64,000 nucleotides of DNA from Symbiodinium natans (taxonomy: Eukaryota > Sar > Dinophyceae > Suessiales > Symbiodiniaceae), in contig CAJNDS010000278.1 in NCBI GenBank assembly GCA_905221605.1, forward strand, positions 115,314-179,313. The letters are read 5' to 3'. Both the position numbers and the translations under genes were made by a program. The notes below the pieces were generated by a model. The model had not been told where the DNA came from. It saw only the letters and a list, made by a program, of their open reading frames with translations, and did not search any database. Below, in pieces: positions 1-64,000 of this stretch; position 1 is the stretch's first letter, and every line of letters begins with the position of its first letter.

Positions 1-921
1 AAACCCCTAAACCCCAAGTTAAACCAAAACCTACATTTTGAGACCCCCAAAAAAAGGCAAGGCTATGCGAGGGCTCAATGGGTGGGAGGGCTTGGGGTTC
101 GGGGGGATTGGGCTGTAGGATTGAACCTTCCACTGAACCTTGAAACCCCCCCCAACCTCTCCAATGCTGGAGCCCTAAAGCAGTGCTGTCGGGGCACTAC
201 CGCTCCTCGTGCGACGAGCAGATCAATAGCCCTGTTCACATCCTCAACTCAGATGTCTAACGCCAAAGCCTAAGCCTAAACCCTACCCCTGATTGATGGC
301 ATAGAACGCTCTTGGCTTTTAGGCCACTTCGCGATTCAGCTTACCGAAGCAGCAGCGGCCCTGAGATTTTGTCAAAAGCTCAGGGTTGAGGGTGTAGAGT
401 GTAGACCCTAAACCCTAGTGCGCATCGAAGCTTTTCTCACCATCGGGACACATATGGCTTGCATTGCCCAACGGCTGTACTCGGCGCTTCAACCTTGAAG
501 GTTCGTAGCTGTTTGACGCCAAGGGCTCGCCTTTCCCTTACCATACTTATTGCGAACCCTAAACCTCAAACCTGAAACCCTAACATCGAGCCGAGCATCC
601 CAGACACATTCGGCGAGTGCCTTTCTGGCTTGAGACTCACAGAAGCCCATGTCCTGCAGGGTCAAGGGTTTAGGGCGCAGGGTTCACGGTTTCGGGTTTA
701 GGGGGCTTACTGGGTGTATAAGTTGATCCGTGTTTAAGTCTAGCTGGAATAGAAATATCACTGGCCTTCCGACCCGAACGAAGGCGCAACTTTGGAATAT
801 TCCTCAATCCAGAATCGGAAATCCTGAGCCCCTAAACCCTAAAACCCCCTATGGAGGCCTTCAGATGGGCAATGTGGCCAGCCATGGCATCCTCGGCCAC
901 GGATGCTGTGGGGCACTCAGT

Positions 922-1000
922 AGGTTTAGGGTTTAGGGTTTAGGGTTTAGGGTTCAGGGTTCAGGGTTCAGGGTTCAGGGTTCAGGGTTCAGGGTTTCGG
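922..1000 (+). repeat. TTTAGGG block switching to TTCAGGG block
   Basis: About four perfect TTTAGGG copies are followed directly by about six TTCAGGG copies and then TTTCGGG. The variants sit in blocks and are not mixed, as expected if each variant spread by local slippage or by copying from a mutated template. Confidence 0.8.
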
Positions 1001-1499
1001 GTTTCGGCTTTAGGCCTCAACCCTACACCCTAAACCCGAATCGAAGACACGAAAGCCTAGACCTATGCTGAACTTGGAACCCTAGCAAGAATTATGAAAA
1101 ATTATCTGTTTCTTAGGAAGTATAATACCCAAAAATGGAATTATTCCTAAGACAACCCCGGGTGTAGGATGCTTGAAGGGCTTCAAAACTCTGAAAGCCA
1201 TACAGGCGAAGTCCAAACTTCAGCAGAAAAGACCTGGTGGTGGTGTAGAGGTGTTGCGGGCGTCACTCAAAGGGAGGGTGTACGGTGTAGGGTTTAGGGT
1301 TGAGGGTTTGGGGTTTAGGGCTAGGGGTCTGCCCTTATCCTTAATTAATCGGGATTAGAGTACGGGGGTACTAGAATCCCTATTCAGGACTGTTAGCATA
1401 AGGGGGAGCATCCCAAGTCATGGCAAGAAAAGTTCACAAAGTGAACCCCAGAAAGTTAACAGCAACGTCCCTGGCAAAAAAGAGATTCCGACACCAACC

Positions 1500-1850
1500 C
1501 TGCACCCCTAAAACCCTGAACCCCTAAACCCTAAACCCTGGGCATCCCTGAACCCCTAAGCCCCTCGGGCCTGGGCCCTTAAACCCCTAAAACCCTCAAA
1601 CCTGAAACCTCGGAAACCCTAGTACCCTGAAGCCTACACTCCTCAACCCCTGAACTCCTAAGCTCCTAAACCCCTGAACCCCTAAATCCCTAAACCCCTA
1701 ATCCCCTAAATCCCCAAACCCCTAAACCCCTAAAACCCCTAAATCCCTAAATCCCTAAACTCCTAAACCCCTACAGTCCTAAACCCCAAAAGTCCTAAAC
1801 TCCTAAACCCCTAAAAAACCCCCTACACCCCGAAACCCCTACAAACCCTT
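1500..1850 (-). repeat. Degenerate CCCCTAAA tract
   Basis: This is a near-continuous run of 7-9 bp units of the form CCCTAAA, CCCCTAAA, CCCTGAA and CCCTAAAT. The complement is a TTTAGGGG-like array. There is no coding signal. Confidence 0.75.
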
Positions 1851-1944
1851 CTCGCAAGCCCAGCTTCCTTCGCGGGGCCGGCACAGCGCTTCGGGGCTCC
1901 GGACGCGGTCACTGAGGACTTCCTTGCGATTTGTTTGTGGTTGC

Positions 1945-2115
1945 AGGGTTTGGGGCTTCGATTTTGGGGTTTGGGGTTGGAGGGTTTGGGGTTTAGGGTT
2001 TGGGGTTTGGGGTTTGGGGTTGGGGGTTGGGGGTTTGGGGCTTGGGGTTTGGGGTTTGGGATTTGGGGTGTAAGGTTGGGACTTTAGGCTTAGGGTTTAG
2101 GGTTTTGGTGTTGGG
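1945..2115 (+). repeat. TTTGGGG/TTTAGGG tract
   Basis: Units of GGTTTGGGG, GGTTGGGG and GGTTTAGGG run in the orientation opposite to the neighbouring CCCCTAAA tract, about 100 bp away. The strand is very G-rich and could form quadruplexes. Confidence 0.7.
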
Positions 2116-3143
2116 GGGGCTTCAAGACTTCGAGGTCTTTTTAAGGCGAAGACGAGCGTCTGGCTGGAGCCGGTTGGAGCCATGACAACCCGGATCTCTG
2201 TGCGATGAGAATCACAGGGAAACCTGCCAGAGTGAAGAGGCCTAAACCCTACGCCCTAAACCCTAAGCCCAAACAGCCGGGCAGCACCCCTACAGCACAT
2301 AGAAAGACAGAATCATCAGAATCATCATCGAGACACGAACAAGGATGACAATAGCTGCAAGAAGAGATCGTGAAGCACAAGCGTGAAAACCTGCTATCAA
2401 CATCTACCGCGCTCCGCTCTCTCCGAGCCAACCTCCAAGAGGAATCCCAAGATATGCAGTCCGGAACCCTAAACCCCAAGCCCCTAAACCCCCTAAGCCC
2501 CGAAACCCTAAACCCTAAACCCCTAAAATCCCGAAACCCTTGAAGCTGCGGAGATCGCCTCCCACAGAGGGCACACCTCAGTGGCTCCCCGGAGGCTTGT
2601 GGGTCTAGCGGGGTTTAGGGTGTAGGGTTTAGGGTTTAGGGTTCAGGGTTTTTTGGGGTGGGTGGTTGCTAAAGGTGGTTTTTGGGGAAGTTGTTTTTTG
2701 GCGGCTGAGGGGGTTTTAGGACTGAAGCCAATCATCTCCCGGAGAAGATAGAAGAATCTATCCTAAACCCTACCCCTAAACCCTAAACCCTGAACACCAA
2801 ACTCGGCCAGGGCGCTGGAGACAGGAAAGTCGAGACACTCAAGAGCGAGCGAGCTTGGCTTGAGCCCACGATAACCGTGCGGAGGCGGCAGTGGAGCTGT
2901 GAGGACATTGGGGACTTGGGGCTTAGGGGTTTAAGCTAAGGGCTTAAGGGTTTAGGGGTTTAGGGGTTTGGGGATGTAGGGGTTTAAGGGTTTAGGTTTT
3001 AGGGGGTTTAGGGGTTTCGGGGTGGTTAAGGGCTTATGGAGTTCTGGTCACTCAAGAAGCCCCTAAGCCCCAAGGGCCGAACCTTCAACTAAACGAAGCC
3101 CTAGGCCCTGCACCGGAAACCCTCGAAGTCACCACCGATGACC

Positions 3144-3213
3144 AACTTGAGCCCTAAACCCTAAACCCTAAACCCTAAACCCTAAACCCTAAACCCTAAA
3201 CCCTAAACCCTAA
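3144..3213 (-). repeat. Perfect (CCCTAAA)n, about 9-10 copies
   Basis: This is an uninterrupted 7-bp array, one of the cleanest interstitial telomere-type tracts in the window. It sits in unrelated sequence and is followed by GC-rich non-telomeric DNA. Confidence 0.9.
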
Positions 3214-6069
3214 TCCCAGTTCAAGCTCCCCGGCCGGCGTGGGGCAGCAGATGAACAGCCTTGGTGTAGGCTTGGGAGGTCTTTTAAAGGGCTTCGAGGG
3301 GTCTTCGGACAAAGGCCTCCTAACCCCACGACACCTTAAAAGGGCTTGGGGCCTTTAGGGGACTCCAAAACCTTGAACCGACTCATATCTCCTCTTGGAG
3401 GTGCCCTCCAAGGCGGCCGCTCGATGGGAAAGATCTTGGAGGGCGGAGGCTCATCCTCCAGGTTAGGGTTCGAATTTTGGGTCGGAATAATTTACCCATC
3501 GTATTGCCTTACGGTCCCTGTATAACCCCCAGAACCTTATTCTATGATCATTAAGGCCCCGATATTAGAGGTTCTTGGACTGCAGGGTTTGAGGGTTAGG
3601 GCTTGAGGGCTCCAGGGTTGTGAGGGGTTCCAGGGCTCGAGGTTTGGAGTTCGAGGCTTCAGGAGGTTATGAAGCCAAGGGCTGCCAGGGCTGTAGAGTT
3701 TCAGGGCTTTGAACCCCGCAAGACTCATTCCACCAAGCAGACCCCGGGGCCTAGAAAAGTACGACCCCCTCCCTGCTCAAACCCGCAAAAGCCTAAAACC
3801 CAACCCCCCCTCCCCCCAGTAAAACGCCTCCGAGGTGATGCTGGGCTGTCTGGCCGCCATCGCCTCCGAAGGGATGCAAGCTCGGAACCCCATGCGTTTC
3901 GGACATGGCTGTAGTGCAAAAACAATTAGAAGAAGAAGAAGAGGAAACAAAAAAAGAAGAAGAAGAACGTAAAATCGCTATTAAGTACTTGTTGGGGGTA
4001 TTTTGGGGCTCGCGCGCTCAGTGTATTCAAGTTTGGGCTTTTGGAAGTCTGCTTGTGGAGTTCAGGCTGTTGGGGTCTAAGGTTCGACAAGGGCCTTAGG
4101 CTGTGGCGATTTAGGGCTGAGGGTTTGGGAGTTATGGAAGGTCAGGTAAAGCCGGACACTGAAAGACAACACAATCACCAAAACAACGCCCAAACCAGAA
4201 ACCGCTATCTTAGAGAACAGCAAGACAAATCCCAAAAAGTCTGCAGCAAATCTGAGGGTTCAGGGCTTACAGTTTAGGGTTTGGGGCGAAGGTGGAGAGC
4301 CTCGGCACTGGCGACGCACGGCCAGCCCCTCTCTGAAAGCCGCACACGGCGTGTGGCGCGAGCAGGCCCTAAACCCTGTGATGTTGAGGGTTGAGGGTTT
4401 TCTGGGCTTTGGGGCTTTAGGCAACAAGTCTCTCACACCCTCAGCACGAAACTCGAAACTCTGAGCCTACTCTTAAACTCTCGCCTCGCGTTTCCCGGTT
4501 TTCCGCACCTGCTGCGACATTCGCAAGTGAAGCCGTTGGCTTTCCTCAGGGCCCACCCCGTTTTCCCAACTGAGGGCCCGGCTGTCTGATTTCGCCCCAG
4601 CATTTTCCGATTCGGTCCAGCAGGTTTCCGATGGTCGCGGCTTGACTTGACCGACACTGAAGCCCGACCCCTGAAATGCAAGATGCACCCTCACCTCAGG
4701 ACACCCGAAACCTGAAACCCGGAACCCCAAACCCCCAAACCCCCAAATCCTGAACCCCTAAACCCCTAAACCCTGCCCCAGGGCTGAACAAAGAAGCCTT
4801 TTTCATTCGGAGTGCAGAGACTGTCTATGACTTACTGGTTCTTAATAGGGAAATAGGGAAATTGTAAAGCGTTTAGGGCTTGGGGTTCAGGGTTTAGGGG
4901 TTGTGGTTCAGGAGGGTTCTTTGTGGGGAAATCTGAGGCGCCAAGTTTCCCGAATTCCCTATTGAGAGCTGGTAAGATGAGGCTTCTCTCATCCTTGGGT
5001 GCTTTGTAGATCCTGGCTTGGAGGAGTTCAGGGGTTCAGGGTTCAGAGGTTGCGGGCTTGGGGTTGTAAGGGTTAAGGTTCAGGGTTTTAGGGCTTAGGG
5101 TTCAGGGGGTGCTCGGAGAGGCCACGATGCAGAAGCTGCAAAGAACGTCGATCGACGAGGAGGTGACACCACACCGTCTGCTCAGCAGAGGGCGCAATCG
5201 CCCTCAGGCGTCTGACCCTAACACCTTTTTGCTACAGTCTCCCAACACCCGATGCTCTGCAACCGGCAAGTGTGTCGGCGCTATCCTATGTCCGAAACCC
5301 AACCCTCTAGATTCCCTAGATGGCCTCTATGCCCTGGATCATGAGCTCCGGCTTTTTCGAAGCCCTCTCCAACCCTCAAGGACCCAGGCGGCAGCTCACT
5401 GGCGACTCTCAGATTTTGAAGGTCTTTAAAGGAACCACCTGCATGCTCAGGGTTTCGGGTTCATAGGGTTTAGGTTTTTTAAGCCTATGGTTTAAGAAAG
5501 GCATTGTATGAGGCCTTGAGGGCTGAAGGTTCTCGGTTTGAGGTACATTTTTCCGGGCTATGGGGGGGGGGCCTTCGCATCGGGGGACGCGATTGCGCCG
5601 TCTAAAGGGTTAGGTGCTGCGTCTTCGCTTGAGCGTCGGCCTCTGGGCTTGTTGCAGCTCCCCCGAAAACACTCATAAGCCCTACAAAGCCCCTGAGCAC
5701 TCAAGGTCTAGGGTTGTAGGGGCTTCGGTTGTAGGGCTTAGTGCTTTGAGTTTTGGGGCCTAGGGGTCATCAGGTTGAAGAAGCAAAACACCACGACACC
5801 GACCACAAAGGAAGCATGGCAACCCCGAAACCTCTAGAGCACCAAAGTCCGATTCCAACACAAAGAGCAACCTACACCTACACTGCAAAGCTGGCTAAAC
5901 CCTAAACCCCAAAACGCCCCAACCCCCCCCCCCCCTTTCCTTAAAAAAAAAGCTTTCCAAATCTATACGTTAAAAAAATGCCGATCTCGTCCCCAAGAAG
6001 CAAAGAAGAAGACTGGACCTTGGAGGCCATGAGCTCCTCCGTCTCCTCGTCCTTTGCCCGGGTCCTGGC

Positions 6070-6250
6070 AGGGGTTCAGGGGTTCAGGGGTTCAGGGGTT
6101 GAGGGGTTCAGGGGTTTAGGGTTTAGGGTTTAGGGTTTAGGGTTTAGGGTTTAGGGTTTAGGGTTTAGGGTTTAGGGTTTAGGGTTTAGGGTTTAGGGTT
6201 TAGGGTTTAGGGTTTAGGGTTTAGGGGGTTTAGGGTTTAGGGTTTAGGGG
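6070..6250 (+). repeat. Longest telomere-type tract: TTCAGGGG then (TTTAGGG)n
   Basis: About five GGGGTTCA-type units are followed by roughly sixteen perfect TTTAGGG copies, then by units with an extra G. It is the longest pure telomeric array in the window and is internal to it. Confidence 0.92.
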
Positions 6251-8689
6251 GTGCATAAGGGTGCATAGGGTCGAGGCTTTGAGGTCTATAGCGTGTTGGG
6301 GCTTGGGGGGTTTGGGGGGCTTGGTGCGCCAAGATAGCCTACACAAACCTTTCCCCCCCCCCCCGAGCCTGAAACCTTCAGCCGCTCTCAAATGGCTGAG
6401 GCTGAAAAAGCCTCTCAGCTTAAACCCTCTTAAACCTTTGCATGCTTAGGGTTTCTGGTTTTGAGGTTTGTAACTTATGGGCTTTAGGGCTTATGGTTCA
6501 CAGGGAATTAGGGTTCAGGGCGTGAAGGCCTCTAGGGGTTTAGAGCTTCTTCGGTGGCCACCCCAAGCGGCCCCGAACACCCTGAACCCCAGGCCTTAAA
6601 GCGCCCTAAGCCCCCAAACCCTAAACTATCCCTAAACCCCTGAACCCCCTAAAGCCCCCCTAAACCTCGAGGGGCTCAGGGGTGGAAGCCCTGCAGCCGA
6701 CTCGGAAACCCGCCCGGCGCACTGGCAGCGCTGGAGCTGCGCCGCGTAGGGCGACGTCCGCATCTTCTCCAGGCCGATGGCGTCGCCTCTGTGGGGGGCT
6801 TTTGGGGTTGTGGTTCAAGGTAGAGCCCTAAACCCTAAACCCCACACCCTAAACCCTAAACCTCATACACCCTAAACTCGAGTAAATGCGTGAAAGCCCT
6901 ACTAACCCCAAACTCCCCAAAAGCCCTCCACAGGCACTCCAGAGCTTCAGGGCTTTGCGGCTTTTGGGCCTTAGGGGGTGAAAGGGTTCCCAAGTATTTT
7001 TTTAGGGCTAATGAGGATTACTAGGGTTACCTAAGTATTTTTAAGGGATAATTAGGATTACTAGGGTTACCTAGGCTTGCTAGGGTTATTCGGGTCATTT
7101 CGGATTGTGGTTGTTCGGGCTTCAGAGGGCAAGAAAGCTGTCAAGCTGCTAACGGCCCCCTGAGCCCGTAAACCTGAAACCTTGAACCCTAAAAGCCCAA
7201 CAGCCTCTCATCAAACCCTACCTCTAAGGGATTTCCCCCCCCCCTGAACCCTTGTAATTTCCAAAGACCCTTAAAAGGTTCTTAAGGGGGGGGGGGGGTC
7301 CAAGGGGGAGAGGTACCAAGGGAAGCTTAGGGAGCCTTATGGAGTAGTGGTTGCTAAAGAACACCCTACAACCCTAATAACCCCAATAACTAACCCTAAT
7401 AACCCTCATAACACTAATAAACCTACAAGCCCTAGTAACCCTAATAACTCTAGTAGCCCTAAGAACACCTAATAACCCTGGCCCTGCCTGCCACTTGCAC
7501 GCGGGTGCCAACCGGCTGCGGTGCCTGGCCCAAGCAAAGGCTTGGCGCTAGCGGGGATTTGGGCGCAGCACTTGAGGGTTCAGGCTTTAAGGGGCCCTTT
7601 TACGGGGCTTAGTTGGGTTGAGGTTGGAGAATGGCAGAGGGCTTTCTGGCTTAGGGGGTTTAGGGGAAGCCCCTGAGTAAAGGCCGCGGCTGCGTCCAAG
7701 GACCCTTTAGCTTGGTGGGGGGCCGGGGGGGCGGGGCGGAGCCGGGCAGGCTTTGCTCGACCATTGAGAAGCCCTTCAATTAGAATCCCTAAATTGTTCC
7801 TTAAGGAAGTAAGGGTTTAGAGTTTAGGGGCTAAAATCTTGACACCCTGCGACCAGCATGTGTGGCTTCGGGGCTAAACGCAAGCCCCGAACAGCACTGC
7901 CCTTTGGGTCATCCTTGCGATGGCCATCCAGTTGCCCTCTTTTAAGGAGCCTTTGGACCAATGTAGGGTTTTAGGGCTTAGCATTAAGGTCTTGTGGTTT
8001 TCGGGTTTAGGGCCGGGGTTTATAGGGTTTGGGGCTCTAAGAGGTGGAGGGCCCTGCAGTTGCCGCAGCTGTGAGACGTCGGCGCCCCTCACATCTTCGG
8101 GGGCAGCTTTCCGCAGGGATCTCACAGAAAGGCGGCGGAGCGGCGGCCGCCCCACCTGCTGAGGCTGCGAAGTCGGGGCTTAAGGGTTGAGGAGCTAGGG
8201 CCAGAAGCCCAGACTTTCAGGATGCATGGGTCCAAACCCTGTTTGGGTTCCGGGGCTCGCGATAAGGAGCTTCTATAAGTTTAAGTTTTTAAATCCTTCA
8301 TTTTCCCCTGTAAAACGTGGTTTGCAAATTCCTAAATTTTCATAAGCCCTATAAACACTAGACAACCTCTCAGCCCCCAAACCGGCTCCGAGGCACTCTG
8401 CACTTGCTCGGCGCGGACCCGGGGGTCGGCAGAGCTCCTTTGGTTCCAAGGGTCGAGGGCCGCAAGTCGCGGAGGGTTTCCGGGCACATAGGGCTTAGAG
8501 AAGGGGCTTCATGGTCTTTGATGCAGTTGGGAAGTCGGGGAATATTTTTGGGGCTGCGGGCTCTCTTTAAGGTCTCGGCAGAGATAGCTGAGCTGAACTA
8601 AGAATTCGGGTTTGGTAATGTAGGGCTGGTTGGGGAAATGCCCGCACTTTGGGGATCCACGCACAACCCCCCAAGCACGAAACCCTACC

Positions 8690-8815
8690 CTAAGCCCTCA
8701 ACCCTAAGCCCCAAACCCCAAACCCCAAAACCCCCCAAACCCCCCCGAACCCTAAACCCTAAACCCTAAACCCTAAACCCTAAACCCCCCAAACCCCAAA
8801 CCCTAAAACCCTGAC
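8690..8815 (-). repeat. CCCTAAA/CCCCAAA tract
   Basis: Mixed CCCTAAG, CCCCAAA and CCCCCCAAA units surround about five perfect CCCTAAA copies near 8,753-8,787. It is non-coding. Confidence 0.8.
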
Positions 8816-9834
8816 CCAGAGCGAGGCGAGGCGCACAGGCCACCAGCGCTGCGGGGCAGCCGCTGGGCCAAACCTCCGTCTGCTTCTTTGATTCTTTCGG
8901 GGTTCAGGGTTTAGGGTTGAGGGGTTTAGGAGTTTGGGGTTTAGGGTTTGGGATTTGGGGTTAGGGGTCTGCTGGGGCTCAGAGGCTTTGGGAGTTTAAC
9001 ACCCCCCCTAGACCCCTAAACCCCGTAAACCCCCCTAAGCCCCCTACACCCCCCAAACCATTCTGGGTTTGGGCGCCAGGGGATCGAGTTTACAGGGGGC
9101 CAAGGGCCCAGTATTGAAAGTGCTGGGCTTGAGGATCAGAGGGCTCAAAGGCTTAAGAGTTTGGGGCGGCATGGAGCCCCATGAGACCCGACAAAACCCT
9201 TCCAAAAAAAAAAAAAACACCTACACAGCCCTGCAGAAAAGTCCCCATGAAGCGCTGCGCGAGGGCCCCGTAGTAGGCCGCACTGCCCGGCGCGGCTGCG
9301 CCGTCCACGGGCGCGTCGTTGAGGCTCAGGCCGCCGGCTGGCGGCCTCCGTAGCCGCCCGCAACAAAGGGAGCCACCCACAACGAAGGGAAAACCAAGCA
9401 GTTCAGGGTTTAGGGATGAAAGTTCAACAACAGCAGCAATGCTTCAGATTTGGGAGCACCTAAAAAACCGTCTAGACCCAACGATTTCAAGCCCCAAGGA
9501 GCCCTGGCGGCAGGCTCAGGAGGAGGGGCTGGCCGCCCTCGGGGGCCGGCTGGGCGAGCCGGGCGATGCGCTGGACCTGTTGGCCGAAGGTCAGGCTCCA
9601 GGGTCTGGGGCTTAGGTTTTTTTGTTTAAGAATACTATTGCATGCTTGTATGACTATTATATGATTATCGGATTAGATGTTTCATGTCCATTATATAATA
9701 TTTGTAGTGTTGTATTCGAATATGATTACGTTTCTTATTTTGCTACACGGCTATACTGTTATAGCAATTTATCAAGCTATATTGCTGTATTGTTACATTG
9801 CTATATTGCAATATTCCGATTACACTCTTATACT

Positions 9835-10060
9835 CTTCTACTCTTATACACTTCTACTCTTCTACTCTTCCACTGTTCCACTCTTCCACTCTTCCACTCT
9901 TCCGCTCTTCCGCTCTTCTGCTCTTCTGCTCTTCCGCTCTTCCGCTCTGCCGCTCTTCCGCTCTTCCACTCTTCCACTCTTCCGCTCTTCCGCTCTTCCA
10001 CTCTTCCGCTCTTCCGCTCTTCTGCTCTTCTACTCTTCTACTCTTCTACTCTTATAGCAT
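9835..10060 (+). repeat. 9-bp minisatellite (CACTCTTCC/CGCTCTTCC)
   Basis: Roughly 22-25 tandem copies of a 9-bp unit with an A/G alternation (cactcttcc or cgctcttcc), flanked by AT-rich DNA that is unusual for this region (TATATTGC-like units). Because 9 is a multiple of 3, several frames stay open and give Leu/Phe/Ser-rich ORFs of up to 230 codons. I treat these as artefacts of the repeat and not as genes. Confidence 0.85.
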
Positions 10061-13000
10061 TAAATGATTATACGATTATACGATTGTATTGCTATATTAT
10101 CATACTGAGATTGCGCTACTTTTCTGTACGATTATGCTATTGTGTTATTGAATTATCGTCCTCTTGCACATTTACCCCAACCATGTTGGACCCTAAGCCC
10201 ATCGTGACTATTGCAGGGTCCTGTTACGTAGAGGTTGGGCCTCGTGTGGCTGTGCTTGGGGCAAAAAACTGCAGAGGGGTCCAAGGTGTTGCGGGTCTTG
10301 GGCTGTACAGGTAGGATGTTAAGTGGCTCTGGGCTGTAGAAGTGGCTCTGGGCTGTCGGGGATTGAGGTGAACCTGGCTTTGCAGTTCTGCAGTTCAGCA
10401 AGATGGCCTTGTAGCACATGAAGGGGATCCCCCCAGCTGTCATCGGCATTCCCATTTTAGAGTCTGCCAGGGCCACCGGCATCGAATGCAGCGGCAAGGA
10501 AGCCGGCATCTTGGCAGCAAGATGGCGCACGCCTATGCTGGCAAAGACACTACACGATGCTGGTTGCTAAGTAGCGTTCTCAAGCGCCGTCAGTCATGTA
10601 CAAGACAGGAGAGACTCTTGATCTGTCCGGGACCCAGGGACCCAAAGATAGTCTTAAAAAGTCTCACTCCGAACTCCTACGCTTCTCGACCTTGAGCCGA
10701 TCTTTGCAAGATGCTCCGGTCTCCACACTGGCCGTCCTGAAACTGAACACCCACTCTTGAACTCCTAAAGCTCTGAGCCATTTCAACTATTCAACGGAAA
10801 AAATCTCATTCCTGGGCCCAATTACAAATGCAGCCATCGGGTTACATTACAAATGCAGCCACAGGGTTCTACAGGGGTCCAGGCGCTTGGGGGCTGCATG
10901 GGTTTAGGCTGTCGGGCTTCTGTTTGGGGGGGCTCGAGGGCTTCGAGGGCTAAATTCAGGGTGTTAGCGCACGAAGCCTCAAAAGGCCAAAGGCCCCCCC
11001 CACCCTCCTCCAAGCAGTCCAACAGAGGCCCCCTGAAGGTGTCGAAGTGTTGGGTTTGGGATGGTTTGGGGTTTAGGGTTGAGAGTTGCCTGCCGTAGCA
11101 GCCATTCGCACTTCGCCGCGGCTTTCGCCGGCCATCGCTCCGTCTCGCGCTCCTCGTGGGAGTTTTGTTCGATTGGGGGGTGGGGTTAGGGTTTCAGATC
11201 CCTACACTAGGCTGAATCATAAGACCCCCAAAGCAAACTCCTGAATCCCCCAGACCTCTACAGCCCGCAAGCCCTAAAACCCTGAACCCTCGAAAGAACG
11301 AAATTCCTGGAACCCGAAAACACACAACATGGAAGTCCCTAGTCCCTGAAACCCTAAACCCTGAATTCTTCAAGTGTATGCATGGAAAAACCCCTGGGTG
11401 CCCAAACGCATAGGAGCCGGCAGAGGAGCTGGTTCACGCCTGTGGACAGCTCCGCCCAGTCCTGGCAGAGGCACGGGGAGTTGGGTTAGGGTTTAGGGTT
11501 TAGGGTCTAGGGTTTAGGGTTTAGGGTTCTGCTGAAGATTTTGAAGCCTTCGAGGTGTACGCCTGGAGTTGCCTCCCTGGCCCCCAAAAGGAAAAAAAAA
11601 AAACACGCAGTTCACGGCTCAGGTGTGAGAAGAAAAGGTAAATACAAAAAAGGAAAACACGACCCCTCAAGCCCCCCAAGAATATTTCCTTGCATAACTT
11701 ATATAAAGCCCGCCAACCTTGAGTTGCTCCCAAGCCCGTAAGCCCTTGAGGCCCAAAGAAGGTTGGGGCTCTTGCTCCCTTTCGCCAGGGCACACCGGCG
11801 TTGAACTTGAAGTGGTAGGGCAGAAGCTCCATCCTGGGCGAAGGAGCTTGCCACACAAGTTCGTCCCCTGCTCTCCAAAATCAGCACCCGCAACAAAATT
11901 TGCTGCAAGTAGACCATGTGCATCGTACCGTATCCTGCTTCTGCTGAGGGGCCATTTGTTGGGCGAGGGGATTGGGTCTCAGCCTTCTTCATGCCACAGG
12001 GGGGCAGACCCTGAAGCCTGAAACCTCCATCGGACTCTATCGCCCTCGAACACTTGAACAGTCCCCTGAAGCCCTCGAGACACAAGCCCACAATCCCCAA
12101 CTGAGCCTGGGTTTCGGGTTTAGGGTTGAAGGACTCAGGGTTTAGGGTTTAGGGTTGAAGAATTAGGGTTCCTAAAACCCTCAACCCTAAACCGCAAGGC
12201 GCTCAGCAGCGGGCACGTCCATGCCTCTGGTGGACCCCCTGGATTCGAGCTGCCTGGACGCTCAAAAGGGCTTCAGGGGAGATGCTTCAAGTGCTTAACC
12301 CAGGGCTAGGGGGCCGAAATGATGGGTCCTTCTGGGCCTGAACCCCAAACCCTAGGCCCCAAGTTGTGGACCACTAAGAAAAGACAAAAACAAGCCACAG
12401 GCGAGCGGCCCACCAAGACCTCCAAAAGTGACGACAGCCAGGAGTTTGGCCACGAGTGAACGATCGCGAACGCTTTCTAACGGTTTCTGACGCTGGCGAA
12501 CCCTTTTCAGTTCCAACACTAGTCAACGCTCGTGAGCGCTAAACGCACAGGTCCGGGTCAGCATCAGACCCCGCACGCGAAACTCCCAAGACGAGAACCC
12601 TTCGCCAAGGTTCGGGCGAAATGAAAGCGGATCTGAAACCCTAAGCCATATGAAAAGCACAAAACCCCAGAAAGCCCGGCCTCCTGTCCTCCTCGGGATA
12701 GCCGAGGAGCATCAGGTAGGCCGTCACCCCACAAGCCCTTCGGGGGCTCAAAGGGGTTCAGAAGAAGTCTGGGGGTTGGGGGTTTAAGGTTTGGGGTTTA
12801 GGGTTTAGGGTTAGGGTTTTGGGGGCTCAGGGGTTTTTTGGCCTGAAGCTCAAAACTTCCCAAAACCCTAAAGATCCCCCAGCGAGATTCGCAACCTTAA
12901 CAGTCCGCTAAGGCCTTAAACTTAGAGGCCCTCAAGCGGAGCGCTGCGCACCACAAACCTCTGCCCCTCATGCACACCAGCATCCTCAGCACCTTTAGGA

Positions 13001-13143
13001 CTTAGGGCTTAGGGCTCATGAAGTTTAACCATTGATGGGCAGTCCCAGAGAACACGAGATTCTTGCACCCACAACACCCTGAGCCCAACACAGGGTGGGA
13101 ACACTCATTGAAGGTGGGAGTACTTCATCCACTTGCCGCTATG

Positions 13144-13572
13144 TGTATGCAGCAGCTTTCCGCTTAGAGATCTTCGCCAATTTCTGGCACAGCATCTATT
13201 GCCCGTGGGCCAATGATCTCAAGAAGGGAGCAGGAGAAAGATAGGATTCAAGTGCCCACAATACACGCGCATAGGACCCATCACACGCCTCCTCCGCCTG
13301 TGCGTGTGATGTACGCCCGGACGCAGACATCACAGGAGGGCGAAGTCCCAAAGTGCCACGCGTAAAGTAAAGGTTGGAACGTAGTGATCAGAAAAGACTA
13401 CCTAGGAACCCGACCTTTGAAAGCGAGCTGAGGCTGATGCAATGAATGTTCTTCACCATCTTCATAAAACTGTGATGAGAACCACGTTATTTTGGGTTGT
13501 CCTCGATTATGCCTGAGTGCACCTGGGATTAAGAGCCAACGTTGGCCCAGGCTTAAAACTCGCCAGCACCAG
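13144..13572 (-). repeat. Downstream 429-bp direct repeat of the retroelement
   Basis: It matches 18,937-19,365 over its full length with one visible mismatch. It begins TGTATGC on the plus strand and ends CACCAG, so it lacks the TG...CA ends of a classical LTR, in keeping with a PLE pLTR. It holds a self-complementary stretch at 13,297-13,336 (GTGATGT pairing with ACATCAC). Confidence 0.92.
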
Positions 13573-13715
13573 ACCTGACAAAATGAAATCCAGCCAGCAA
13601 AACAAACTAACAGGACACGTGAGAATGCAAAATGCGCAAGCAAAGCAGATCAGCATGAAAGCATATGACGGAGTGGAATTTGTTTTGCCACGGGCGGCGG
13701 TCGTAACATCAAAGT

Positions 13716-16700
13716 TCAGAGAGATGTAGGGCTTTGGCGCCCAACTGCAAATACGATTTGAGGCCTCTTAAAAGACTCACAATAATTGCCGTTCATCACT
13801 GGCAGGTTGGTTCGGAACTCATTCAGCAGCGTACTGTCATGCGACACGTGCTTTAGCCAGATTTTCAGCTTTTCAGTCACAAAACCTTCAGGGTAACCAG
13901 CTTGGCGAGTGATCATCACCATGAAGTCTCTCAGAGATTGTAGGAAACATGCCCTGTTGCTGGACAATTGTTTACATCTCGCAAAACCACCCATGAGAAC
14001 CGCTTCAAATGTCGCCGGTGGTGAGAAAGAGCACCATGGTAGCAGCGCTTGTTGATAGCGCCGACTGTAAGCAACAACTTCGCCAACAGGTTTGTAGTGA
14101 GCGCGCCAATGGATCGAATCATGCATGCTCAGCAGCGTCATCCCAACAAAGGGGTTGACAGCATCATCCTTCATGACAAGGTGCGGAGGGTACACAAACA
14201 TCAAAATTTCTTCAGCACGTTTTGCCGCCCAATCCTCACCATAGCAGAGGGGATACAGGATGAAAATCCTGAGGTCGTCAACAAAGCGGATACCACAGAA
14301 GGAGCAGTCTTTCAGGTTCTCCTTGTACGCTAGCCAGGTTTGAGACCTCAAAGCCCTCATTTCATGAGCGACGAGAACCAGTCGAAAAATTGCACCACCC
14401 GCAGCTTGTCCCATCATGATGCCTTCGGTTTGCCACCCGCGAGCGGCTCCAAAGCAGAACTGCATGTGGCGGAACAAGAACGCCAACACAGGGTCCACGT
14501 CCTCAAGGGCGAATTTAACCCATTGGGTCCCTGCCGGTTTGGTCCACGACGCAGAGCCATGAGGAGAGTGTAGTGAGCGTTTTGCAGTTGGGGAGGTCGT
14601 AACCCACGCGCTCCGACGGCCCATTTGCTGCATGGCAGAACTGATGAAATGCCAGGCATCCTGGGCTTCCTGGTGCTGGATTCGCATGTATCCGTTGTCC
14701 ACATCCCGTGAGAGGATGAGAGTGCCGTAGTTGCTTAATTCATTCATCTTCGTGCTCAAGCCCAGATGTTCAAAAGGTCTATCCCGAAACTTTTCCATCG
14801 AGGCGATAACCGACTGGTGAGTGGGGCGGTCAAAATGCGAATCCGTCGGGAGGCTTTTGAGACATAGGTCAATGAAACGAGCAAGGAGGCGGCACAACAA
14901 GCTCAAAGGATTGCAAGACTGGTCACCCAGCGGTCGAGCAATCGCAAGGTTCTTGTGTTTGGGGACAGCTCTGACCTTTCCCCATGATTCATCACGCCCT
15001 GCCAAAGCTGTCAGCCAGCGACGTTTAAACCGCTTGTTGAGTGAGGCTGGCTGCAGGGTTTCACGCAGATTTGGGATCGAAGTGGCTTTTGTGTCCAACC
15101 AGCTCTCATCACTTCGTAGGTAAGTGAAGTTTGTACCCTCAACTGGCTGCAAGCAATCAGTGAGGTCGACCTTGCGTGCAGTGAACTCACCGAAGTCTAC
15201 AGCTTCGGAGTCAATGTTCCTGACTGTTAGCAGCATGTCTGACTCCACTCCAAGCTTGGAGGAGCTGTTGTTACCTGCATGTGTTTTGAAGGGGCGCAAG
15301 ACCTTATAAGCAGCACCAATCATCAACAGGTTGCCTGGCGGGTGGTGCTGGAACAAACCACAAGCTTGCAGAAAGTACATGCGTGGGCACATGCATACAA
15401 ACTCCGATGTGTTCTTATCGAGCGCCTCTATGAAGAGACCCTCGCAAAGCCTTTTCACTTGAAGCACGTCAGCCATGAGTACGTGGTGGCCCTGCGCATC
15501 AGAACGTGCATCAAACACACGCCAACTATCAGCCAACAACTGTGAGAATTCCTTCGAAGTGGCTTCTAGCTTCTCTTTGACAGTGTCACAGCACCAGGGA
15601 TCCAGCAGTGCGCGGGCAGTACGGGAAAAACCCCTCTGAACATCACGAAGCGTGGAACGCTTGCCTGGCACCACACGGGTGCGTGCTGACAGCCGGCGTA
15701 TAAAGTCTAGATGACTCGGCACAGGGAGCTCACTCTGACGCACGCAAACGTGATAAGTACCATCTAGGGCTTTGCATCTTGGCCATCGATCTTTGGGGAA
15801 AGCGTGACAACAGCATGCGCAAAAGTTCGCATCATCCAGATGATTGTTGAACTTTGGCGCGGAGCGCACCACATCTAGCATACTAGGAGCCGGCTTCCAA
15901 ACAATCTGGCACTTTGCTCGCCCGTCAGAAAATACGGTAGCTTGGCAAGCCCCTATGGCGAACAGTCGGACAAGGAACTTTTGGATGAGCTGCTTAGTGC
16001 TACGAAAGTGCAACGGGGTGCCACACCACGGCAACTCAAGCACAAGACGTTTGACAGGGAGTTGCAGCTTGAGTTGGCAGGCACGTTTGCGCAAAAACCT
16101 CATAGCATTGTTTCTGTTGCTGGATGATGCCCAGCGACGGACCTGATGGAAGATGTACACCAGGGTGGTACGAGACTTGAGAAGGAACAGAAGGCGGAGA
16201 CCATGTTTGGCAACTTTGTCACGCCGATTGAAACACAAAGCACACAGAATGCGGCCAACGGATGAGAAAGGCTGGGGCTTTGACGGTAGGCGAAGCATAC
16301 CAACAGCTCTAAAACCTCGTTGTTTCCTGAGATGTCTTGCCATGGGGCGTTGGCACTGTAACAAGGCCTGGTCAGGACTGTGAGACTGCGGAGCCCTCAA
16401 TGGCACTGCAGGTCCTAAGATCTTTCGCCTTCGTGCCAAGCTCGGGTTCACCAACTCAAGCGCTTCATGACTGAGGTGGCGATAAACATGAGGAGTGTTC
16501 AGCTTGAAGCAAAAGTTGCCAAGAAAAACACGCTCAGCTGCTACCGCCTCATGCACTCCACCATCAACGGCCACAACAGGCAGCATGAAGAAAGACGCCA
16601 CAGCAGGCAGTTCACTGTGCACCTTTTCTCTGAAGAAAAAATACGCAGGGATCTGGCCAGTGGCTCCAGGATTGTGTATCCTGAAAGTGTGATCGGTGTG

Positions 16701-17006
16701 CCTGCGGTTGAAGTCAACTGTCCGCCCAGCATACACGTGGGAGTGCAGTGGACTCCACAGAACATATAGAGCATTACACGGAATTGTCGTCAAGTGAGGC
16801 CACAGGCCGCCTGGAAATCGCTTCAGGTATGCAACAAGGCTCACGTCATGATCAAAGGTTGACAATGAGAGGTATTCAATCACAACCGGGAGTGACACAA
16901 GTCGCAAGTCAAGCAAGGCTGACAAACTGCAGTTGCCAGCAGTACCCAGCTTCCTGGCAACGGAACACATGCACTCAATTAGCAAGAACAGTATGGATCG
17001 CAACAC
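13716..17006 (-). CDS. Retroelement ORF2: GIY-YIG endonuclease plus reverse transcriptase
   Basis: This is the likely enzyme for target-primed insertion. Numbering runs from the GTG at 17,006; the first ATG is at 16,970, and the frame is open further upstream to the TGA at 17,091. Residues about 79-171 fit a GIY-YIG nuclease: ALYVLW for GIY, VYAG for YIG at 91-94, an Arg pair at 101-102, a Glu at 158 and FKLN near 170. A Cys-rich patch lies near 390-420. The RT follows: basic segment with PKHKNLAIARPLGDQ near 675-700, motif A (SRDVDNGY, Asp near 767), motif B (GIMMGQAAGG, about 862-872) and motif C FVDD at 908-911. The RT uses FVDD instead of the usual YxDD. No second nuclease follows the RT. 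The 1,096 codons suit a PLE. The catalytic residues appear intact, so it may be active. Closest known arrangement: permuted Chlamys/Naiad PLEs. The assignment is by motif only. Confidence 0.82.
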   Translation of the reverse strand: MLRSILFLLIECMCSVARKLGTAGNCSLSALLDLRLVSLPVVIEYLSLSTFDHDVSLVAYLKRFPGGLWPHLTTIPCNALYVLWSPLHSHVYAGRTVDFNRRHTDHTFRIHNPGATGQIPAYFFFREKVHSELPAVASFFMLPVVAVDGGVHEAVAAERVFLGNFCFKLNTPHVYRHLSHEALELVNPSLARRRKILGPAVPLRAPQSHSPDQALLQCQRPMARHLRKQRGFRAVGMLRLPSKPQPFSSVGRILCALCFNRRDKVAKHGLRLLFLLKSRTTLVYIFHQVRRWASSSNRNNAMRFLRKRACQLKLQLPVKRLVLELPWCGTPLHFRSTKQLIQKFLVRLFAIGACQATVFSDGRAKCQIVWKPAPSMLDVVRSAPKFNNHLDDANFCACCCHAFPKDRWPRCKALDGTYHVCVRQSELPVPSHLDFIRRLSARTRVVPGKRSTLRDVQRGFSRTARALLDPWCCDTVKEKLEATSKEFSQLLADSWRVFDARSDAQGHHVLMADVLQVKRLCEGLFIEALDKNTSEFVCMCPRMYFLQACGLFQHHPPGNLLMIGAAYKVLRPFKTHAGNNSSSKLGVESDMLLTVRNIDSEAVDFGEFTARKVDLTDCLQPVEGTNFTYLRSDESWLDTKATSIPNLRETLQPASLNKRFKRRWLTALAGRDESWGKVRAVPKHKNLAIARPLGDQSCNPLSLLCRLLARFIDLCLKSLPTDSHFDRPTHQSVIASMEKFRDRPFEHLGLSTKMNELSNYGTLILSRDVDNGYMRIQHQEAQDAWHFISSAMQQMGRRSAWVTTSPTAKRSLHSPHGSASWTKPAGTQWVKFALEDVDPVLAFLFRHMQFCFGAARGWQTEGIMMGQAAGGAIFRLVLVAHEMRALRSQTWLAYKENLKDCSFCGIRFVDDLRIFILYPLCYGEDWAAKRAEEILMFVYPPHLVMKDDAVNPFVGMTLLSMHDSIHWRAHYKPVGEVVAYSRRYQQALLPWCSFSPPATFEAVLMGGFARCKQLSSNRACFLQSLRDFMVMITRQAGYPEGFVTEKLKIWLKHVSHDSTLLNEFRTNLPVMNGNYCESFKRPQIVFAVGRQSPTSL

Positions 17007-17090
17007 GCTTCTCCATTGGGCCCTTCTTTGCGATGGGAGTCGAGTTGCCTCTGCGACGTGCGTGGCAACGTCATCGCCTTGACGATGTAG

Positions 17091-17093
17091 TCA
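17091..17093 (-). other. Single in-frame TGA between ORF1 and ORF2
   Basis: ORF1 and ORF2 share one frame. After the TGA the frame stays open for 28 codons to the GTG at 17,006 and then through ORF2, so this one codon is all that separates a 529-codon and a 1,124-codon reading frame. It could be a programmed readthrough site, a recent nonsense mutation in a fused ORF, or an ordinary ORF1 stop followed by reinitiation at the ATG at 16,970. The base after TGA on the minus strand is C (TGA-CTA), a context that favours readthrough in several eukaryotes. Confidence 0.7.
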
Positions 17094-18680
17094 CTCATCG
17101 GCGTCGTGCTTCATGGCAAGGGCACGTGCCACCCATCTGCGAAGCTCATGCACTTGGCGCTTGTCACACTTCAAGCCAATATTTTGTGTGGCCAGCTTGA
17201 AAGTACCATAGACGGACTCACGGATTTGACCCTCAACACCCAACTTTTCCAAGGCAGTGTCAAATTTGACAGCAACGGCGTGCAGCGGTGAGCTGCTATC
17301 AATGGGTTGCTCTTTGCTGGCTTCTTTGACTGACAGAAGCGTGGTCCCAGGCAATGAACGCGGCAAAGCAGACGCATCATGCTCAAACTTGTCAAGAGTG
17401 TAGGCACCAAAGTCAAAGTCAACACGCTTGGGCAGTTTGGACGCAGGCTCACTGGATGCATGCTCCGAGACCGTTGGAGCTTTACGTTTTTCAGGAGCCT
17501 CATGTTGTCCCTTCTTGTACTGCTGAGGAACGTTGGTAGCAATCCAAGCAACGCACTCTTGCACAACCGGCTTGGCCACTTGCAGGTTTAATTTAGGAAC
17601 TACTCCGAAGAAGAAGTCCCTTTCATTACTGCTGGTGGCTATGGGCTTGGCACCTTCACGAATCCAAAACTTGCGCGATTCAGTCGGCTGCAACTCCACA
17701 ATCCTCTGAATCATGAGCTTGTTGATCGCCAGGCATTTCGCAATTTTATCAGGACTGCCCCGATCCATGCGTTGGATGTCATCGGGGTTGAGGTGGCTTG
17801 GCGCTTTCCAAAGGAGTGCATTCAAAGTGTTATGCAACAACACAGCATCGGCTATCTTTGTTGGATCAGCTCGACCCTCCTCGATGCCATGATGCATGGA
17901 CTGTGTGATAAATGGGTGCAAGTCTACGCCCTGACACACTCGACCAAGCGAGTCAATCAGCGAATCGGCGACAACTCTGAGATCATTCTCATCAAGATGG
18001 TCAAGGCTGACAACGGAGTTAATCAAACACCGCACAGTGCTGTCAAAATCGCCAGCCTTTTCTGTTGCGCAAGGCATAGCTTTCAACACCTCAGTCCTTT
18101 CAGCTTCTGAAAGCAGCAACAGCATATCAACAGCTTGCTGGACCCTTGACGCGTGTGGCTGGGATGGAGTTTGCGAAGCATCAGGGAAACCAGAGTGGCT
18201 TGGCATAGGCGGTTGCGTGGGTTGGCAGCCTGTATGATGCATTGGTTGAAAGGATGGGTTGCTCATTTGCAAAGGCACTGTTGTCGAAGCTTGCGAAGCA
18301 TCAGGGACACCGGGGGGGTTCGGCATAGGTGTCATGTGTGCGGGTTGGAAGCCTGTGTGATGCAAAGGCTGCATCGAAGGACTGCTCATTTGCATAGGCA
18401 CTGTCGCCGTCTCCGCGCCTCCTTGGACGTGTTGCCCGTCATACACGTTGCTATGGAGGGGGAAAAACCAGTTTCCCTGCATGCCCCAGTTGGCACTCGG
18501 ATTGCACTGCCCTTGGTAGAACAGGTTCTGTCCAACGCCAAACATTGCGCAAAACCTACAACAGGCGACCACTGGAGTCAGCTCTGGATGGAATCCACGC
18601 TGCAAACCCTTTGTTTGAGCACGAGAGGCAACACGAGAACCGTAAGAAACATCCTCGATCGCAAGAAAGGCTGTGAACAT
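17091..18680 (-). CDS. Retroelement ORF1 (putative RNA-binding or structural protein)
   Basis: It has 529 codons from an ATG, directly upstream of the RT ORF and in the same frame. A second Met at residue 46 (MFGVGQNLF) is an alternative start. Residues 92-131 and 132-171 are two imperfect tandem copies of a Pro/Met/His-rich unit with HHTG and PDASQ in each. The rest is predicted soluble and helical, with a basic, Lys-rich stretch near 390-410 (KRKAP, KLPKR). I recognise no family. By position it would be the nucleic-acid-binding or gag-like partner of the RT. A role as a separate protein or as the N-terminus of a readthrough fusion are both possible (see the stop at 17,091). Confidence 0.7.
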   Translation of the reverse strand: MFTAFLAIEDVSYGSRVASRAQTKGLQRGFHPELTPVVACCRFCAMFGVGQNLFYQGQCNPSANWGMQGNWFFPLHSNVYDGQHVQGGAETATVPMQMSSPSMQPLHHTGFQPAHMTPMPNPPGVPDASQASTTVPLQMSNPSFQPMHHTGCQPTQPPMPSHSGFPDASQTPSQPHASRVQQAVDMLLLLSEAERTEVLKAMPCATEKAGDFDSTVRCLINSVVSLDHLDENDLRVVADSLIDSLGRVCQGVDLHPFITQSMHHGIEEGRADPTKIADAVLLHNTLNALLWKAPSHLNPDDIQRMDRGSPDKIAKCLAINKLMIQRIVELQPTESRKFWIREGAKPIATSSNERDFFFGVVPKLNLQVAKPVVQECVAWIATNVPQQYKKGQHEAPEKRKAPTVSEHASSEPASKLPKRVDFDFGAYTLDKFEHDASALPRSLPGTTLLSVKEASKEQPIDSSSPLHAVAVKFDTALEKLGVEGQIRESVYGTFKLATQNIGLKCDKRQVHELRRWVARALAMKHDADE

Positions 18681-18936
18681 GTGAAATTACAAGTACTCTG
18701 CACCACTTCGCAAGAGGTAGAAACAGGTAATGTGAGCCAACAACATCCAAAAAAAAAAACTACAGCAAACCGCAACTGATCTCATTGAACCATTAGAACC
18801 TGGTAAATCTGATGCCATGAGATTCTCTATGTTTCTCTGTTAATTTCTCTATGTCCATTGGACAATGACAAGTCCCCCGATGGAGGCATTTTGAGACACG
18901 GCATCAGCCAGAAGGCCGGAACTCGTGCCCAAAACA

Positions 18937-19365
18937 TGTATGCAGCAGCTTTCCGCTTAGAGATCTTCGTCAATTTCTGGCACAGCATCTATTGCCCGTG
19001 GGCCAATGATCTCAAGAAGGGAGCAGGAGAAAGATAGGATTCAAGTGCCCACAATACACGCGCATAGGACCCATCACACGCCTCCTCCGCCTGTGCGTGT
19101 GATGTACGCCCGGACGCAGACATCACAGGAGGGCGAAGTCCCAAAGTGCCACGCGTAAAGTAAAGGTTGGAACGTAGTGATCAGAAAAGACTACCTAGGA
19201 ACCCGACCTTTGAAAGCGAGCTGAGGCTGATGCAATGAATGTTCTTCACCATCTTCATAAAACTGTGATGAGAACCACGTTATTTTGGGTTGTCCTCGAT
19301 TATGCCTGAGTGCACCTGGGATTAAGAGCCAACGTTGGCCCAGGCTTAAAACTCGCCAGCACCAG
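18937..19365 (-). repeat. Upstream 429-bp direct repeat of the retroelement
   Basis: This is the second copy of the repeat, 5' of ORF1 in the sense of the element's transcript. It is separated from the ORF1 start by about 256 bp that hold no ORF of note and are likely the leader. Any promoter for the element should lie here, but I recognise no specific box. Confidence 0.92.
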
Positions 19366-21884
19366 TCGTTGAAAGTCCGTTGGCAAAGCTGACAGTAGGG
19401 ATAGGTGTAGCTTCCTTCGGGCTACACAAAGTCAGGTATTGTCTCACTTGTCGCATGCAACTCATGAGCTACTCAGAAACACCCATGAGCCTTCAAGCGC
19501 GGGGGTTATTCTAACTTCTGGGGCTTCCTTGTGCAAAGAGTCCCTGGAAAAAAGGGCCCCGAGCTGCGTTACGGTTCAGGAACTTTAAGGTACCATGATA
19601 AGAAAACTGTGGATCCTGAGAAGTTACCATGATAAGAAAACCATGGAACTTGCCAATTCCGGAACAGCAACCAAGCAAGAGGACCATTGCAAGGTTTCGG
19701 CGGGATACAAATGTTGGGCCCTTCTTATCGTACCCTGAACTACAAGGAGCCTACTTGCACCCTAAACCCTTAAACCCTAGTAGATCAAGCCCCCCGCCCC
19801 CCCCTCCCCACTGGCAACCGCACCACATGTCGCAGGATTCGGTGTACTTGCCCTGATGCACCTGACAGGCATCATTGGGTCACTTCCATCGGTTTTCAGG
19901 GTTTGGGATTTAGGGATCCCTCCCCCCCTCCCCAACCTAAAACTCTAGACGACCCAAACCACAAACTTCCCCTCAACTCTGAAACGGGGTCGTTTCAAGG
20001 GCTCCAGGGCTTCAGGGCGCGAGCGTTGAGGGTTTGGGTTAAGGGCTGAGGTAAGGAACTTCGGGAGGCTAACCTTGACATGCCCTGTTCCCCCCCCCCT
20101 CCCCTTGGTAAAACCTCGGACAACCCAGTTTAGGAAACCCCTGAGGACCCGGCTTGAGGAGAACAGTAGTAGGGAGTGCCGGTGCGGTCCGAAAAGACCT
20201 GGGACAGGCTCCGAACAGAGCGCCTTCGGGGTCTTGGGGTATAGGGCTTAGAGAGCAAGAGTTTGGGGCTTTGGCAGCTTCTGTCTGAGAGGTGCTTAAG
20301 AGAGTTGAAGGGCTTTAGGGTGCAGGTGTAGGGTTTCAAGGAACTTGGCTCAAAATATTGGGGGTGTTCAAGCGCAGAGGTTTGGGCCGCTCGCATTCGA
20401 AGTCTGCTCTCCAGAGCTTAGAAAGGCTCCTCTGCTCCGCAAAAAGCACAAGAAGCGATTCACAACCAGCCTTGCAAGCCGCCATGAAACCCGAACGCTG
20501 CCGATGCAAGCCCGCAGCCCTCCGACCAAGAGAACACCGGCATCCTGACCGCTAGGGCCAGGATCCGACTGGAAAACGCCATAAACGCAAACCCTAGGCC
20601 CTAAGCCAAAAACCCGAACCCCATACTAAGTTCGGCATGTTCCCACCCAGGAGCAGACCCTCAACTTGCAACCTCTTGGGGTTCTTCGTGTGCATTTTCG
20701 CAAAGGGGGGGGGGGGGTACCCCGAATATAGCCGAAAGTACTTTGATTCTTATTATAGGAACCCCAAAAAAAAGGATACCCTAAACCCTAACCCCCTATT
20801 TTCGGAAAGGTTCTTAACCCTCCCAAAAAGAAGGGGTTTAGGAATTACAGGTTTAGGGTTTAGGTTTTGGGGTTATGGGTTGAGCGGGTTTAGGCTGAGA
20901 CCCCAAAACCCTGAAAAGTCCTGCGGCTGGGGTGGGTGGCGTAGCCAGGGTTGGCAAACTCCGAGGCACACTTGAAGTCGATGAGCTGGCATCACTGGGG
21001 CTCCGGGTATAGACTTGAGGCTTAAGGTAAGCTGAGGGGCTTGGGGGTTTCGGGGGTTTTCGGCTTCTCTTTGAAATAGTTTGGGGGCAACCAACTCAGG
21101 CTTCGGACTTGCTTAAGGTGTTCACAGAAAGATTTTTGCAAACACACCCTAAACCCTACAAAAGCCCCTAGCCAAGCCCGACCTTACACACCACATGCTG
21201 ACACCCTCTGGACCCCCTTGGGAAATGGCCGGGCGTACCATCGGTGACGGAAGAGGTGCTTTTGGAAGTCGGCAATTGACTTGAGTTTAGGCCTAAACCC
21301 AAAAAGGAATCGGTCCGGGTGGCTTCGCTGCCTTGGACGGCGTGAGGTGGGAGACAGGTGTTGTTGGATGGCCCTCCACAATCGGGCCAGAGCTGCTCTT
21401 CGCACCTGACGAAGCCCTTAAACCCCAAACCCTAAACCCTAAACCCCAAACCCTAAACCCCAAACCCTTAACCCTACAAACCCTGAACCCACAAACCCTA
21501 AACCCCAAACCGGGCGGGCACGCTTTGACCTGGCTTCGGAGAAGGCTCCCTTTCTGCTTCATCAGCACCTGGTAGCTGCCACACTTCTTGGGGTCCCTTC
21601 TTGGGGTCCTTATTTTCTGGGTGCCGTTTTGTTTGGTTTTTTAAACGGCGGGCCCAAAAAGGGGCCCAGATGTCAGGCTTGTAGCAGCTTTTGGGGCTCT
21701 TCGGGAGGTGTTTGGCGGGTGTTAAAGTTTCGAGATTTCCAAAGGGGGGCCTTATCTTATTCTAGGATGAACCCTCGGTATTGCCTTGTTGCTGGCCGTA
21801 TCTTCGCCTCTCGCTGCCACAATGAGACTATTGCACCTGAAAGGCCTTTAATAATACCATGACATGTCAAGCGAAGAGCAGGGC

Positions 21885-22070
21885 TCGGGCTTGGGTTTAA
21901 GGGTTAAGGGTTGAGGGTTGAGGGTCAAGGGTCTGGTTTAGGGTTTAGGGCTTAGGGCTTAGGGCTTCGGGCTTCAATCTAAAAACTTAGAACTTCGGGC
22001 TTAGGGCTTAGGGTTTAGGGTTTAGGGCTTCGAGCTTAGGGTTTAGGGTTTAGGGTTTAGGGTTTAGGGG
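21885..22070 (+). repeat. TTTAGGG/CTTAGGG/TTCGGGC tract
   Basis: Units alternate among TTTAGGG, CTTAGGG and CTTCGGG and end in about four perfect TTTAGGG copies at 22,040-22,070. Confidence 0.8.
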
Positions 22071-24734
22071 TTGCAAAAAAAAGTGTTCAAGGGTCGGAGG
22101 GGCTTGCGGGAGATGCCAGTTCAGGGTTGAGGGCTTCGCGCTCAGGGTTCACGGGTTAGGCTCGGCTTCAGGAAGCAGCCTCTTTGAACCCTCTAAAACC
22201 CCACAAGCCCAAGAGCCCAAAACACAAACAACAGCCCAAACCCCCAAACCCTGGAATCTCCAAACCCCCCTAAACCCTAAACATCCTAAGCCCTAAACAC
22301 CCCGAAGCCCCAACCCCTAAACATCTAAACACCCCGACGCTCTCAACCCGAAGCCCCCTACCTTAAAGCCCTCAAAGCCAGGGCACGTGCTCCGGCTTTA
22401 TGTCCCGGTGGCAGATGAGGCGGCTGTGCATGTACTCCACTGCCCTTGGGGATAAGGGAGTTTAGGGGTGTTTTTGTAGGGTGTTATTAAGTTTTGCTTT
22501 TAAGTGTTTGTATGTGGTTTTTGTAGGTGCGTTAACGAATCAGGTTAGAGTGCTTTTGTGGTGATTTTTTTGTAATGAGTTTTTAAGGGCTTGGGGGGGG
22601 GGGGGGGGGCAGTTGGGGTTTTGGGGCTGGGATTCGGGTCAGGGTGTTAGGGTTTAGGATTTAAAGGGGTGGCTTCCAGGCTTTGCGGAATATAGGGCCT
22701 GTGTAAGGTTTCAACCCTGAACCCTAAGCCTTAGGACTTTGCATGTGAAGCTCCTTTGGGATTGAAGCATCAAGGCACAGGCAGCCCGCCAAAAACACGC
22801 AAAAGAAGCTTCCTCAGGTAAGAGAAGCCTTGCAGCTCACGGCTCAGTCTCGGAAATCAAACAAACCAGGGTGTAAGGGTCTGGGGTAGGGTGTGGGTTG
22901 AAAGCAAATTAAGGCGCCGGCGAGATGAGTTGCTGCATGACACTGGCCGTCTCCTAGCGCAAGGCAGAGTGAGGGCGACTATAAAACCAGTGTTTGGGGA
23001 GAGTCTCTGGGTTGTAGATGAGGGTTTCGGCCTACCCTGACCCTAAACCCTAAACCCTTATGGTTTAGCTCGCTCCTAAACCCTAAACTTCCCTAAGCCC
23101 TAAACCCTTCGTGATTTTTGGGGATTGAAGGGTAGGTCTGGGGCCTTTCTTGCTCTGGCTTCAGGTAACGTAGCCGAAACCCAAAACCCCTAAAGCCCTA
23201 AAACCCCGAAAAACACCTAAAAGCCCCCAAAACCCCTAAAGCCTCCTTCAAGCACAAACTCCCCCAGAAACCCTCAAAACACCTCAAACCCCCCTGCCTG
23301 GTAAGGGGCCCAGAGCCAACCCCAACAGTCCTGCTCCGTGTGGGTCTCCGCCTCCAGGATGTGGTCGAAGAGCCGCAATCCCTCGCAAAGCCTCAGAGGT
23401 TGGGGAGTGTAGGGATTTTGGGGGGATTTCAGGGTTTCAGGGCTTTCGGGAAATTTCTGGGTTTGGGGTTTTAAGGTTCAGGGTTTAGGGCTTTGAGGTT
23501 TTAAGCTCGTGAAGCGCACGTGAAATGTCTGGTTTAGGGGTTTGGAGGCTTGGAGGGGTTTGCGGGTTTAAGCCCGGAACCCCACAGCAGGCTCGTGTAA
23601 TGCACCTGGGACACGCCTTTCTGCCCCAAACCCGAAACGCTGCACCTTAATACCCTACTTCTTCCGAAAGCAGAATGAAACCAAGTCTCTCCTGAAGGTC
23701 TTCCGGGGTTTTGGGGCATTTTGTGGAAGCCGTATGGGCTGCAAAGTGACTTTAGGGTTTCTTCGGGTTCAGGGTTTAGGGCTTGGCGCGGGGCTCGAAG
23801 ACGACGTAGAAGTTCAGCTTGTCCTTGAAGGTCTCGTGCATCCTGGCAGGCAAAAGGATAAGGCTAAGTCTAAGTCAGGCCCTCTGCAGGGTGACCCCAA
23901 CATCTTGACTGAGATATGAAAAGGAATGAAAAAAAAAAACATATTCCATGAGATCAGATAAACCAATTGTGAAAGCAGCGCCTGACGATGTTCGGGTGGG
24001 CCCGCACATCTTTGAACAGCATGACCTCTCCGCCAAAGGATGACGGAACTCCATCAACACCTCCTAAACCTAACCCTTATTATTAGGATATTTCAGGGTG
24101 GACTGGGCAGCCAGAACTCATTGCTCACCAATAGTTGCACAACATGGAACAGCCAGACAGGATAAGACCCTATCTAAGAGCGAAAATGCCGTTGAAAGAT
24201 TACACCAGCCCCCCAAACAGTTTAGACCGGAAAGTTGAGATAATAAATAAGATCTCAGAAGGAGGAGGAATCAAGAGTATGTAAACCCCATGACACAGCG
24301 GCACGTTTCTGGCACGTTTCTTGTGGCACCACGAAAATTTCGCGAGGCCTTCGGCGGTTGGGGGTTTACAGTTTAAGGTTTCAGGCGTAAGTTTGAAAGT
24401 TGAAGGCAAACTTGCGCTTTGAAGAATTTTCTGCTAGAGGTAGAGGTAGAGGTCCAGGTGTCTCCGCGGGATTGTCTGTACAATGCGCTGCGGGGGTGTG
24501 GACCTGTGTGGGTGGGTTAGCTGGAATTTGACACCCCGCAAGATACACGGTTCAGGGCAACAGGGTTGGGTTTGTGTTCAAACGGAGCTGCCCTGTGCCG
24601 TTTAGCGTTTTGCCACCCCCCACCCCGCCCCACCCACCTCCTTGCACTGATAAAAACAAGAAGATTGCTAGCCTGAGATTGCCTGTCCGAGTCATATGCA
24701 CAGAAGGCCCAAGACCACATGAGCTACAAGCTAT

Positions 24735-24766
24735 TTTGGAAAAAAGCGCCACTTTGTTACGGCCGC
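24735..24766 (-). repeat. Fragment of the ~90-bp satellite
   Basis: About 27 bases here (including GCGCCACTTTGTTACGGC) match the minus strand of the satellite at 38.1-40.2 kb. It is an isolated fragment, showing that the family is dispersed as well as tandem. Confidence 0.65.
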
Positions 24767-25104
24767 TTTTTGCTGTGTGCACTCGTACCGGGATGCAAAT
24801 GAGTCCATTTGTTGAGCTGGCCGTTCGGCTCCCCGTTTTTACATGCTCACGGTTAAGACCCGAAACTCTAAACCCTTAGCCCGTAGCGTGCGTCTTTGCC
24901 TTCGGTGGCTTGGGGTTTGCAGTGCAAGGTGTAATGATGTAAACTTCCCTCAGTTAAGAACCCCAGCCCAGAACTCCATCAATTAAGCCCCAGAACTCAA
25001 ACAAACAAAAACATTCCATAAATTAAGAAACCTGACTGCGAGGTACGTGGGTTTTCTCTTAGAAATCGGCTGCCGATCAACACTTGGGCTGAGGGCGGCC
25101 TAAA

Positions 25105-25222
25105 CGAGCGAGAGATTGCAGGGTCTAGAGCCCTAAAGCAAAGACTGCAAAGGTCTGGAGCCGTTAACTAGAGACTGCAGGGCCGGCGGCCTAAACCAGA
25201 GACTGCAGACAACTGCAGGGTT
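25105..25222 (+). repeat. Short tandem repeat around AGAGACTGCAGGG
   Basis: Three to four imperfect copies of a unit of about 35-40 bp contain gagactgcagg and cctaaacc or ccctaaag. It lies just before the island holding the 25.3-26.4 kb ORF. Confidence 0.55.
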
Positions 25223-25341
25223 CCGCGACACAATGGGCTGTTTTTACATGCTCAGCATTGCTTGGATCAATCCACAAGAATTTCGCTTTGCGGTGGCTCC
25301 AGAATAACGTCGACGCGGGCAGGGATGATGAAAAAGTGTCC

Positions 25342-26415
25342 TCAGTGATTCATGGACTGCCTCCCAGGGGCTTCTCTGGCACGCTTGATGGGGCCAGCTT
25401 CACTTCCACCACACACGGAAGTGTGGCGGCAAGAGAAGGTTAAGGAGGTGTCCGGGGCAAAGAACTCGTCAGGCTTCAGAACCTTGCTCATCCAGAGATC
25501 CAGATGGCCAAGGCGCTTGTGCTTCTTCAGCTGGTTGCGAACCCGCACTAGGGATGAGCGAGTGAAGGCGATCAACTTGGATCCCTCGAAGACTGGGTGT
25601 GCATGCCGCTGCCTCTGTGGTTTGGGAGGATGCCATTTCCTGAAGCCCAGCCACTTGATTGGCCTGTTGTCCTTCTTATTCAGCAAGGGCAGGATGCTAC
25701 GGACGTGTGGGAATGCACACCTTGCTGTGCATTCTACATACATGATGCAGCGAATTTTTGAGCGCGCGCCTTGCAGAAAATGGGCCACTGCTGGCAACCA
25801 ACGATAAAAGAAGGAGTACATGGTCATCTCATTATACCGCAAATGGCGTTTGCCATCTTTGATCTTACCATGTGTGAAGCCCTGTTTGACCAAAAGCAGC
25901 CTTTTGGGCACTCCACGCTTTATAAGCTGAGATCGCAGATTGGTGGCATGGTGTCGCGCGGCATGATGCGACAGCATCACCCACAGAATGTTGTTGATGC
26001 CAACCGACCCCGTCGGCAGCGTGATGTCCTCATCTTCCACGTGGTTGCTTTGGCAGCGATGCTGGGTAACCCGAGCGGATTCCAGCGATCCGCATGAATA
26101 TCTGCGGCCGCAGTCGCATGTAAAAATGCTTGGAGGAAGGCGGAGCCATGAAAATCGTTGAGTCGGGCAGATGGCGTTAGCAGACACCACTAGCAGGTAC
26201 AACGAACGTGATGCGGTGACGCAGTGATGCTTTTCAGTTGTTGATGAAGTGCGGTGTGCGAAGTCATGGAAGCTGTGATCCTGCAAGACGCCTGCCCGAG
26301 CACTCGTGGAAGGAAGGGCAAAAGGGTTGAAGGCGGCTGTACCATTTCTTCCTCCACCCGGCAGCCCCTGACAAAGGGGGGACAAAGGACGACAAAGGGA
26401 GACAAAGGGGGACAA
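25342..26415 (-). CDS. Unrecognised 357-codon ORF with a zinc-finger-like motif (probably partial)
   Basis: The frame opens at a TTG, not an ATG; the first Met inside the coding-like part is near residue 147 (VMLSHH). The first 60 codons overlap a purine-rich repeat and are probably not coding. Residues 100-121 give CDCGRRYSC...HRC, a possible CCCHC zinc site. The later part looks like a folded protein: YSFFYRWLPAVAHFL (200-214), a YVEC segment (227-229), WLGFRK (255-260), FEGSKLIAFTRSSL (276-289) and HLDLWMSKVL (304-313). The order of a short acidic strand, WLG and GSxLIAFT faintly recalls glycosyltransferase-family-25-like proteins, but I cannot support that. It could be an exon, a decayed gene or a transposon product. 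It lies in an island with few telomere-like motifs. Confidence 0.4.
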   Translation of the reverse strand: MSPFVSLCRPLSPLCQGLPGGGRNGTAAFNPFALPSTSARAGVLQDHSFHDFAHRTSSTTEKHHCVTASRSLYLLVVSANAICPTQRFSWLRLPPSIFTCDCGRRYSCGSLESARVTQHRCQSNHVEDEDITLPTGSVGINNILWVMLSHHAARHHATNLRSQLIKRGVPKRLLLVKQGFTHGKIKDGKRHLRYNEMTMYSFFYRWLPAVAHFLQGARSKIRCIMYVECTARCAFPHVRSILPLLNKKDNRPIKWLGFRKWHPPKPQRQRHAHPVFEGSKLIAFTRSSLVRVRNQLKKHKRLGHLDLWMSKVLKPDEFFAPDTSLTFSCRHTSVCGGSEAGPIKRAREAPGRQSMNH

Positions 26416-26485
26416 GTGGAGTCACAAGCCATGGCAAACCCGCAGACCCATCCAACTTGAAGCGAGACAAAGGGAGACAAGTGTA
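26370..26485 (+). repeat. Purine-rich GACAAAGGGG repeats
   Basis: Five or six imperfect copies of gacaaaggg(g)a are followed after a gap by a further pair. It is simple sequence and overlaps the doubtful 5' end of the minus-strand ORF. Confidence 0.65.
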
Positions 26486-29400
26486 AAAAAACAATGTCAT
26501 GTCCTGCCTAGTTCCAGCGCTTGAAAATTGAGGCTTTGGGATTGGGAATCCCTACCCGGAACTTTCCACAAACCCCTTCATCAAAAATGCGCCTTAAACT
26601 ACGCGAAGAACCCTACAAGGAGTCAGAGGGGGATATTCCTTCAAGAGCTCTTGAAGGGTTTGAGCGCTGAGACACCTAAACCCTAGACCTTCCCCGCCTC
26701 ACGCTTGAGAGCCTCGAGGTTGACTCCCGGCACATTCAAGGTGTACCTGGTAGAAACTCTGCGGTTAATAGCTTAGGGTTTTAGAGCGTCGGGCTAGTTA
26801 ATGAAAAGGCTTGTGATATCAAGCACCGGCACTGCCTAACACTGACCTTAGGGCTTGTGGTGTTTAGGATCTTTCATAAAGGGCTTTTTGGGCCTGCGGG
26901 CTTTCCAGTGCATCAGTGTATGGCTATGGGCTTGGGGGTGCTGATTGACTTCGAGCAGCGGTGATAGCCTTCTTCCCCTGAGGCTTGACCTCAAGCTACT
27001 CCTGAACCTGCAGTTCCTCAAAACCCGTTGACGTCCTTGCGGTCCCCAAGCAGGTTTAGGGATTTATGGCTTAGGGATGTTTAGGATTTGTAGGGCCCCG
27101 GCTGCTTGATGGCCCTGGCCGAGCCCGTCAACTTGTGCGTGGACAGGCGAACCTGGCGAGAGCCAAGTGGGTGGGGAAATGTGAAGGGGTGTAGGGTTTA
27201 GGGTTTAGGGTTTAGGGTTCAGAGTTTAGGGTTTGGGGAGAGAGGGACGGAAGGAGATGGTATGGGGGGTTGGTATGAGGGTTTAGGGTTTAGGGTGGTA
27301 GAAAGGGGGTTGGTAGGGGGGGTTGGTGGGGTCACCAGTGACTCAGGGCTCCGAGCTCCTCAGTGTGTGGGTGGTTCTTTGGCTCAAGAACAATAGCACA
27401 AGCTGAACAGGTCCTGGTGTGACAGCTTCAGACTGTAGGAATTTGTTCGCAGGCGTATTCGGAAAGCGGCTCATAGTGAAGGACAACAGAGGCAAATTAC
27501 AGGTCTGGGGCCAAGATTCCAGCGTACGATACGTACCATCTCCGACGAGCAACATGAGGTCGCACGAAACGAATGCGCACTGGAACTCAGAAACCTGATT
27601 CAATGTATGCTCAGAACCACTCAAGTTGGCAGCCGCTTGTGCAAAGATCCGCAGATTGCCTGAGACCTACACACCCAAGTCCACACATCCAAGCGGCCCG
27701 AAAAGAACTTCCACCCTCAGCGGATTGAGGACAACCGCGCAACCCTAAACCCTACACCCTAAACCCAGCGGCACCAGGGTGTTCATCGACCGCCCGATCA
27801 AGCTGTCGGCAAACATGTACACATCGGCGATGTACCTGGCACCCATCGCCAACCGCCCGACCTCTAATTCTGACAGACGCAACCTCCCTATTCCCTAGCC
27901 CTAAACACCCTAAGCCCTAAACCCTGAACTCTCCCCCCCCCCCCACACAAAAAAAAAACTAAAGCCAAAAAACAGAAGCCCTCAACGTGAAGGCGCGCGA
28001 AGTTGAGAAACATTGAACAGCCTCTGGGCGGAGCAATCGCAGCGTTTAAAGGGCTTGGGGTGTAAGGTTCAGGCTTGAGAAGCTGGCAACTGGCCTCAAG
28101 CCGAGGGATTCAACCGAAAATTGCAAAGTCCAACATCCCAGAACCCCAGGACTCAGGACACCCCAGGTTCTCAATGCCAGTGAGGTCGATGATCGTGGCG
28201 GGCGCCTGGAATCCATGGGCAAAACGGTTTGGAAAAAGATTCGGGTTGGGGCCGTAGGGTCCAAGGCCTCCGGGGTTGTAGGCTTACAGAAGGTGGGTCG
28301 GTTGGCAAGTTGTGCCCTGAACTCTCAGAAGTGGTTCCAGCTGGGACGGCGCGAAGCACCTCCACCCGCGACTGCATCAGGTCCTCCACAGGCTCGGCGC
28401 GACTCTGCGTCCTCGGCAGCCCGAGAGGGATCAGATCCCCAACTGCCAAAACTCCTACAGGCCGGATTTCTGCATTCTAGGGTTTGGGGTCTTAGAGGTA
28501 CTCTCAAGACCCCCCCCCCCTTCACACCCAAGGTTTTTCCGCGATGCTCATGAATTCCGAAAGACCTACAGGGCTTTGGGGTTTTGGGGGGTTTAGGGCT
28601 GAACCCTGGCTGAGCGCCCGCATCTAGGACTGAAAAGGTCAGCGCAGGAAAAGCTAGGAAGTCCCAGGCATCAGTGACTTCGTCCTTCCGCACAAACTAT
28701 CTATGGTCACGCTTGGGCAGAGGGATTTCGACCCAACATGTGTTGAGGTTCAACAAGAGAAACAAACATCATAATTGAGGACTTTATGTCGCGCAATGCG
28801 CACGGTGACAATCTCCGTGGTACATCTCAGCACAAAAAAATCTCACCTGATTTGAGCTGGAAGTCCTGCAACAACCCCGAAGCCCTAAGCCCTAAGCCCT
28901 GAACCCTGAAACCTGAACCCTACACGGGACCAGGCCATCGCCCGAAGGAGGAGACGGCTCGACTCATCGTCTTGGACCTGTGCAGCCAGAGGTCGTTCTT
29001 GCGCACGGAGTTTAGGATCTTCGAAACATGACACCTCCCGATCAATTCGAGAGACACCTGGCTCTGCTTCAGTTGTCGGAATTGGTGCGCATAAACCGGA
29101 AAGCCCCTACTGTGCGAGCGGTGCCATACCACTTCAAAAGCCGAAGCCCTGGAAACGGCCTGATGGATGACATGACATTGCTGGCGACAGTTGCTCCAGC
29201 TCCCATGGCTGCGACACAACTGCACCTCGTGTGAAGAGGGGCTCTTTCTCAAACGATGAACCGAGGAATCCCGAAATCATCTGTGGTTTTACTGGCGAAG
29301 CTGTGGTTTTACTGGCGAAGGCAAGATGCTGGCAATCCGATTCCTCCATGGGCCGATCGTGCACTGCATGCCTACTCAAACCAAACTGCAAACCGTATAA

Positions 29401-30609
29401 ACCCTAAGCTTATCCTTTTATCCCTACCGGCGCCCTAACAGCCTGGAGCCGCAACGTCAGATGAAATGCAATCTAGCAGCAAATGCAAGACAAAAGGAGA
29501 CCCTGAACTCTGAACTAGGCGTTGAAAGGCCCAAACTTCGCAACGCAGCCCTCCAAGAAACACGTACAGGGTAAGCTCCAAACTAACCCCCCAAACCTCT
29601 TGCAATTAATGTAACTCTTAAGCTCCAAACCCGCCTCAAACTCTTTCAAACTCAGCTTGCCTGGACAGCCTCTCAACATCACAACGCTCAGCGCCAACAA
29701 ACCCAAGCCCCAATCGGTCTCTTGGTTGGTCATTATATGCCCATGCCCTTTTGCCTCTAGAGGGTCGGGGGACTCTGATCTGACGCGCAAGCCGATCTAC
29801 ACGACCCCAAGAAGCCTCGAGACACGTGAAACAGCTGTGTCGAAACAAGTCAGAGGCGTGGGCCAGCGCAAGCCCCTTCTCAGGTGCTTGAGCCTACGAG
29901 TCTGAACCCCCCTGGACGACGAATAAGAGGGTGAACTGTGGGAGGGATCAGAGTTTAGACCAAATCCCGAAACCTTAGCCCAAAACCTTCAGCCTTAAAC
30001 CCGAGTCTTAGAAACAACCCAGCTGCAAACCTTCAACCCAGAAGCGCAGGCGGGTTGACACCTCTGTCAAAGCCCGAAGGGTGTGACAGAAGGGTCGCAC
30101 GAGGAAGCTGTGCGGGTCTCTACTATAGAGATCAAAGCCCTACATCGAGGGACCACGTTCGCAAGCTCAGCCTGTTGATACTGCGGCTTACAAAAACCCG
30201 TTCTCTCGTCACTCTCACTCTCTCACTCTCTCTCCTCTTTCTCATCATTAAGTTCATGTCATGAGCTTGCGAACATGTTCGTCTCGAAGGGCCATTCAAG
30301 TCGTGCAGGGAAAACACGAAAAGGAAGCACGCCTTTGTTCTAGGAGCAGAAGGCGACGAATTGGTTTCATGCCTCAAAAGTCGATCAAGCAGCGAGCAAA
30401 GTGAACCCGAGGTAGTCCGAGAAGATCCCGTATAGAATGCCGGCCTCGATAACATGGATGCGGCCTTCACCTCCTTACACTTCCCCCTCCGCCCCAAAAA
30501 CAGAAACTGCAGCCTCCTAGACGTTTAACGCACAAGCCAAACCCGGAAGCCCTGAAACCACAGACCCTTCTCCTGGACGCCCAAAACGGAGCGCGTTTTC
30601 CTCGGCTGA

Positions 30610-30740
30610 CCTCTACCCACCATTACCCACCATTGCCACCGATACCCACCATTACCCACCATTTCCTAGCATTACCCACCATTACCCAGCAATACCCACC
30701 ACGACGAACCATTCCACCATACACACCACTACCCACCATC
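30610..30740 (+). repeat. 10-bp minisatellite (CATTACCCAC)
   Basis: About twelve imperfect copies of acccaccatt, with variants such as ttgccaccg and cgacgaacc, run directly into the next repeat. Confidence 0.8.
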
Positions 30741-30744
30741 ACCA

Positions 30745-31145
30745 ACCAATAAGCAAAAACAAATGTACGTAGTAAGCGAAGATGCACCAATAAGAAAAAC
30801 AAGCGTATATACAGAGCGAAGACGCACCACTAAGCAGAACAACCGCACATAGCAAGCGAAGACGCACCAACAAGCAAAAGTAAGCGAAGGAGCAACAATA
30901 AGGAAAACAACCGCACATAGTAAGCGAAGGCACACCAACAAGCCAAACAAGCGCATGTTATGATAGAGCAAAGACGCACCGCTAAGCCAAACCGTTGCTA
31001 TAGTGAGCGAAGACGAACCGATCAGCAAAACAAGCGCGCAGCAAGTGAAGACAGACCAGTAAGCAAAGCGAAGACGCACCAACAAAACAGAACAACCGCA
31101 CACAGTAAGCGAAAACGCACCAATAAGCAAACCAACTGCGCCAAA
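30745..31145 (+). repeat. ~40-bp tandem repeat (AGTAAGCGAAGACGCACC core)
   Basis: About nine to ten diverged copies share agtaagcgaagacgcacc followed by aataagcaaaacaa and a variable CGCACAT segment. The minus strand reads as a Leu/Cys/Phe-rich ORF with membrane-like composition. I regard that as a by-product of the repeat. Confidence 0.75.
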
Positions 31146-33199
31146 AAGTTTGTTGTTAGTCCCTTGTTCATGACATCGCCGCACAGGAAGCGGCCCAGTA
31201 ACAAGCGGCCCAAGGCGTTTACGTAGAGTATGGTTCTTTCTGTGTAGAGTTTAAGGTCTCAGGGCTTCCGGGTTTAGGCGTTTGGAGTCTAGGGTTTCAA
31301 GGTACAGGATGGTAAAGGGTTTAAGGGTGTAGCGCAGTAGCAGCCCGGCCGCCAAGTAGGGGGCAAAAGTCCACTTCCTTGGCCCCATACCCCCAAACCC
31401 AAACCCCAAGCCCCAAACCCCAACCCCCAAACCCCAACTCCAAACCCTAAAGCCTAAGCCCTGTATTTCGTAAGGAGAAGTACTCCAGGGCTTTGGAGTT
31501 TGGGGTGTTGGGGCGAGCTGGGAACAGCGACTTCAGGGCTTCAGGGCTTTAGGGTTCAGATTTGCGTTGGGGCTTCAGGTTTAGGGTTTAGGGTTCAATT
31601 AGGGTTTAGATTTGGGTGTAGGTTAGGGTTGGAGAGGTTGAGGGTTAAGGGGTTGCTTAACACAACGATTCTGTACCCGAACTTCCCCCAACCCTGGGAC
31701 ACTTAAACCCTACAGCCCAACACCCCCTAAGCCCCCTTAATAGGGCGTCCCTCCGCTTGGGCTCGTGACCTCAAGCAAGTTAGGTTGAGGGGTTATGGGG
31801 CCTTAAGGCTTTAAGGCTTTAGGTTTGTTTCAGTTTTTGCGCAACCACCCCATTTAAAAGAAACGGCCCAAGTGGCAGGGGTGGCCTGAGGGGTTGAGGA
31901 GCTGAAGGGGGAACCACACCCTAACCCCCACACCATACACCAAACCCCCGGCCCACACACCTACCACCCCCCAAATCCCAAGGCCTTTTGAGCCACAAGC
32001 CATTCTCGAGGCCTTCTCCTCCTGCAAAGGGTTTAGGGTCTTGGGTTACTCTACGCTCTAAACCCCGAACCCTGAAGCTGAGCCCAAACCCCAAAGCCCT
32101 AAGACCTGAACCCTTTCTAGTGCACTTGTCATGCGATTTATCTTCGTAATTTGGGTACGTGAGCGAAGTGCAAGAACAAGGCCCGTGGTACAAAGAAATT
32201 TAGCACTAACCGCTAGATGACAAGAGCTCTACCATAATGTCTTGAAAGAGTGCCTTTTTGGTTGGGAAACAATTTCAATACCATCTTGGGAGAAATGTAC
32301 TAGCCAGGCGCTTCCTTCGCGTCATCTCCACCACACAATTACCCGTGTACGGACCAGACAAGAGCTTACGACATCTCACGGCTACTGCTGGTCAACCTTC
32401 GAGGAGCCAGTCATGAACAGAAGAAATGTGCACCCCGTTGCGACGAAGTGACATGCTTAGGGTCTGTAGGGATTAGGGGGGCTTAGGGTTCGGAAGTCTG
32501 GCGCTGTCGAGGTCCTTGGGCAGCAAAGGCTGTCACCGATGGTTTGGGGACTTAGGAAGCATGATCCACAAGCAGCGGCTTGCATCCGAAATTCTGCCTC
32601 AGGGTAGACATCTCCAGTTGCCGGCCTATTGCCTATCAAGCCCTCGCATCCTGCAACTCGTTGATTAGGCGTTAGGGTGCTTCGAGAGCTGCCAAATGGT
32701 CCATCGACCTCAATCATAGGGTTACTGTAGCCGGAGGTACGGCTGGGTTCCCTCTCACGCTTCGGCTCGACGCTGGTATCAGCGCCTCTCCTAAACCCTA
32801 AACTCCGTAAATCAGAAACCATCATAAACTATAAACCATAAACCTTGCTTGAAAGACTCAATGCATACTTTGACGCAACTGATACAGGAGAAACCCTGGT
32901 TTCATGACATTTTCTGTGATTCCCGGCCTCAGCCCCAGAGCCAGCTTTGTCCACGAAATGCCTGGCAGGGTGGGCTTGCGCACCGGATTCGCACGGCTCA
33001 GTTCTTGCCCTCCAGATTCGCATCCTTACCTCCCCATTGTTCGGAGCCGCAGAAAAACCGGGAGACCCGTCAGCTTTGCTGCAAGAATGGCTTTGCAGAC
33101 CCTCAGGGATACGTCACTTTGAACCTTGATCTCTTAACTTCTTAACCGCAAACTCTGTAGGCCCTACCACCAAGACTCATGACCCCTTCGTGAACCTCT

Positions 33200-35220
33200 T
33201 AGGGTCCTAGAGTCTTCCGAAACTTGTTTATGGTCTTGCACATGGTGGGCCAAGCTGTAACATGCCCGGCGAACTGTGGCGGGCTGGTCGCCAAAAATCT
33301 GGCCGATAGTGCCTCAAACTTGGGCAATCTGAGCGCTGGTTGCACATCTACAGAATGGGAAGGCTTTTGCTCCGGCTTCCCGGCTTGCACCCCATGGTTT
33401 CAACCTCAAGCCGAAAACATGTGGACGTTTGATTAGCAACTCCCTCACGCGCCAAACAGTGCCAAAAGGTTTGTGCGCCCCTAAATGAATTTTCGGGGTG
33501 GTTGTTTTGGCGGGTTCCAGGCCCAGGCCCAACTTGTTTGGGGGAGGGACCTTAGAAAGCCTGAAATCTTCGGCCCTTGAGAAGCCCGAAACCAAAACCC
33601 TGAGCTCTAGGCCGCAGCCTGCCCGGAGCAGAACTGCTGTGAGCGGTAGGCTTGTATGTTGAGAGGTTGGGACGTAAGCCCTATAGACCCACTCAACTCG
33701 GGACACCACGCGTCAAAGCGTCAGCTCTCCTCCGTTGCTCCACAAGCGAGATGCTTAGGCTACGCTGGCGATAAGGTTACGCTCTCAACCCCCACTTCTA
33801 CCCCGACCGCGAACTATAGCTCAGCTCGGGGCTTGCCCGGAACGCCATAAACTACGATCTGCAACGTGGAACATACACGCTCAGCCCCACCAACATCTAC
33901 ACCATCCCTACACTTTCGGACCAAGACGCACGTGCATGCGCAACAAAAAAATCTGAGCGCAACACAGCGCGGACAGCGACCGTCTGTGAGGAGCTCGGTT
34001 CCGCACTCCTGCTCAAGGCTTGTCGATAGCACTTCATTGCGGAACTGTGATTTTTGCCAAACAAAGATTTCCGCCCTCCCAGAACGAAGTCATACTAGAG
34101 GATCCGCGCTAAAGTCAAAAGCAGCTGAACACACACCCACGTCGATGTTTTATCCCAATGTCTTGGCTGCGAACGTCAGCTGAGCCCCCATTCCAAGAGC
34201 TCTCTTGGAGCCTCAACCCCCACTACAAATCCTAGGGTTCAAAAACGCGAAACCCCCAAGAACCAAGAGATGCTGAACAGCCCAACAACCGATCCCATCG
34301 TTTCTAAATCAGAACCCTGCCTCGCAGTAGAAGACCGGTGCAGCTGCCGCTGCCACCTCGAGGAAGCGACATGTTCTTTTTGTATGTGGCTGCGGGTCAT
34401 GCCGGTTGTGTCTCACAGGGCGGAAGCCAGCCTCTTGGCGCGGGGCATGGGGCAGCCTCGGCAAGAGTCTCAACATCCTAGCAAGCGTCTCAACATACTA
34501 CTCCCACGCCTTCCTTCTCACAGCGTTTTGCAGGGTAGTTTAAGGCCACAGCAGAACGATCTCATCCAGCCGGCCGTGGATGCCAGCTACAACAGCTGAA
34601 GCATCTTCCGCTCGAAGCAGGGTGCGAAAAGTGTCCTCGCCAGGCAGTGGTCGAAAACCATATGAGCGACTGCCAAAACCGGCTGGTGGTGCTAATGGAC
34701 GCAACATGAAGGCTTTGGCTTTCCAAGGGTTCCCATCGTTGTACAGGGTCTTGGCATCAATCATCCACGCTTGATGTCTGCAGGTGTCGCTTTGGGAAAA
34801 ATCAAGGCTGTAGCACACCCAACGGCTCATTAACTTAGGGGTGTCGCTTTTCAAGTGTTCCCATCGCTTTACAGGGTTTTGGGCACTCGTGTCCACCCCT
34901 TACTGACTTGAATGGCTGGGGTTTTGGCGCTTGCTCATCCAAATTCCTCGGAAGCCAAGATGGTCGCCATGGTCTTCGCCAAATCCGCCAGGTTCCAAGG
35001 ACTGGCATGACATGGCAATGAGTCAGCACACTGACCACAGAAAACACAATCAATAGCGAAAAGGCTTGTCCCCTTCTAATCGCCCGCCTGCTGCACGCCA
35101 GCACTACAAGAAAACGGACCTTTGAGTCAGCATCTCTGAGTCTCACAACGACGCCGAGGTGTCTTTCCGGGACCCGAGCCGGCGCTGCAAAGCCCGAAGA
35201 CAACGTCGCCTCCACGCACA
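33200..35220. other. No gene recognised
   Basis: Unique-looking sequence with small overlapping ORFs on both strands (up to about 180 codons, the longest running into the microsatellite). None has a motif I can name. Telomere-like motifs are essentially absent, which marks a change from the first 33 kb. Confidence 0.55.
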
Positions 35221-35224
35221 CGCA

Positions 35225-35342
35225 GACACACACCCACACACACACACACAGACAGACACACAGACACACAGACACACAGACACACAGACACACAGACACA
35301 CAGACACACAGACACACAGACACACAGACACACAGACACACA

Positions 35343-35389
<47 letters not shown>

Positions 35390-35393
35390 GCAG

Positions 35394-35459
<66 letters not shown>
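35225..35459 (+). repeat. Compound microsatellite (CACACAGA)n-(CA)n-(GA)n
   Basis: About 12 copies of an 8-bp cacacaga unit run into a (CA)n of about 40 bp, then a short cgcgcagacaca link, then (GA)n of about 60 bp. ORFs reading through it on both strands are artefacts. Confidence 0.95.
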
Positions 35460-38150
35460 GTTGCTCACTCGTCTCCTACTTCCCGATCACATCCGATCCT
35501 CTCTGCCTCGAGACGTACGAAGGCCGAGCAGTCGATCTCGTGCAACATTGCCAGGACCTTGAAATCGGATACTTCTTCGTTCTTGGATGAACATGGTAGC
35601 CTGCACTCGGCTCATGGCCAAACATGCTTCGTCAGCGTCGCGCCCAAGCTCGCGCACAGCCTGCAAAAACTCCGGCAATCACCCAGCGTGTTGGAGAAGA
35701 ATGGTGAGAGAATCAAAGAGCCCAAGGCAGTCGTCGCGAAACTCCCCCCGTTTAGCGTTTGCTTTCGCGCAGATCTTTTGCTATGTCTCTATTCAAGCCT
35801 CTGTTAGAGCTTCGCCCATGTGAGCCTCAAAAGCCCCTAAACCCTTCACTCGATCATTGCCCTTGGAGTCACGCTTCTCTAGAAGCCTCTAAGCCTGCAC
35901 TATTGGCCCTGGCACACTGTCATACCTCTGTAAGCCTCTGAGCCTCTACGCCTCTCGGCGTGTCGGCATCCCTCTATGCATCAGGCACCCAAGCGCTTGC
36001 AGAGACGCTTTGCGCTGGTCGAGTCTATACACGTAGCCGAAATAAGGAAACGCGCTCGCCATCCTTGCTTTCTCTTCCCATTCCAGAACCAACCCAGGTA
36101 GCTACCTCTTCAAAAACAAAACAAATCCATTGTCCACCGCCGGAATAGAGATTCCCACTGCTGGTCGGGCTTTTTGTACCCGAAGACCCAGGCGGGCACC
36201 AGCAGAAACGTTTTCACAACCGACAGAACATGCATCTGTCTTGCGCTTGCCCAGTGGTCCCGCTGTGTTTCCGCTTCACACGACAAACAAACCCAGATAA
36301 TAAGCAAGTACTCGTTACCTCTTCTAAACGGAGACAGACGCATTCTCGAGGAGCCAGAAATTCCCAGAATAGTACCGTTGTTGGCTAGGCACTCACATGC
36401 CCAAATCGACCGCAAATATATTCTCTAGGGCCCACGCACTCATCTGGCCTGTTTGGACACCATGGCCCCGCCGTTTGTTGGGCTCTTTCAAATGCCAAAG
36501 CAGAGCCAGATGCATGAGTGGAGCCCTGGACAACGCATCTGCCTTGGTGCTCTTCGCTCCAATGTGCAAAATGTCACAGAAGGTGGACATGCATAGAAGG
36601 GTCAGGCCCAGGGAATTTATCTGGATCAAGACCTGGGGCCTGACCCATTGCAGAAAGCAAAATCTTCGGGCTTGAGCCCTGGAGAATCATTGCACTCGGA
36701 CACACAAGAGAAAAGGCCTCAACCACACGACTGGGATACAATCCTGAGGCCTGACCCTGCGAGCGACATGTTCAGCATCGATCTGACTTTGGATTGGCAA
36801 ACCACCATGAGCAGGACAAAAACCTGCAGGCGCAGCCCCAGGTGCCTCAGGATAAAAATCTAAGCGGCTGAATTTAGGGGCCTGAGCCTCCGATTTTATC
36901 CTTATCGCGCGCGAACCCTGTAAAATGTGTAAGTCTAGGCGGAGAGAATTCAACGCGTGTGTCTGTGTTTGCTTGTTTGATCTTGTTTGTCTGGTCGTTT
37001 GCCTTGTGGATCAGGCTGCGGATCAGGCCGTTACGCATTCACCACGAGGCTAGTGCTCTCTCCGAGGCCCCAAATCACAGAATCCATGTCTGCACGCTTC
37101 ACAAGTGGGAGACACGTGAACCCACAAGTCCCAGAGACAAACTCACAACACTTAGCTCGTCCAAACAGATCTTGCAACATCAAGCTCTGCACACGTCTCA
37201 AAACAAAACGAATGGGAGATCAATGGGAGACAACTGACTAACTCCACAAGTCCCAGATTGCACTTCACATCATCCACGTCGGCACACTTCCAAAAGGGAG
37301 ATGCATTGGATACAACTGTCAGAGTACTGCTGCGAGAGAATCCCTTTCTCGAAGCAGATGAGGGGTCCCTCCTCTTCAGCTGTTTGGGGCGCGACAACTC
37401 TGAACTCAATGGCTTGCGCCTCGGAGTCCACGAGAGTCTGCGCCTCTCTCACCTGGTTTTGGAATCCCTGACTGCTAACGCCCCTAAGTTCATATAATGA
37501 TTGTCCCGGATCCGATCCCAATCAGACCAACAGCAAACTGCTAGGCAGTTAAGGGGGGAAGGTTCTGGAGCAGCTGCGAACACAACATCCAACTCCCCCT
37601 AAACATAAATAGTTTCAGGCCGTGCCCAATGTCAGGCATTTGTTTTGGGGGGATTCGTATTAGGGAGAAGCGATTGCACTCATCTCCACTGGTTCCACTG
37701 CATTCCTCCAAACGCAACTCAGAAGAACTTGATAGTGTTCCTGCAGTGTCTTAGCAGAGCCCTCTCGCCTTGGCGGCCGCTGCCTCTGGCAGGCCGAGGA
37801 GCTTCAGGGCCGCGTCGAACGCCAGATCTCAGCACTCAGAGCGGTTCAGCGGTTCAGAGCTGTTCAGAGCTAATGCGCTCCACGAAATATTTCAAGGCCA
37901 TGGCGTGGTGCCACGTCGATGGCCACGTGAAGCGACCTGCGTGGGGAAGGTTTTCCGGCCCTTCGGCCCTTCTACCCCTTCGAGCATCCGCCTTTTGATC
38001 AGCTGAAGTCCATTGACGGTGACACCGGGAAGGGCCTGCAAACCACGCACAAACTGCGCCTCTGAGATGCTGTGCACAAGCATCCTCGCTGTCCCTCGCC
38101 GTCCCTGCCTTCCCACTTTCGAGGCCTGGAGTCAGAATCTGGAAAGTACC
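35460..38150. other. No gene recognised
   Basis: Short ORFs only (up to about 120 codons), all overlapping on both strands. Around 37,070-37,290 there are loose repeats of ACAAGTCCCAGA and GGGAGA(T/C). Nothing can be named. Confidence 0.5.
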
Positions 38151-38154
38151 CATG

Positions 38155-38860
38155 TATCACTTCTCCCTATACGACATGGCTAGATAAACTTCCAGCGTGG
38201 GCAAGACCTGGCAGGAAAAACTGCTGTAACCTAATGGCGTTGTTTTTTCATGAGGCCCTATACGACATGGCAAGAAAATGTCCCGCGCGAGCACTTCTGC
38301 AAGGGAAAACCTGCCGTAAAAAAGCGAAACTTTGACGCCTAGACGACATGGTAGGATAAATTTCCGGCGCATGCCCTTCTGGAAGGAAAACCTGCCACAA
38401 CAAAGTGTTGCATTTTCCTATACGACATGGTAAGATAACATGGCAAGATAACTTTCCGGCGCGGGCACTTCTGGAAGATCTGGAAGGAAAACCTGCCGTA
38501 ACACAGCGTCGCTCGTGTTTCCCGATACGACATGACAAGGTAAATTGCCGGCGCGAACATTCCTGAAAGGAAAACCTGCCGACACGAGCATTCTTGGAAG
38601 GAAAACCTGCCGTAACAAAGTGGCGCTGTTTCTTCGCGAGCACCTTCTGGAAGGAAACCAGCTGCAACAAAGCGGGGCGCTTGTTTTCCATTGGGCCCTA
38701 TACGACATGGCCAGATTATTTTCTGGCACGAGCGCTTCTGCAAGGAAAACCTGCCATTCCGTAACCAAGTGGCATGCGACACGGTAAGATCATGCTTTCG
38801 GCGCGAGCACTTCTGGAAGGAAAGCTCGCCGTAAAATCTAAGCACATTCATTCTTTGTTC
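38155..38860 (+). repeat. Diverged array of the ~90-bp satellite
   Basis: About seven degraded units share TACGACATGGCAAGA, CGCGAGCACTTCTGGAAGG and AACCTGCCGTAACAAAG in that order. Unit lengths vary from about 70 to 110 bp. Confidence 0.85.
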
Positions 38861-38880
38861 GCTTCAGCAGCACATCACCA

Positions 38881-38884
<4 letters not shown>

Positions 38885-38919
<35 letters not shown>
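38885..38919 (+). repeat. (CA)n microsatellite
   Basis: About 17 CA dinucleotides lie in the 230-bp spacer that separates the diverged and the more uniform parts of the satellite array. Confidence 0.9.
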
Positions 38920-38921
<2 letters not shown>

Positions 38922-39087
38922 CTTGTGTTAAGATTCTTGACCGATCTCTACTTCTGGAGGCACGGTCTATCAAGAAAAGGGTAGGCGTCTATGGAAAACG
39001 GATGGGGATCTGTGTATGCATGGGGGGTCTACAGTGAAAAAGGGAAGGGGCAAATGTATAGGGGTCTGCATCAAAGCGGCTAGGGCC

Positions 39088-40165
39088 TATGCCTAGGGCT
39101 CTGGAAGGAAGAACTGCTGTAACACGGTGGCGCTTTGTCACTTTAGGCCCTATACGACGTTGCAGGACATATTTCTGGATTCTGGAAGGAACATCTGCCG
39201 AAACAAAGTGGCACTTTTTCCCCTATACGCCCTACACGACGTCGCAAGACAATTTTCCGGCGCAAGCGTAACAAAGCGGCGTGTTTTTTTCCGTATAGGG
39301 CCTATACGACGTGGCAAGACAATTTTCCGGCGAGAGCACTTCTGGAAGGAAACCTGCCGTAACAAAGTGGCGTTTATTTTCCCCTATACGCCCTATACGA
39401 CGTGGCAAGACACATTTCCGGCGAGAGCACTTCTGGAAGAAACCTGCCGTAACAAAGTGGCGCTTTTCTGCCCAAAAGATCTTGTCCGACATGGCATGAC
39501 AAATTTCCTGCGCGAGCACTTCTGGAAGCAAAACCTGCCGTAACAAAGTGGCGCTTTTTTCCCCTATACGGCCTATACGACGTGGCAAGACAAATTTCCG
39601 GCGAGAGCACTTCTGGAAGCAAAGCCTGCCGTAACAAAGTGGCGCATGTCTTCCCTGTAGGCTCATACGACGTGGCAAGACAAATTTCCGGCGAGGGCAC
39701 TTCTGATGGCACTTCTGGAAGGAAAACCTGTGCCGTAACAAAGTGGCGCTTTTCTGCCCAAAAGATCTTGTACGACATGGCATGACAAATTTCCGGCGCG
39801 AGCACTTCTGGAAGCATAACCTGCCGTAACAAAGTGCTATACGCCCTATACGACGTGGCAAGACACATTTCCGGCGAGAGCACTTCTGGAAGAAACCTGC
39901 CGTAACAAAGTGGCGCTTTTCTGCCCAAAAGATCTTGTCCGACATGGCATGACAAATTTCCTGCGCGAGCACTTCTGGAAGCAAAACCTGCCGTAACAAA
40001 GTGGCGCTTTTTTCCCCTATACGGCCTATACGACGTGGCAAGACAAATTTCCGGCGAGAGCACTTCTGGAAGCAAAGCCTGCCGTAACAAAGTGGCGCAT
40101 ATCTTCCCTCTGTGCCCTATACGACGTGGCAAGACAAATTTCCGGCGAGGGCACTTCTGTGTGAA
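39088..40165 (+). repeat. Main array of the ~90-bp satellite
   Basis: About eleven units contain CTATACGACGTGGCAAGAC, TTTCCGGCGAGAGCACTTC and CCTGCCGTAACAAAGTGG. Successive CCTGCCGTAAC landmarks lie at about 39,353, 39,446, 39,533, 39,626, 39,820, 39,897, 39,987 and 40,078, a period of about 75-100 bp. A block of about 260 bp from 39,389 recurs almost unchanged from 39,842 (offset 453 bp), so a higher-order duplication has occurred. Long minus-strand ORFs (269 and 277 codons) read through several units because unit lengths keep frames open. They repeat the same peptide and show no domain. Confidence 0.9.
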
Positions 40166-40958
40166 AAACGCAGAGCTCTTTTTCACTCCACGCTTGAGCC
40201 AAAACACCAGAGGTGTTCGGCAAGTCTCTCGCAGAGTCAGCGCAGCTTCACTTTCGTGAATTCCATCTCAACTTTGTTAAACAAAGGAGGAACACATGCA
40301 AACGTCCTAATGCTTCTCAGGACTTCCGTGCTTCAGCAAAACAAGCATACAAGTGCACAGCCACTCCGCTCGAACCTCAGTACGACGACACGAGCGAAGC
40401 GAGGGTCGGCGGCCAAGGTTTGAAGAGCAAACTCAGAGCAACACGCACTTCTTCAAGGATGCTCCTAAAGCATCTCGAGTGCTTCTCTGCTCATCATGCA
40501 CACTCCAAGCATCTCATGTCAAGCTCAAAGCAAGAAACACTTTCAAGCCAAGCTCCAAACATGCTATGTCCATGCCTGTTTCTGCTAACACAAAACAAAC
40601 GGTTCAAGCACAGTTCTCAACTCACGCAATGCAAACTCGTGGTTCATGTCACATGTGCAAGACATCCTGTCAACTGTAAAGGCACTCACAAGGAAGTCAA
40701 AAACTTTCTTTCCGAGCGGTCAAAACGGTCGCAGCTCCAAGGCTAAGTGAAAAGGAAAAACTACCAGGACACCGATCTACAGCAGAGACTACCTGCCTAC
40801 AGAAAATGTCGCCCCGCCACCCGCAGGTAACGGAGCAAACTGCTGCATGCGAGTCAAGCTGGACCAGGTGTCAAGTGCCAAAGCGCGGATGCCGAGAGAG
40901 CCACGAATTCAACGGGCATGCAGGCAAGTCCCGGCATCCTCCTTCACAGCACTGAAGC
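40166..40958. other. No gene; CAAGCTC/CATG-rich sequence
   Basis: A 177-codon plus-strand ORF spans part of it but looks unlike protein (Ser/His/Lys-rich, no motif). From about 40,440 to 40,660 the sequence is rich in AAGC(A/T)TC, CAAGCTC and CATG words, resembling the flanks of the embedded ORF inside the copia element at 48.2-48.6 and 50.6-50.8 kb. Confidence 0.45.
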
Positions 40959-40959
40959 A

Positions 40960-43515
40960 AACACTGATTCTCCAATCTCTGGTTAAAAGCGAATCCGAAG
41001 CTCAAGGACTGCAAGCTGCCAGTCGAGGCCCCATTGTCCTAGCTCTGGCTGAAGCAATGCCCGAAGCTCAAGGACTGCAAGCTGCCAGGCAAGGCCACAT
41101 TCTCCAAGCGCTGCCTGAAATGATGTCCGAAGCTCAGGGACTGCAAGCTGCCAGGAAAGGCCACATTCTCCAAGCTCTGGCTGAAGCAAAGCCCGAAGCT
41201 ACTGAGCTGCCAGGAAAGGCCACATTCTCCAAGCTCTGGTTGAAGCAATGCCCGAAGCTCAAGGACTGCAAGCTGCCAGGCAAGGCCACATTCTCCAAGC
41301 GCTGCCTGAAATGATGTCCGAAACTCAAGGATTGCAAGCTGCCAGGAAAAGCCACATTCTCCAAGCTCTGGTTGAAGCAATGCCCGAAGCTCAAGGACTG
41401 CAAGCTTGCCAGGCAAGGCCACATTCTCCAAGCGCTGCCTGAAATGATGTCCGAAACTCAAGGATTGCAAGCTGCCAGGAAAGGCCACATTCTCCAAGCT
41501 CTGGTTGAAGCAATGCCCGAAGCTCAAGGACTGCAAGCTGCCAGGCAAGGCCACATTCTCCCAGCGCTGCCTGAAATGATGTCCGAAACTCAAGGATTGC
41601 AAGCTGCCAGGAATGGCCACATTCTCCAAGCTCTGGTTGAAGCAATGCCCGAAGCTCAAGGACTGCAAGCTGCCAGGCAAGGCCACATTCTCCAAGCGCT
41701 GCCTGAAATGATGTCCGAAACTCAAGGATTGCAAGCTGCCAGGAAAGGCCACATTCTCCAAGCTCTGGTTGAAGCAATGCCCGAAGCTCAAGGACTGCAA
41801 GCTGCCAGGCAAGGCCACATTCTCCAAGCGCTGCCTGAAATGATGTCCGAAACTCAAGGATTGCAAGCTGCCAGGAAGTGCCACACTCTCCAAGCTCTGG
41901 TTGAAGCAATGCCCGAAGCTCAAGGACTGCAAGCTGCCAGGCAACGCCACGTTCTCCAAGCGCTGCCTGAAATGATGTCCGAAACTCAAGGATTGCAAGC
42001 TGCCAGGAATGGCCACATTCTCCAAGCTCTGGTTGAAGCAATGCCCGAAGCTCAAGGACTGCAAGCTGCCAGGCAAGGCCACATTCTCCAAGCGCTGCCT
42101 GAAATGATGTCCGAAACTCAAGGATTGCAAGCTGCAAGGAAAGGCCACATTCTCCAAGCTCTGGTTGAAGCAATGCCCGAAGCTCAAGTACTGCAAGCTA
42201 CCAGGCAAGGCCACATTCTCCAAGCTCTGCATGAAATGATGTCCGAAACTCCAGGACTGCAAGCTGCCAGGAAAGGCCACATTCTCCAAGCTCTGGTTGA
42301 AGCAATGCCCGAAGCTCAAGGACTGCAAGCTGCCAGGCAACGCCGCGTATCCGAAGCCCGAAGCTCAAGGACTGCAAGCTGCCAGGCAAAGCCACGTTCT
42401 CCAAGCTCTGGCTGGAACACACTTCTACGCTCAAGGACTGCAAGCTGCCAGGCAAAGCCACATTCTCCAAACTATGGTAAAAACATGCCCCGAAGCTCAA
42501 GGAGTGCAAGCTGCCAGGCAAGGTCACAATCTCCCAGCTCTGTATGACTCAAAGACTGCAACCCGCCTGGCAAAACCACATTTTCCAAGCTCTGGTTGAA
42601 ACACTATCCAACGCTCAAGGAACGCAAGCGGCCAGGCACGGCCACATTCTACAATCTCTGGTTAAAAGCGAATCCGAAGCTCAAGGACTGCAAGCTGCCA
42701 GTCAAGGCCCCATTCTCCTAGCTCTGGTTGAAATCAAAAACGAAGCTCAAGGACAGCAAGCTACCAGGCAAGGCCACATTCTCCAAGCTCTGCATGAAAT
42801 GATGTCCAAATGATGTCCGACACTCAAGGACTGCAAGCTGCCAGGAAAGGCCACATTCTCCAAGCTCTGGTTGAAGCAATGCCCGAAGCTCAAGGACTGG
42901 CAGCTGCCAGGCAACGCCACGTTCTCAAAGCTCCCGTTGAATCGTATCCGAAGCCCGAAGCTCAAGGACTGCAAGCTGCCAGGCAAAGCCACGTTCTCCA
43001 GGCTCTGGCTGGAACACACTTCTAAGCTCGAGGACTGCAAGCTGCCAGGCAAAGCCACATTCTCCAAACTATGACACAAACATGCCCCGAAGCTCAAGGA
43101 GTGCAAGCTGCCAGGCAAGGTCACAATCTCCCAGCTCTGTATGAAGCAGTGTCCGAACCTCAAAGACTGCACCCGCCTGGCAAAACCACATTTTCCAAGC
43201 TCTGGTTGAAACACTATCCAACGCTCCAGGAATGCAAGCGGCCAGGCACGGCCACATTCTCCAATCTCGGGTTAAAAGCGAATCCGAAGCTCAAGGACTG
43301 CAAGCTGCCAGTCAAGGCCCCATTCTCCTAGCTCTGGTTGAAATCGAAAACGAAGCCCAAGGACAGCAAGCTGCCAGGCAAGGCCACATTCTCCAAGCTC
43401 TGCATGAAATGATGTCCAAATGATGTCCGAAACTCAAGGACTGCAAGCTGCCAGGAAAGGCCGAAGCTGGAGGACTGCAAGCTGCCAGGCAGGGCCACTG
43501 CCAGTAAACCCGGAA
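40960..43515 (-). pseudogene. Broken FNIP/LRR-like repeat gene (66-bp tandem array)
   Basis: About 38 copies of a 66-bp monomer run here. In the cleanest part (41.2-42.3 kb) two monomer types alternate to make a 132-bp dimer. On the minus strand each monomer encodes 22 residues of the form LPGSLQSLSFGHCFNQSLENVA. The P-x-S-L-x-x-L-x-F-G-x-x-FNQ-L pattern is that of FNIP-type leucine-rich repeats, known from Dictyostelium and abundant in many protists, usually in protein-protein interaction domains. The longest frame is 41,039-42,340 (433 codons) but opens on TTG, not ATG. It shifts frame at about 41,405 (one extra base) and shifts back near 41,200 (about seven bases lost). Further frame breaks occur at 42.2-43.2 kb. 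There is no recognisable start, end or other domain. It is probably a decayed gene or gene fragment. The plus-strand ORFs are shadows. Confidence 0.72.
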
Positions 43516-44134
43516 ACTTTTCGGGTGCAAGTATACAAGCGCACACCGGCAAGTGGGAAGTTATTACACCCAAACCTCTACCTACCCACACCCGAAAAGC
43601 AAAGGACTATGCGAGCGCAGCCAAACAAGCGCACACCAGCGTAAGTCGAAACCTATCCTTTACCAGGGCGCTCTGCAAGAGTCGGCCGGGGTGGGAGCCG
43701 CGGCGCAAGGTGCGCGCAGATGTGGGGCATGCGGAGGCAAACGGGGCGCAGGTTGGGGACGCAGATGGGTGGAGCTGGACGCAGGTTGAGGACACAAAAG
43801 GTGTGGGGCTGGGGCGCAGGGTTAGGGCGCAGGTTGGGGATGCAAGTGGGTGGGCTGGCCCGCGAGCCCTCTTCTGGCCCAAGTCCAGGTTTCGGGCTCG
43901 AAACCCCCAACCTGGGCCACTTCCAGCACTTCGGCCACAAGTCCACAATCGAGGCTCGAGATCTCCTACTTATTCCTTCGGGTTTCTCCGCAAACAATGA
44001 TATTAGTAAAGACAACGAGAGATTCCCATCCGATTCCAAATCAAGGCAATCGGGCAAAATGCTCACTAACAAAACGGGGCTGAGGGAAGAGTCAAAAACT
44101 TTCACACCCCCTCATGCCTGCAACAGTTGCGTCC
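43516..44134. other. No gene; 3' flank of the copia element
   Basis: This is the sequence downstream of the gag-pol stop. A GC-rich stretch with GGGGCGCAGGTTGGGGA-like repeats lies at about 43,745-43,850. An LTR would be expected near here, but I could not match any segment to the region upstream of gag-pol, so no LTR is called. Confidence 0.5.
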
Positions 44135-47100
44135 TCAAGTCCTGTCTTCTTCCATAGCTCGTCTCGCACCCTTCAGCATTTCTTCTCCTAACAGCTCAGG
44201 GTACACACCTGACGCCGGGAGCTGAAGGTGGATGTGTTGGTGGCTCTCATCACAGCGGTTCCTAGCCATACTGTTGATGAAATTCGAAGAGTTACTACAA
44301 AACCACCATCTCTTCCAGGCTCTTTCAGAACCCTTCTCGAAGCAACAGCGATCGACGACACATCCCTTCGCAAGACCAAGACGTTGACTTACAGACCTGA
44401 AGACCGTTTCATTCCACAAGTCAGATCTAGCTGGCCACTCGTGAGAAAGAAGAAGACGCGGACAGTTCGCGTACGGACGGAGAAGGTTCCAAATCCTTCG
44501 CCAAGACCTCTTGTGGACCAAAAGAGACTCCCGCCACCTGGCGTAGGACTGTCCACCTTTTCGAAATCTCAAATGACGAAGTCCGCACCCAGCCGAACAC
44601 GGCGTAGACAAGTGCGCATACACCTTCACCCCTTCCTGAAGTAACACGCTAAAGACTTCTTTGAGAAGCTGGTATCCGTTTTCACTTAACAGATCCACTT
44701 GCTTCGTCACTCCAAAATACGCGATACGAGGATTCTTCGAGCAAGCTTTTGACAAAGAGCTTCCTTCTTCACAGCAGAGCTCAACCACAACATAAGAAGC
44801 CTGGTTCCTTGCTACCTTCTCTGCTGCGGCTCGCCAAGAAACTGGGACGTTCAGTTCGCAGACTTCATCTGCTGGTTTATTGGGCTCTTTAAACGTGACA
44901 GAAACGCTGGTTCCGGAATCTTTCTCTTTCCAATGGACTGGTTCCGGAATGAGGCCACAAGCCTCGCACAAGCTGACCAAACTGTCGTTAGTTGGGCTTT
45001 TTGTTAGAGCATCTGCCGGGTTGACAGCACCTGGTATGTGCTCAATCGTGAATCTTCCAAGCTGGACAAGTTCCTGGAGAAAAGCGGCTCTTAACTCAAT
45101 ATGGCGGACCTTCCTCAACAATGTCCCCATTTTGGAAATGGACACGGCGCTTTCAGAGTCCGAATACCCCTTAAGAAGGTAGTACCCCGTTTCCCGGTCC
45201 TTCGGGATGCCCTCCAAGATGGTCTCCGTCAAGAGAGCAATGTACAAACCTTCCCTGGCTATCTCAGTAAGCGCCGCAAGCTCACTCTCGGCGCTCGAAA
45301 GGGCTGTGGTGGACTGCTTCCTGCTGAACGTCTTTAAACAGCAGTTTTCCCAAGTAATCACACCACCACTAACAGAATTCAGGCTCCAGCTTGCGTCCGT
45401 AAAGCACGATACCGCTTGGGGATCCGCATCGTCTTCCAGGATCTCCCGAGTCGACGGAAACACCTGAACCTTATGCGGAAGACCTTTGACCCATTTGAGA
45501 ACATCCCTCATGCATGTTTCAGCTGCCTCGTCAGGGGCCGACTGATGACGCCCCAAAAATCCGCAGCAGAACTGCAAATCTGGTCTGGAGAGGGCAGCCC
45601 ATGCTAGACGCCCTAAGGTCCTACGGTACTTCTCGTGAGCAGCTGGACTGATCTTTTCGGTTTGGCCTTTCTTAATGAGGTCAGAGTAGCGCTTCTCCAA
45701 TGACGGAAGCTTGGGGTTCGGTTTGGTTATCCCATACTCTTCACAGCAAGAATCCAAATACTTAGCGTCCAGTCCAAAATAGACTCGCTTCTCTCCCTTA
45801 TTCCTGAAGATTCGCCGTCCTAGAAAGGATACTTCTCCCGCACAATTCTCATGAAGCTCACCAGTCAGTTTCAGCTTGTAGCGTTTCTGTAGATCTTCGA
45901 AAACCTTCTTCCCTTCGGAGGGGTCCTCAGAGTAGATTAACAAATCGTCAACATAAAAGAGGACCAGCGTCAGACCCTTGGAGGTCTTCCTGCGGTATAT
46001 CGTCGGGTCCAAGCTTGGACTGAATCCGCTCTCCTCCAAGTGCGAACTCAGCTCCTTATACCAAGAAAGCGGTGCTGATCTCAGTCCGTTCATGGCTTTG
46101 TGTAATCGAAGATACACCTTCTTGTTTCCGGCCTTTTGAGGGATTTTAGAGTCCGCAAAACTCACGTTACTCGGAAGCTCTACGTACTCAGGCCTTGACA
46201 CTGCTGCATGCATAAAAGCAACGCTCACGTCACAGCTCAACACTGAACCTCTTCGACAAAGCAGTGCCAACAGAAGCCGCAATCCCTCCAAACTCGTAGT
46301 CGGGCTATAGATACCTTCAGACAAGGTCGTGCCTCCCATCGAAGCATAATCTCTTACTACCAGACGTGACCGGTACAGCCCTTTACGCTTGACCGTGTTG
46401 ACCCACCGACTGGTAAGTACCCGCCTGCCGCTCTCACGTGCGGACTTCCGGGCCTCATCTTCAGAGATCACCTTTCCTACTCCGAACGACTCGAGTTCCT
46501 CTAGTTCCAACTTCATTGAGGCATACAAAAGGCTCGGATCCAACTGTTCTCCGGATGTTTCAGAGACCGCATTTCGTGGTACCTGGCACTTGACCCTACT
46601 TCCTCCGAATTTCAAGGTAAACGAGTCAGCCACCTCCTGTGAGGTAGCTCGAAGGTCAGGTCCTCGGTACAAAGACTCCAAGAGGTGATTCGTAAGCCAA
46701 TCAATCTCCATGTCCTCCATGTTTTCCCCCTCATCAGGCAGGATCCCTGCCTCACCTTCTTCCGCCGGGGCACTTACGGGAGCATAGGTATCGTCAGCAA
46801 TCATCTCTTCGTCTTCTTCATTTAAAGGACCAACACCACCTTCCATGACTTCATCTTCAGGACCATTCCCATCATCAACACCTTCGGGTTCATACAAGAC
46901 AGGCCGTTCTGGGTCTTTACCATCAAGAACCAAAGACTGCGCAACAGCGAGGCCTTCGACAGTTCCCACCTCGCACGCTCCATCAACGATTCTTCCGGTC
47001 GGAAATACGTCAATCTCCGTACTACCAAAAGGGGCCGCGAAGATCCCTCCACCTCGTGCGTTCACGGGTCCTAAGTAAACAGCCTTGACTGTTTTCGCTC

Positions 47101-50100
47101 CCCTGTATTTAGCAAGATGCGCCTTCGACTTGCTAACTTTTGCCTGAACCACACAACCAAAGGGAAGCGTTCTAGTTCGGTGAACTATTTCCTCGTGCAG
47201 CAAATCAATGCTGGTGGTGGAGTCACCGTGGCTCGAGGACCACAGATTGTAACACCTCGACACATAGAACACACAGGCTTGCCACAAGAGACCCCCTAAG
47301 GGAAGCTGGTACTTTCCCAGCTCTGCATCTTGACCAGGGAACTTCTTTAGAGCAATTTGGCGCTCCAAGTCCAACCACACAGCCCAGAAGCCTTGGCGTA
47401 CCGATTCAACTTGTCGTTCTATCGAGCCTTTGGCTTGTGGCCTATATCCTGGAACCACATCAACAATGGTTGCGCTGTGGGGGCAGTTTCGGGACCTACT
47501 CAGTCTTTCTGCCAAAGCAATAATAGATCCTTCTTGATCCATTCGAAACGTCACGGCTTTGCCTACCAGTCCCATCTCACGCAGCACTCTGTTGATGTTA
47601 GCAAGCAATTGTGGATCTTCGAGGTTCGGTGCGGGCAGACTGACAGTATACCTGGAACCCAGGTGTGTCATCAACAGGACTCTTAGCTTGCCGAAAAAGA
47701 AAAAATCAAGACCAACAGTCTGATTCTCTTTTTGAAGACGGCGACGCAAGCGACGCGCGGGGACACGACCCTTCGACGAACAGCATGAGTCACAGTTGGA
47801 ATCATAAGGGAAATGGCCTTGAGCACGATGATGATACAAGGCGGTTGAGGACAACGGAATCCTAAAAGATCCTTCTTCTCCACTGTCCGGTGGTTCCGGT
47901 GGATTCTCTGGAGGCTTGGGGGGTCTTTCAGAAACCTCAGAAGGCTCGTAATCAGGACTTGACGGTGACGGAACTCCTTCGGGGACCCTTGAAGACGAAG
48001 ACCCGGGCTCCCCACCACGAGGAGCTTCCAAATCAAAGGGCTCAGCCTTAGTCCCTTGTCCCGGCACTGGCAGTCCTCTGTGCATCATCCGCAGATGACA
48101 CACTAATGGACTGCTCGCCGGCGGGCTCTCATCATTGCCCTCTTCAACAAGATCAAGCACACCAAGCCAAGCACAAACACTCCCAAGCACACTGCAAGCC
48201 TTGCAAAACAACATGCTCAACATGCAACGTGTACGTGTTTGGGGTTTTGGGGCCTTCCTATGCAAGACAAACTGCTTGTAGCTAGGCACTCGGACCCAGT
48301 GGTCCCCACAGAAGATCCTAACACTGCAGCCCTTCCTGCGCGGCCTCACTCTAAAGACCTTCCGATCCTTTTCTCCAACGGAACACCTTTTAAACTCGAC
48401 AAACAAAATGTGGAACCCCCAAAACACTAGACCACCCAAGAGACTGCAGAAGCCCAAGACGGCCACGATGGCCATGACATCCAGTCCTGGCCCAAGACCA
48501 TTCCTGTATAGGCTGGCGGTGGTTCGGTTGGGGTTGAAGTTAAGGTTCGGGATTTGGTGCGTTTCAAAGGGGTTTCGGGCACAAGCAAGCTCAAGCTCAA
48601 GCAATTCAAGCGGCAAAGCAAGCTCAAACAACTCATGCCTCACATGTGTTTCAAGAAAACGAAACCACGCACTCACATCTTTGTTTTCTTCTCGAAAGGA
48701 AATTCGGTGCGCCGCGTCGGCGTAGTCCAGGACTCCATCCCGAACACAAAAGAAAGCTATGATACATTCCAAGCCGGGCCCACGGCTCTGGATCCCCTTC
48801 ATCCCTTCTTGATCGTCTCTTTTGCGGCAGCCACCACCGCATCGAAGCTGGGGACATTCCCCGAGCTGCTGGAAGATGGGGCTCCTGATTCGGGAACCGT
48901 TGGCATGGAGGGCCCCGAAGCGGGGCGTGGCATCGCCTTTACCGCCGGTGGCGGCGGCGGAAGAACGAACGAGCGCTCCGCGCCCGTCTGTCCAAGACCA
49001 AGAAGAAGGCGGCCGATGGAATCCCCAGGTGGGGCTGTTGAAGCCGGAGAAGGTGGCTCCAGGGGCATGTCCCCGTCGTCGTGGTGGCCCGGAGTTGCAG
49101 CCGAAGTTCCCGGAACCATTGGTGGAGCTGGAGGATCTCGACCACCCATTCCTGCTTGCTTCACCATCGGTGGTGGTGCCGTCTCTGGCGTAGGGAGGCA
49201 AAGGGCCTCTTGGACTGAGATATTGTCCTCCCGGCACTTCAAGCAAAATCTCAGCGCCTCTTCGGGGCCTTCGCCATGGAGGTCTTCGTCGCCCGAAATG
49301 GAGGTGGAGCTCGAATCGTCTGATGTAGACCCACCAGGACCAGCACGGGCCTTCGGCTTCAACCTCCTGCGCGAATCTCGCGCGGCCCTGCGGGCATTGC
49401 TGGCCTCCTTCGACCGTAATGCAGCATCCGTTCGAAGCCTCAAACTCGTAGTGAGCTCGCCCCACGCGACACGTTCGTCGCGATACCGCGTAAAGCGCGG
49501 TCCCTCGAAGAGACGCGGCTCGTGAAGGGCCAACAACGGGCGTTCCCCCGCCTTTGCATTGATAAAGGCGCGCAAGCAGATGAGGAGCCGCTGAAGATAC
49601 CCCATTGCGCTTATGGAGCATTCGCGCTCTCGGCGATCGTTGCGCCCTCCAGCGCCCTTGGTAACGACGCCCAGCCTGTCCATGGCTGACAGGACGTCGT
49701 GGGGCCTCAGCCCCCATTCGAAGAGGCCTTTGCCTTGGAGAAGAAGATGGAGGCGCTCTTCTGCAGCCAAGTCTTGATCCACAGTGGAGGTGGCCACCTC
49801 CCGAAATCTTTTGGGACGGCGACCCTCTTCTTGCACAGGTTCGGGAAGTACCTGTGGTGGATGTGGACCTTCCGGAAACCGCGGAAGCACCGAGTGCCAC
49901 GGAGTCGGGGCTGCATATTCGCTGGGACGAACCAAAGTTGCAGACCCACCAAAGATCTGGCGAGTAATCGCCGGAGACCCCAGCTGCTGCATCACATAGG
50001 CCTCGCCTATGGTCCCGGCCATGGCGAGGGAATCGTAAATGGCACTTGGGTCTGCTGGGGGCCCATAATAATGGGAAAGCTGGGGCATTGGTTCCCCAGG

Positions 50101-52735
50101 CTCGGGGTACAAATGGACCCCAAGCTCGGCAGCCTCGGCAATCCTCCTCCTCATATCGAAAAGCAAAGCATGATGCAAGGCCGTCAGGCGTTGTCCCGGA
50201 ATGGATGGTGGCTGCGTGGTGTCCACCGGAGTAATCCTCGGCACATCGGAATCTCCAATCTCCACGGGGTCCGCCGCAATGGGGCGCCAATGCCCCCAAT
50301 TCTCCCAATTCTCGGAGTCGGTAGGCGAAGGCACCTCCCGATCCGGAGGACGGAAAAGAACTTCCCCCAAGGAAGCCGCTGATGGAACCTCTTTCTCTCC
50401 AATTGGCTCCTGGACCGTCACCTCCTCCAGCGACGGGCCCACCATTGGCGAAACACTCGCCTCTCCACCAACTGGGTCCTCTATCGCAGGCCCAGAGGTT
50501 TGAGAGCCACCCATCATGGAGCGTATTGCTCTCCGAGCAACAAAAGCAAAAGGCTACTAGAACCAAAACACTCAGAGCTCCGGATCTGTTCCTTCGTGCG
50601 CTTCCGAAAGGCGCTCCAATCCCTTGCATAAGCGAAAAACACCCCATGAAAAACATGACGCACCCACGCAAAGCAAGCTCCAAAGCATGTATCTTCCCAA
50701 GGTTCCAAAGCAACATGCTCAAGCAATTCAATCCAAGCTCAAAAATCAAGCGCAAGTTCAAGCCAAACATGTCATGCTGCTTCCTAATCAAGGTCAAGCC
50801 ACACATGTCATGCTGTTTCCTAAGATTTTTGTCGAAAACAAGCTCTTCTTGAGGACTTTCTGGACAACTTGAGGGAACTTTGGGCTTTCCCAGAGGACTT
50901 TCGGGATTGAAGATCTCAGACCTAAACCCTCGAAGGAGAAACGAAAACGGAGTTGAAGACAAAGCGTGTCGGCCACACTGCTCATCATCGAGCTCATCGA
51001 CCTTATGCAGGCTCTTTCCTCCTTTCTTCAAGATGCTCCTGGGAGCGGTCCGCTGTCCTGAGGGGATAGGAACCTCAGATCCTGGCACAACAGTGTCCTT
51101 CAGTGAATCAAGTTCCATGTCTTTAGGCCCCTCCGCCCCTTTCTTGGAGGAGGCTTTAGACTTCTTTCCCCCACTAAACGCCCACCAGGCCCGATTGTGA
51201 CCAACCAACTTGATACTCTTCTTGTTCCCTTTGTACATTCGGGACCCCGTTTTGGACAGATAGGTCTTCCAACCCAATTCCGCCCCACACCATGGAGAGA
51301 GGACGTTAAACCCGACATCAGCCACCAACACCTCCCCGAGTCTCAGAAGAACATCACCGAAGTAGACTTCGATATCGACCACAGACGAAACGTCGATCGA
51401 ACCTCCAGAGGCGTTGAACAGACTGGCTGCCTTGTCGTGTGTCTTCACCACACGAAATCCTGAGATAAACTGGTTGGAAACTATGTGGCACGTAGCCCCA
51501 CTATCAACCAACCAAACATCCCTCGGGCTAACCCCTAGGTGCGAGCACATCTGAGAGAGGTTTCCTCTTTGAGAAAACTTCGAGCCTAAGGCCCCCATTG
51601 AATCTCCAACTACGGTGCCTACCGGCTTCACCTCTTCAGGCGCGTTCAGAACACGAGGAGGAAGAGAAGGTTCGGCCGAAGCTTCCCGCACTCCAGAAAA
51701 ACCCAAAGCCATCAAGGTGGCTTCCCCAGAGTCTGCTTCCGATTCGGGCTCACCCAAGTAACGGCCTTTCCCTTTTCCTTTCTTCTTCTTCGACTTCTCC
51801 TTGCCCTTTCCGCGCCCTTTGGGGCTCTTGTCCCCGTGCGCGCTCCGAGGAGTTCCACCTCCCCGCGGCGTTCCTCCACCTTTGGGAGTTCCCCCACCTT
51901 TGGGATTTCGGTCCCCTTTTCCTTTGTCTTTAGGCTTCTTTCGATCCTTTCCATGGTCGCCCTTGCCTTTGTCCGGACTTCCACCACCACGGGCCTTCTC
52001 ATCCCTTTGCTTCTGCCAGCATTTCTCGGCTTGGTGTCCCCGTTTCCCGCAGTAATCACACAAAGTGTCACTGAGGGATCGAGACGTTCCACCTGGAGCC
52101 TCACACAGTCGAAGCTGTTCTTCGTAGTACTTCAGACTGCTGCACAATGAGTTCCAGTCGTTGCTCTTCCCATGCAAGACAACGTATTGACGAAGCTCGG
52201 TATTCACCGCTTGCAAAAGGATACTGCACCGATCAGCCTCTGACAGAAGAAGTTCAGGGAAATTCGACAGCTTTGCCTCAGACCGAGAAAACTCATCTTC
52301 AAGGTGCCTAATGAGGTCAGTAGGCCGCCGAATATGTTGGCACGTGTGCTGCAACTTCAAACACTGGTCACGCACGAAGACGGCTTCCATGCGGGATACT
52401 ATGCTGTACTGCTGTGTGATGGTGCGCATGGCCTCGTACCCACAGGCACTCAAAGCCTGTCGCTTCGAGCAAGACCGTACCAACTCCAGACCCCTTTCCC
52501 ACTTTGCCAGGGCTTGGGTCAGGTAGTAAAACAGCTTAGCGCTCCGCGCTGCAACTTCCACACTGAGATCCTTCTGGAGTATCTCGTGTTTCACCTTCAC
52601 ACACAGCTGAAGCTCCCGAACGAAAGACTCGTCTTGCAAAGCCAACCACGAGCTCAAAGTCTCCACATAGCCATGCCACGTTTCCACTTCTCGCATGCGT
52701 CCTTTGCTCATGCCTTGATGCTCCAGCAATGGCAA
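44135..52735 (-). CDS. Copia gag-pol polyprotein with C-terminal methyltransferase-like domain
   Basis: One frame of 2,866 codons opens at a TTG; the first ATG (MSKGR) is nine codons in. Domains in order, residues approximate: helical gag (1-215); zinc knuckle CDYCGKRGHQAEKC (226-239); basic Lys/Gly-rich linker; protease with VDSGATCH (about 410); low-complexity linker and embedded region (about 600-1,540); integrase with an HHCC site (about 1,631-1,652, H-x-x-x-x-x-H ... CDSC), then Asp in GLDF (1,673), Asp in RMDQ (1,730) and Glu in SIERQ (1,769); RT with SCDVSVAFMHA (2,168) and YVDD (2,260); RNase H with FTDASW (2,446) and SSAESELAAL (2,480). Beyond it, VELCCEEGSSLS (about 2,652), STPCSAGCG (2,711) and SHEWP (2,768) resemble motifs I, IV and VI of C5 cytosine methyltransferases. 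The catalytic residues look intact. The frame is uninterrupted, so the element may be young. Confidence 0.85.
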   Translation of the reverse strand: MPLLEHQGMSKGRMREVETWHGYVETLSSWLALQDESFVRELQLCVKVKHEILQKDLSVEVAARSAKLFYYLTQALAKWERGLELVRSCSKRQALSACGYEAMRTITQQYSIVSRMEAVFVRDQCLKLQHTCQHIRRPTDLIRHLEDEFSRSEAKLSNFPELLLSEADRCSILLQAVNTELRQYVVLHGKSNDWNSLCSSLKYYEEQLRLCEAPGGTSRSLSDTLCDYCGKRGHQAEKCWQKQRDEKARGGGSPDKGKGDHGKDRKKPKDKGKGDRNPKGGGTPKGGGTPRGGGTPRSAHGDKSPKGRGKGKEKSKKKKGKGKGRYLGEPESEADSGEATLMALGFSGVREASAEPSLPPRVLNAPEEVKPVGTVVGDSMGALGSKFSQRGNLSQMCSHLGVSPRDVWLVDSGATCHIVSNQFISGFRVVKTHDKAASLFNASGGSIDVSSVVDIEVYFGDVLLRLGEVLVADVGFNVLSPWCGAELGWKTYLSKTGSRMYKGNKKSIKLVGHNRAWWAFSGGKKSKASSKKGAEGPKDMELDSLKDTVVPGSEVPIPSGQRTAPRSILKKGGKSLHKVDELDDEQCGRHALSSTPFSFLLRGFRSEIFNPESPLGKPKVPSSCPESPQEELVFDKNLRKQHDMCGLTLIRKQHDMFGLNLRLIFELGLNCLSMLLWNLGKIHALELALRGCVMFFMGCFSLMQGIGAPFGSARRNRSGALSVLVLVAFCFCCSESNTLHDGWLSNLWACDRGPSWWRGECFANGGPVAGGGDGPGANWRERGSISGFLGGSSFPSSGSGGAFAYRLRELGELGALAPHCGGPRGDWRFRCAEDYSGGHHAATIHSGTTPDGLASCFAFRYEEEDCRGCRAWGPFVPRAWGTNAPAFPLLWAPSRPKCHLRFPRHGRDHRRGLCDAAAGVSGDYSPDLWWVCNFGSSQRICSPDSVALGASAVSGRSTSTTGTSRTCARRGSPSQKISGGGHLHCGSRLGCRRAPPSSSPRQRPLRMGAEAPRRPVSHGQAGRRYQGRWRAQRSPRARMLHKRNGVSSAAPHLLARLYQCKGGGTPVVGPSRAASLRGTALYAVSRRTCRVGRAHYEFEASNGCCITVEGGQQCPQGRARFAQEVEAEGPCWSWWVYIRRFELHLHFGRRRPPWRRPRRGAEILLEVPGGQYLSPRGPLPPYARDGTTTDGEASRNGWSRSSSSTNGSGNFGCNSGPPRRRGHAPGATFSGFNSPTWGFHRPPSSWSWTDGRGALVRSSAAATGGKGDATPRFGALHANGSRIRSPIFQQLGECPQLRCGGGCRKRDDQEGMKGIQSRGPGLECIIAFFCVRDGVLDYADAAHRISFREENKDVSAWFRFLETHVRHELFELALPLELLELELACARNPFETHQIPNLNFNPNRTTASLYRNGLGPGLDVMAIVAVLGFCSLLGGLVFWGFHILFVEFKRCSVGEKDRKVFRVRPRRKGCSVRIFCGDHWVRVPSYKQFVLHRKAPKPQTRTRCMLSMLFCKACSVLGSVCAWLGVLDLVEEGNDESPPASSPLVCHLRMMHRGLPVPGQGTKAEPFDLEAPRGGEPGSSSSRVPEGVPSPSSPDYEPSEVSERPPKPPENPPEPPDSGEEGSFRIPLSSTALYHHRAQGHFPYDSNCDSCCSSKGRVPARRLRRRLQKENQTVGLDFFFFGKLRVLLMTHLGSRYTVSLPAPNLEDPQLLANINRVLREMGLVGKAVTFRMDQEGSIIALAERLSRSRNCPHSATIVDVVPGYRPQAKGSIERQVESVRQGFWAVWLDLERQIALKKFPGQDAELGKYQLPLGGLLWQACVFYVSRCYNLWSSSHGDSTTSIDLLHEEIVHRTRTLPFGCVVQAKVSKSKAHLAKYRGAKTVKAVYLGPVNARGGGIFAAPFGSTEIDVFPTGRIVDGACEVGTVEGLAVAQSLVLDGKDPERPVLYEPEGVDDGNGPEDEVMEGGVGPLNEEDEEMIADDTYAPVSAPAEEGEAGILPDEGENMEDMEIDWLTNHLLESLYRGPDLRATSQEVADSFTLKFGGSRVKCQVPRNAVSETSGEQLDPSLLYASMKLELEELESFGVGKVISEDEARKSARESGRRVLTSRWVNTVKRKGLYRSRLVVRDYASMGGTTLSEGIYSPTTSLEGLRLLLALLCRRGSVLSCDVSVAFMHAAVSRPEYVELPSNVSFADSKIPQKAGNKKVYLRLHKAMNGLRSAPLSWYKELSSHLEESGFSPSLDPTIYRRKTSKGLTLVLFYVDDLLIYSEDPSEGKKVFEDLQKRYKLKLTGELHENCAGEVSFLGRRIFRNKGEKRVYFGLDAKYLDSCCEEYGITKPNPKLPSLEKRYSDLIKKGQTEKISPAAHEKYRRTLGRLAWAALSRPDLQFCCGFLGRHQSAPDEAAETCMRDVLKWVKGLPHKVQVFPSTREILEDDADPQAVSCFTDASWSLNSVSGGVITWENCCLKTFSRKQSTTALSSAESELAALTEIAREGLYIALLTETILEGIPKDRETGYYLLKGYSDSESAVSISKMGTLLRKVRHIELRAAFLQELVQLGRFTIEHIPGAVNPADALTKSPTNDSLVSLCEACGLIPEPVHWKEKDSGTSVSVTFKEPNKPADEVCELNVPVSWRAAAEKVARNQASYVVVELCCEEGSSLSKACSKNPRIAYFGVTKQVDLLSENGYQLLKEVFSVLLQEGVKVYAHLSTPCSAGCGLRHLRFRKGGQSYARWRESLLVHKRSWRRIWNLLRPYANCPRLLLSHEWPARSDLWNETVFRSVSQRLGLAKGCVVDRCCFEKGSERAWKRWWFCSNSSNFINSMARNRCDESHQHIHLQLPASGVYPELLGEEMLKGARRAMEEDRT
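48799..50517 (-). CDS. Embedded 572-codon ORF of unknown function inside gag-pol
   Basis: It starts at tandem ATGs (MMGGSQTSG) and lies in a different frame from gag-pol, entirely within its protease-integrase spacer. The peptide reads like a real protein: an acidic Pro/Ser/Glu-rich N-terminus, a middle part with YYGPPADPSAIYDSLAMAG and IGEAYVMQQLG, a helical segment near 290-330 (SAMGYLQRLLICLRAFINA), an Arg/Ala-rich basic stretch (NARRAARDSRRRLKPKAR, near 370-390), a CxxC (FCLKC), and a Pro-rich C-terminus. The gag-pol frame over the same bases gives a Gly/Ser/Arg-rich, shadow-like peptide. I recognise no family. It may be a captured gene, the remnant of a nested element, or an intron-borne ORF. 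On both sides the DNA turns to GCTTGAGCTTG-rich sequence that may be its own flanks. Confidence 0.55.
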   Translation of the reverse strand: MMGGSQTSGPAIEDPVGGEASVSPMVGPSLEEVTVQEPIGEKEVPSAASLGEVLFRPPDREVPSPTDSENWENWGHWRPIAADPVEIGDSDVPRITPVDTTQPPSIPGQRLTALHHALLFDMRRRIAEAAELGVHLYPEPGEPMPQLSHYYGPPADPSAIYDSLAMAGTIGEAYVMQQLGSPAITRQIFGGSATLVRPSEYAAPTPWHSVLPRFPEGPHPPQVLPEPVQEEGRRPKRFREVATSTVDQDLAAEERLHLLLQGKGLFEWGLRPHDVLSAMDRLGVVTKGAGGRNDRRERECSISAMGYLQRLLICLRAFINAKAGERPLLALHEPRLFEGPRFTRYRDERVAWGELTTSLRLRTDAALRSKEASNARRAARDSRRRLKPKARAGPGGSTSDDSSSTSISGDEDLHGEGPEEALRFCLKCREDNISVQEALCLPTPETAPPPMVKQAGMGGRDPPAPPMVPGTSAATPGHHDDGDMPLEPPSPASTAPPGDSIGRLLLGLGQTGAERSFVLPPPPPAVKAMPRPASGPSMPTVPESGAPSSSSSGNVPSFDAVVAAAKETIKKG

Positions 52736-52744
52736 AGGCGGTAG

Positions 52745-52880
52745 TTACTTCTCCGCTCGGTTCTGAAGAGTGGACCCACCACTGAAAGAAGTAGACGAAG
52801 ACGACCCCGTCGCTGCTGTGGCACCAGGTCCCGAAAACGGGTCGGCAGTCTTGGCTTTAGCAGCTTCAGCAACCAACTTA
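52745..52880 (-). other. Upstream frame joined to gag-pol except for one TAA
   Basis: A coding-like stretch (KLVAEAAKAKTADPFSG, then a Ser/Thr/Gly-rich tail ending NRAEK) is in the same frame as gag-pol and ends at a TAA at 52,745. After it come LPPLPLLEHQG and the gag Met. This suggests that the polyprotein once began further upstream and has gained a nonsense codon, or that a short leader ORF is present. Further upstream the frame runs into a (CA)n repeat. Confidence 0.45.
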
Positions 52881-52897
52881 GCAGAACCCACACATAC

Positions 52898-52925
52898 ACT
52901 TACACACACACACACACACATCCAC
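52898..52925 (+). repeat. (CA)n microsatellite upstream of the copia element
   Basis: About ten to twelve CA units lie just upstream (minus-strand sense) of the gag region. Confidence 0.85.
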
Positions 52926-52959
52926 AACACTCTTGTACATGCACACACAGAAAAACAGC

Positions 52960-53055
52960 CAAAAACCACAAGTTAACATTAGTAAAAACTGCAGCTTGGA
53001 AAAGTTCAATGCTTTGAAACAAGTGTTGTTAAAGCCTCTGACAGTGCTGTTGGCC
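52960..53055 (+). repeat. Inverted-repeat copy A (partner at 62.57-62.66 kb)
   Basis: About 90 bp containing CTGCAGCTTGGAAAAGTTC and GCTTTGAAACAAGTGTT recur in inverse orientation at about 62,565-62,655. The reading NTCFKALNFSKLQF is shared by both copies on the corresponding strand. This may mean a shared coding ancestry or simply recent duplication. Confidence 0.75.
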
Positions 53056-53059
53056 GCAA

Positions 53060-53215
53060 CAAAGTGTCGCATATCTTCCCTGTAGGCCCTATACGACGTG
53101 GCAAGATAAATTTCCGGTGAGAGCACTTCTGGAAGGAAAACCTGCCGTAACAAAGTGTCGCACATCTTCTCTCTGTGCCCTATACAACGTGGCAAGACGA
53201 TTTCCGGCGAGAGCA
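53060..53215 (+). repeat. Two monomers of the ~90-bp satellite
   Basis: Two units with CTATACGACGTGGCAAGA, GAGAGCACTTCTGGAAGG and CCTGCCGTAACAAAGTG match the array at 39-40 kb in the same orientation. They lie on the other side of the copia and FNIP regions from the main array. Confidence 0.88.
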
Positions 53216-55500
53216 GTTCAGGCGTTTGGGCAGAGGCTTTGCCGATGACCACTGCGGGCGGACCTTGGTAGGCAAAGCTTGGCAGGGCTATGCGTTGCCT
53301 GAACGGGCCTTGATGCGTAAGAAAGGCAGGCTGAATGGGCATGTTGGCCTGGCGTTCGACAGGCATGACTGCAACCTAGTTCAGCAACAAAGGGCAGTAT
53401 GCCACAAGGCTAAAGTAAGGCGGTAACTGGTGATGTGCAAGAAGTCGACGCCGAGCTTGAAGGGGAAGTACCTGGAGGCAGGGGCAGGTGCCCACGCCCA
53501 CGTGGTTGCCCTACACGGCCTACCCGCACAGGCGCTCATGCCTCAGATCGCCCAGGTCAGGCACCTTTTCTGCCTTAGCAACATACTTGCATGCATCTGG
53601 GCCCACATCAGCCCACAGGATGCCATGACCTACCGCGCAAACATGCCCATCCGCGGATGATGGGCGCTACGACTACGTGTGCACTTGGGACCAGCTGGTC
53701 ATCTGCATGAGGGGAGACTGGCTCTTTTTGCACAGCCTGTCCGAGATGACTACTCTGCGCCTTGTGCTGGCTCCGAACCAGGCCCAGAGGACACCACGCC
53801 CCCCGTCCGTTTCGGGGCCTGCATCGCGCCTCCTACTGCAGAGGCCTCTGCGTCTGGAGCTGTGAGGCACACTCTTCTTGAGCCTCTGGTTTGCCTCTAC
53901 AATGGATGCGCACATGGGCCCCGCCGAGCCCCATCCTGGAGCTATGAGATCCCCTCTTGGAGCCTCCAGCTCAACAACTACAATGGATGAGCCTACGGGC
54001 CCCGCCGCGCACCTTCCAGGTCCCAGCAAACAGTCTAGCCCATGCCTCTCAGCCCAAGAGCCCAGTCTTTCAAACCTGCCCCTGGAATGTCCAGGATTGG
54101 AGTGGCACCGAGGACAGCAGTGACACATGCCCAGATGCCTCGGCGTCCTCAGCACAGGAGCCTTTCGCGCACAGCTTCGCGCTTGCCCAGGTCAGACTGC
54201 CTCATCAGGTCAGGCCACCTGCAACTGCGCCTCTGCAGCATCAGCCTAATAATAGCCCTAAACTGCCTGCCCACCCTAATCCGCCCACACCCTGCCTGGC
54301 CTAAGCCGAAGCCCGCCGCCCCAAGCACTTGCTGGCCAATGCCGGCTCCATGCTGCCTCCGCTGCCCGCAGGCCCCAGGTTCATACAGCACCAAGTCTTC
54401 GTCGTGCCCATGCAGAGCTTTTGCTTCCGCTATCAAAATCGCACATGCCGCCGACAGTGCGCGTTACGCATGCCAGCACTACAACGAGGGGCGGGTCCAG
54501 GAGCTGGGTACACACAAAAAGAGGGGGCGGGGCTGGGTATTGGCTGTGTGAGGTTTCGCAAGGCGGTTTGCATGTCGCATGCGACAGAATGGCGTGTGCA
54601 CCGGCTGGGCATGTGCAAAGGCTAGGCAAGGAGGTGATTGGCAGACCGCCAAGTACCAGCGGGCATCGGCAGCGGACCACCAGTCGATGGCTGGGCAGGC
54701 AGACCGAAACAGCAGGGTTACGGGGCCTGGAGGCTCTAGAAAGCACTAAGAGCGTGGAAGGCAAAGCTGAAGGTCCCACCTAGGGGTTAGGTCAAGGCCA
54801 GCTGTGAGCCAGAGATGCTCCAGCTGTGCAGGGCATGCTTAGGCAAATGGAAAATGGCGGTGCATAATTCGCTTGTGGGAAAACACACGGGAACAAAAAA
54901 CCCGAAGCCTTCAATTCTACTTCTCCTCTTGTCCAATCCACTCCATTCGTCGTACCTCAGTCAATCAGGCTTCACGAATTTCAGACACAACCTTAGCTTT
55001 ACTCAGGGTCAACGCGTGTCGTCTTGGCTATTTGCAATCACAAAACGCTCCTACCAGACTTCAAGCAAATCACACAATCCTACCAAAACTCAATCACTCA
55101 CAGCAGTCACAACAAAATTCTCTTCCTTAACGGGTACGTTCTTAGGCAAAACAATCTACCAGGCTTCTCAAGCGACTTTACAGCAAAAACGAACTTTGTA
55201 CAACCCTACCTTACTTGTAGTCAATAAGCAGGCTTTAAAGCCGAAGCTTCGTTATCATGAAATTTTCAAAGGTCACTTTCTGTACAATATCAAACTGTTA
55301 TGTAAACTACCAAACACATGACTGTTCAATCAAGGGTCTTGACCACACTACAATACAAGCATACAACTGTCGCTCTCGCTCAGCAATCTTTAATGTCACT
55401 TGGGCTGAGCCAATCTTGAGCCTTGAGCCAATGCATCATGGACTTCTCTGTCAGTGTTGCATGTTGTTCATGCAATGGACACATGTGCAGGAAGTAAAGC
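53216..55500. other. No gene recognised
   Basis: GC-rich sequence to about 54.8 kb with overlapping ORFs up to 169 codons on both strands, none with a named motif. A small duplication of CTACAATGGATG followed by GGGCCCCGCCG occurs near 53.9 and 53.98 kb. From 54.8 to 55.5 kb the DNA is AT-richer and holds a 168-codon plus-strand ORF that I cannot assign and do not call as a gene. Confidence 0.5.
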
Positions 55501-55504
55501 TCAA

Positions 55505-56080
55505 TCCCAACTTAAGCCCCCCCCCCCCCTGAAGCCTCCCTTAAGGCTCCCCCTAAGCCCCTCTTAAGCCCTCTCCTTAAGCCCCCCCCCCTCAAAGCTC
55601 CCCTTGAAGCCTCCCTTTAAGCCCCCTTTAAGCCCCCCTGTTGGCCCCTTTTACCCCTTTAAAGCTCTCTCAGCTCAGAGCCCTCTTTGGGTCCCTCCGT
55701 CTCAAGGGGCTTAAAGGGGGGAGAGCTTTAAGCTCCTCTTTTCAAGTCTCTCTTTTTGAAGCCCCCTTAAAGGCTTCTCCAAGCTTCCCTCCAAAACCGC
55801 CAAGCCTCGCTCTTGCTGGCCTTCGACGGAGAGTTAAGGAGCAGTTTAAAAGGTCTGATACTTTCTTAGATCTTTTGTAAAGGGTTGAGGCAGCAGTTTA
55901 AGAGGTCTAATCTTGCTGGTCTTTTGTGGAGGGTTTGGTTAGCAGTTCAAAACTGAGAAGCTAAACCTGCAACTACAGTGGAGAATTTGGACAGCAGTTC
56001 AAAAAGGCCGAGCATTGTGTTTGCAATGGATTGCATTCTTCAGCCTCCAATTGCTTCAGCCGGGCAAACTTGCGTGGAAG
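55505..56080 (+). repeat. Left arm of a large diverged inverted repeat
   Basis: The order is a C-rich run of CCCCCTTAAGCC-type units, two or three copies of a unit with GCAGTTTAAGAGGTCTAAT, then GCATTGTGTTTGCA and CCGGGCAAACTTGCGTGGAAG. The complement of the same elements appears in mirrored order from 64,000 back to about 63,200. The arms are homologous but much diverged. Confidence 0.7.
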
Positions 56081-56715
56081 CTGCAGGTCGTTGTTGTTTT
56101 TTCCTGTGGAAAGAAGTCACGCTTCACGGTGGAGGCATTTAAGCGTGTTGCGCCTGCCCGGAGCTTAAGTTGCCACGCGCTCAACGAAGAAGAAGAAGAT
56201 ACAGGGAAAGGCCGATGCCAGCGAAAGCCTTGTGAACGTCAGTTCGTCTTCTCCATTGAAGTGTACGTGAGGTTTAAATGGTTGGGAGCGTTCACGTGGC
56301 TTGCACGCAACATCATCTTCGAGCCTCAGACTTTGCTGAAGGCTTCCAAGCCTTTGGAGGCCGGTCCGAGGCCTCCTCCAGTTGAACAGGGCGTGATTTT
56401 GTTTGCTTGCCCGCTGGAGACCGACATCAGCTTGCAATGTCACGCAGAGGGCTTCTCTCAGGACTTTCGCATGCCCGTCGAAATCTTTGAAAGCTCAGGA
56501 TCATCGAGGACTTATTTGAGGCCCGTCGAGAAGTCTGAAGTTAAAGCTTGCGGCAGCAAGAATAGCTTTTGCAGGATCATCTTAAGCGGTCAACCCCCCT
56601 TCGAGGTCCGTCGTGATGTTTTGAATAGAGTGAGAATGAAGAGGACTTGGAGCCAGCTGCGGCTTAAAATTCTTTTCACGTGAAAGAAGAGAGGCAGCCA
56701 GGGTTCGTCCGGGCT

Positions 56716-56772
56716 CGAGGCCTTGCGGGGACCCCTTTAATAGTATTATAAGCCCCGGTCCCCGAGGCCTCG
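56716..56772. repeat. Inverted repeat with TA-rich loop in the 1.52-kb unit
   Basis: The arms CGAGGCC..GGGGACC and GGTCCCCG.GGCCTCG surround about 20 bases with TTTAATAGTATTATAAG. It recurs in every copy (near 58,242, 59,762 and 61,286). The TA-rich loop between GC-rich arms could be a cruciform or a promoter-like element. Confidence 0.75.
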
Positions 56773-57203
56773 TAATCTTTCAAGCTAAAGGGGTTTTTGG
56801 GATTTTGTGGAGGCCTCGCGAGGCCTCGAAAGGCCTCGAAACCCCATGAGTGAGGCCTCGGGAGGCCTCGGAAGGCTTCGAAACCCCATGAGTGAGGCCT
56901 CGGGAGGCCTCGGAAGGCCTCGAACCCCGCAGGGCGAGGCCTCAGAGGCCTTGCAATATCGCGTACACATGTTTGCAAAAGTTGCCAGTTTGCGCGAGTC
57001 CAAATCTGGGGTCGAAAAGTCTCAACAATTCTGGCTTCGCGTGCGTGGGCCTCCCCTGTGCACGTTTCTCTCATGTTGACCAGATCGCTCACTTCCACAA
57101 GAAAGCTGCCTGCGGAGGTCGTGGTTCTCAGTTTTCCGCTTTGAGCGCTTGTCTGTTGGGCCCCGATGAAAAGCGCGAGATTGAGCCTAAAAATAGAAGA
57201 ATT

Positions 57204-57252
57204 CGCGACCCCAAAATTGGGGCCGCCAGGCGGACTCAATTTTGGGGTCGCG
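57204..57252. repeat. 15-bp perfect stem inverted repeat in the 1.52-kb unit
   Basis: CGCGACCCCAAAATT pairs perfectly with AATTTTGGGGTCGCG across about 19 bases. It is repeated in copy 2. In copy 3 (near 60,248) one A-T pair has become G-T, which would still pair in RNA. Confidence 0.85.
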
Positions 57253-57307
57253 GTTGCACAACCCCCGTATTTGGTTCCAAGTTGTACTGCAGGAACTTGG
57301 CCCATTT

Positions 57308-57331
57308 CGCGGCCCCATTTTTGGGGCCGCG
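57308..57331. repeat. 10-bp stem, 4-base loop hairpin in the 1.52-kb unit
   Basis: CGCGGCCCCA and TGGGGCCGCG flank TTTT. The hairpin is conserved in copies 2 and 3. A weaker one (GGCCCCG TTTTTT GGCCCCG-like) follows directly. Confidence 0.85.
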
Positions 57332-60300
57332 AGACGGCCCCGTTTTTTGGCCCCGAATTTGCGCCCGTGCAACCGGCTCTCGTTGGCTGCGCCCCTGCCC
57401 TTGTTCCAGAAACTTTGGGCAGCGTCGTGGTGAGCGCACGGGGGGGCTTGTCCGAAGCAGCTGCGTGCGCGTCTTTATAATGTTGCAGTGAGGCAGAACT
57501 GCAACTGTGGAGGCCCATGCTGGCGAAGCCAGAATTGCTTGTGTTTTGCGGGCTTGAAAGTGGGGTCGCCCGACAGCCCCGTAACTTGGGCTTCGTCCTG
57601 GCGCTGAGCTGCAGGTCGTTGTTGTTTTTTCCTGTGGAAAGGAGTCACGCTTCACGGTGGAGGCATTTAAGCGTGTTGCGCCTGCCCGGAGCTTAAGTTG
57701 CCACGCGCCCAACGAAGAAGAAGATATAGGGAAAGGCCGATGCCAGCGAAAGCCTTGTGAACGTCAGTTCGTCTTCTCCATTGAAGTGCACGTTGAGGTT
57801 TAAATGGTTGGGAGCGTTCACTTGGCTTACACGCAACATCATCTTCGAGCCTCAGACTTTGCTGAAGGCTTCCAAGCCTTTGGAGGCCGGTCCGAGGCCT
57901 CCTCCAGTTGAACAGGGCGTGATTTTGTTTGCTTGCCCGCTGGAGACCGACATCAGCTTGCAATGTCACGCAGAGGGCTTCTCTCAGGACTTTCGCATGC
58001 CCGTCGAAATCTTTGAAAGCTCAGGATCATCGAGGACTTATTTGAGGCCCGTCGAGAAGTCTGAAGTTAAAGCTTGCGGCAGCAAGAATAGCTTTTGCAG
58101 GATCATCTTAAGCGGTCAACCCCCCTTCGAGGTCCGTCGTGATGTTTTGAATAGAGTGAGAATGAAGAGGACTTGGAGCCAGCTGCGGCTTAAAATTCTT
58201 TTCACGTGAAAGAAGAGAGGCAGCCAGGGTTCGTCCGGGCTCGAGGCCTTGCGGGGACCCCTTTAATAGTATTATAAGCCCCGGTCCCCGAGGCCTCGTA
58301 ATCTTTCAAGCTAAAGGGGTTTTGGGATTTTGTGGAGGCCTCGCGAGGCCTCGAAAGGCCTCGAAACCCCATGAGTGAGGCCTCGGGAGGCCTCGGAAGG
58401 CCTCCCCATGAGTGAGGCCTCGGGAGGCCTCGGAAGGCCTCGAACCCCGCAGGGTGAGGCCTCAGAGGCCTTGCAATATCGCGTACACATGTTTGCAAAA
58501 GTTGCCAGTTTGCGCGAGTCCAAATCTGGGGTCGAAAAATCTCAACAATTCTGGCTTCGCGTGCGTGGGCCTCCCCTGTGCACGTTTCTCTCATGTTGAC
58601 CAGATCGCTCACTTCCACAAGAAAGCTGCCTGCGGAGGTCGTGGTTCTCAGTTTTCCGCTTTGAGCGCTTGTCTGTTGGGCCCCGATGAAAAGCGCGAGA
58701 TTGAGCCTAAAAATAGAAGAATTCGCGACCCCAAAATTGGGGCCGCCAGGCGGACTCAATTTTGGGGTCGCGGTTGCACAACCCCCGTATTTGGTTCCAA
58801 GTTGTACTGCAGGAACTTGGCCCATTTCGCGGCCCCATTTTTGGGGCCGCGAGACGGCCCCGTTTTTTGGCCCCGAATTTGCGCCCGTGCAACCGGCTCT
58901 CGTTGGCTGCGCCCCTGCCCTTGTTCCAGAAACTTTGGGCAGCGTCGTGGTGAGCGCACGGGGGGGCTTGTCCGAAGCAGCTGCGTGCGCGTCTTTATAA
59001 TGTTGCAGTGAGGCAGAACTGCAACTGTGGAGGCCCATGCTGGCGAAGCCAGAATTGCTTGTGTTTTGCGGGCTTGAAAGTGGGGTCGCCCGACAGCCCC
59101 GTAACTTGGGCTTCGTCCTGGCGCTGAGCTGCAGGTCGTTGTTGTTTTTTCCTGTGGAAAGGAGTCACGCTTCACGGTGGAGGCATTTAAGCGTGTTGCG
59201 CCTGCCCGGAGCTTAAGTTGCCACGCGCCCAACGAAGAAGAAGATATAGGGAAAGGCCGATGCCAGCGAAAGCCTTGTGAACGTCAGTTCGTCTTCTCCA
59301 TTGAAGTGCACGTTGAGGTTTAAATGGTTGGGAGCGTTCACTTGGCTTACACGCAACATCATCTTCGAGCCTCAGACTTTGCTGAAGGCTTCCAAGCCTT
59401 TGGAGGCCGGTCCGAGGCCTCCTCCAGTTGAACAGGGCGTGATTTTGTTTGCTTGCCCGCTGGAGACCGACATCAGCTTGCAATGTCACGCAGAGTACTT
59501 CTCTCAGGACTTTCGCGTGCCCGTCGAAATCTTTGAAAGCTCAGGATCATCGAGGACTTATTTGAGGCCCGTCGAGAAGTCTGAAGTTAAAGCTTGCGGC
59601 AGCAAGAATAGCTTTTGCAGGATCATCTTAAGCGGTCGAGGCCCCTTCGAGGTCCGTCGTGATGTTTTGAATAGAGTGAGAATGAAGAGGACTTGGAGCC
59701 AGCTGCGGCTTAAAATTCTTTTCACGGGAAAGAAGAGAGACAACCAGGGTTCGTCCGGGCTCGAGGCCTTGCGGGGACCCCTTTAATAGTATTATAAGCC
59801 CCGGTCCCCGAGGCCTCGTAATCTTTCAAGCTAAAGGGGTTTTGGGATTTTGTGGAGGCCTCGCGAGGCCTCAAAAGGCCTCGAAACCCCATGAGTGAGG
59901 CCTCGGGAGGCCTCGGAAGGCCTCGAAACCCCATGAGTGAGGCCTCGGGAGGCCTCGGAAGGCCTCGAACCCCGCAGGGTGAGGCCTCAGAGGCCTTGCA
60001 ATATCGCGTACACATGTTTGCAAAAGTTGCCAGTTTGCGCGAGTCCAAATCTGGGGTCGAAAAATCTCAACAATTCTGGCTTCGCGTGCGTGGGCCTCCC
60101 CTGTGCACGTTTCTCTCATGTTGACCAGATCGCTCACTTCCACAAGAAAGCTGCCTGCGGAGGTCGTGGTTCTCAGTTTTCCGCTTTGAGCGCTTGTCTG
60201 TGGGCCCCGAGTAAAAAGCGCGAGATTGAACCTAAAAATAGAAGAATTCGCGGCCCCAAAATTGGGGCCGCCAGGCGGACTCAATTTTGGGGTCGCGGTT

Positions 60301-62054
60301 TCACAACCCCCGTATTTAGTTCCAAGTTGTACTGCAGGAACTGGGCCCATTTCGCGGCCCCATTTTTGGGGCCGCGAGACGGCCCCGTTTTTTGGCCCCG
60401 AATTTGCGCCCGTGCAACCGGCTCTCGTTGGCTGCGCCCCTGCCCTTGTTCCAGTAACTTTGGGCAGCGTCGTGGTGAGCGCACGGGGGGGCTGGTCCGA
60501 AGCAGCAGCGTGCGCGTCTTCAAAATGTTGCAGTGAGGCAGAACTGCAACTGCGGAGGCCCATGCTGGCGAAGCCAGAATTGCTTGTGTTTTGCGGGCTT
60601 GAAAGTGGGGTCGCCCGACAGCCCCGTAACTTGGGCTTCGTCCTGGCGCTGAGCTGCAGGTCGTTGTTGTTTTTTCCTGTGGAAAGGAGTCACGCTTCAC
60701 GGTGGAGGCATTTAAGCGTGTTGCGCCTGCCCGGAGCTTAAGTTGCCACGCGCCCAACGAAGAAGAAGATATAGGGAAAGGCCGATGCCAGCGAAAGCCT
60801 TGTGAACGTCAGTTCGTCTTCTCCATTGAAGTGCACGTTGAGGTTTAAATGGTTGGGAGCGTTCACGTGGCTTACACGCAACATCATCTTCGAGCCTCAG
60901 ACTTTGCTGAAGGCTTCCAAGCCTTTGGAGGCCGGTCCGAGGCCTCCTCCAGTTGAACAGGGCGTGATTTTGTTTTGCTTGCCCGCTGGAGACCGACATC
61001 AGCTTGCAATGTCACGCAGAGGGCTTCTCTCAGGACTTTCGCATGCCCGTCGAAATCTTGAAAGCTCAGGATCATCGAGGACTTATTTGAGGCCCGTCGA
61101 GAAGTCTGAAGTTAAAGCTTGCGGCAGCAAGAATAGCTTTTGCAGGATCATCTTAAGCGGTCAACCCCCCTTCGAGGTCCGTCGTGATGTTTTGAATAGA
61201 GTGAGAATGAAGAGGACTTGGAGCCAGCTGCGGCTTAAAATTCTTTTCACGTGAAAGAAGAGAGGCAGCCAGGGTTCGTCCGGGCTCGAGGCCTTGCGGG
61301 GACCCCTTTAATAGTATTATAAGCCCCGGTCCCCGAGGCCTCGTAATCTTTCAAGCTAAAGGGGTTTTTGGGATGTTGTGGAGGCCTCGCGAGGCCTCGA
61401 AAGGCCTCGAAACCCCATGAGTGAGTGAGGCCTCGGGAGGCCTCGGAAGGCTTCGAAACCCCATGAGTGAGGCCTCGGGAGGCCTCGGAAGGCCTCGAAC
61501 CCCGCAGGGCGAGGCCTCAGAGGCCTTGCAATATCGCGTACACATGTTTGCAAAAGTTGCCAGTTTGCGCGAGTCCAAATCTGGGGTCGAAAAGTCTCAA
61601 CAATTCTGGCTTCGCGTGCGTGGGCCTCCCCTGAAATGCACTTTCTTGTGGAAACCTAAGTTCCGATTGCAATTTTTTTCACTGTCTTTTCTGGTCAATC
61701 GGCAGCTTACCGGACTGACAGCACTCACCAAAACACTTGCTGAACGATCTGTTTGTGTTTTAGTTCAGGGTTTCTCGAAACTCTCTCTTTCTTCTGAAGC
61801 TTGCAACTCAACCGAGAAATCATTTCGACAAAAACAAAGAAAACATTGAGCAGAAAGCAAGAGAAAAGTTCTGTTCAGACGGGTTCTTTCCAGTGTTTTC
61901 TCGATTTCTCCAAAGTTCAAAAAGAAAAACCAATGTTTTTGCAGTTCTTGCAACATTGAAAAAAAAACAATCACACTGACCTTCTCATTCATGGCCAGAA
62001 CGACTTGAGAGTCGCCCAGCCTCGATTTCCATTCCATTCGACTTTTTTGACAAA

Positions 62055-62282
62055 GCCTCGATTGCGTTCTTGTCTTGAAATGGCCAAACAGAAATTCAAG
62101 GCACACTGAAATTTGACAGAAGATTGAGCAGAAGAAACTCTGCTTTCTTTCACGCTGGGTGCCCTAAGCCTTGATTGCGTTCTCTTGTCTTTGATTTTCC
62201 GAAATGGCCAAACAGAAATTCAAGACACACTGAAATTTGACAGAAGATTGAGCAGAAGAAACTCTGCTTTCTTTCAGGCTGG
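62055..62282 (+). repeat. ~113-bp tandem duplication
   Basis: Two copies start GATTGCGTTCT and contain AAATGGCCAAACAGAAATTC and AAATTTGACAGAAGATTGAG. They are nearly identical apart from a small insertion in the second copy. Confidence 0.85.
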
Positions 62283-62564
62283 GTGCTCTCAATTCTTTTT
62301 CTTTTGTTTTTTGGTTGCGTGTTGCAATTCTCCCTGGATTCAGCACCATTCAACAAATTTTCAAAATTTATAAAGTTCCGAAAATGTTGGAGACCCTTAA
62401 AATCAACACGTTAAATTTGTTGAATTTACTCCGGTGTTTTGCTCGCTTCGCTTGCACTCATTCACATTCTGGTAATACACTTTGCAATTTTCAAGTGGTT
62501 TGGCTTGGGCGTCGCAATCTTAACGAATCGTCTCGTCCTGCAGTTGATTTCTGTCCAAACGGCA

Positions 62565-62655
62565 CTGTCAGAGGCTTTTAGAAACACTTGTTTCAAAGCA
62601 TTGAACTTTTCCAAGCTGCAGTTTCCACCGATGTTGACTCTGCACCTTCTTTTCT
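62565..62655 (-). repeat. Inverted-repeat copy B (partner at 52.96-53.06 kb)
   Basis: This is the reverse complement of the segment beside the copia element, with a few substitutions; see copy A. Confidence 0.75.
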
Positions 62656-63194
62656 ACCAAAACCTGGAGAATCTGAAACCCAAGATGAAGGGCAGCAAAA
62701 TTGATCGAAAAGGTAGGGAAGCTCCAGTGACCTCCACAGTACTTTATCTTGAATATGAGAGAGAAGGATTTCTTCTTTTTTGGATTTCGTTCTTCTTCGA
62801 AACTAGAGAAGTGAGACTCTAACATTTGAAAATCGAGAAGGATTGTTAAGAGAAATGAATGTTAGAGTCTTACTCTGGTTTCGAAGAATAAAATCCAAAA
62901 ACAACACAAAATGTACAAAAAGATTTAAAGGGATTTAGAACACATTCCCTTCTTTCGCTTGTGTGTTTCAAGTTACTTCTTGGTTTTAAAATAATGAAAT
63001 TCCAAAAAAAATACAAAAATATAACAAGAGTTGAGGGGAGCGGAATTTGGATAAATTCCTTTCTTCCAATCTTGTTTTGTTTTTTGCTTGCTCTTCTTTT
63101 GTTTTTTGTGTTTATTAATCGAGTTTCAAGAAGCAGAGAGTGCAGTGACGTGGCGCGATTAAGCCAAGAACCCCATGTCTTGTTTTGGAGATGA

Positions 63195-64000
63195 TTTATA
63201 TGCTTCCACGCAAGCTTGCCGGGCAGAAAAAAGCGGAGGTTAAAGTCCATTTGCAGAGCAGTAACGTTGCGGGGCCAAGAACCCCATGGTTTTGTTTTGT
63301 TTTAAACATAATTTATATGCTTCAACAAATTTGCCCGCTTAAACAAGCGGAGGGGTTGGAAGACGCAGCATCCCACCCATGTGCAAACACAATGCTTGCA
63401 TTAGGCTTTTTAAATCCTCCACTAAATGTCGAGCAGGTATTCTCTTAGACGTCTTAAACTACTGCCCTCCACAAAAGGCCCAGCGAGAATTCGGCCTCTT
63501 AAACTGCTGCCCAAATCTTCCACAGAAGGCCCAGCAAGTATTACGCCTTTCAAGCAGCTGCCCAAACCCTCCACAAAGGCCCAGCAAGTATCAGGCTTGA
63601 ACTGCTGCCTAAACTCTCTGCAGAAGGCCCAGCAAGTATTACGCCTTTTAAACTGTTGCCCAAGGCAAGTATTAGGCCTCTTAAACTGCTGCCCAAACCC
63701 TCCGCAGAAGCCCAGCAAGTATTACGCCTCTTAAATTGCTGCCCAGAGGCCCAGCAAGTATTCGGCCTCTTAAACTGCTGCCTAAACCCTCCACAGAGGG
63801 GGGGGCTTGGTTGCGGCTTCAGGGGGGAGCTTCAGGGGGGAGCTTTAGGGGGGGCTTTAAGGGGGCTTAAAAAGAGGGGCTTAAAGGGGGGGCTTTAAGC
63901 CCCTTAAAACGGGGGGGCCTTAAAGGTGGGCTTTAAGGGGGCTTTAAAGGGGGGCTTAAAGGGGGGCTTAAAGGGGGTTTTAAAGGGGGGCTTCAAGGCG
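63195..64000 (-). repeat. Right arm of the large inverted repeat, with ~50-bp tandem units
   Basis: From the inside out: GCTTCCACGCAAGCTTGCCGGG (near 63,203), a second related segment near 63,320, TGCAAACACAATGC (63,382), about seven copies of a unit of about 50 bp with GGCCCAGCAAGTATT and CCTCTTAAACTGCTGCC (63,440-63,790), then G-rich GGGGGCTTTAAGG units to the window edge. All mirror the left arm at 55.5-56.08 kb. The arm probably continues past the window. Confidence 0.72.

Follow-up and report, generated by a model that had tools for sequence, protein, structure and literature searches.

A probable nuclease-first Penelope-like retroelement with a conserved in-frame UGA-C between ORF1 and ORF2 in a dinoflagellate genome

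Introduction

Chlamys and Naiad, described by Craig and colleagues in 2021, are reportedly Penelope-like elements with an N-terminal endonuclease (EN) and a CxC motif between EN and reverse transcriptase (RT). The EN of Chlamys is said to lack the CCHH motif, and some Naiads, in spiders and clams, are said to recode UGA as selenocysteine. The element analyzed here lies in a 64,000-nucleotide stretch of dinoflagellate DNA (hereafter the window). It shares with Chlamys a GIY-YIG domain ahead of the RT, a CxC-type linker, the lack of conserved nuclease cysteines, pseudo-LTRs and the lack of a hammerhead, whereas the dinoflagellate host, an unusual-looking RT motif B and perhaps the upstream ORF1 in frame via UGA-C set our element apart, and a microsatellite bias is not evident in it. 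Naiad has in common with it the nuclease-first order, the CxC linker, pseudo-LTRs and, in some members, reported UGA recoding; unlike Naiad, our element lacks a conserved CCHH in its nuclease, carries just one UGA, located where two proteins meet, and gives no match to SECIS. Gammaretroviruses and other Gag-Pol readthrough systems use UGA-CUA or UGA-CGG stop contexts. They too combine an upstream protein, one weak-context stop and an enzyme in the same frame; no common ancestry is implied by this comparison, and no stimulating structure was found in our element.

PMC11167929 characterizes canonical Penelope-like elements as having one ORF only. According to excerpts of PMC3846280 and PMC11167929, Penelope and Poseidon resemble the present element in their partial-tandem pseudo-LTRs and solo pseudo-LTRs, but have a single ORF with a C-terminal GIY-YIG, and the Anolis element has a hammerhead motif. 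Neither readthrough in Penelope-like elements nor Penelope elements in dinoflagellates were found in the open literature searched, partly by title, and two dinoflagellate genome papers never mention Penelope in their main text; we do not claim the absence of either from print.

Taking all evidence together, we estimate at roughly 60% the probability that the element belongs to the nuclease-first Penelope-like retroelements, was active recently in its dinoflagellate host and produces ORF1-EN-RT through UGA-C readthrough, the clade being read from likeness rather than from an RT tree. A bolder version, in which it would branch deeply, at the base of the nuclease-first Penelope-like elements or outside it, and make a Gag-Pol-like ORF1-nuclease-RT readthrough polyprotein, is tentative. 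The competing explanations discussed below are not mutually exclusive, as one concerns expression and another the clade.

Structure of the element

A sequence-only reading had placed a retroelement at positions 13144-19365 of the window, and this interval indeed holds a complete element on the minus strand, with repeats, ORF1 and ORF2. In the direction of transcription, and all on that strand, a 5' repeat (pseudo-LTR, 18937..19365), in which the 3' end of the element recurs head-to-tail upstream, truncated on its 5' side, is followed by a 5' untranslated stretch (18681..18936, delimited by position), ORF1 (529 aa, 17091..18680), the ORF2 frame (13716..17090), a 3' untranslated stretch (13573..13715, again by position) and the 3' repeat (13144..13572). 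Other copies are designated below by their contig, that of the window being C278. They fall into three subfamilies that are about 35-39% identical, one of which comprises C1856 and C2390.

The 529-aa ORF1 and the 1096-aa ORF2 (13716-17006) listed previously are both present. However, the ORF2 frame is open up to 17090, beyond the listed start, giving 1124 codons in frame with ORF1 and closed by a terminal TGA; the GTG start at 17006 is thus an ORF-calling artefact. Residues of ORF2 are numbered here with the first codon past the ORF1 stop as 1, which turns residue n of the earlier numbering into n+28. As one frame with a single UGA joins the two ORFs, ORF1 cannot be considered separate, contrary to what had been proposed.

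The ORF1 protein (pI 6.5) is imperfectly repetitive over its first 200 aa and has a conserved C-terminal half; at the DNA level, a repeat search identified two families of direct repeats with a period of 120-123 nt (18168..18409). Pfam and PDB profile searches yielded no credible family match for ORF1. The matches to cytochrome c-556 (PDB, E 0.38) and to PSII_Pbs27 (Pfam, E 0.19, C375 ORF1 only) were judged to be due to chance. A search with ORF1 returned at least seven matches on at least six contigs, and ORF2 was present on all six (these counts are lower bounds). Given its position, the ORF1 product may be a Gag-like structural protein.

A conserved in-frame UGA-C between ORF1 and ORF2

The single UGA separating the two ORFs (17091..17093, minus strand), followed by CUA, is a candidate readthrough stop, and this in-frame UGA-C junction is new relative to the first reading. 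TGA-C occurs in all six copies that span the junction, from the three subfamilies: TGA CTA in C278, C2158, C578 and C1856, TGA CGA in C2390, and TGA CTC in C375. In the window copy, the joint frame runs over 1655 codons and contains only two stops (at the junction and at the end), versus 61 and 108 in the other frames; C375 is organized alike, with two stops in 1579 codons. The ORF1-UGA-ORF2 frame is unbroken in four of the six copies, representing two of the three subfamilies; in C1856 and C2390, the loss of one base, not the same one in both, disrupts the reading frame toward the end of ORF1. The final stop of ORF2 varies (TGA in the window copy, TAA in C375, TAG in C1856).

Past the UGA, the frame is already conserved ahead of the first in-frame AUG, whose distance from the stop is 60 nt in C375 and 120 nt in C1856, C2390 and the window copy. 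Over the 40 codons 3' of the stop, protein similarity scores in frame 0 were 82, 40 and 57, values reached by 0, 2 and 0 of 1000 shuffles, respectively; two of the six off-frame controls also exceeded most shuffles (window copy versus C1856 in frame 1, 5/1000; C375 versus C1856 in frame 2, 1/1000). Conservation between subfamilies is poor over the first 20 or so residues past the UGA, and RNA structure after the UGA did not exceed that of shuffled sequences (z -0.34, 2.04, 0.26 and -0.94). Because UGA-C is found in all six copies, the frame is conserved upstream of the AUG and the final stops vary, fusion by readthrough is the best reading, and the sequences suggest that EN-RT is produced fused to the ORF1 protein. 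If so, the conserved UGA-C would provide the Penelope-like class with a dosage control of Gag-Pol type, and would add a conserved case of readthrough in a dinoflagellate genome, while placing nuclease-first Penelope-like elements in dinoflagellates.

The most serious competitor, although unlikely, is that ORF2 is translated without readthrough, the UGA being decoded as selenocysteine, bypassed by reinitiation after ORF1 or removed with an in-frame intron. Selenoproteins are reportedly encoded by spider and clam Naiads, but the present UGA lies within a poorly conserved linker, and an Rfam search of 12800-19600 at E<=10 returned no SECIS, its four listed matches being unrelated and under their cut-offs. 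Translation without readthrough is also difficult to reconcile with the out-of-frame ATGs that precede the first in-frame ATG in all four copies compared (at 16, 25, 25 and 4 nt) and with coding similarity extending upstream of the in-frame ATG. Introns can be retained in Penelope-like elements, judging from a title cited in PMC11167929 and from an intron in a Pen5 copy mentioned in an excerpt of PMC3846280, but an intron here would need a length that is a multiple of 3 and would have to contain the UGA in each subfamily.

Nuclease, linker and reverse transcriptase

The nuclease-first order claimed by the sequence-only reading holds, with no C-terminal nuclease match in Pfam searches or in the alignment. 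The identity of the GIY-YIG domain (residues 91-215; 16446..16820, minus strand) is supported by several lines of evidence, each weak alone and all concordant. In Pfam, GIY-YIG was the only match for the C1856 protein (E 0.019) and for the nuclease stretches of C375 (E 0.035) and the window copy (E 0.023), below the gathering score every time. With whole proteins, window ORF2 matched it at E 0.26, and C375 listed RVT_1 only, with no GIY-YIG. Y109, Y120, G122, R130, H131, E186 and N198 are invariant in the alignment of the three subfamilies. An AlphaFold model, made for the domain of the C1856 relative rather than for the window copy and of low confidence (pLDDT 46, pTM 0.39), was compared with 350,542 PDB chains: three I-TevI chains took ranks 1-3 (E 0.12-0.18, probability 0.92-0.94), and the 47 further rows among the matches listed had a probability of 0.11 or less, which is consistent with a GIY-YIG fold. 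In a search of the PDB with a nuclease-region profile, I-TevI came third, in register (E 0.58), below two unrelated chains. PHROGs returned a GIY-YIG homing endonuclease for C1856 (E 0.037), an unknown family only for the window copy (E 0.5) and no match for C375, and the NCBIfam profile search gave no match. A PADLOC match of a C2390 piece to a type II restriction enzyme (E 0.058) was judged to be due to chance. No cysteine before residue 356 is invariant in the three aligned proteins, and there is thus no conserved CCHH motif in the nuclease.

Between nuclease and RT, C424-x-C426-x-C428 and H447-x-C449 (15744..15821, minus strand) are invariant in all three subfamilies, in line with the CxC motif of Penelope-like elements with an N-terminal EN. 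The RT region (residues about 690-1010; 14061..15023, minus strand) was delimited by alignment, and contains in the window copy SRDVDNGYM, EGIMMGQAAGG and RFVDD, presumably motifs A, B and C. Profiles matched it in the C375 relative only (RVT_1 on the C-terminal part, E 0.019; a PADLOC RT model, E 0.00043); for the very divergent RT of the window copy, no RT profile match was obtained in our searches, which included Pfam and PADLOC. The RT-region profile found no credible solved structure in the PDB, its one match being an unrelated designed protein (E 0.076). A whole-ORF2 AlphaFold model built from 12 rows had a pLDDT of 35 and was left unused.

Such a divergent RT could point to a retroelement lineage outside Penelope-like elements that acquired a GIY-YIG domain and made its own use of partial tandem copies. 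The form of motif B (G-x-x-MGSSLGG or G-x-x-MGQAAGG), RT profiles that match weakly and in relatives only, and the lack of a credible solved-structure match for the RT speak for this explanation. We nevertheless find it distinctly improbable, as the combination of GIY-YIG, pseudo-LTRs, CxC linker and nuclease-first order is the signature of one described clade, and the C-terminal part of the RT (R.K.LSS...GYP) resembles, by eye only, Penelope-like proteins. The Chlamys/Naiad assignment made earlier stands for the anatomy (domain order, CxC-type linker, pseudo-LTRs and no hammerhead ribozyme match in Rfam at E<=10 in 12800-19600), and is supported as a likeness in sequence features, not as a position in an RT tree.

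Terminal repeats

The near-identical 429-bp direct repeats (13144-13572 and 18937-19365) were correctly described, and differ by one base. Their 5' edge varies among copies: the repeat measures 429 nt in the window, 439 nt in C2158, 435 nt in C578 (439 with one mismatch) and 434 nt in a solo copy (C2422), which has the same 3' end as the full copies and matches 2 nt further. This 3' end, ...GCATACA, is shared by the window, C2158 and C578 copies. In C1856 the repeats reach 1.4 kb and take in the 3' part of ORF2, and in C226 the 3' half of ORF2 and the 3' untranslated region end 18 nt before the start of a 5' untranslated region and ORF1. Partial-tandem pseudo-LTRs with variable 5' ends are thus found in the window, C2158, C578, C1856 and C226; in C375, no second repeat copy was detected within the 10-kb stretch examined. 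An upstream tandem copy that lacks its 5' part, as in the 5' repeat here, is the pseudo-LTR plan of Penelope-like elements.

The only difference between the 5' and 3' repeats, A/G at repeat column 396, is common to the window copy and C2158, whose flanks are unrelated. This would be unexpected if each round regenerated identical repeats, as in LTR retrotransposons, and means that both repeats were copied as they stand. Repeat identity can therefore not date the insertion, and its earlier use as a sign of age has to be abandoned; a difference common to two natural insertions makes pseudo-LTR identity unfit as an LTR-style clock. An LTR-type or DIRS-type element with true LTRs could account for near-identical terminal direct repeats, a solo copy and a Gag-Pol-like ORF order, but is very improbable given this shared difference, repeats of up to about 1.4 kb that include ORF2 coding sequence in relatives, the lack of integrase, RNase H or tyrosine recombinase among Pfam matches, and the lack of target site duplications (TSDs).

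Under the preferred reading of a Penelope-like element, transcription would begin some 430-440 nt ahead of the unit, in the 3'-end copy that precedes it, and the RNA would thus comprise a partial copy plus the full unit. Ribosomes would make ORF1 and, on a fraction of passes, read through UGA-C to yield the ORF1-EN-RT fusion. The GIY-YIG domain would then nick the target and the RT copy the RNA from the nick, by target-primed copying, both repeats being copied as they stand. The solo 434-nt copy, with its unchanged 3' end, is the outcome expected from an internal start of reverse transcription, which a passage of PMC11167929 reports for an Anolis element.

Copies, selection and insertion sites

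Recent activity, also proposed earlier, is supported by three full-length copies: those in C2158 and C578 are respectively 99.97% and 98.5% identical to the window copy (0.03% and 1.5% divergence), and their flanks are unrelated. Between the window and C578 copies, dN/dS is 0.13 for ORF1 and 0.22 for ORF2, supporting purifying selection on both ORFs. C578 carries a TAG inside ORF2, and C2390 two TGA.

No TSD was found in the 60-nt flanks of four insertions (longest shared words of 5, 12, 5 and 6 nt); only the 12-nt word, telomere-like and in C2158, exceeded shuffles, at distances of 38 and 30 nt from the edges. Penelope-like insertions without TSD are on record (PMC3846280, in the part cited). 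No empty site was detected, each of the flanks searched (two from the window copy, one from C578) matching only itself. Among viral contigs, 64 pattern matches included no relative of the element.

The host is a dinoflagellate, with 205 exact DinoSL sequences versus 0 for the control; three DinoSL-like matches in element loci, each with 6/21 mismatches, were judged to be chance rather than relics. A genome in which UGA is read as sense, making ORF1 and ORF2 one ORF, is the least probable explanation of all: although all three stops are reassigned in Amoebophrya, an alveolate relative of dinoflagellates (PMC6394959), the 1655-codon frame of the window copy holds no other UGA than the final one, which ends ORF2, and the window also contains a Copia-type ORF of 2869 aa that stays open with the standard code. 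As for the surroundings of the insertions, C1856 ends at a CA-rich run and C2158 sits amid telomere-like repeats, while the window and C578 copies lie in neither context.

Layout and copies of the element

The retroelement runs from position 19365 (5') to 13144 (3') on the minus strand of the window and comprises a repeat, ORF1, one TGA, ORF2 and a second repeat. The near-identity of the 429-bp repeats, noted in the sequence-only reading, is borne out, as a single base differs between them. The host genome (759 Mb, 2543 contigs) is that of a dinoflagellate, as it contains 205 exact occurrences of the 21-nt dinoflagellate spliced leader (104 forward and 101 reverse), versus none of the reversed control in the same 759 Mb.

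The same reading had proposed a search for further copies, which with ORF2 as query yielded at least 15 matches on at least 11 contigs, including the window; among these matches are two full-length copies besides the window copy. One (contig C2158) shows 2 differences over 6222 bp; the other (C578) is 98.5% identical and its ORF2 is interrupted by one TAG. The flanks of neither resemble those in the window. Around the window copy (11000-13000 and 19700-22000), degenerate TTTAGGG-like runs are numerous and lie in either orientation; such runs also occur in the C2158 flanks. Remoter relatives are found on C1856, C375 and C2390 (36-38% protein identity), and other contigs hold pieces. C1856 and C2390, about 96% alike in DNA, were treated as one subfamily, and C375, C226 and C2023 as another.

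Between the window and C578 copies, ORF1 shows 13.0 synonymous and 6.0 non-synonymous changes (dN/dS 0.13) and ORF2 21.5 and 15.5 (dN/dS 0.22); thus, the ORF1 and ORF2 proteins alike have evolved under selection in the window subfamily. For ORF2 of C1856 and C2390, dN/dS is 0.40.

A conserved in-frame TGA between ORF1 and ORF2

The window copy can be read as one frame of 1655 codons in which the only stops are the junction TGA and the final codon, while the two other frames carry 61 and 108 stops over the same span. The TGA is followed by C in all six copies spanning the junction, the next triplet being CTA in four, CGA in one and CTC in one; UGA-CUA is known as a weak context for termination. 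As these copies represent three subfamilies, they count as three independent witnesses rather than six. Against the constancy of the inner TGA, the variation of the final ORF2 stop among the subfamilies (TGA, TAA and TAG) serves as a natural control. The ORF1-TGA-ORF2 frame is unbroken in four of the six copies, from two subfamilies. In the third (C1856/C2390), ORF1 is broken close to its end by a separate single-base deletion in each copy, and only its final codons are in frame with the TGA.

The frame past the TGA is conserved as protein: similarity scores of 82, 40 and 57 were matched by 0, 2 and 0 per 1000 shuffles (the C375 and C1856 slices begin one codon late, frame unchanged). Among six off-frame controls, two scored high as well (5 and 1 per 1000) and the remaining four did not (84, 451, 895 and 306). 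Over the first 40 codons, C1856 and C2390 give a dN/dS of 0.65, on only 3 differences. The distance from the TGA to the first in-frame ATG is 120 nt in three copies (window, C1856 and C2390) and 60 nt in C375, and in all four out-of-frame ATGs come earlier. No RNA structure exceeding shuffled sequences was detected downstream of the TGA.

Origin and inheritance of the repeats

The C1856 repeats, about 1.4 kb long and 96.5% alike, contain the 3' part of ORF2, and on C226 the ORF2 3' half and 3'UTR stop 18 nt short of a 5'UTR and ORF1 start. The upstream repeat is therefore a 5'-truncated tandem copy, a likeness to Penelope-like elements, for which such copies are described in PMC3846280 and PMC11167929. 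For the C375 copy, a second repeat was not found within the 10-kb stretch examined.

In the window subfamily, repeats begin 429, 439 and 435 nt from their 3' end (435 becoming 439 with one mismatch), and a solo copy at 434 nt. Random truncation would hardly be expected to recur in this way in four insertions; the clustered ends would fit a fixed RNA 5' end. The sole repeat difference (column 396, coding sense: A in the 5' repeat, G in the 3' repeat) is common to C278, the window contig, and C2158, so that both repeats were most simply copied as they stand. Column 396 is G in the solo copy and in both C578 repeats; between the latter two, the one mismatch is at another column, 379.

Relationship to known elements and proposed mechanism

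Chlamys elements combine a nuclease-first order, a linker, pseudo-LTRs (upstream partial tandem copies), no hammerhead and a nuclease without a conserved Cys. The window element has the same order, a similar linker, pseudo-LTRs, no hammerhead match and a nuclease likewise lacking a conserved Cys, and is probably a nuclease-first Penelope-like element. Its ORF1-UGA-C-ORF2 arrangement would make it a variant among such elements.

The transcript most likely begins inside the upstream partial copy, and its translation would give ORF1 and, via readthrough, ORF1-EN-RT. By analogy with relatives, the nuclease (EN) would nick DNA and the reverse transcriptase (RT) copy from the nick, yielding a full copy when starting from the RNA 3' end and a solo copy when starting from the inner duplicate of this end. 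As ORF1 is mildly acidic (pI 6.5) and the strongly basic part is ORF2 residues 215-640 (pI 10.3), we would guess that ORF1 is structural rather than RNA-coating.

Other features

A Copia-type element at 44135-52744 (minus strand) forms a single uninterrupted 2869-aa open frame, with RVT_2 (E = 3.1e-26) as sole Pfam match at 0.001 and CCHC and DSGAT motifs spotted by eye. At 56676-60689 (minus strand), three near-identical open frames (322, 320 and 272 aa), spaced by about 1.5 kb, are a recent tandem duplication. In a repeat array at 41039-42547, with a repeated LQSLSFGH-type unit, several frames on the two strands stay open, for up to 441 aa. Finally, a 754-aa open frame on C2390 (L022:7325-9589), adjoining a broken copy of the window-element family, is perhaps a protein of another mobile element.
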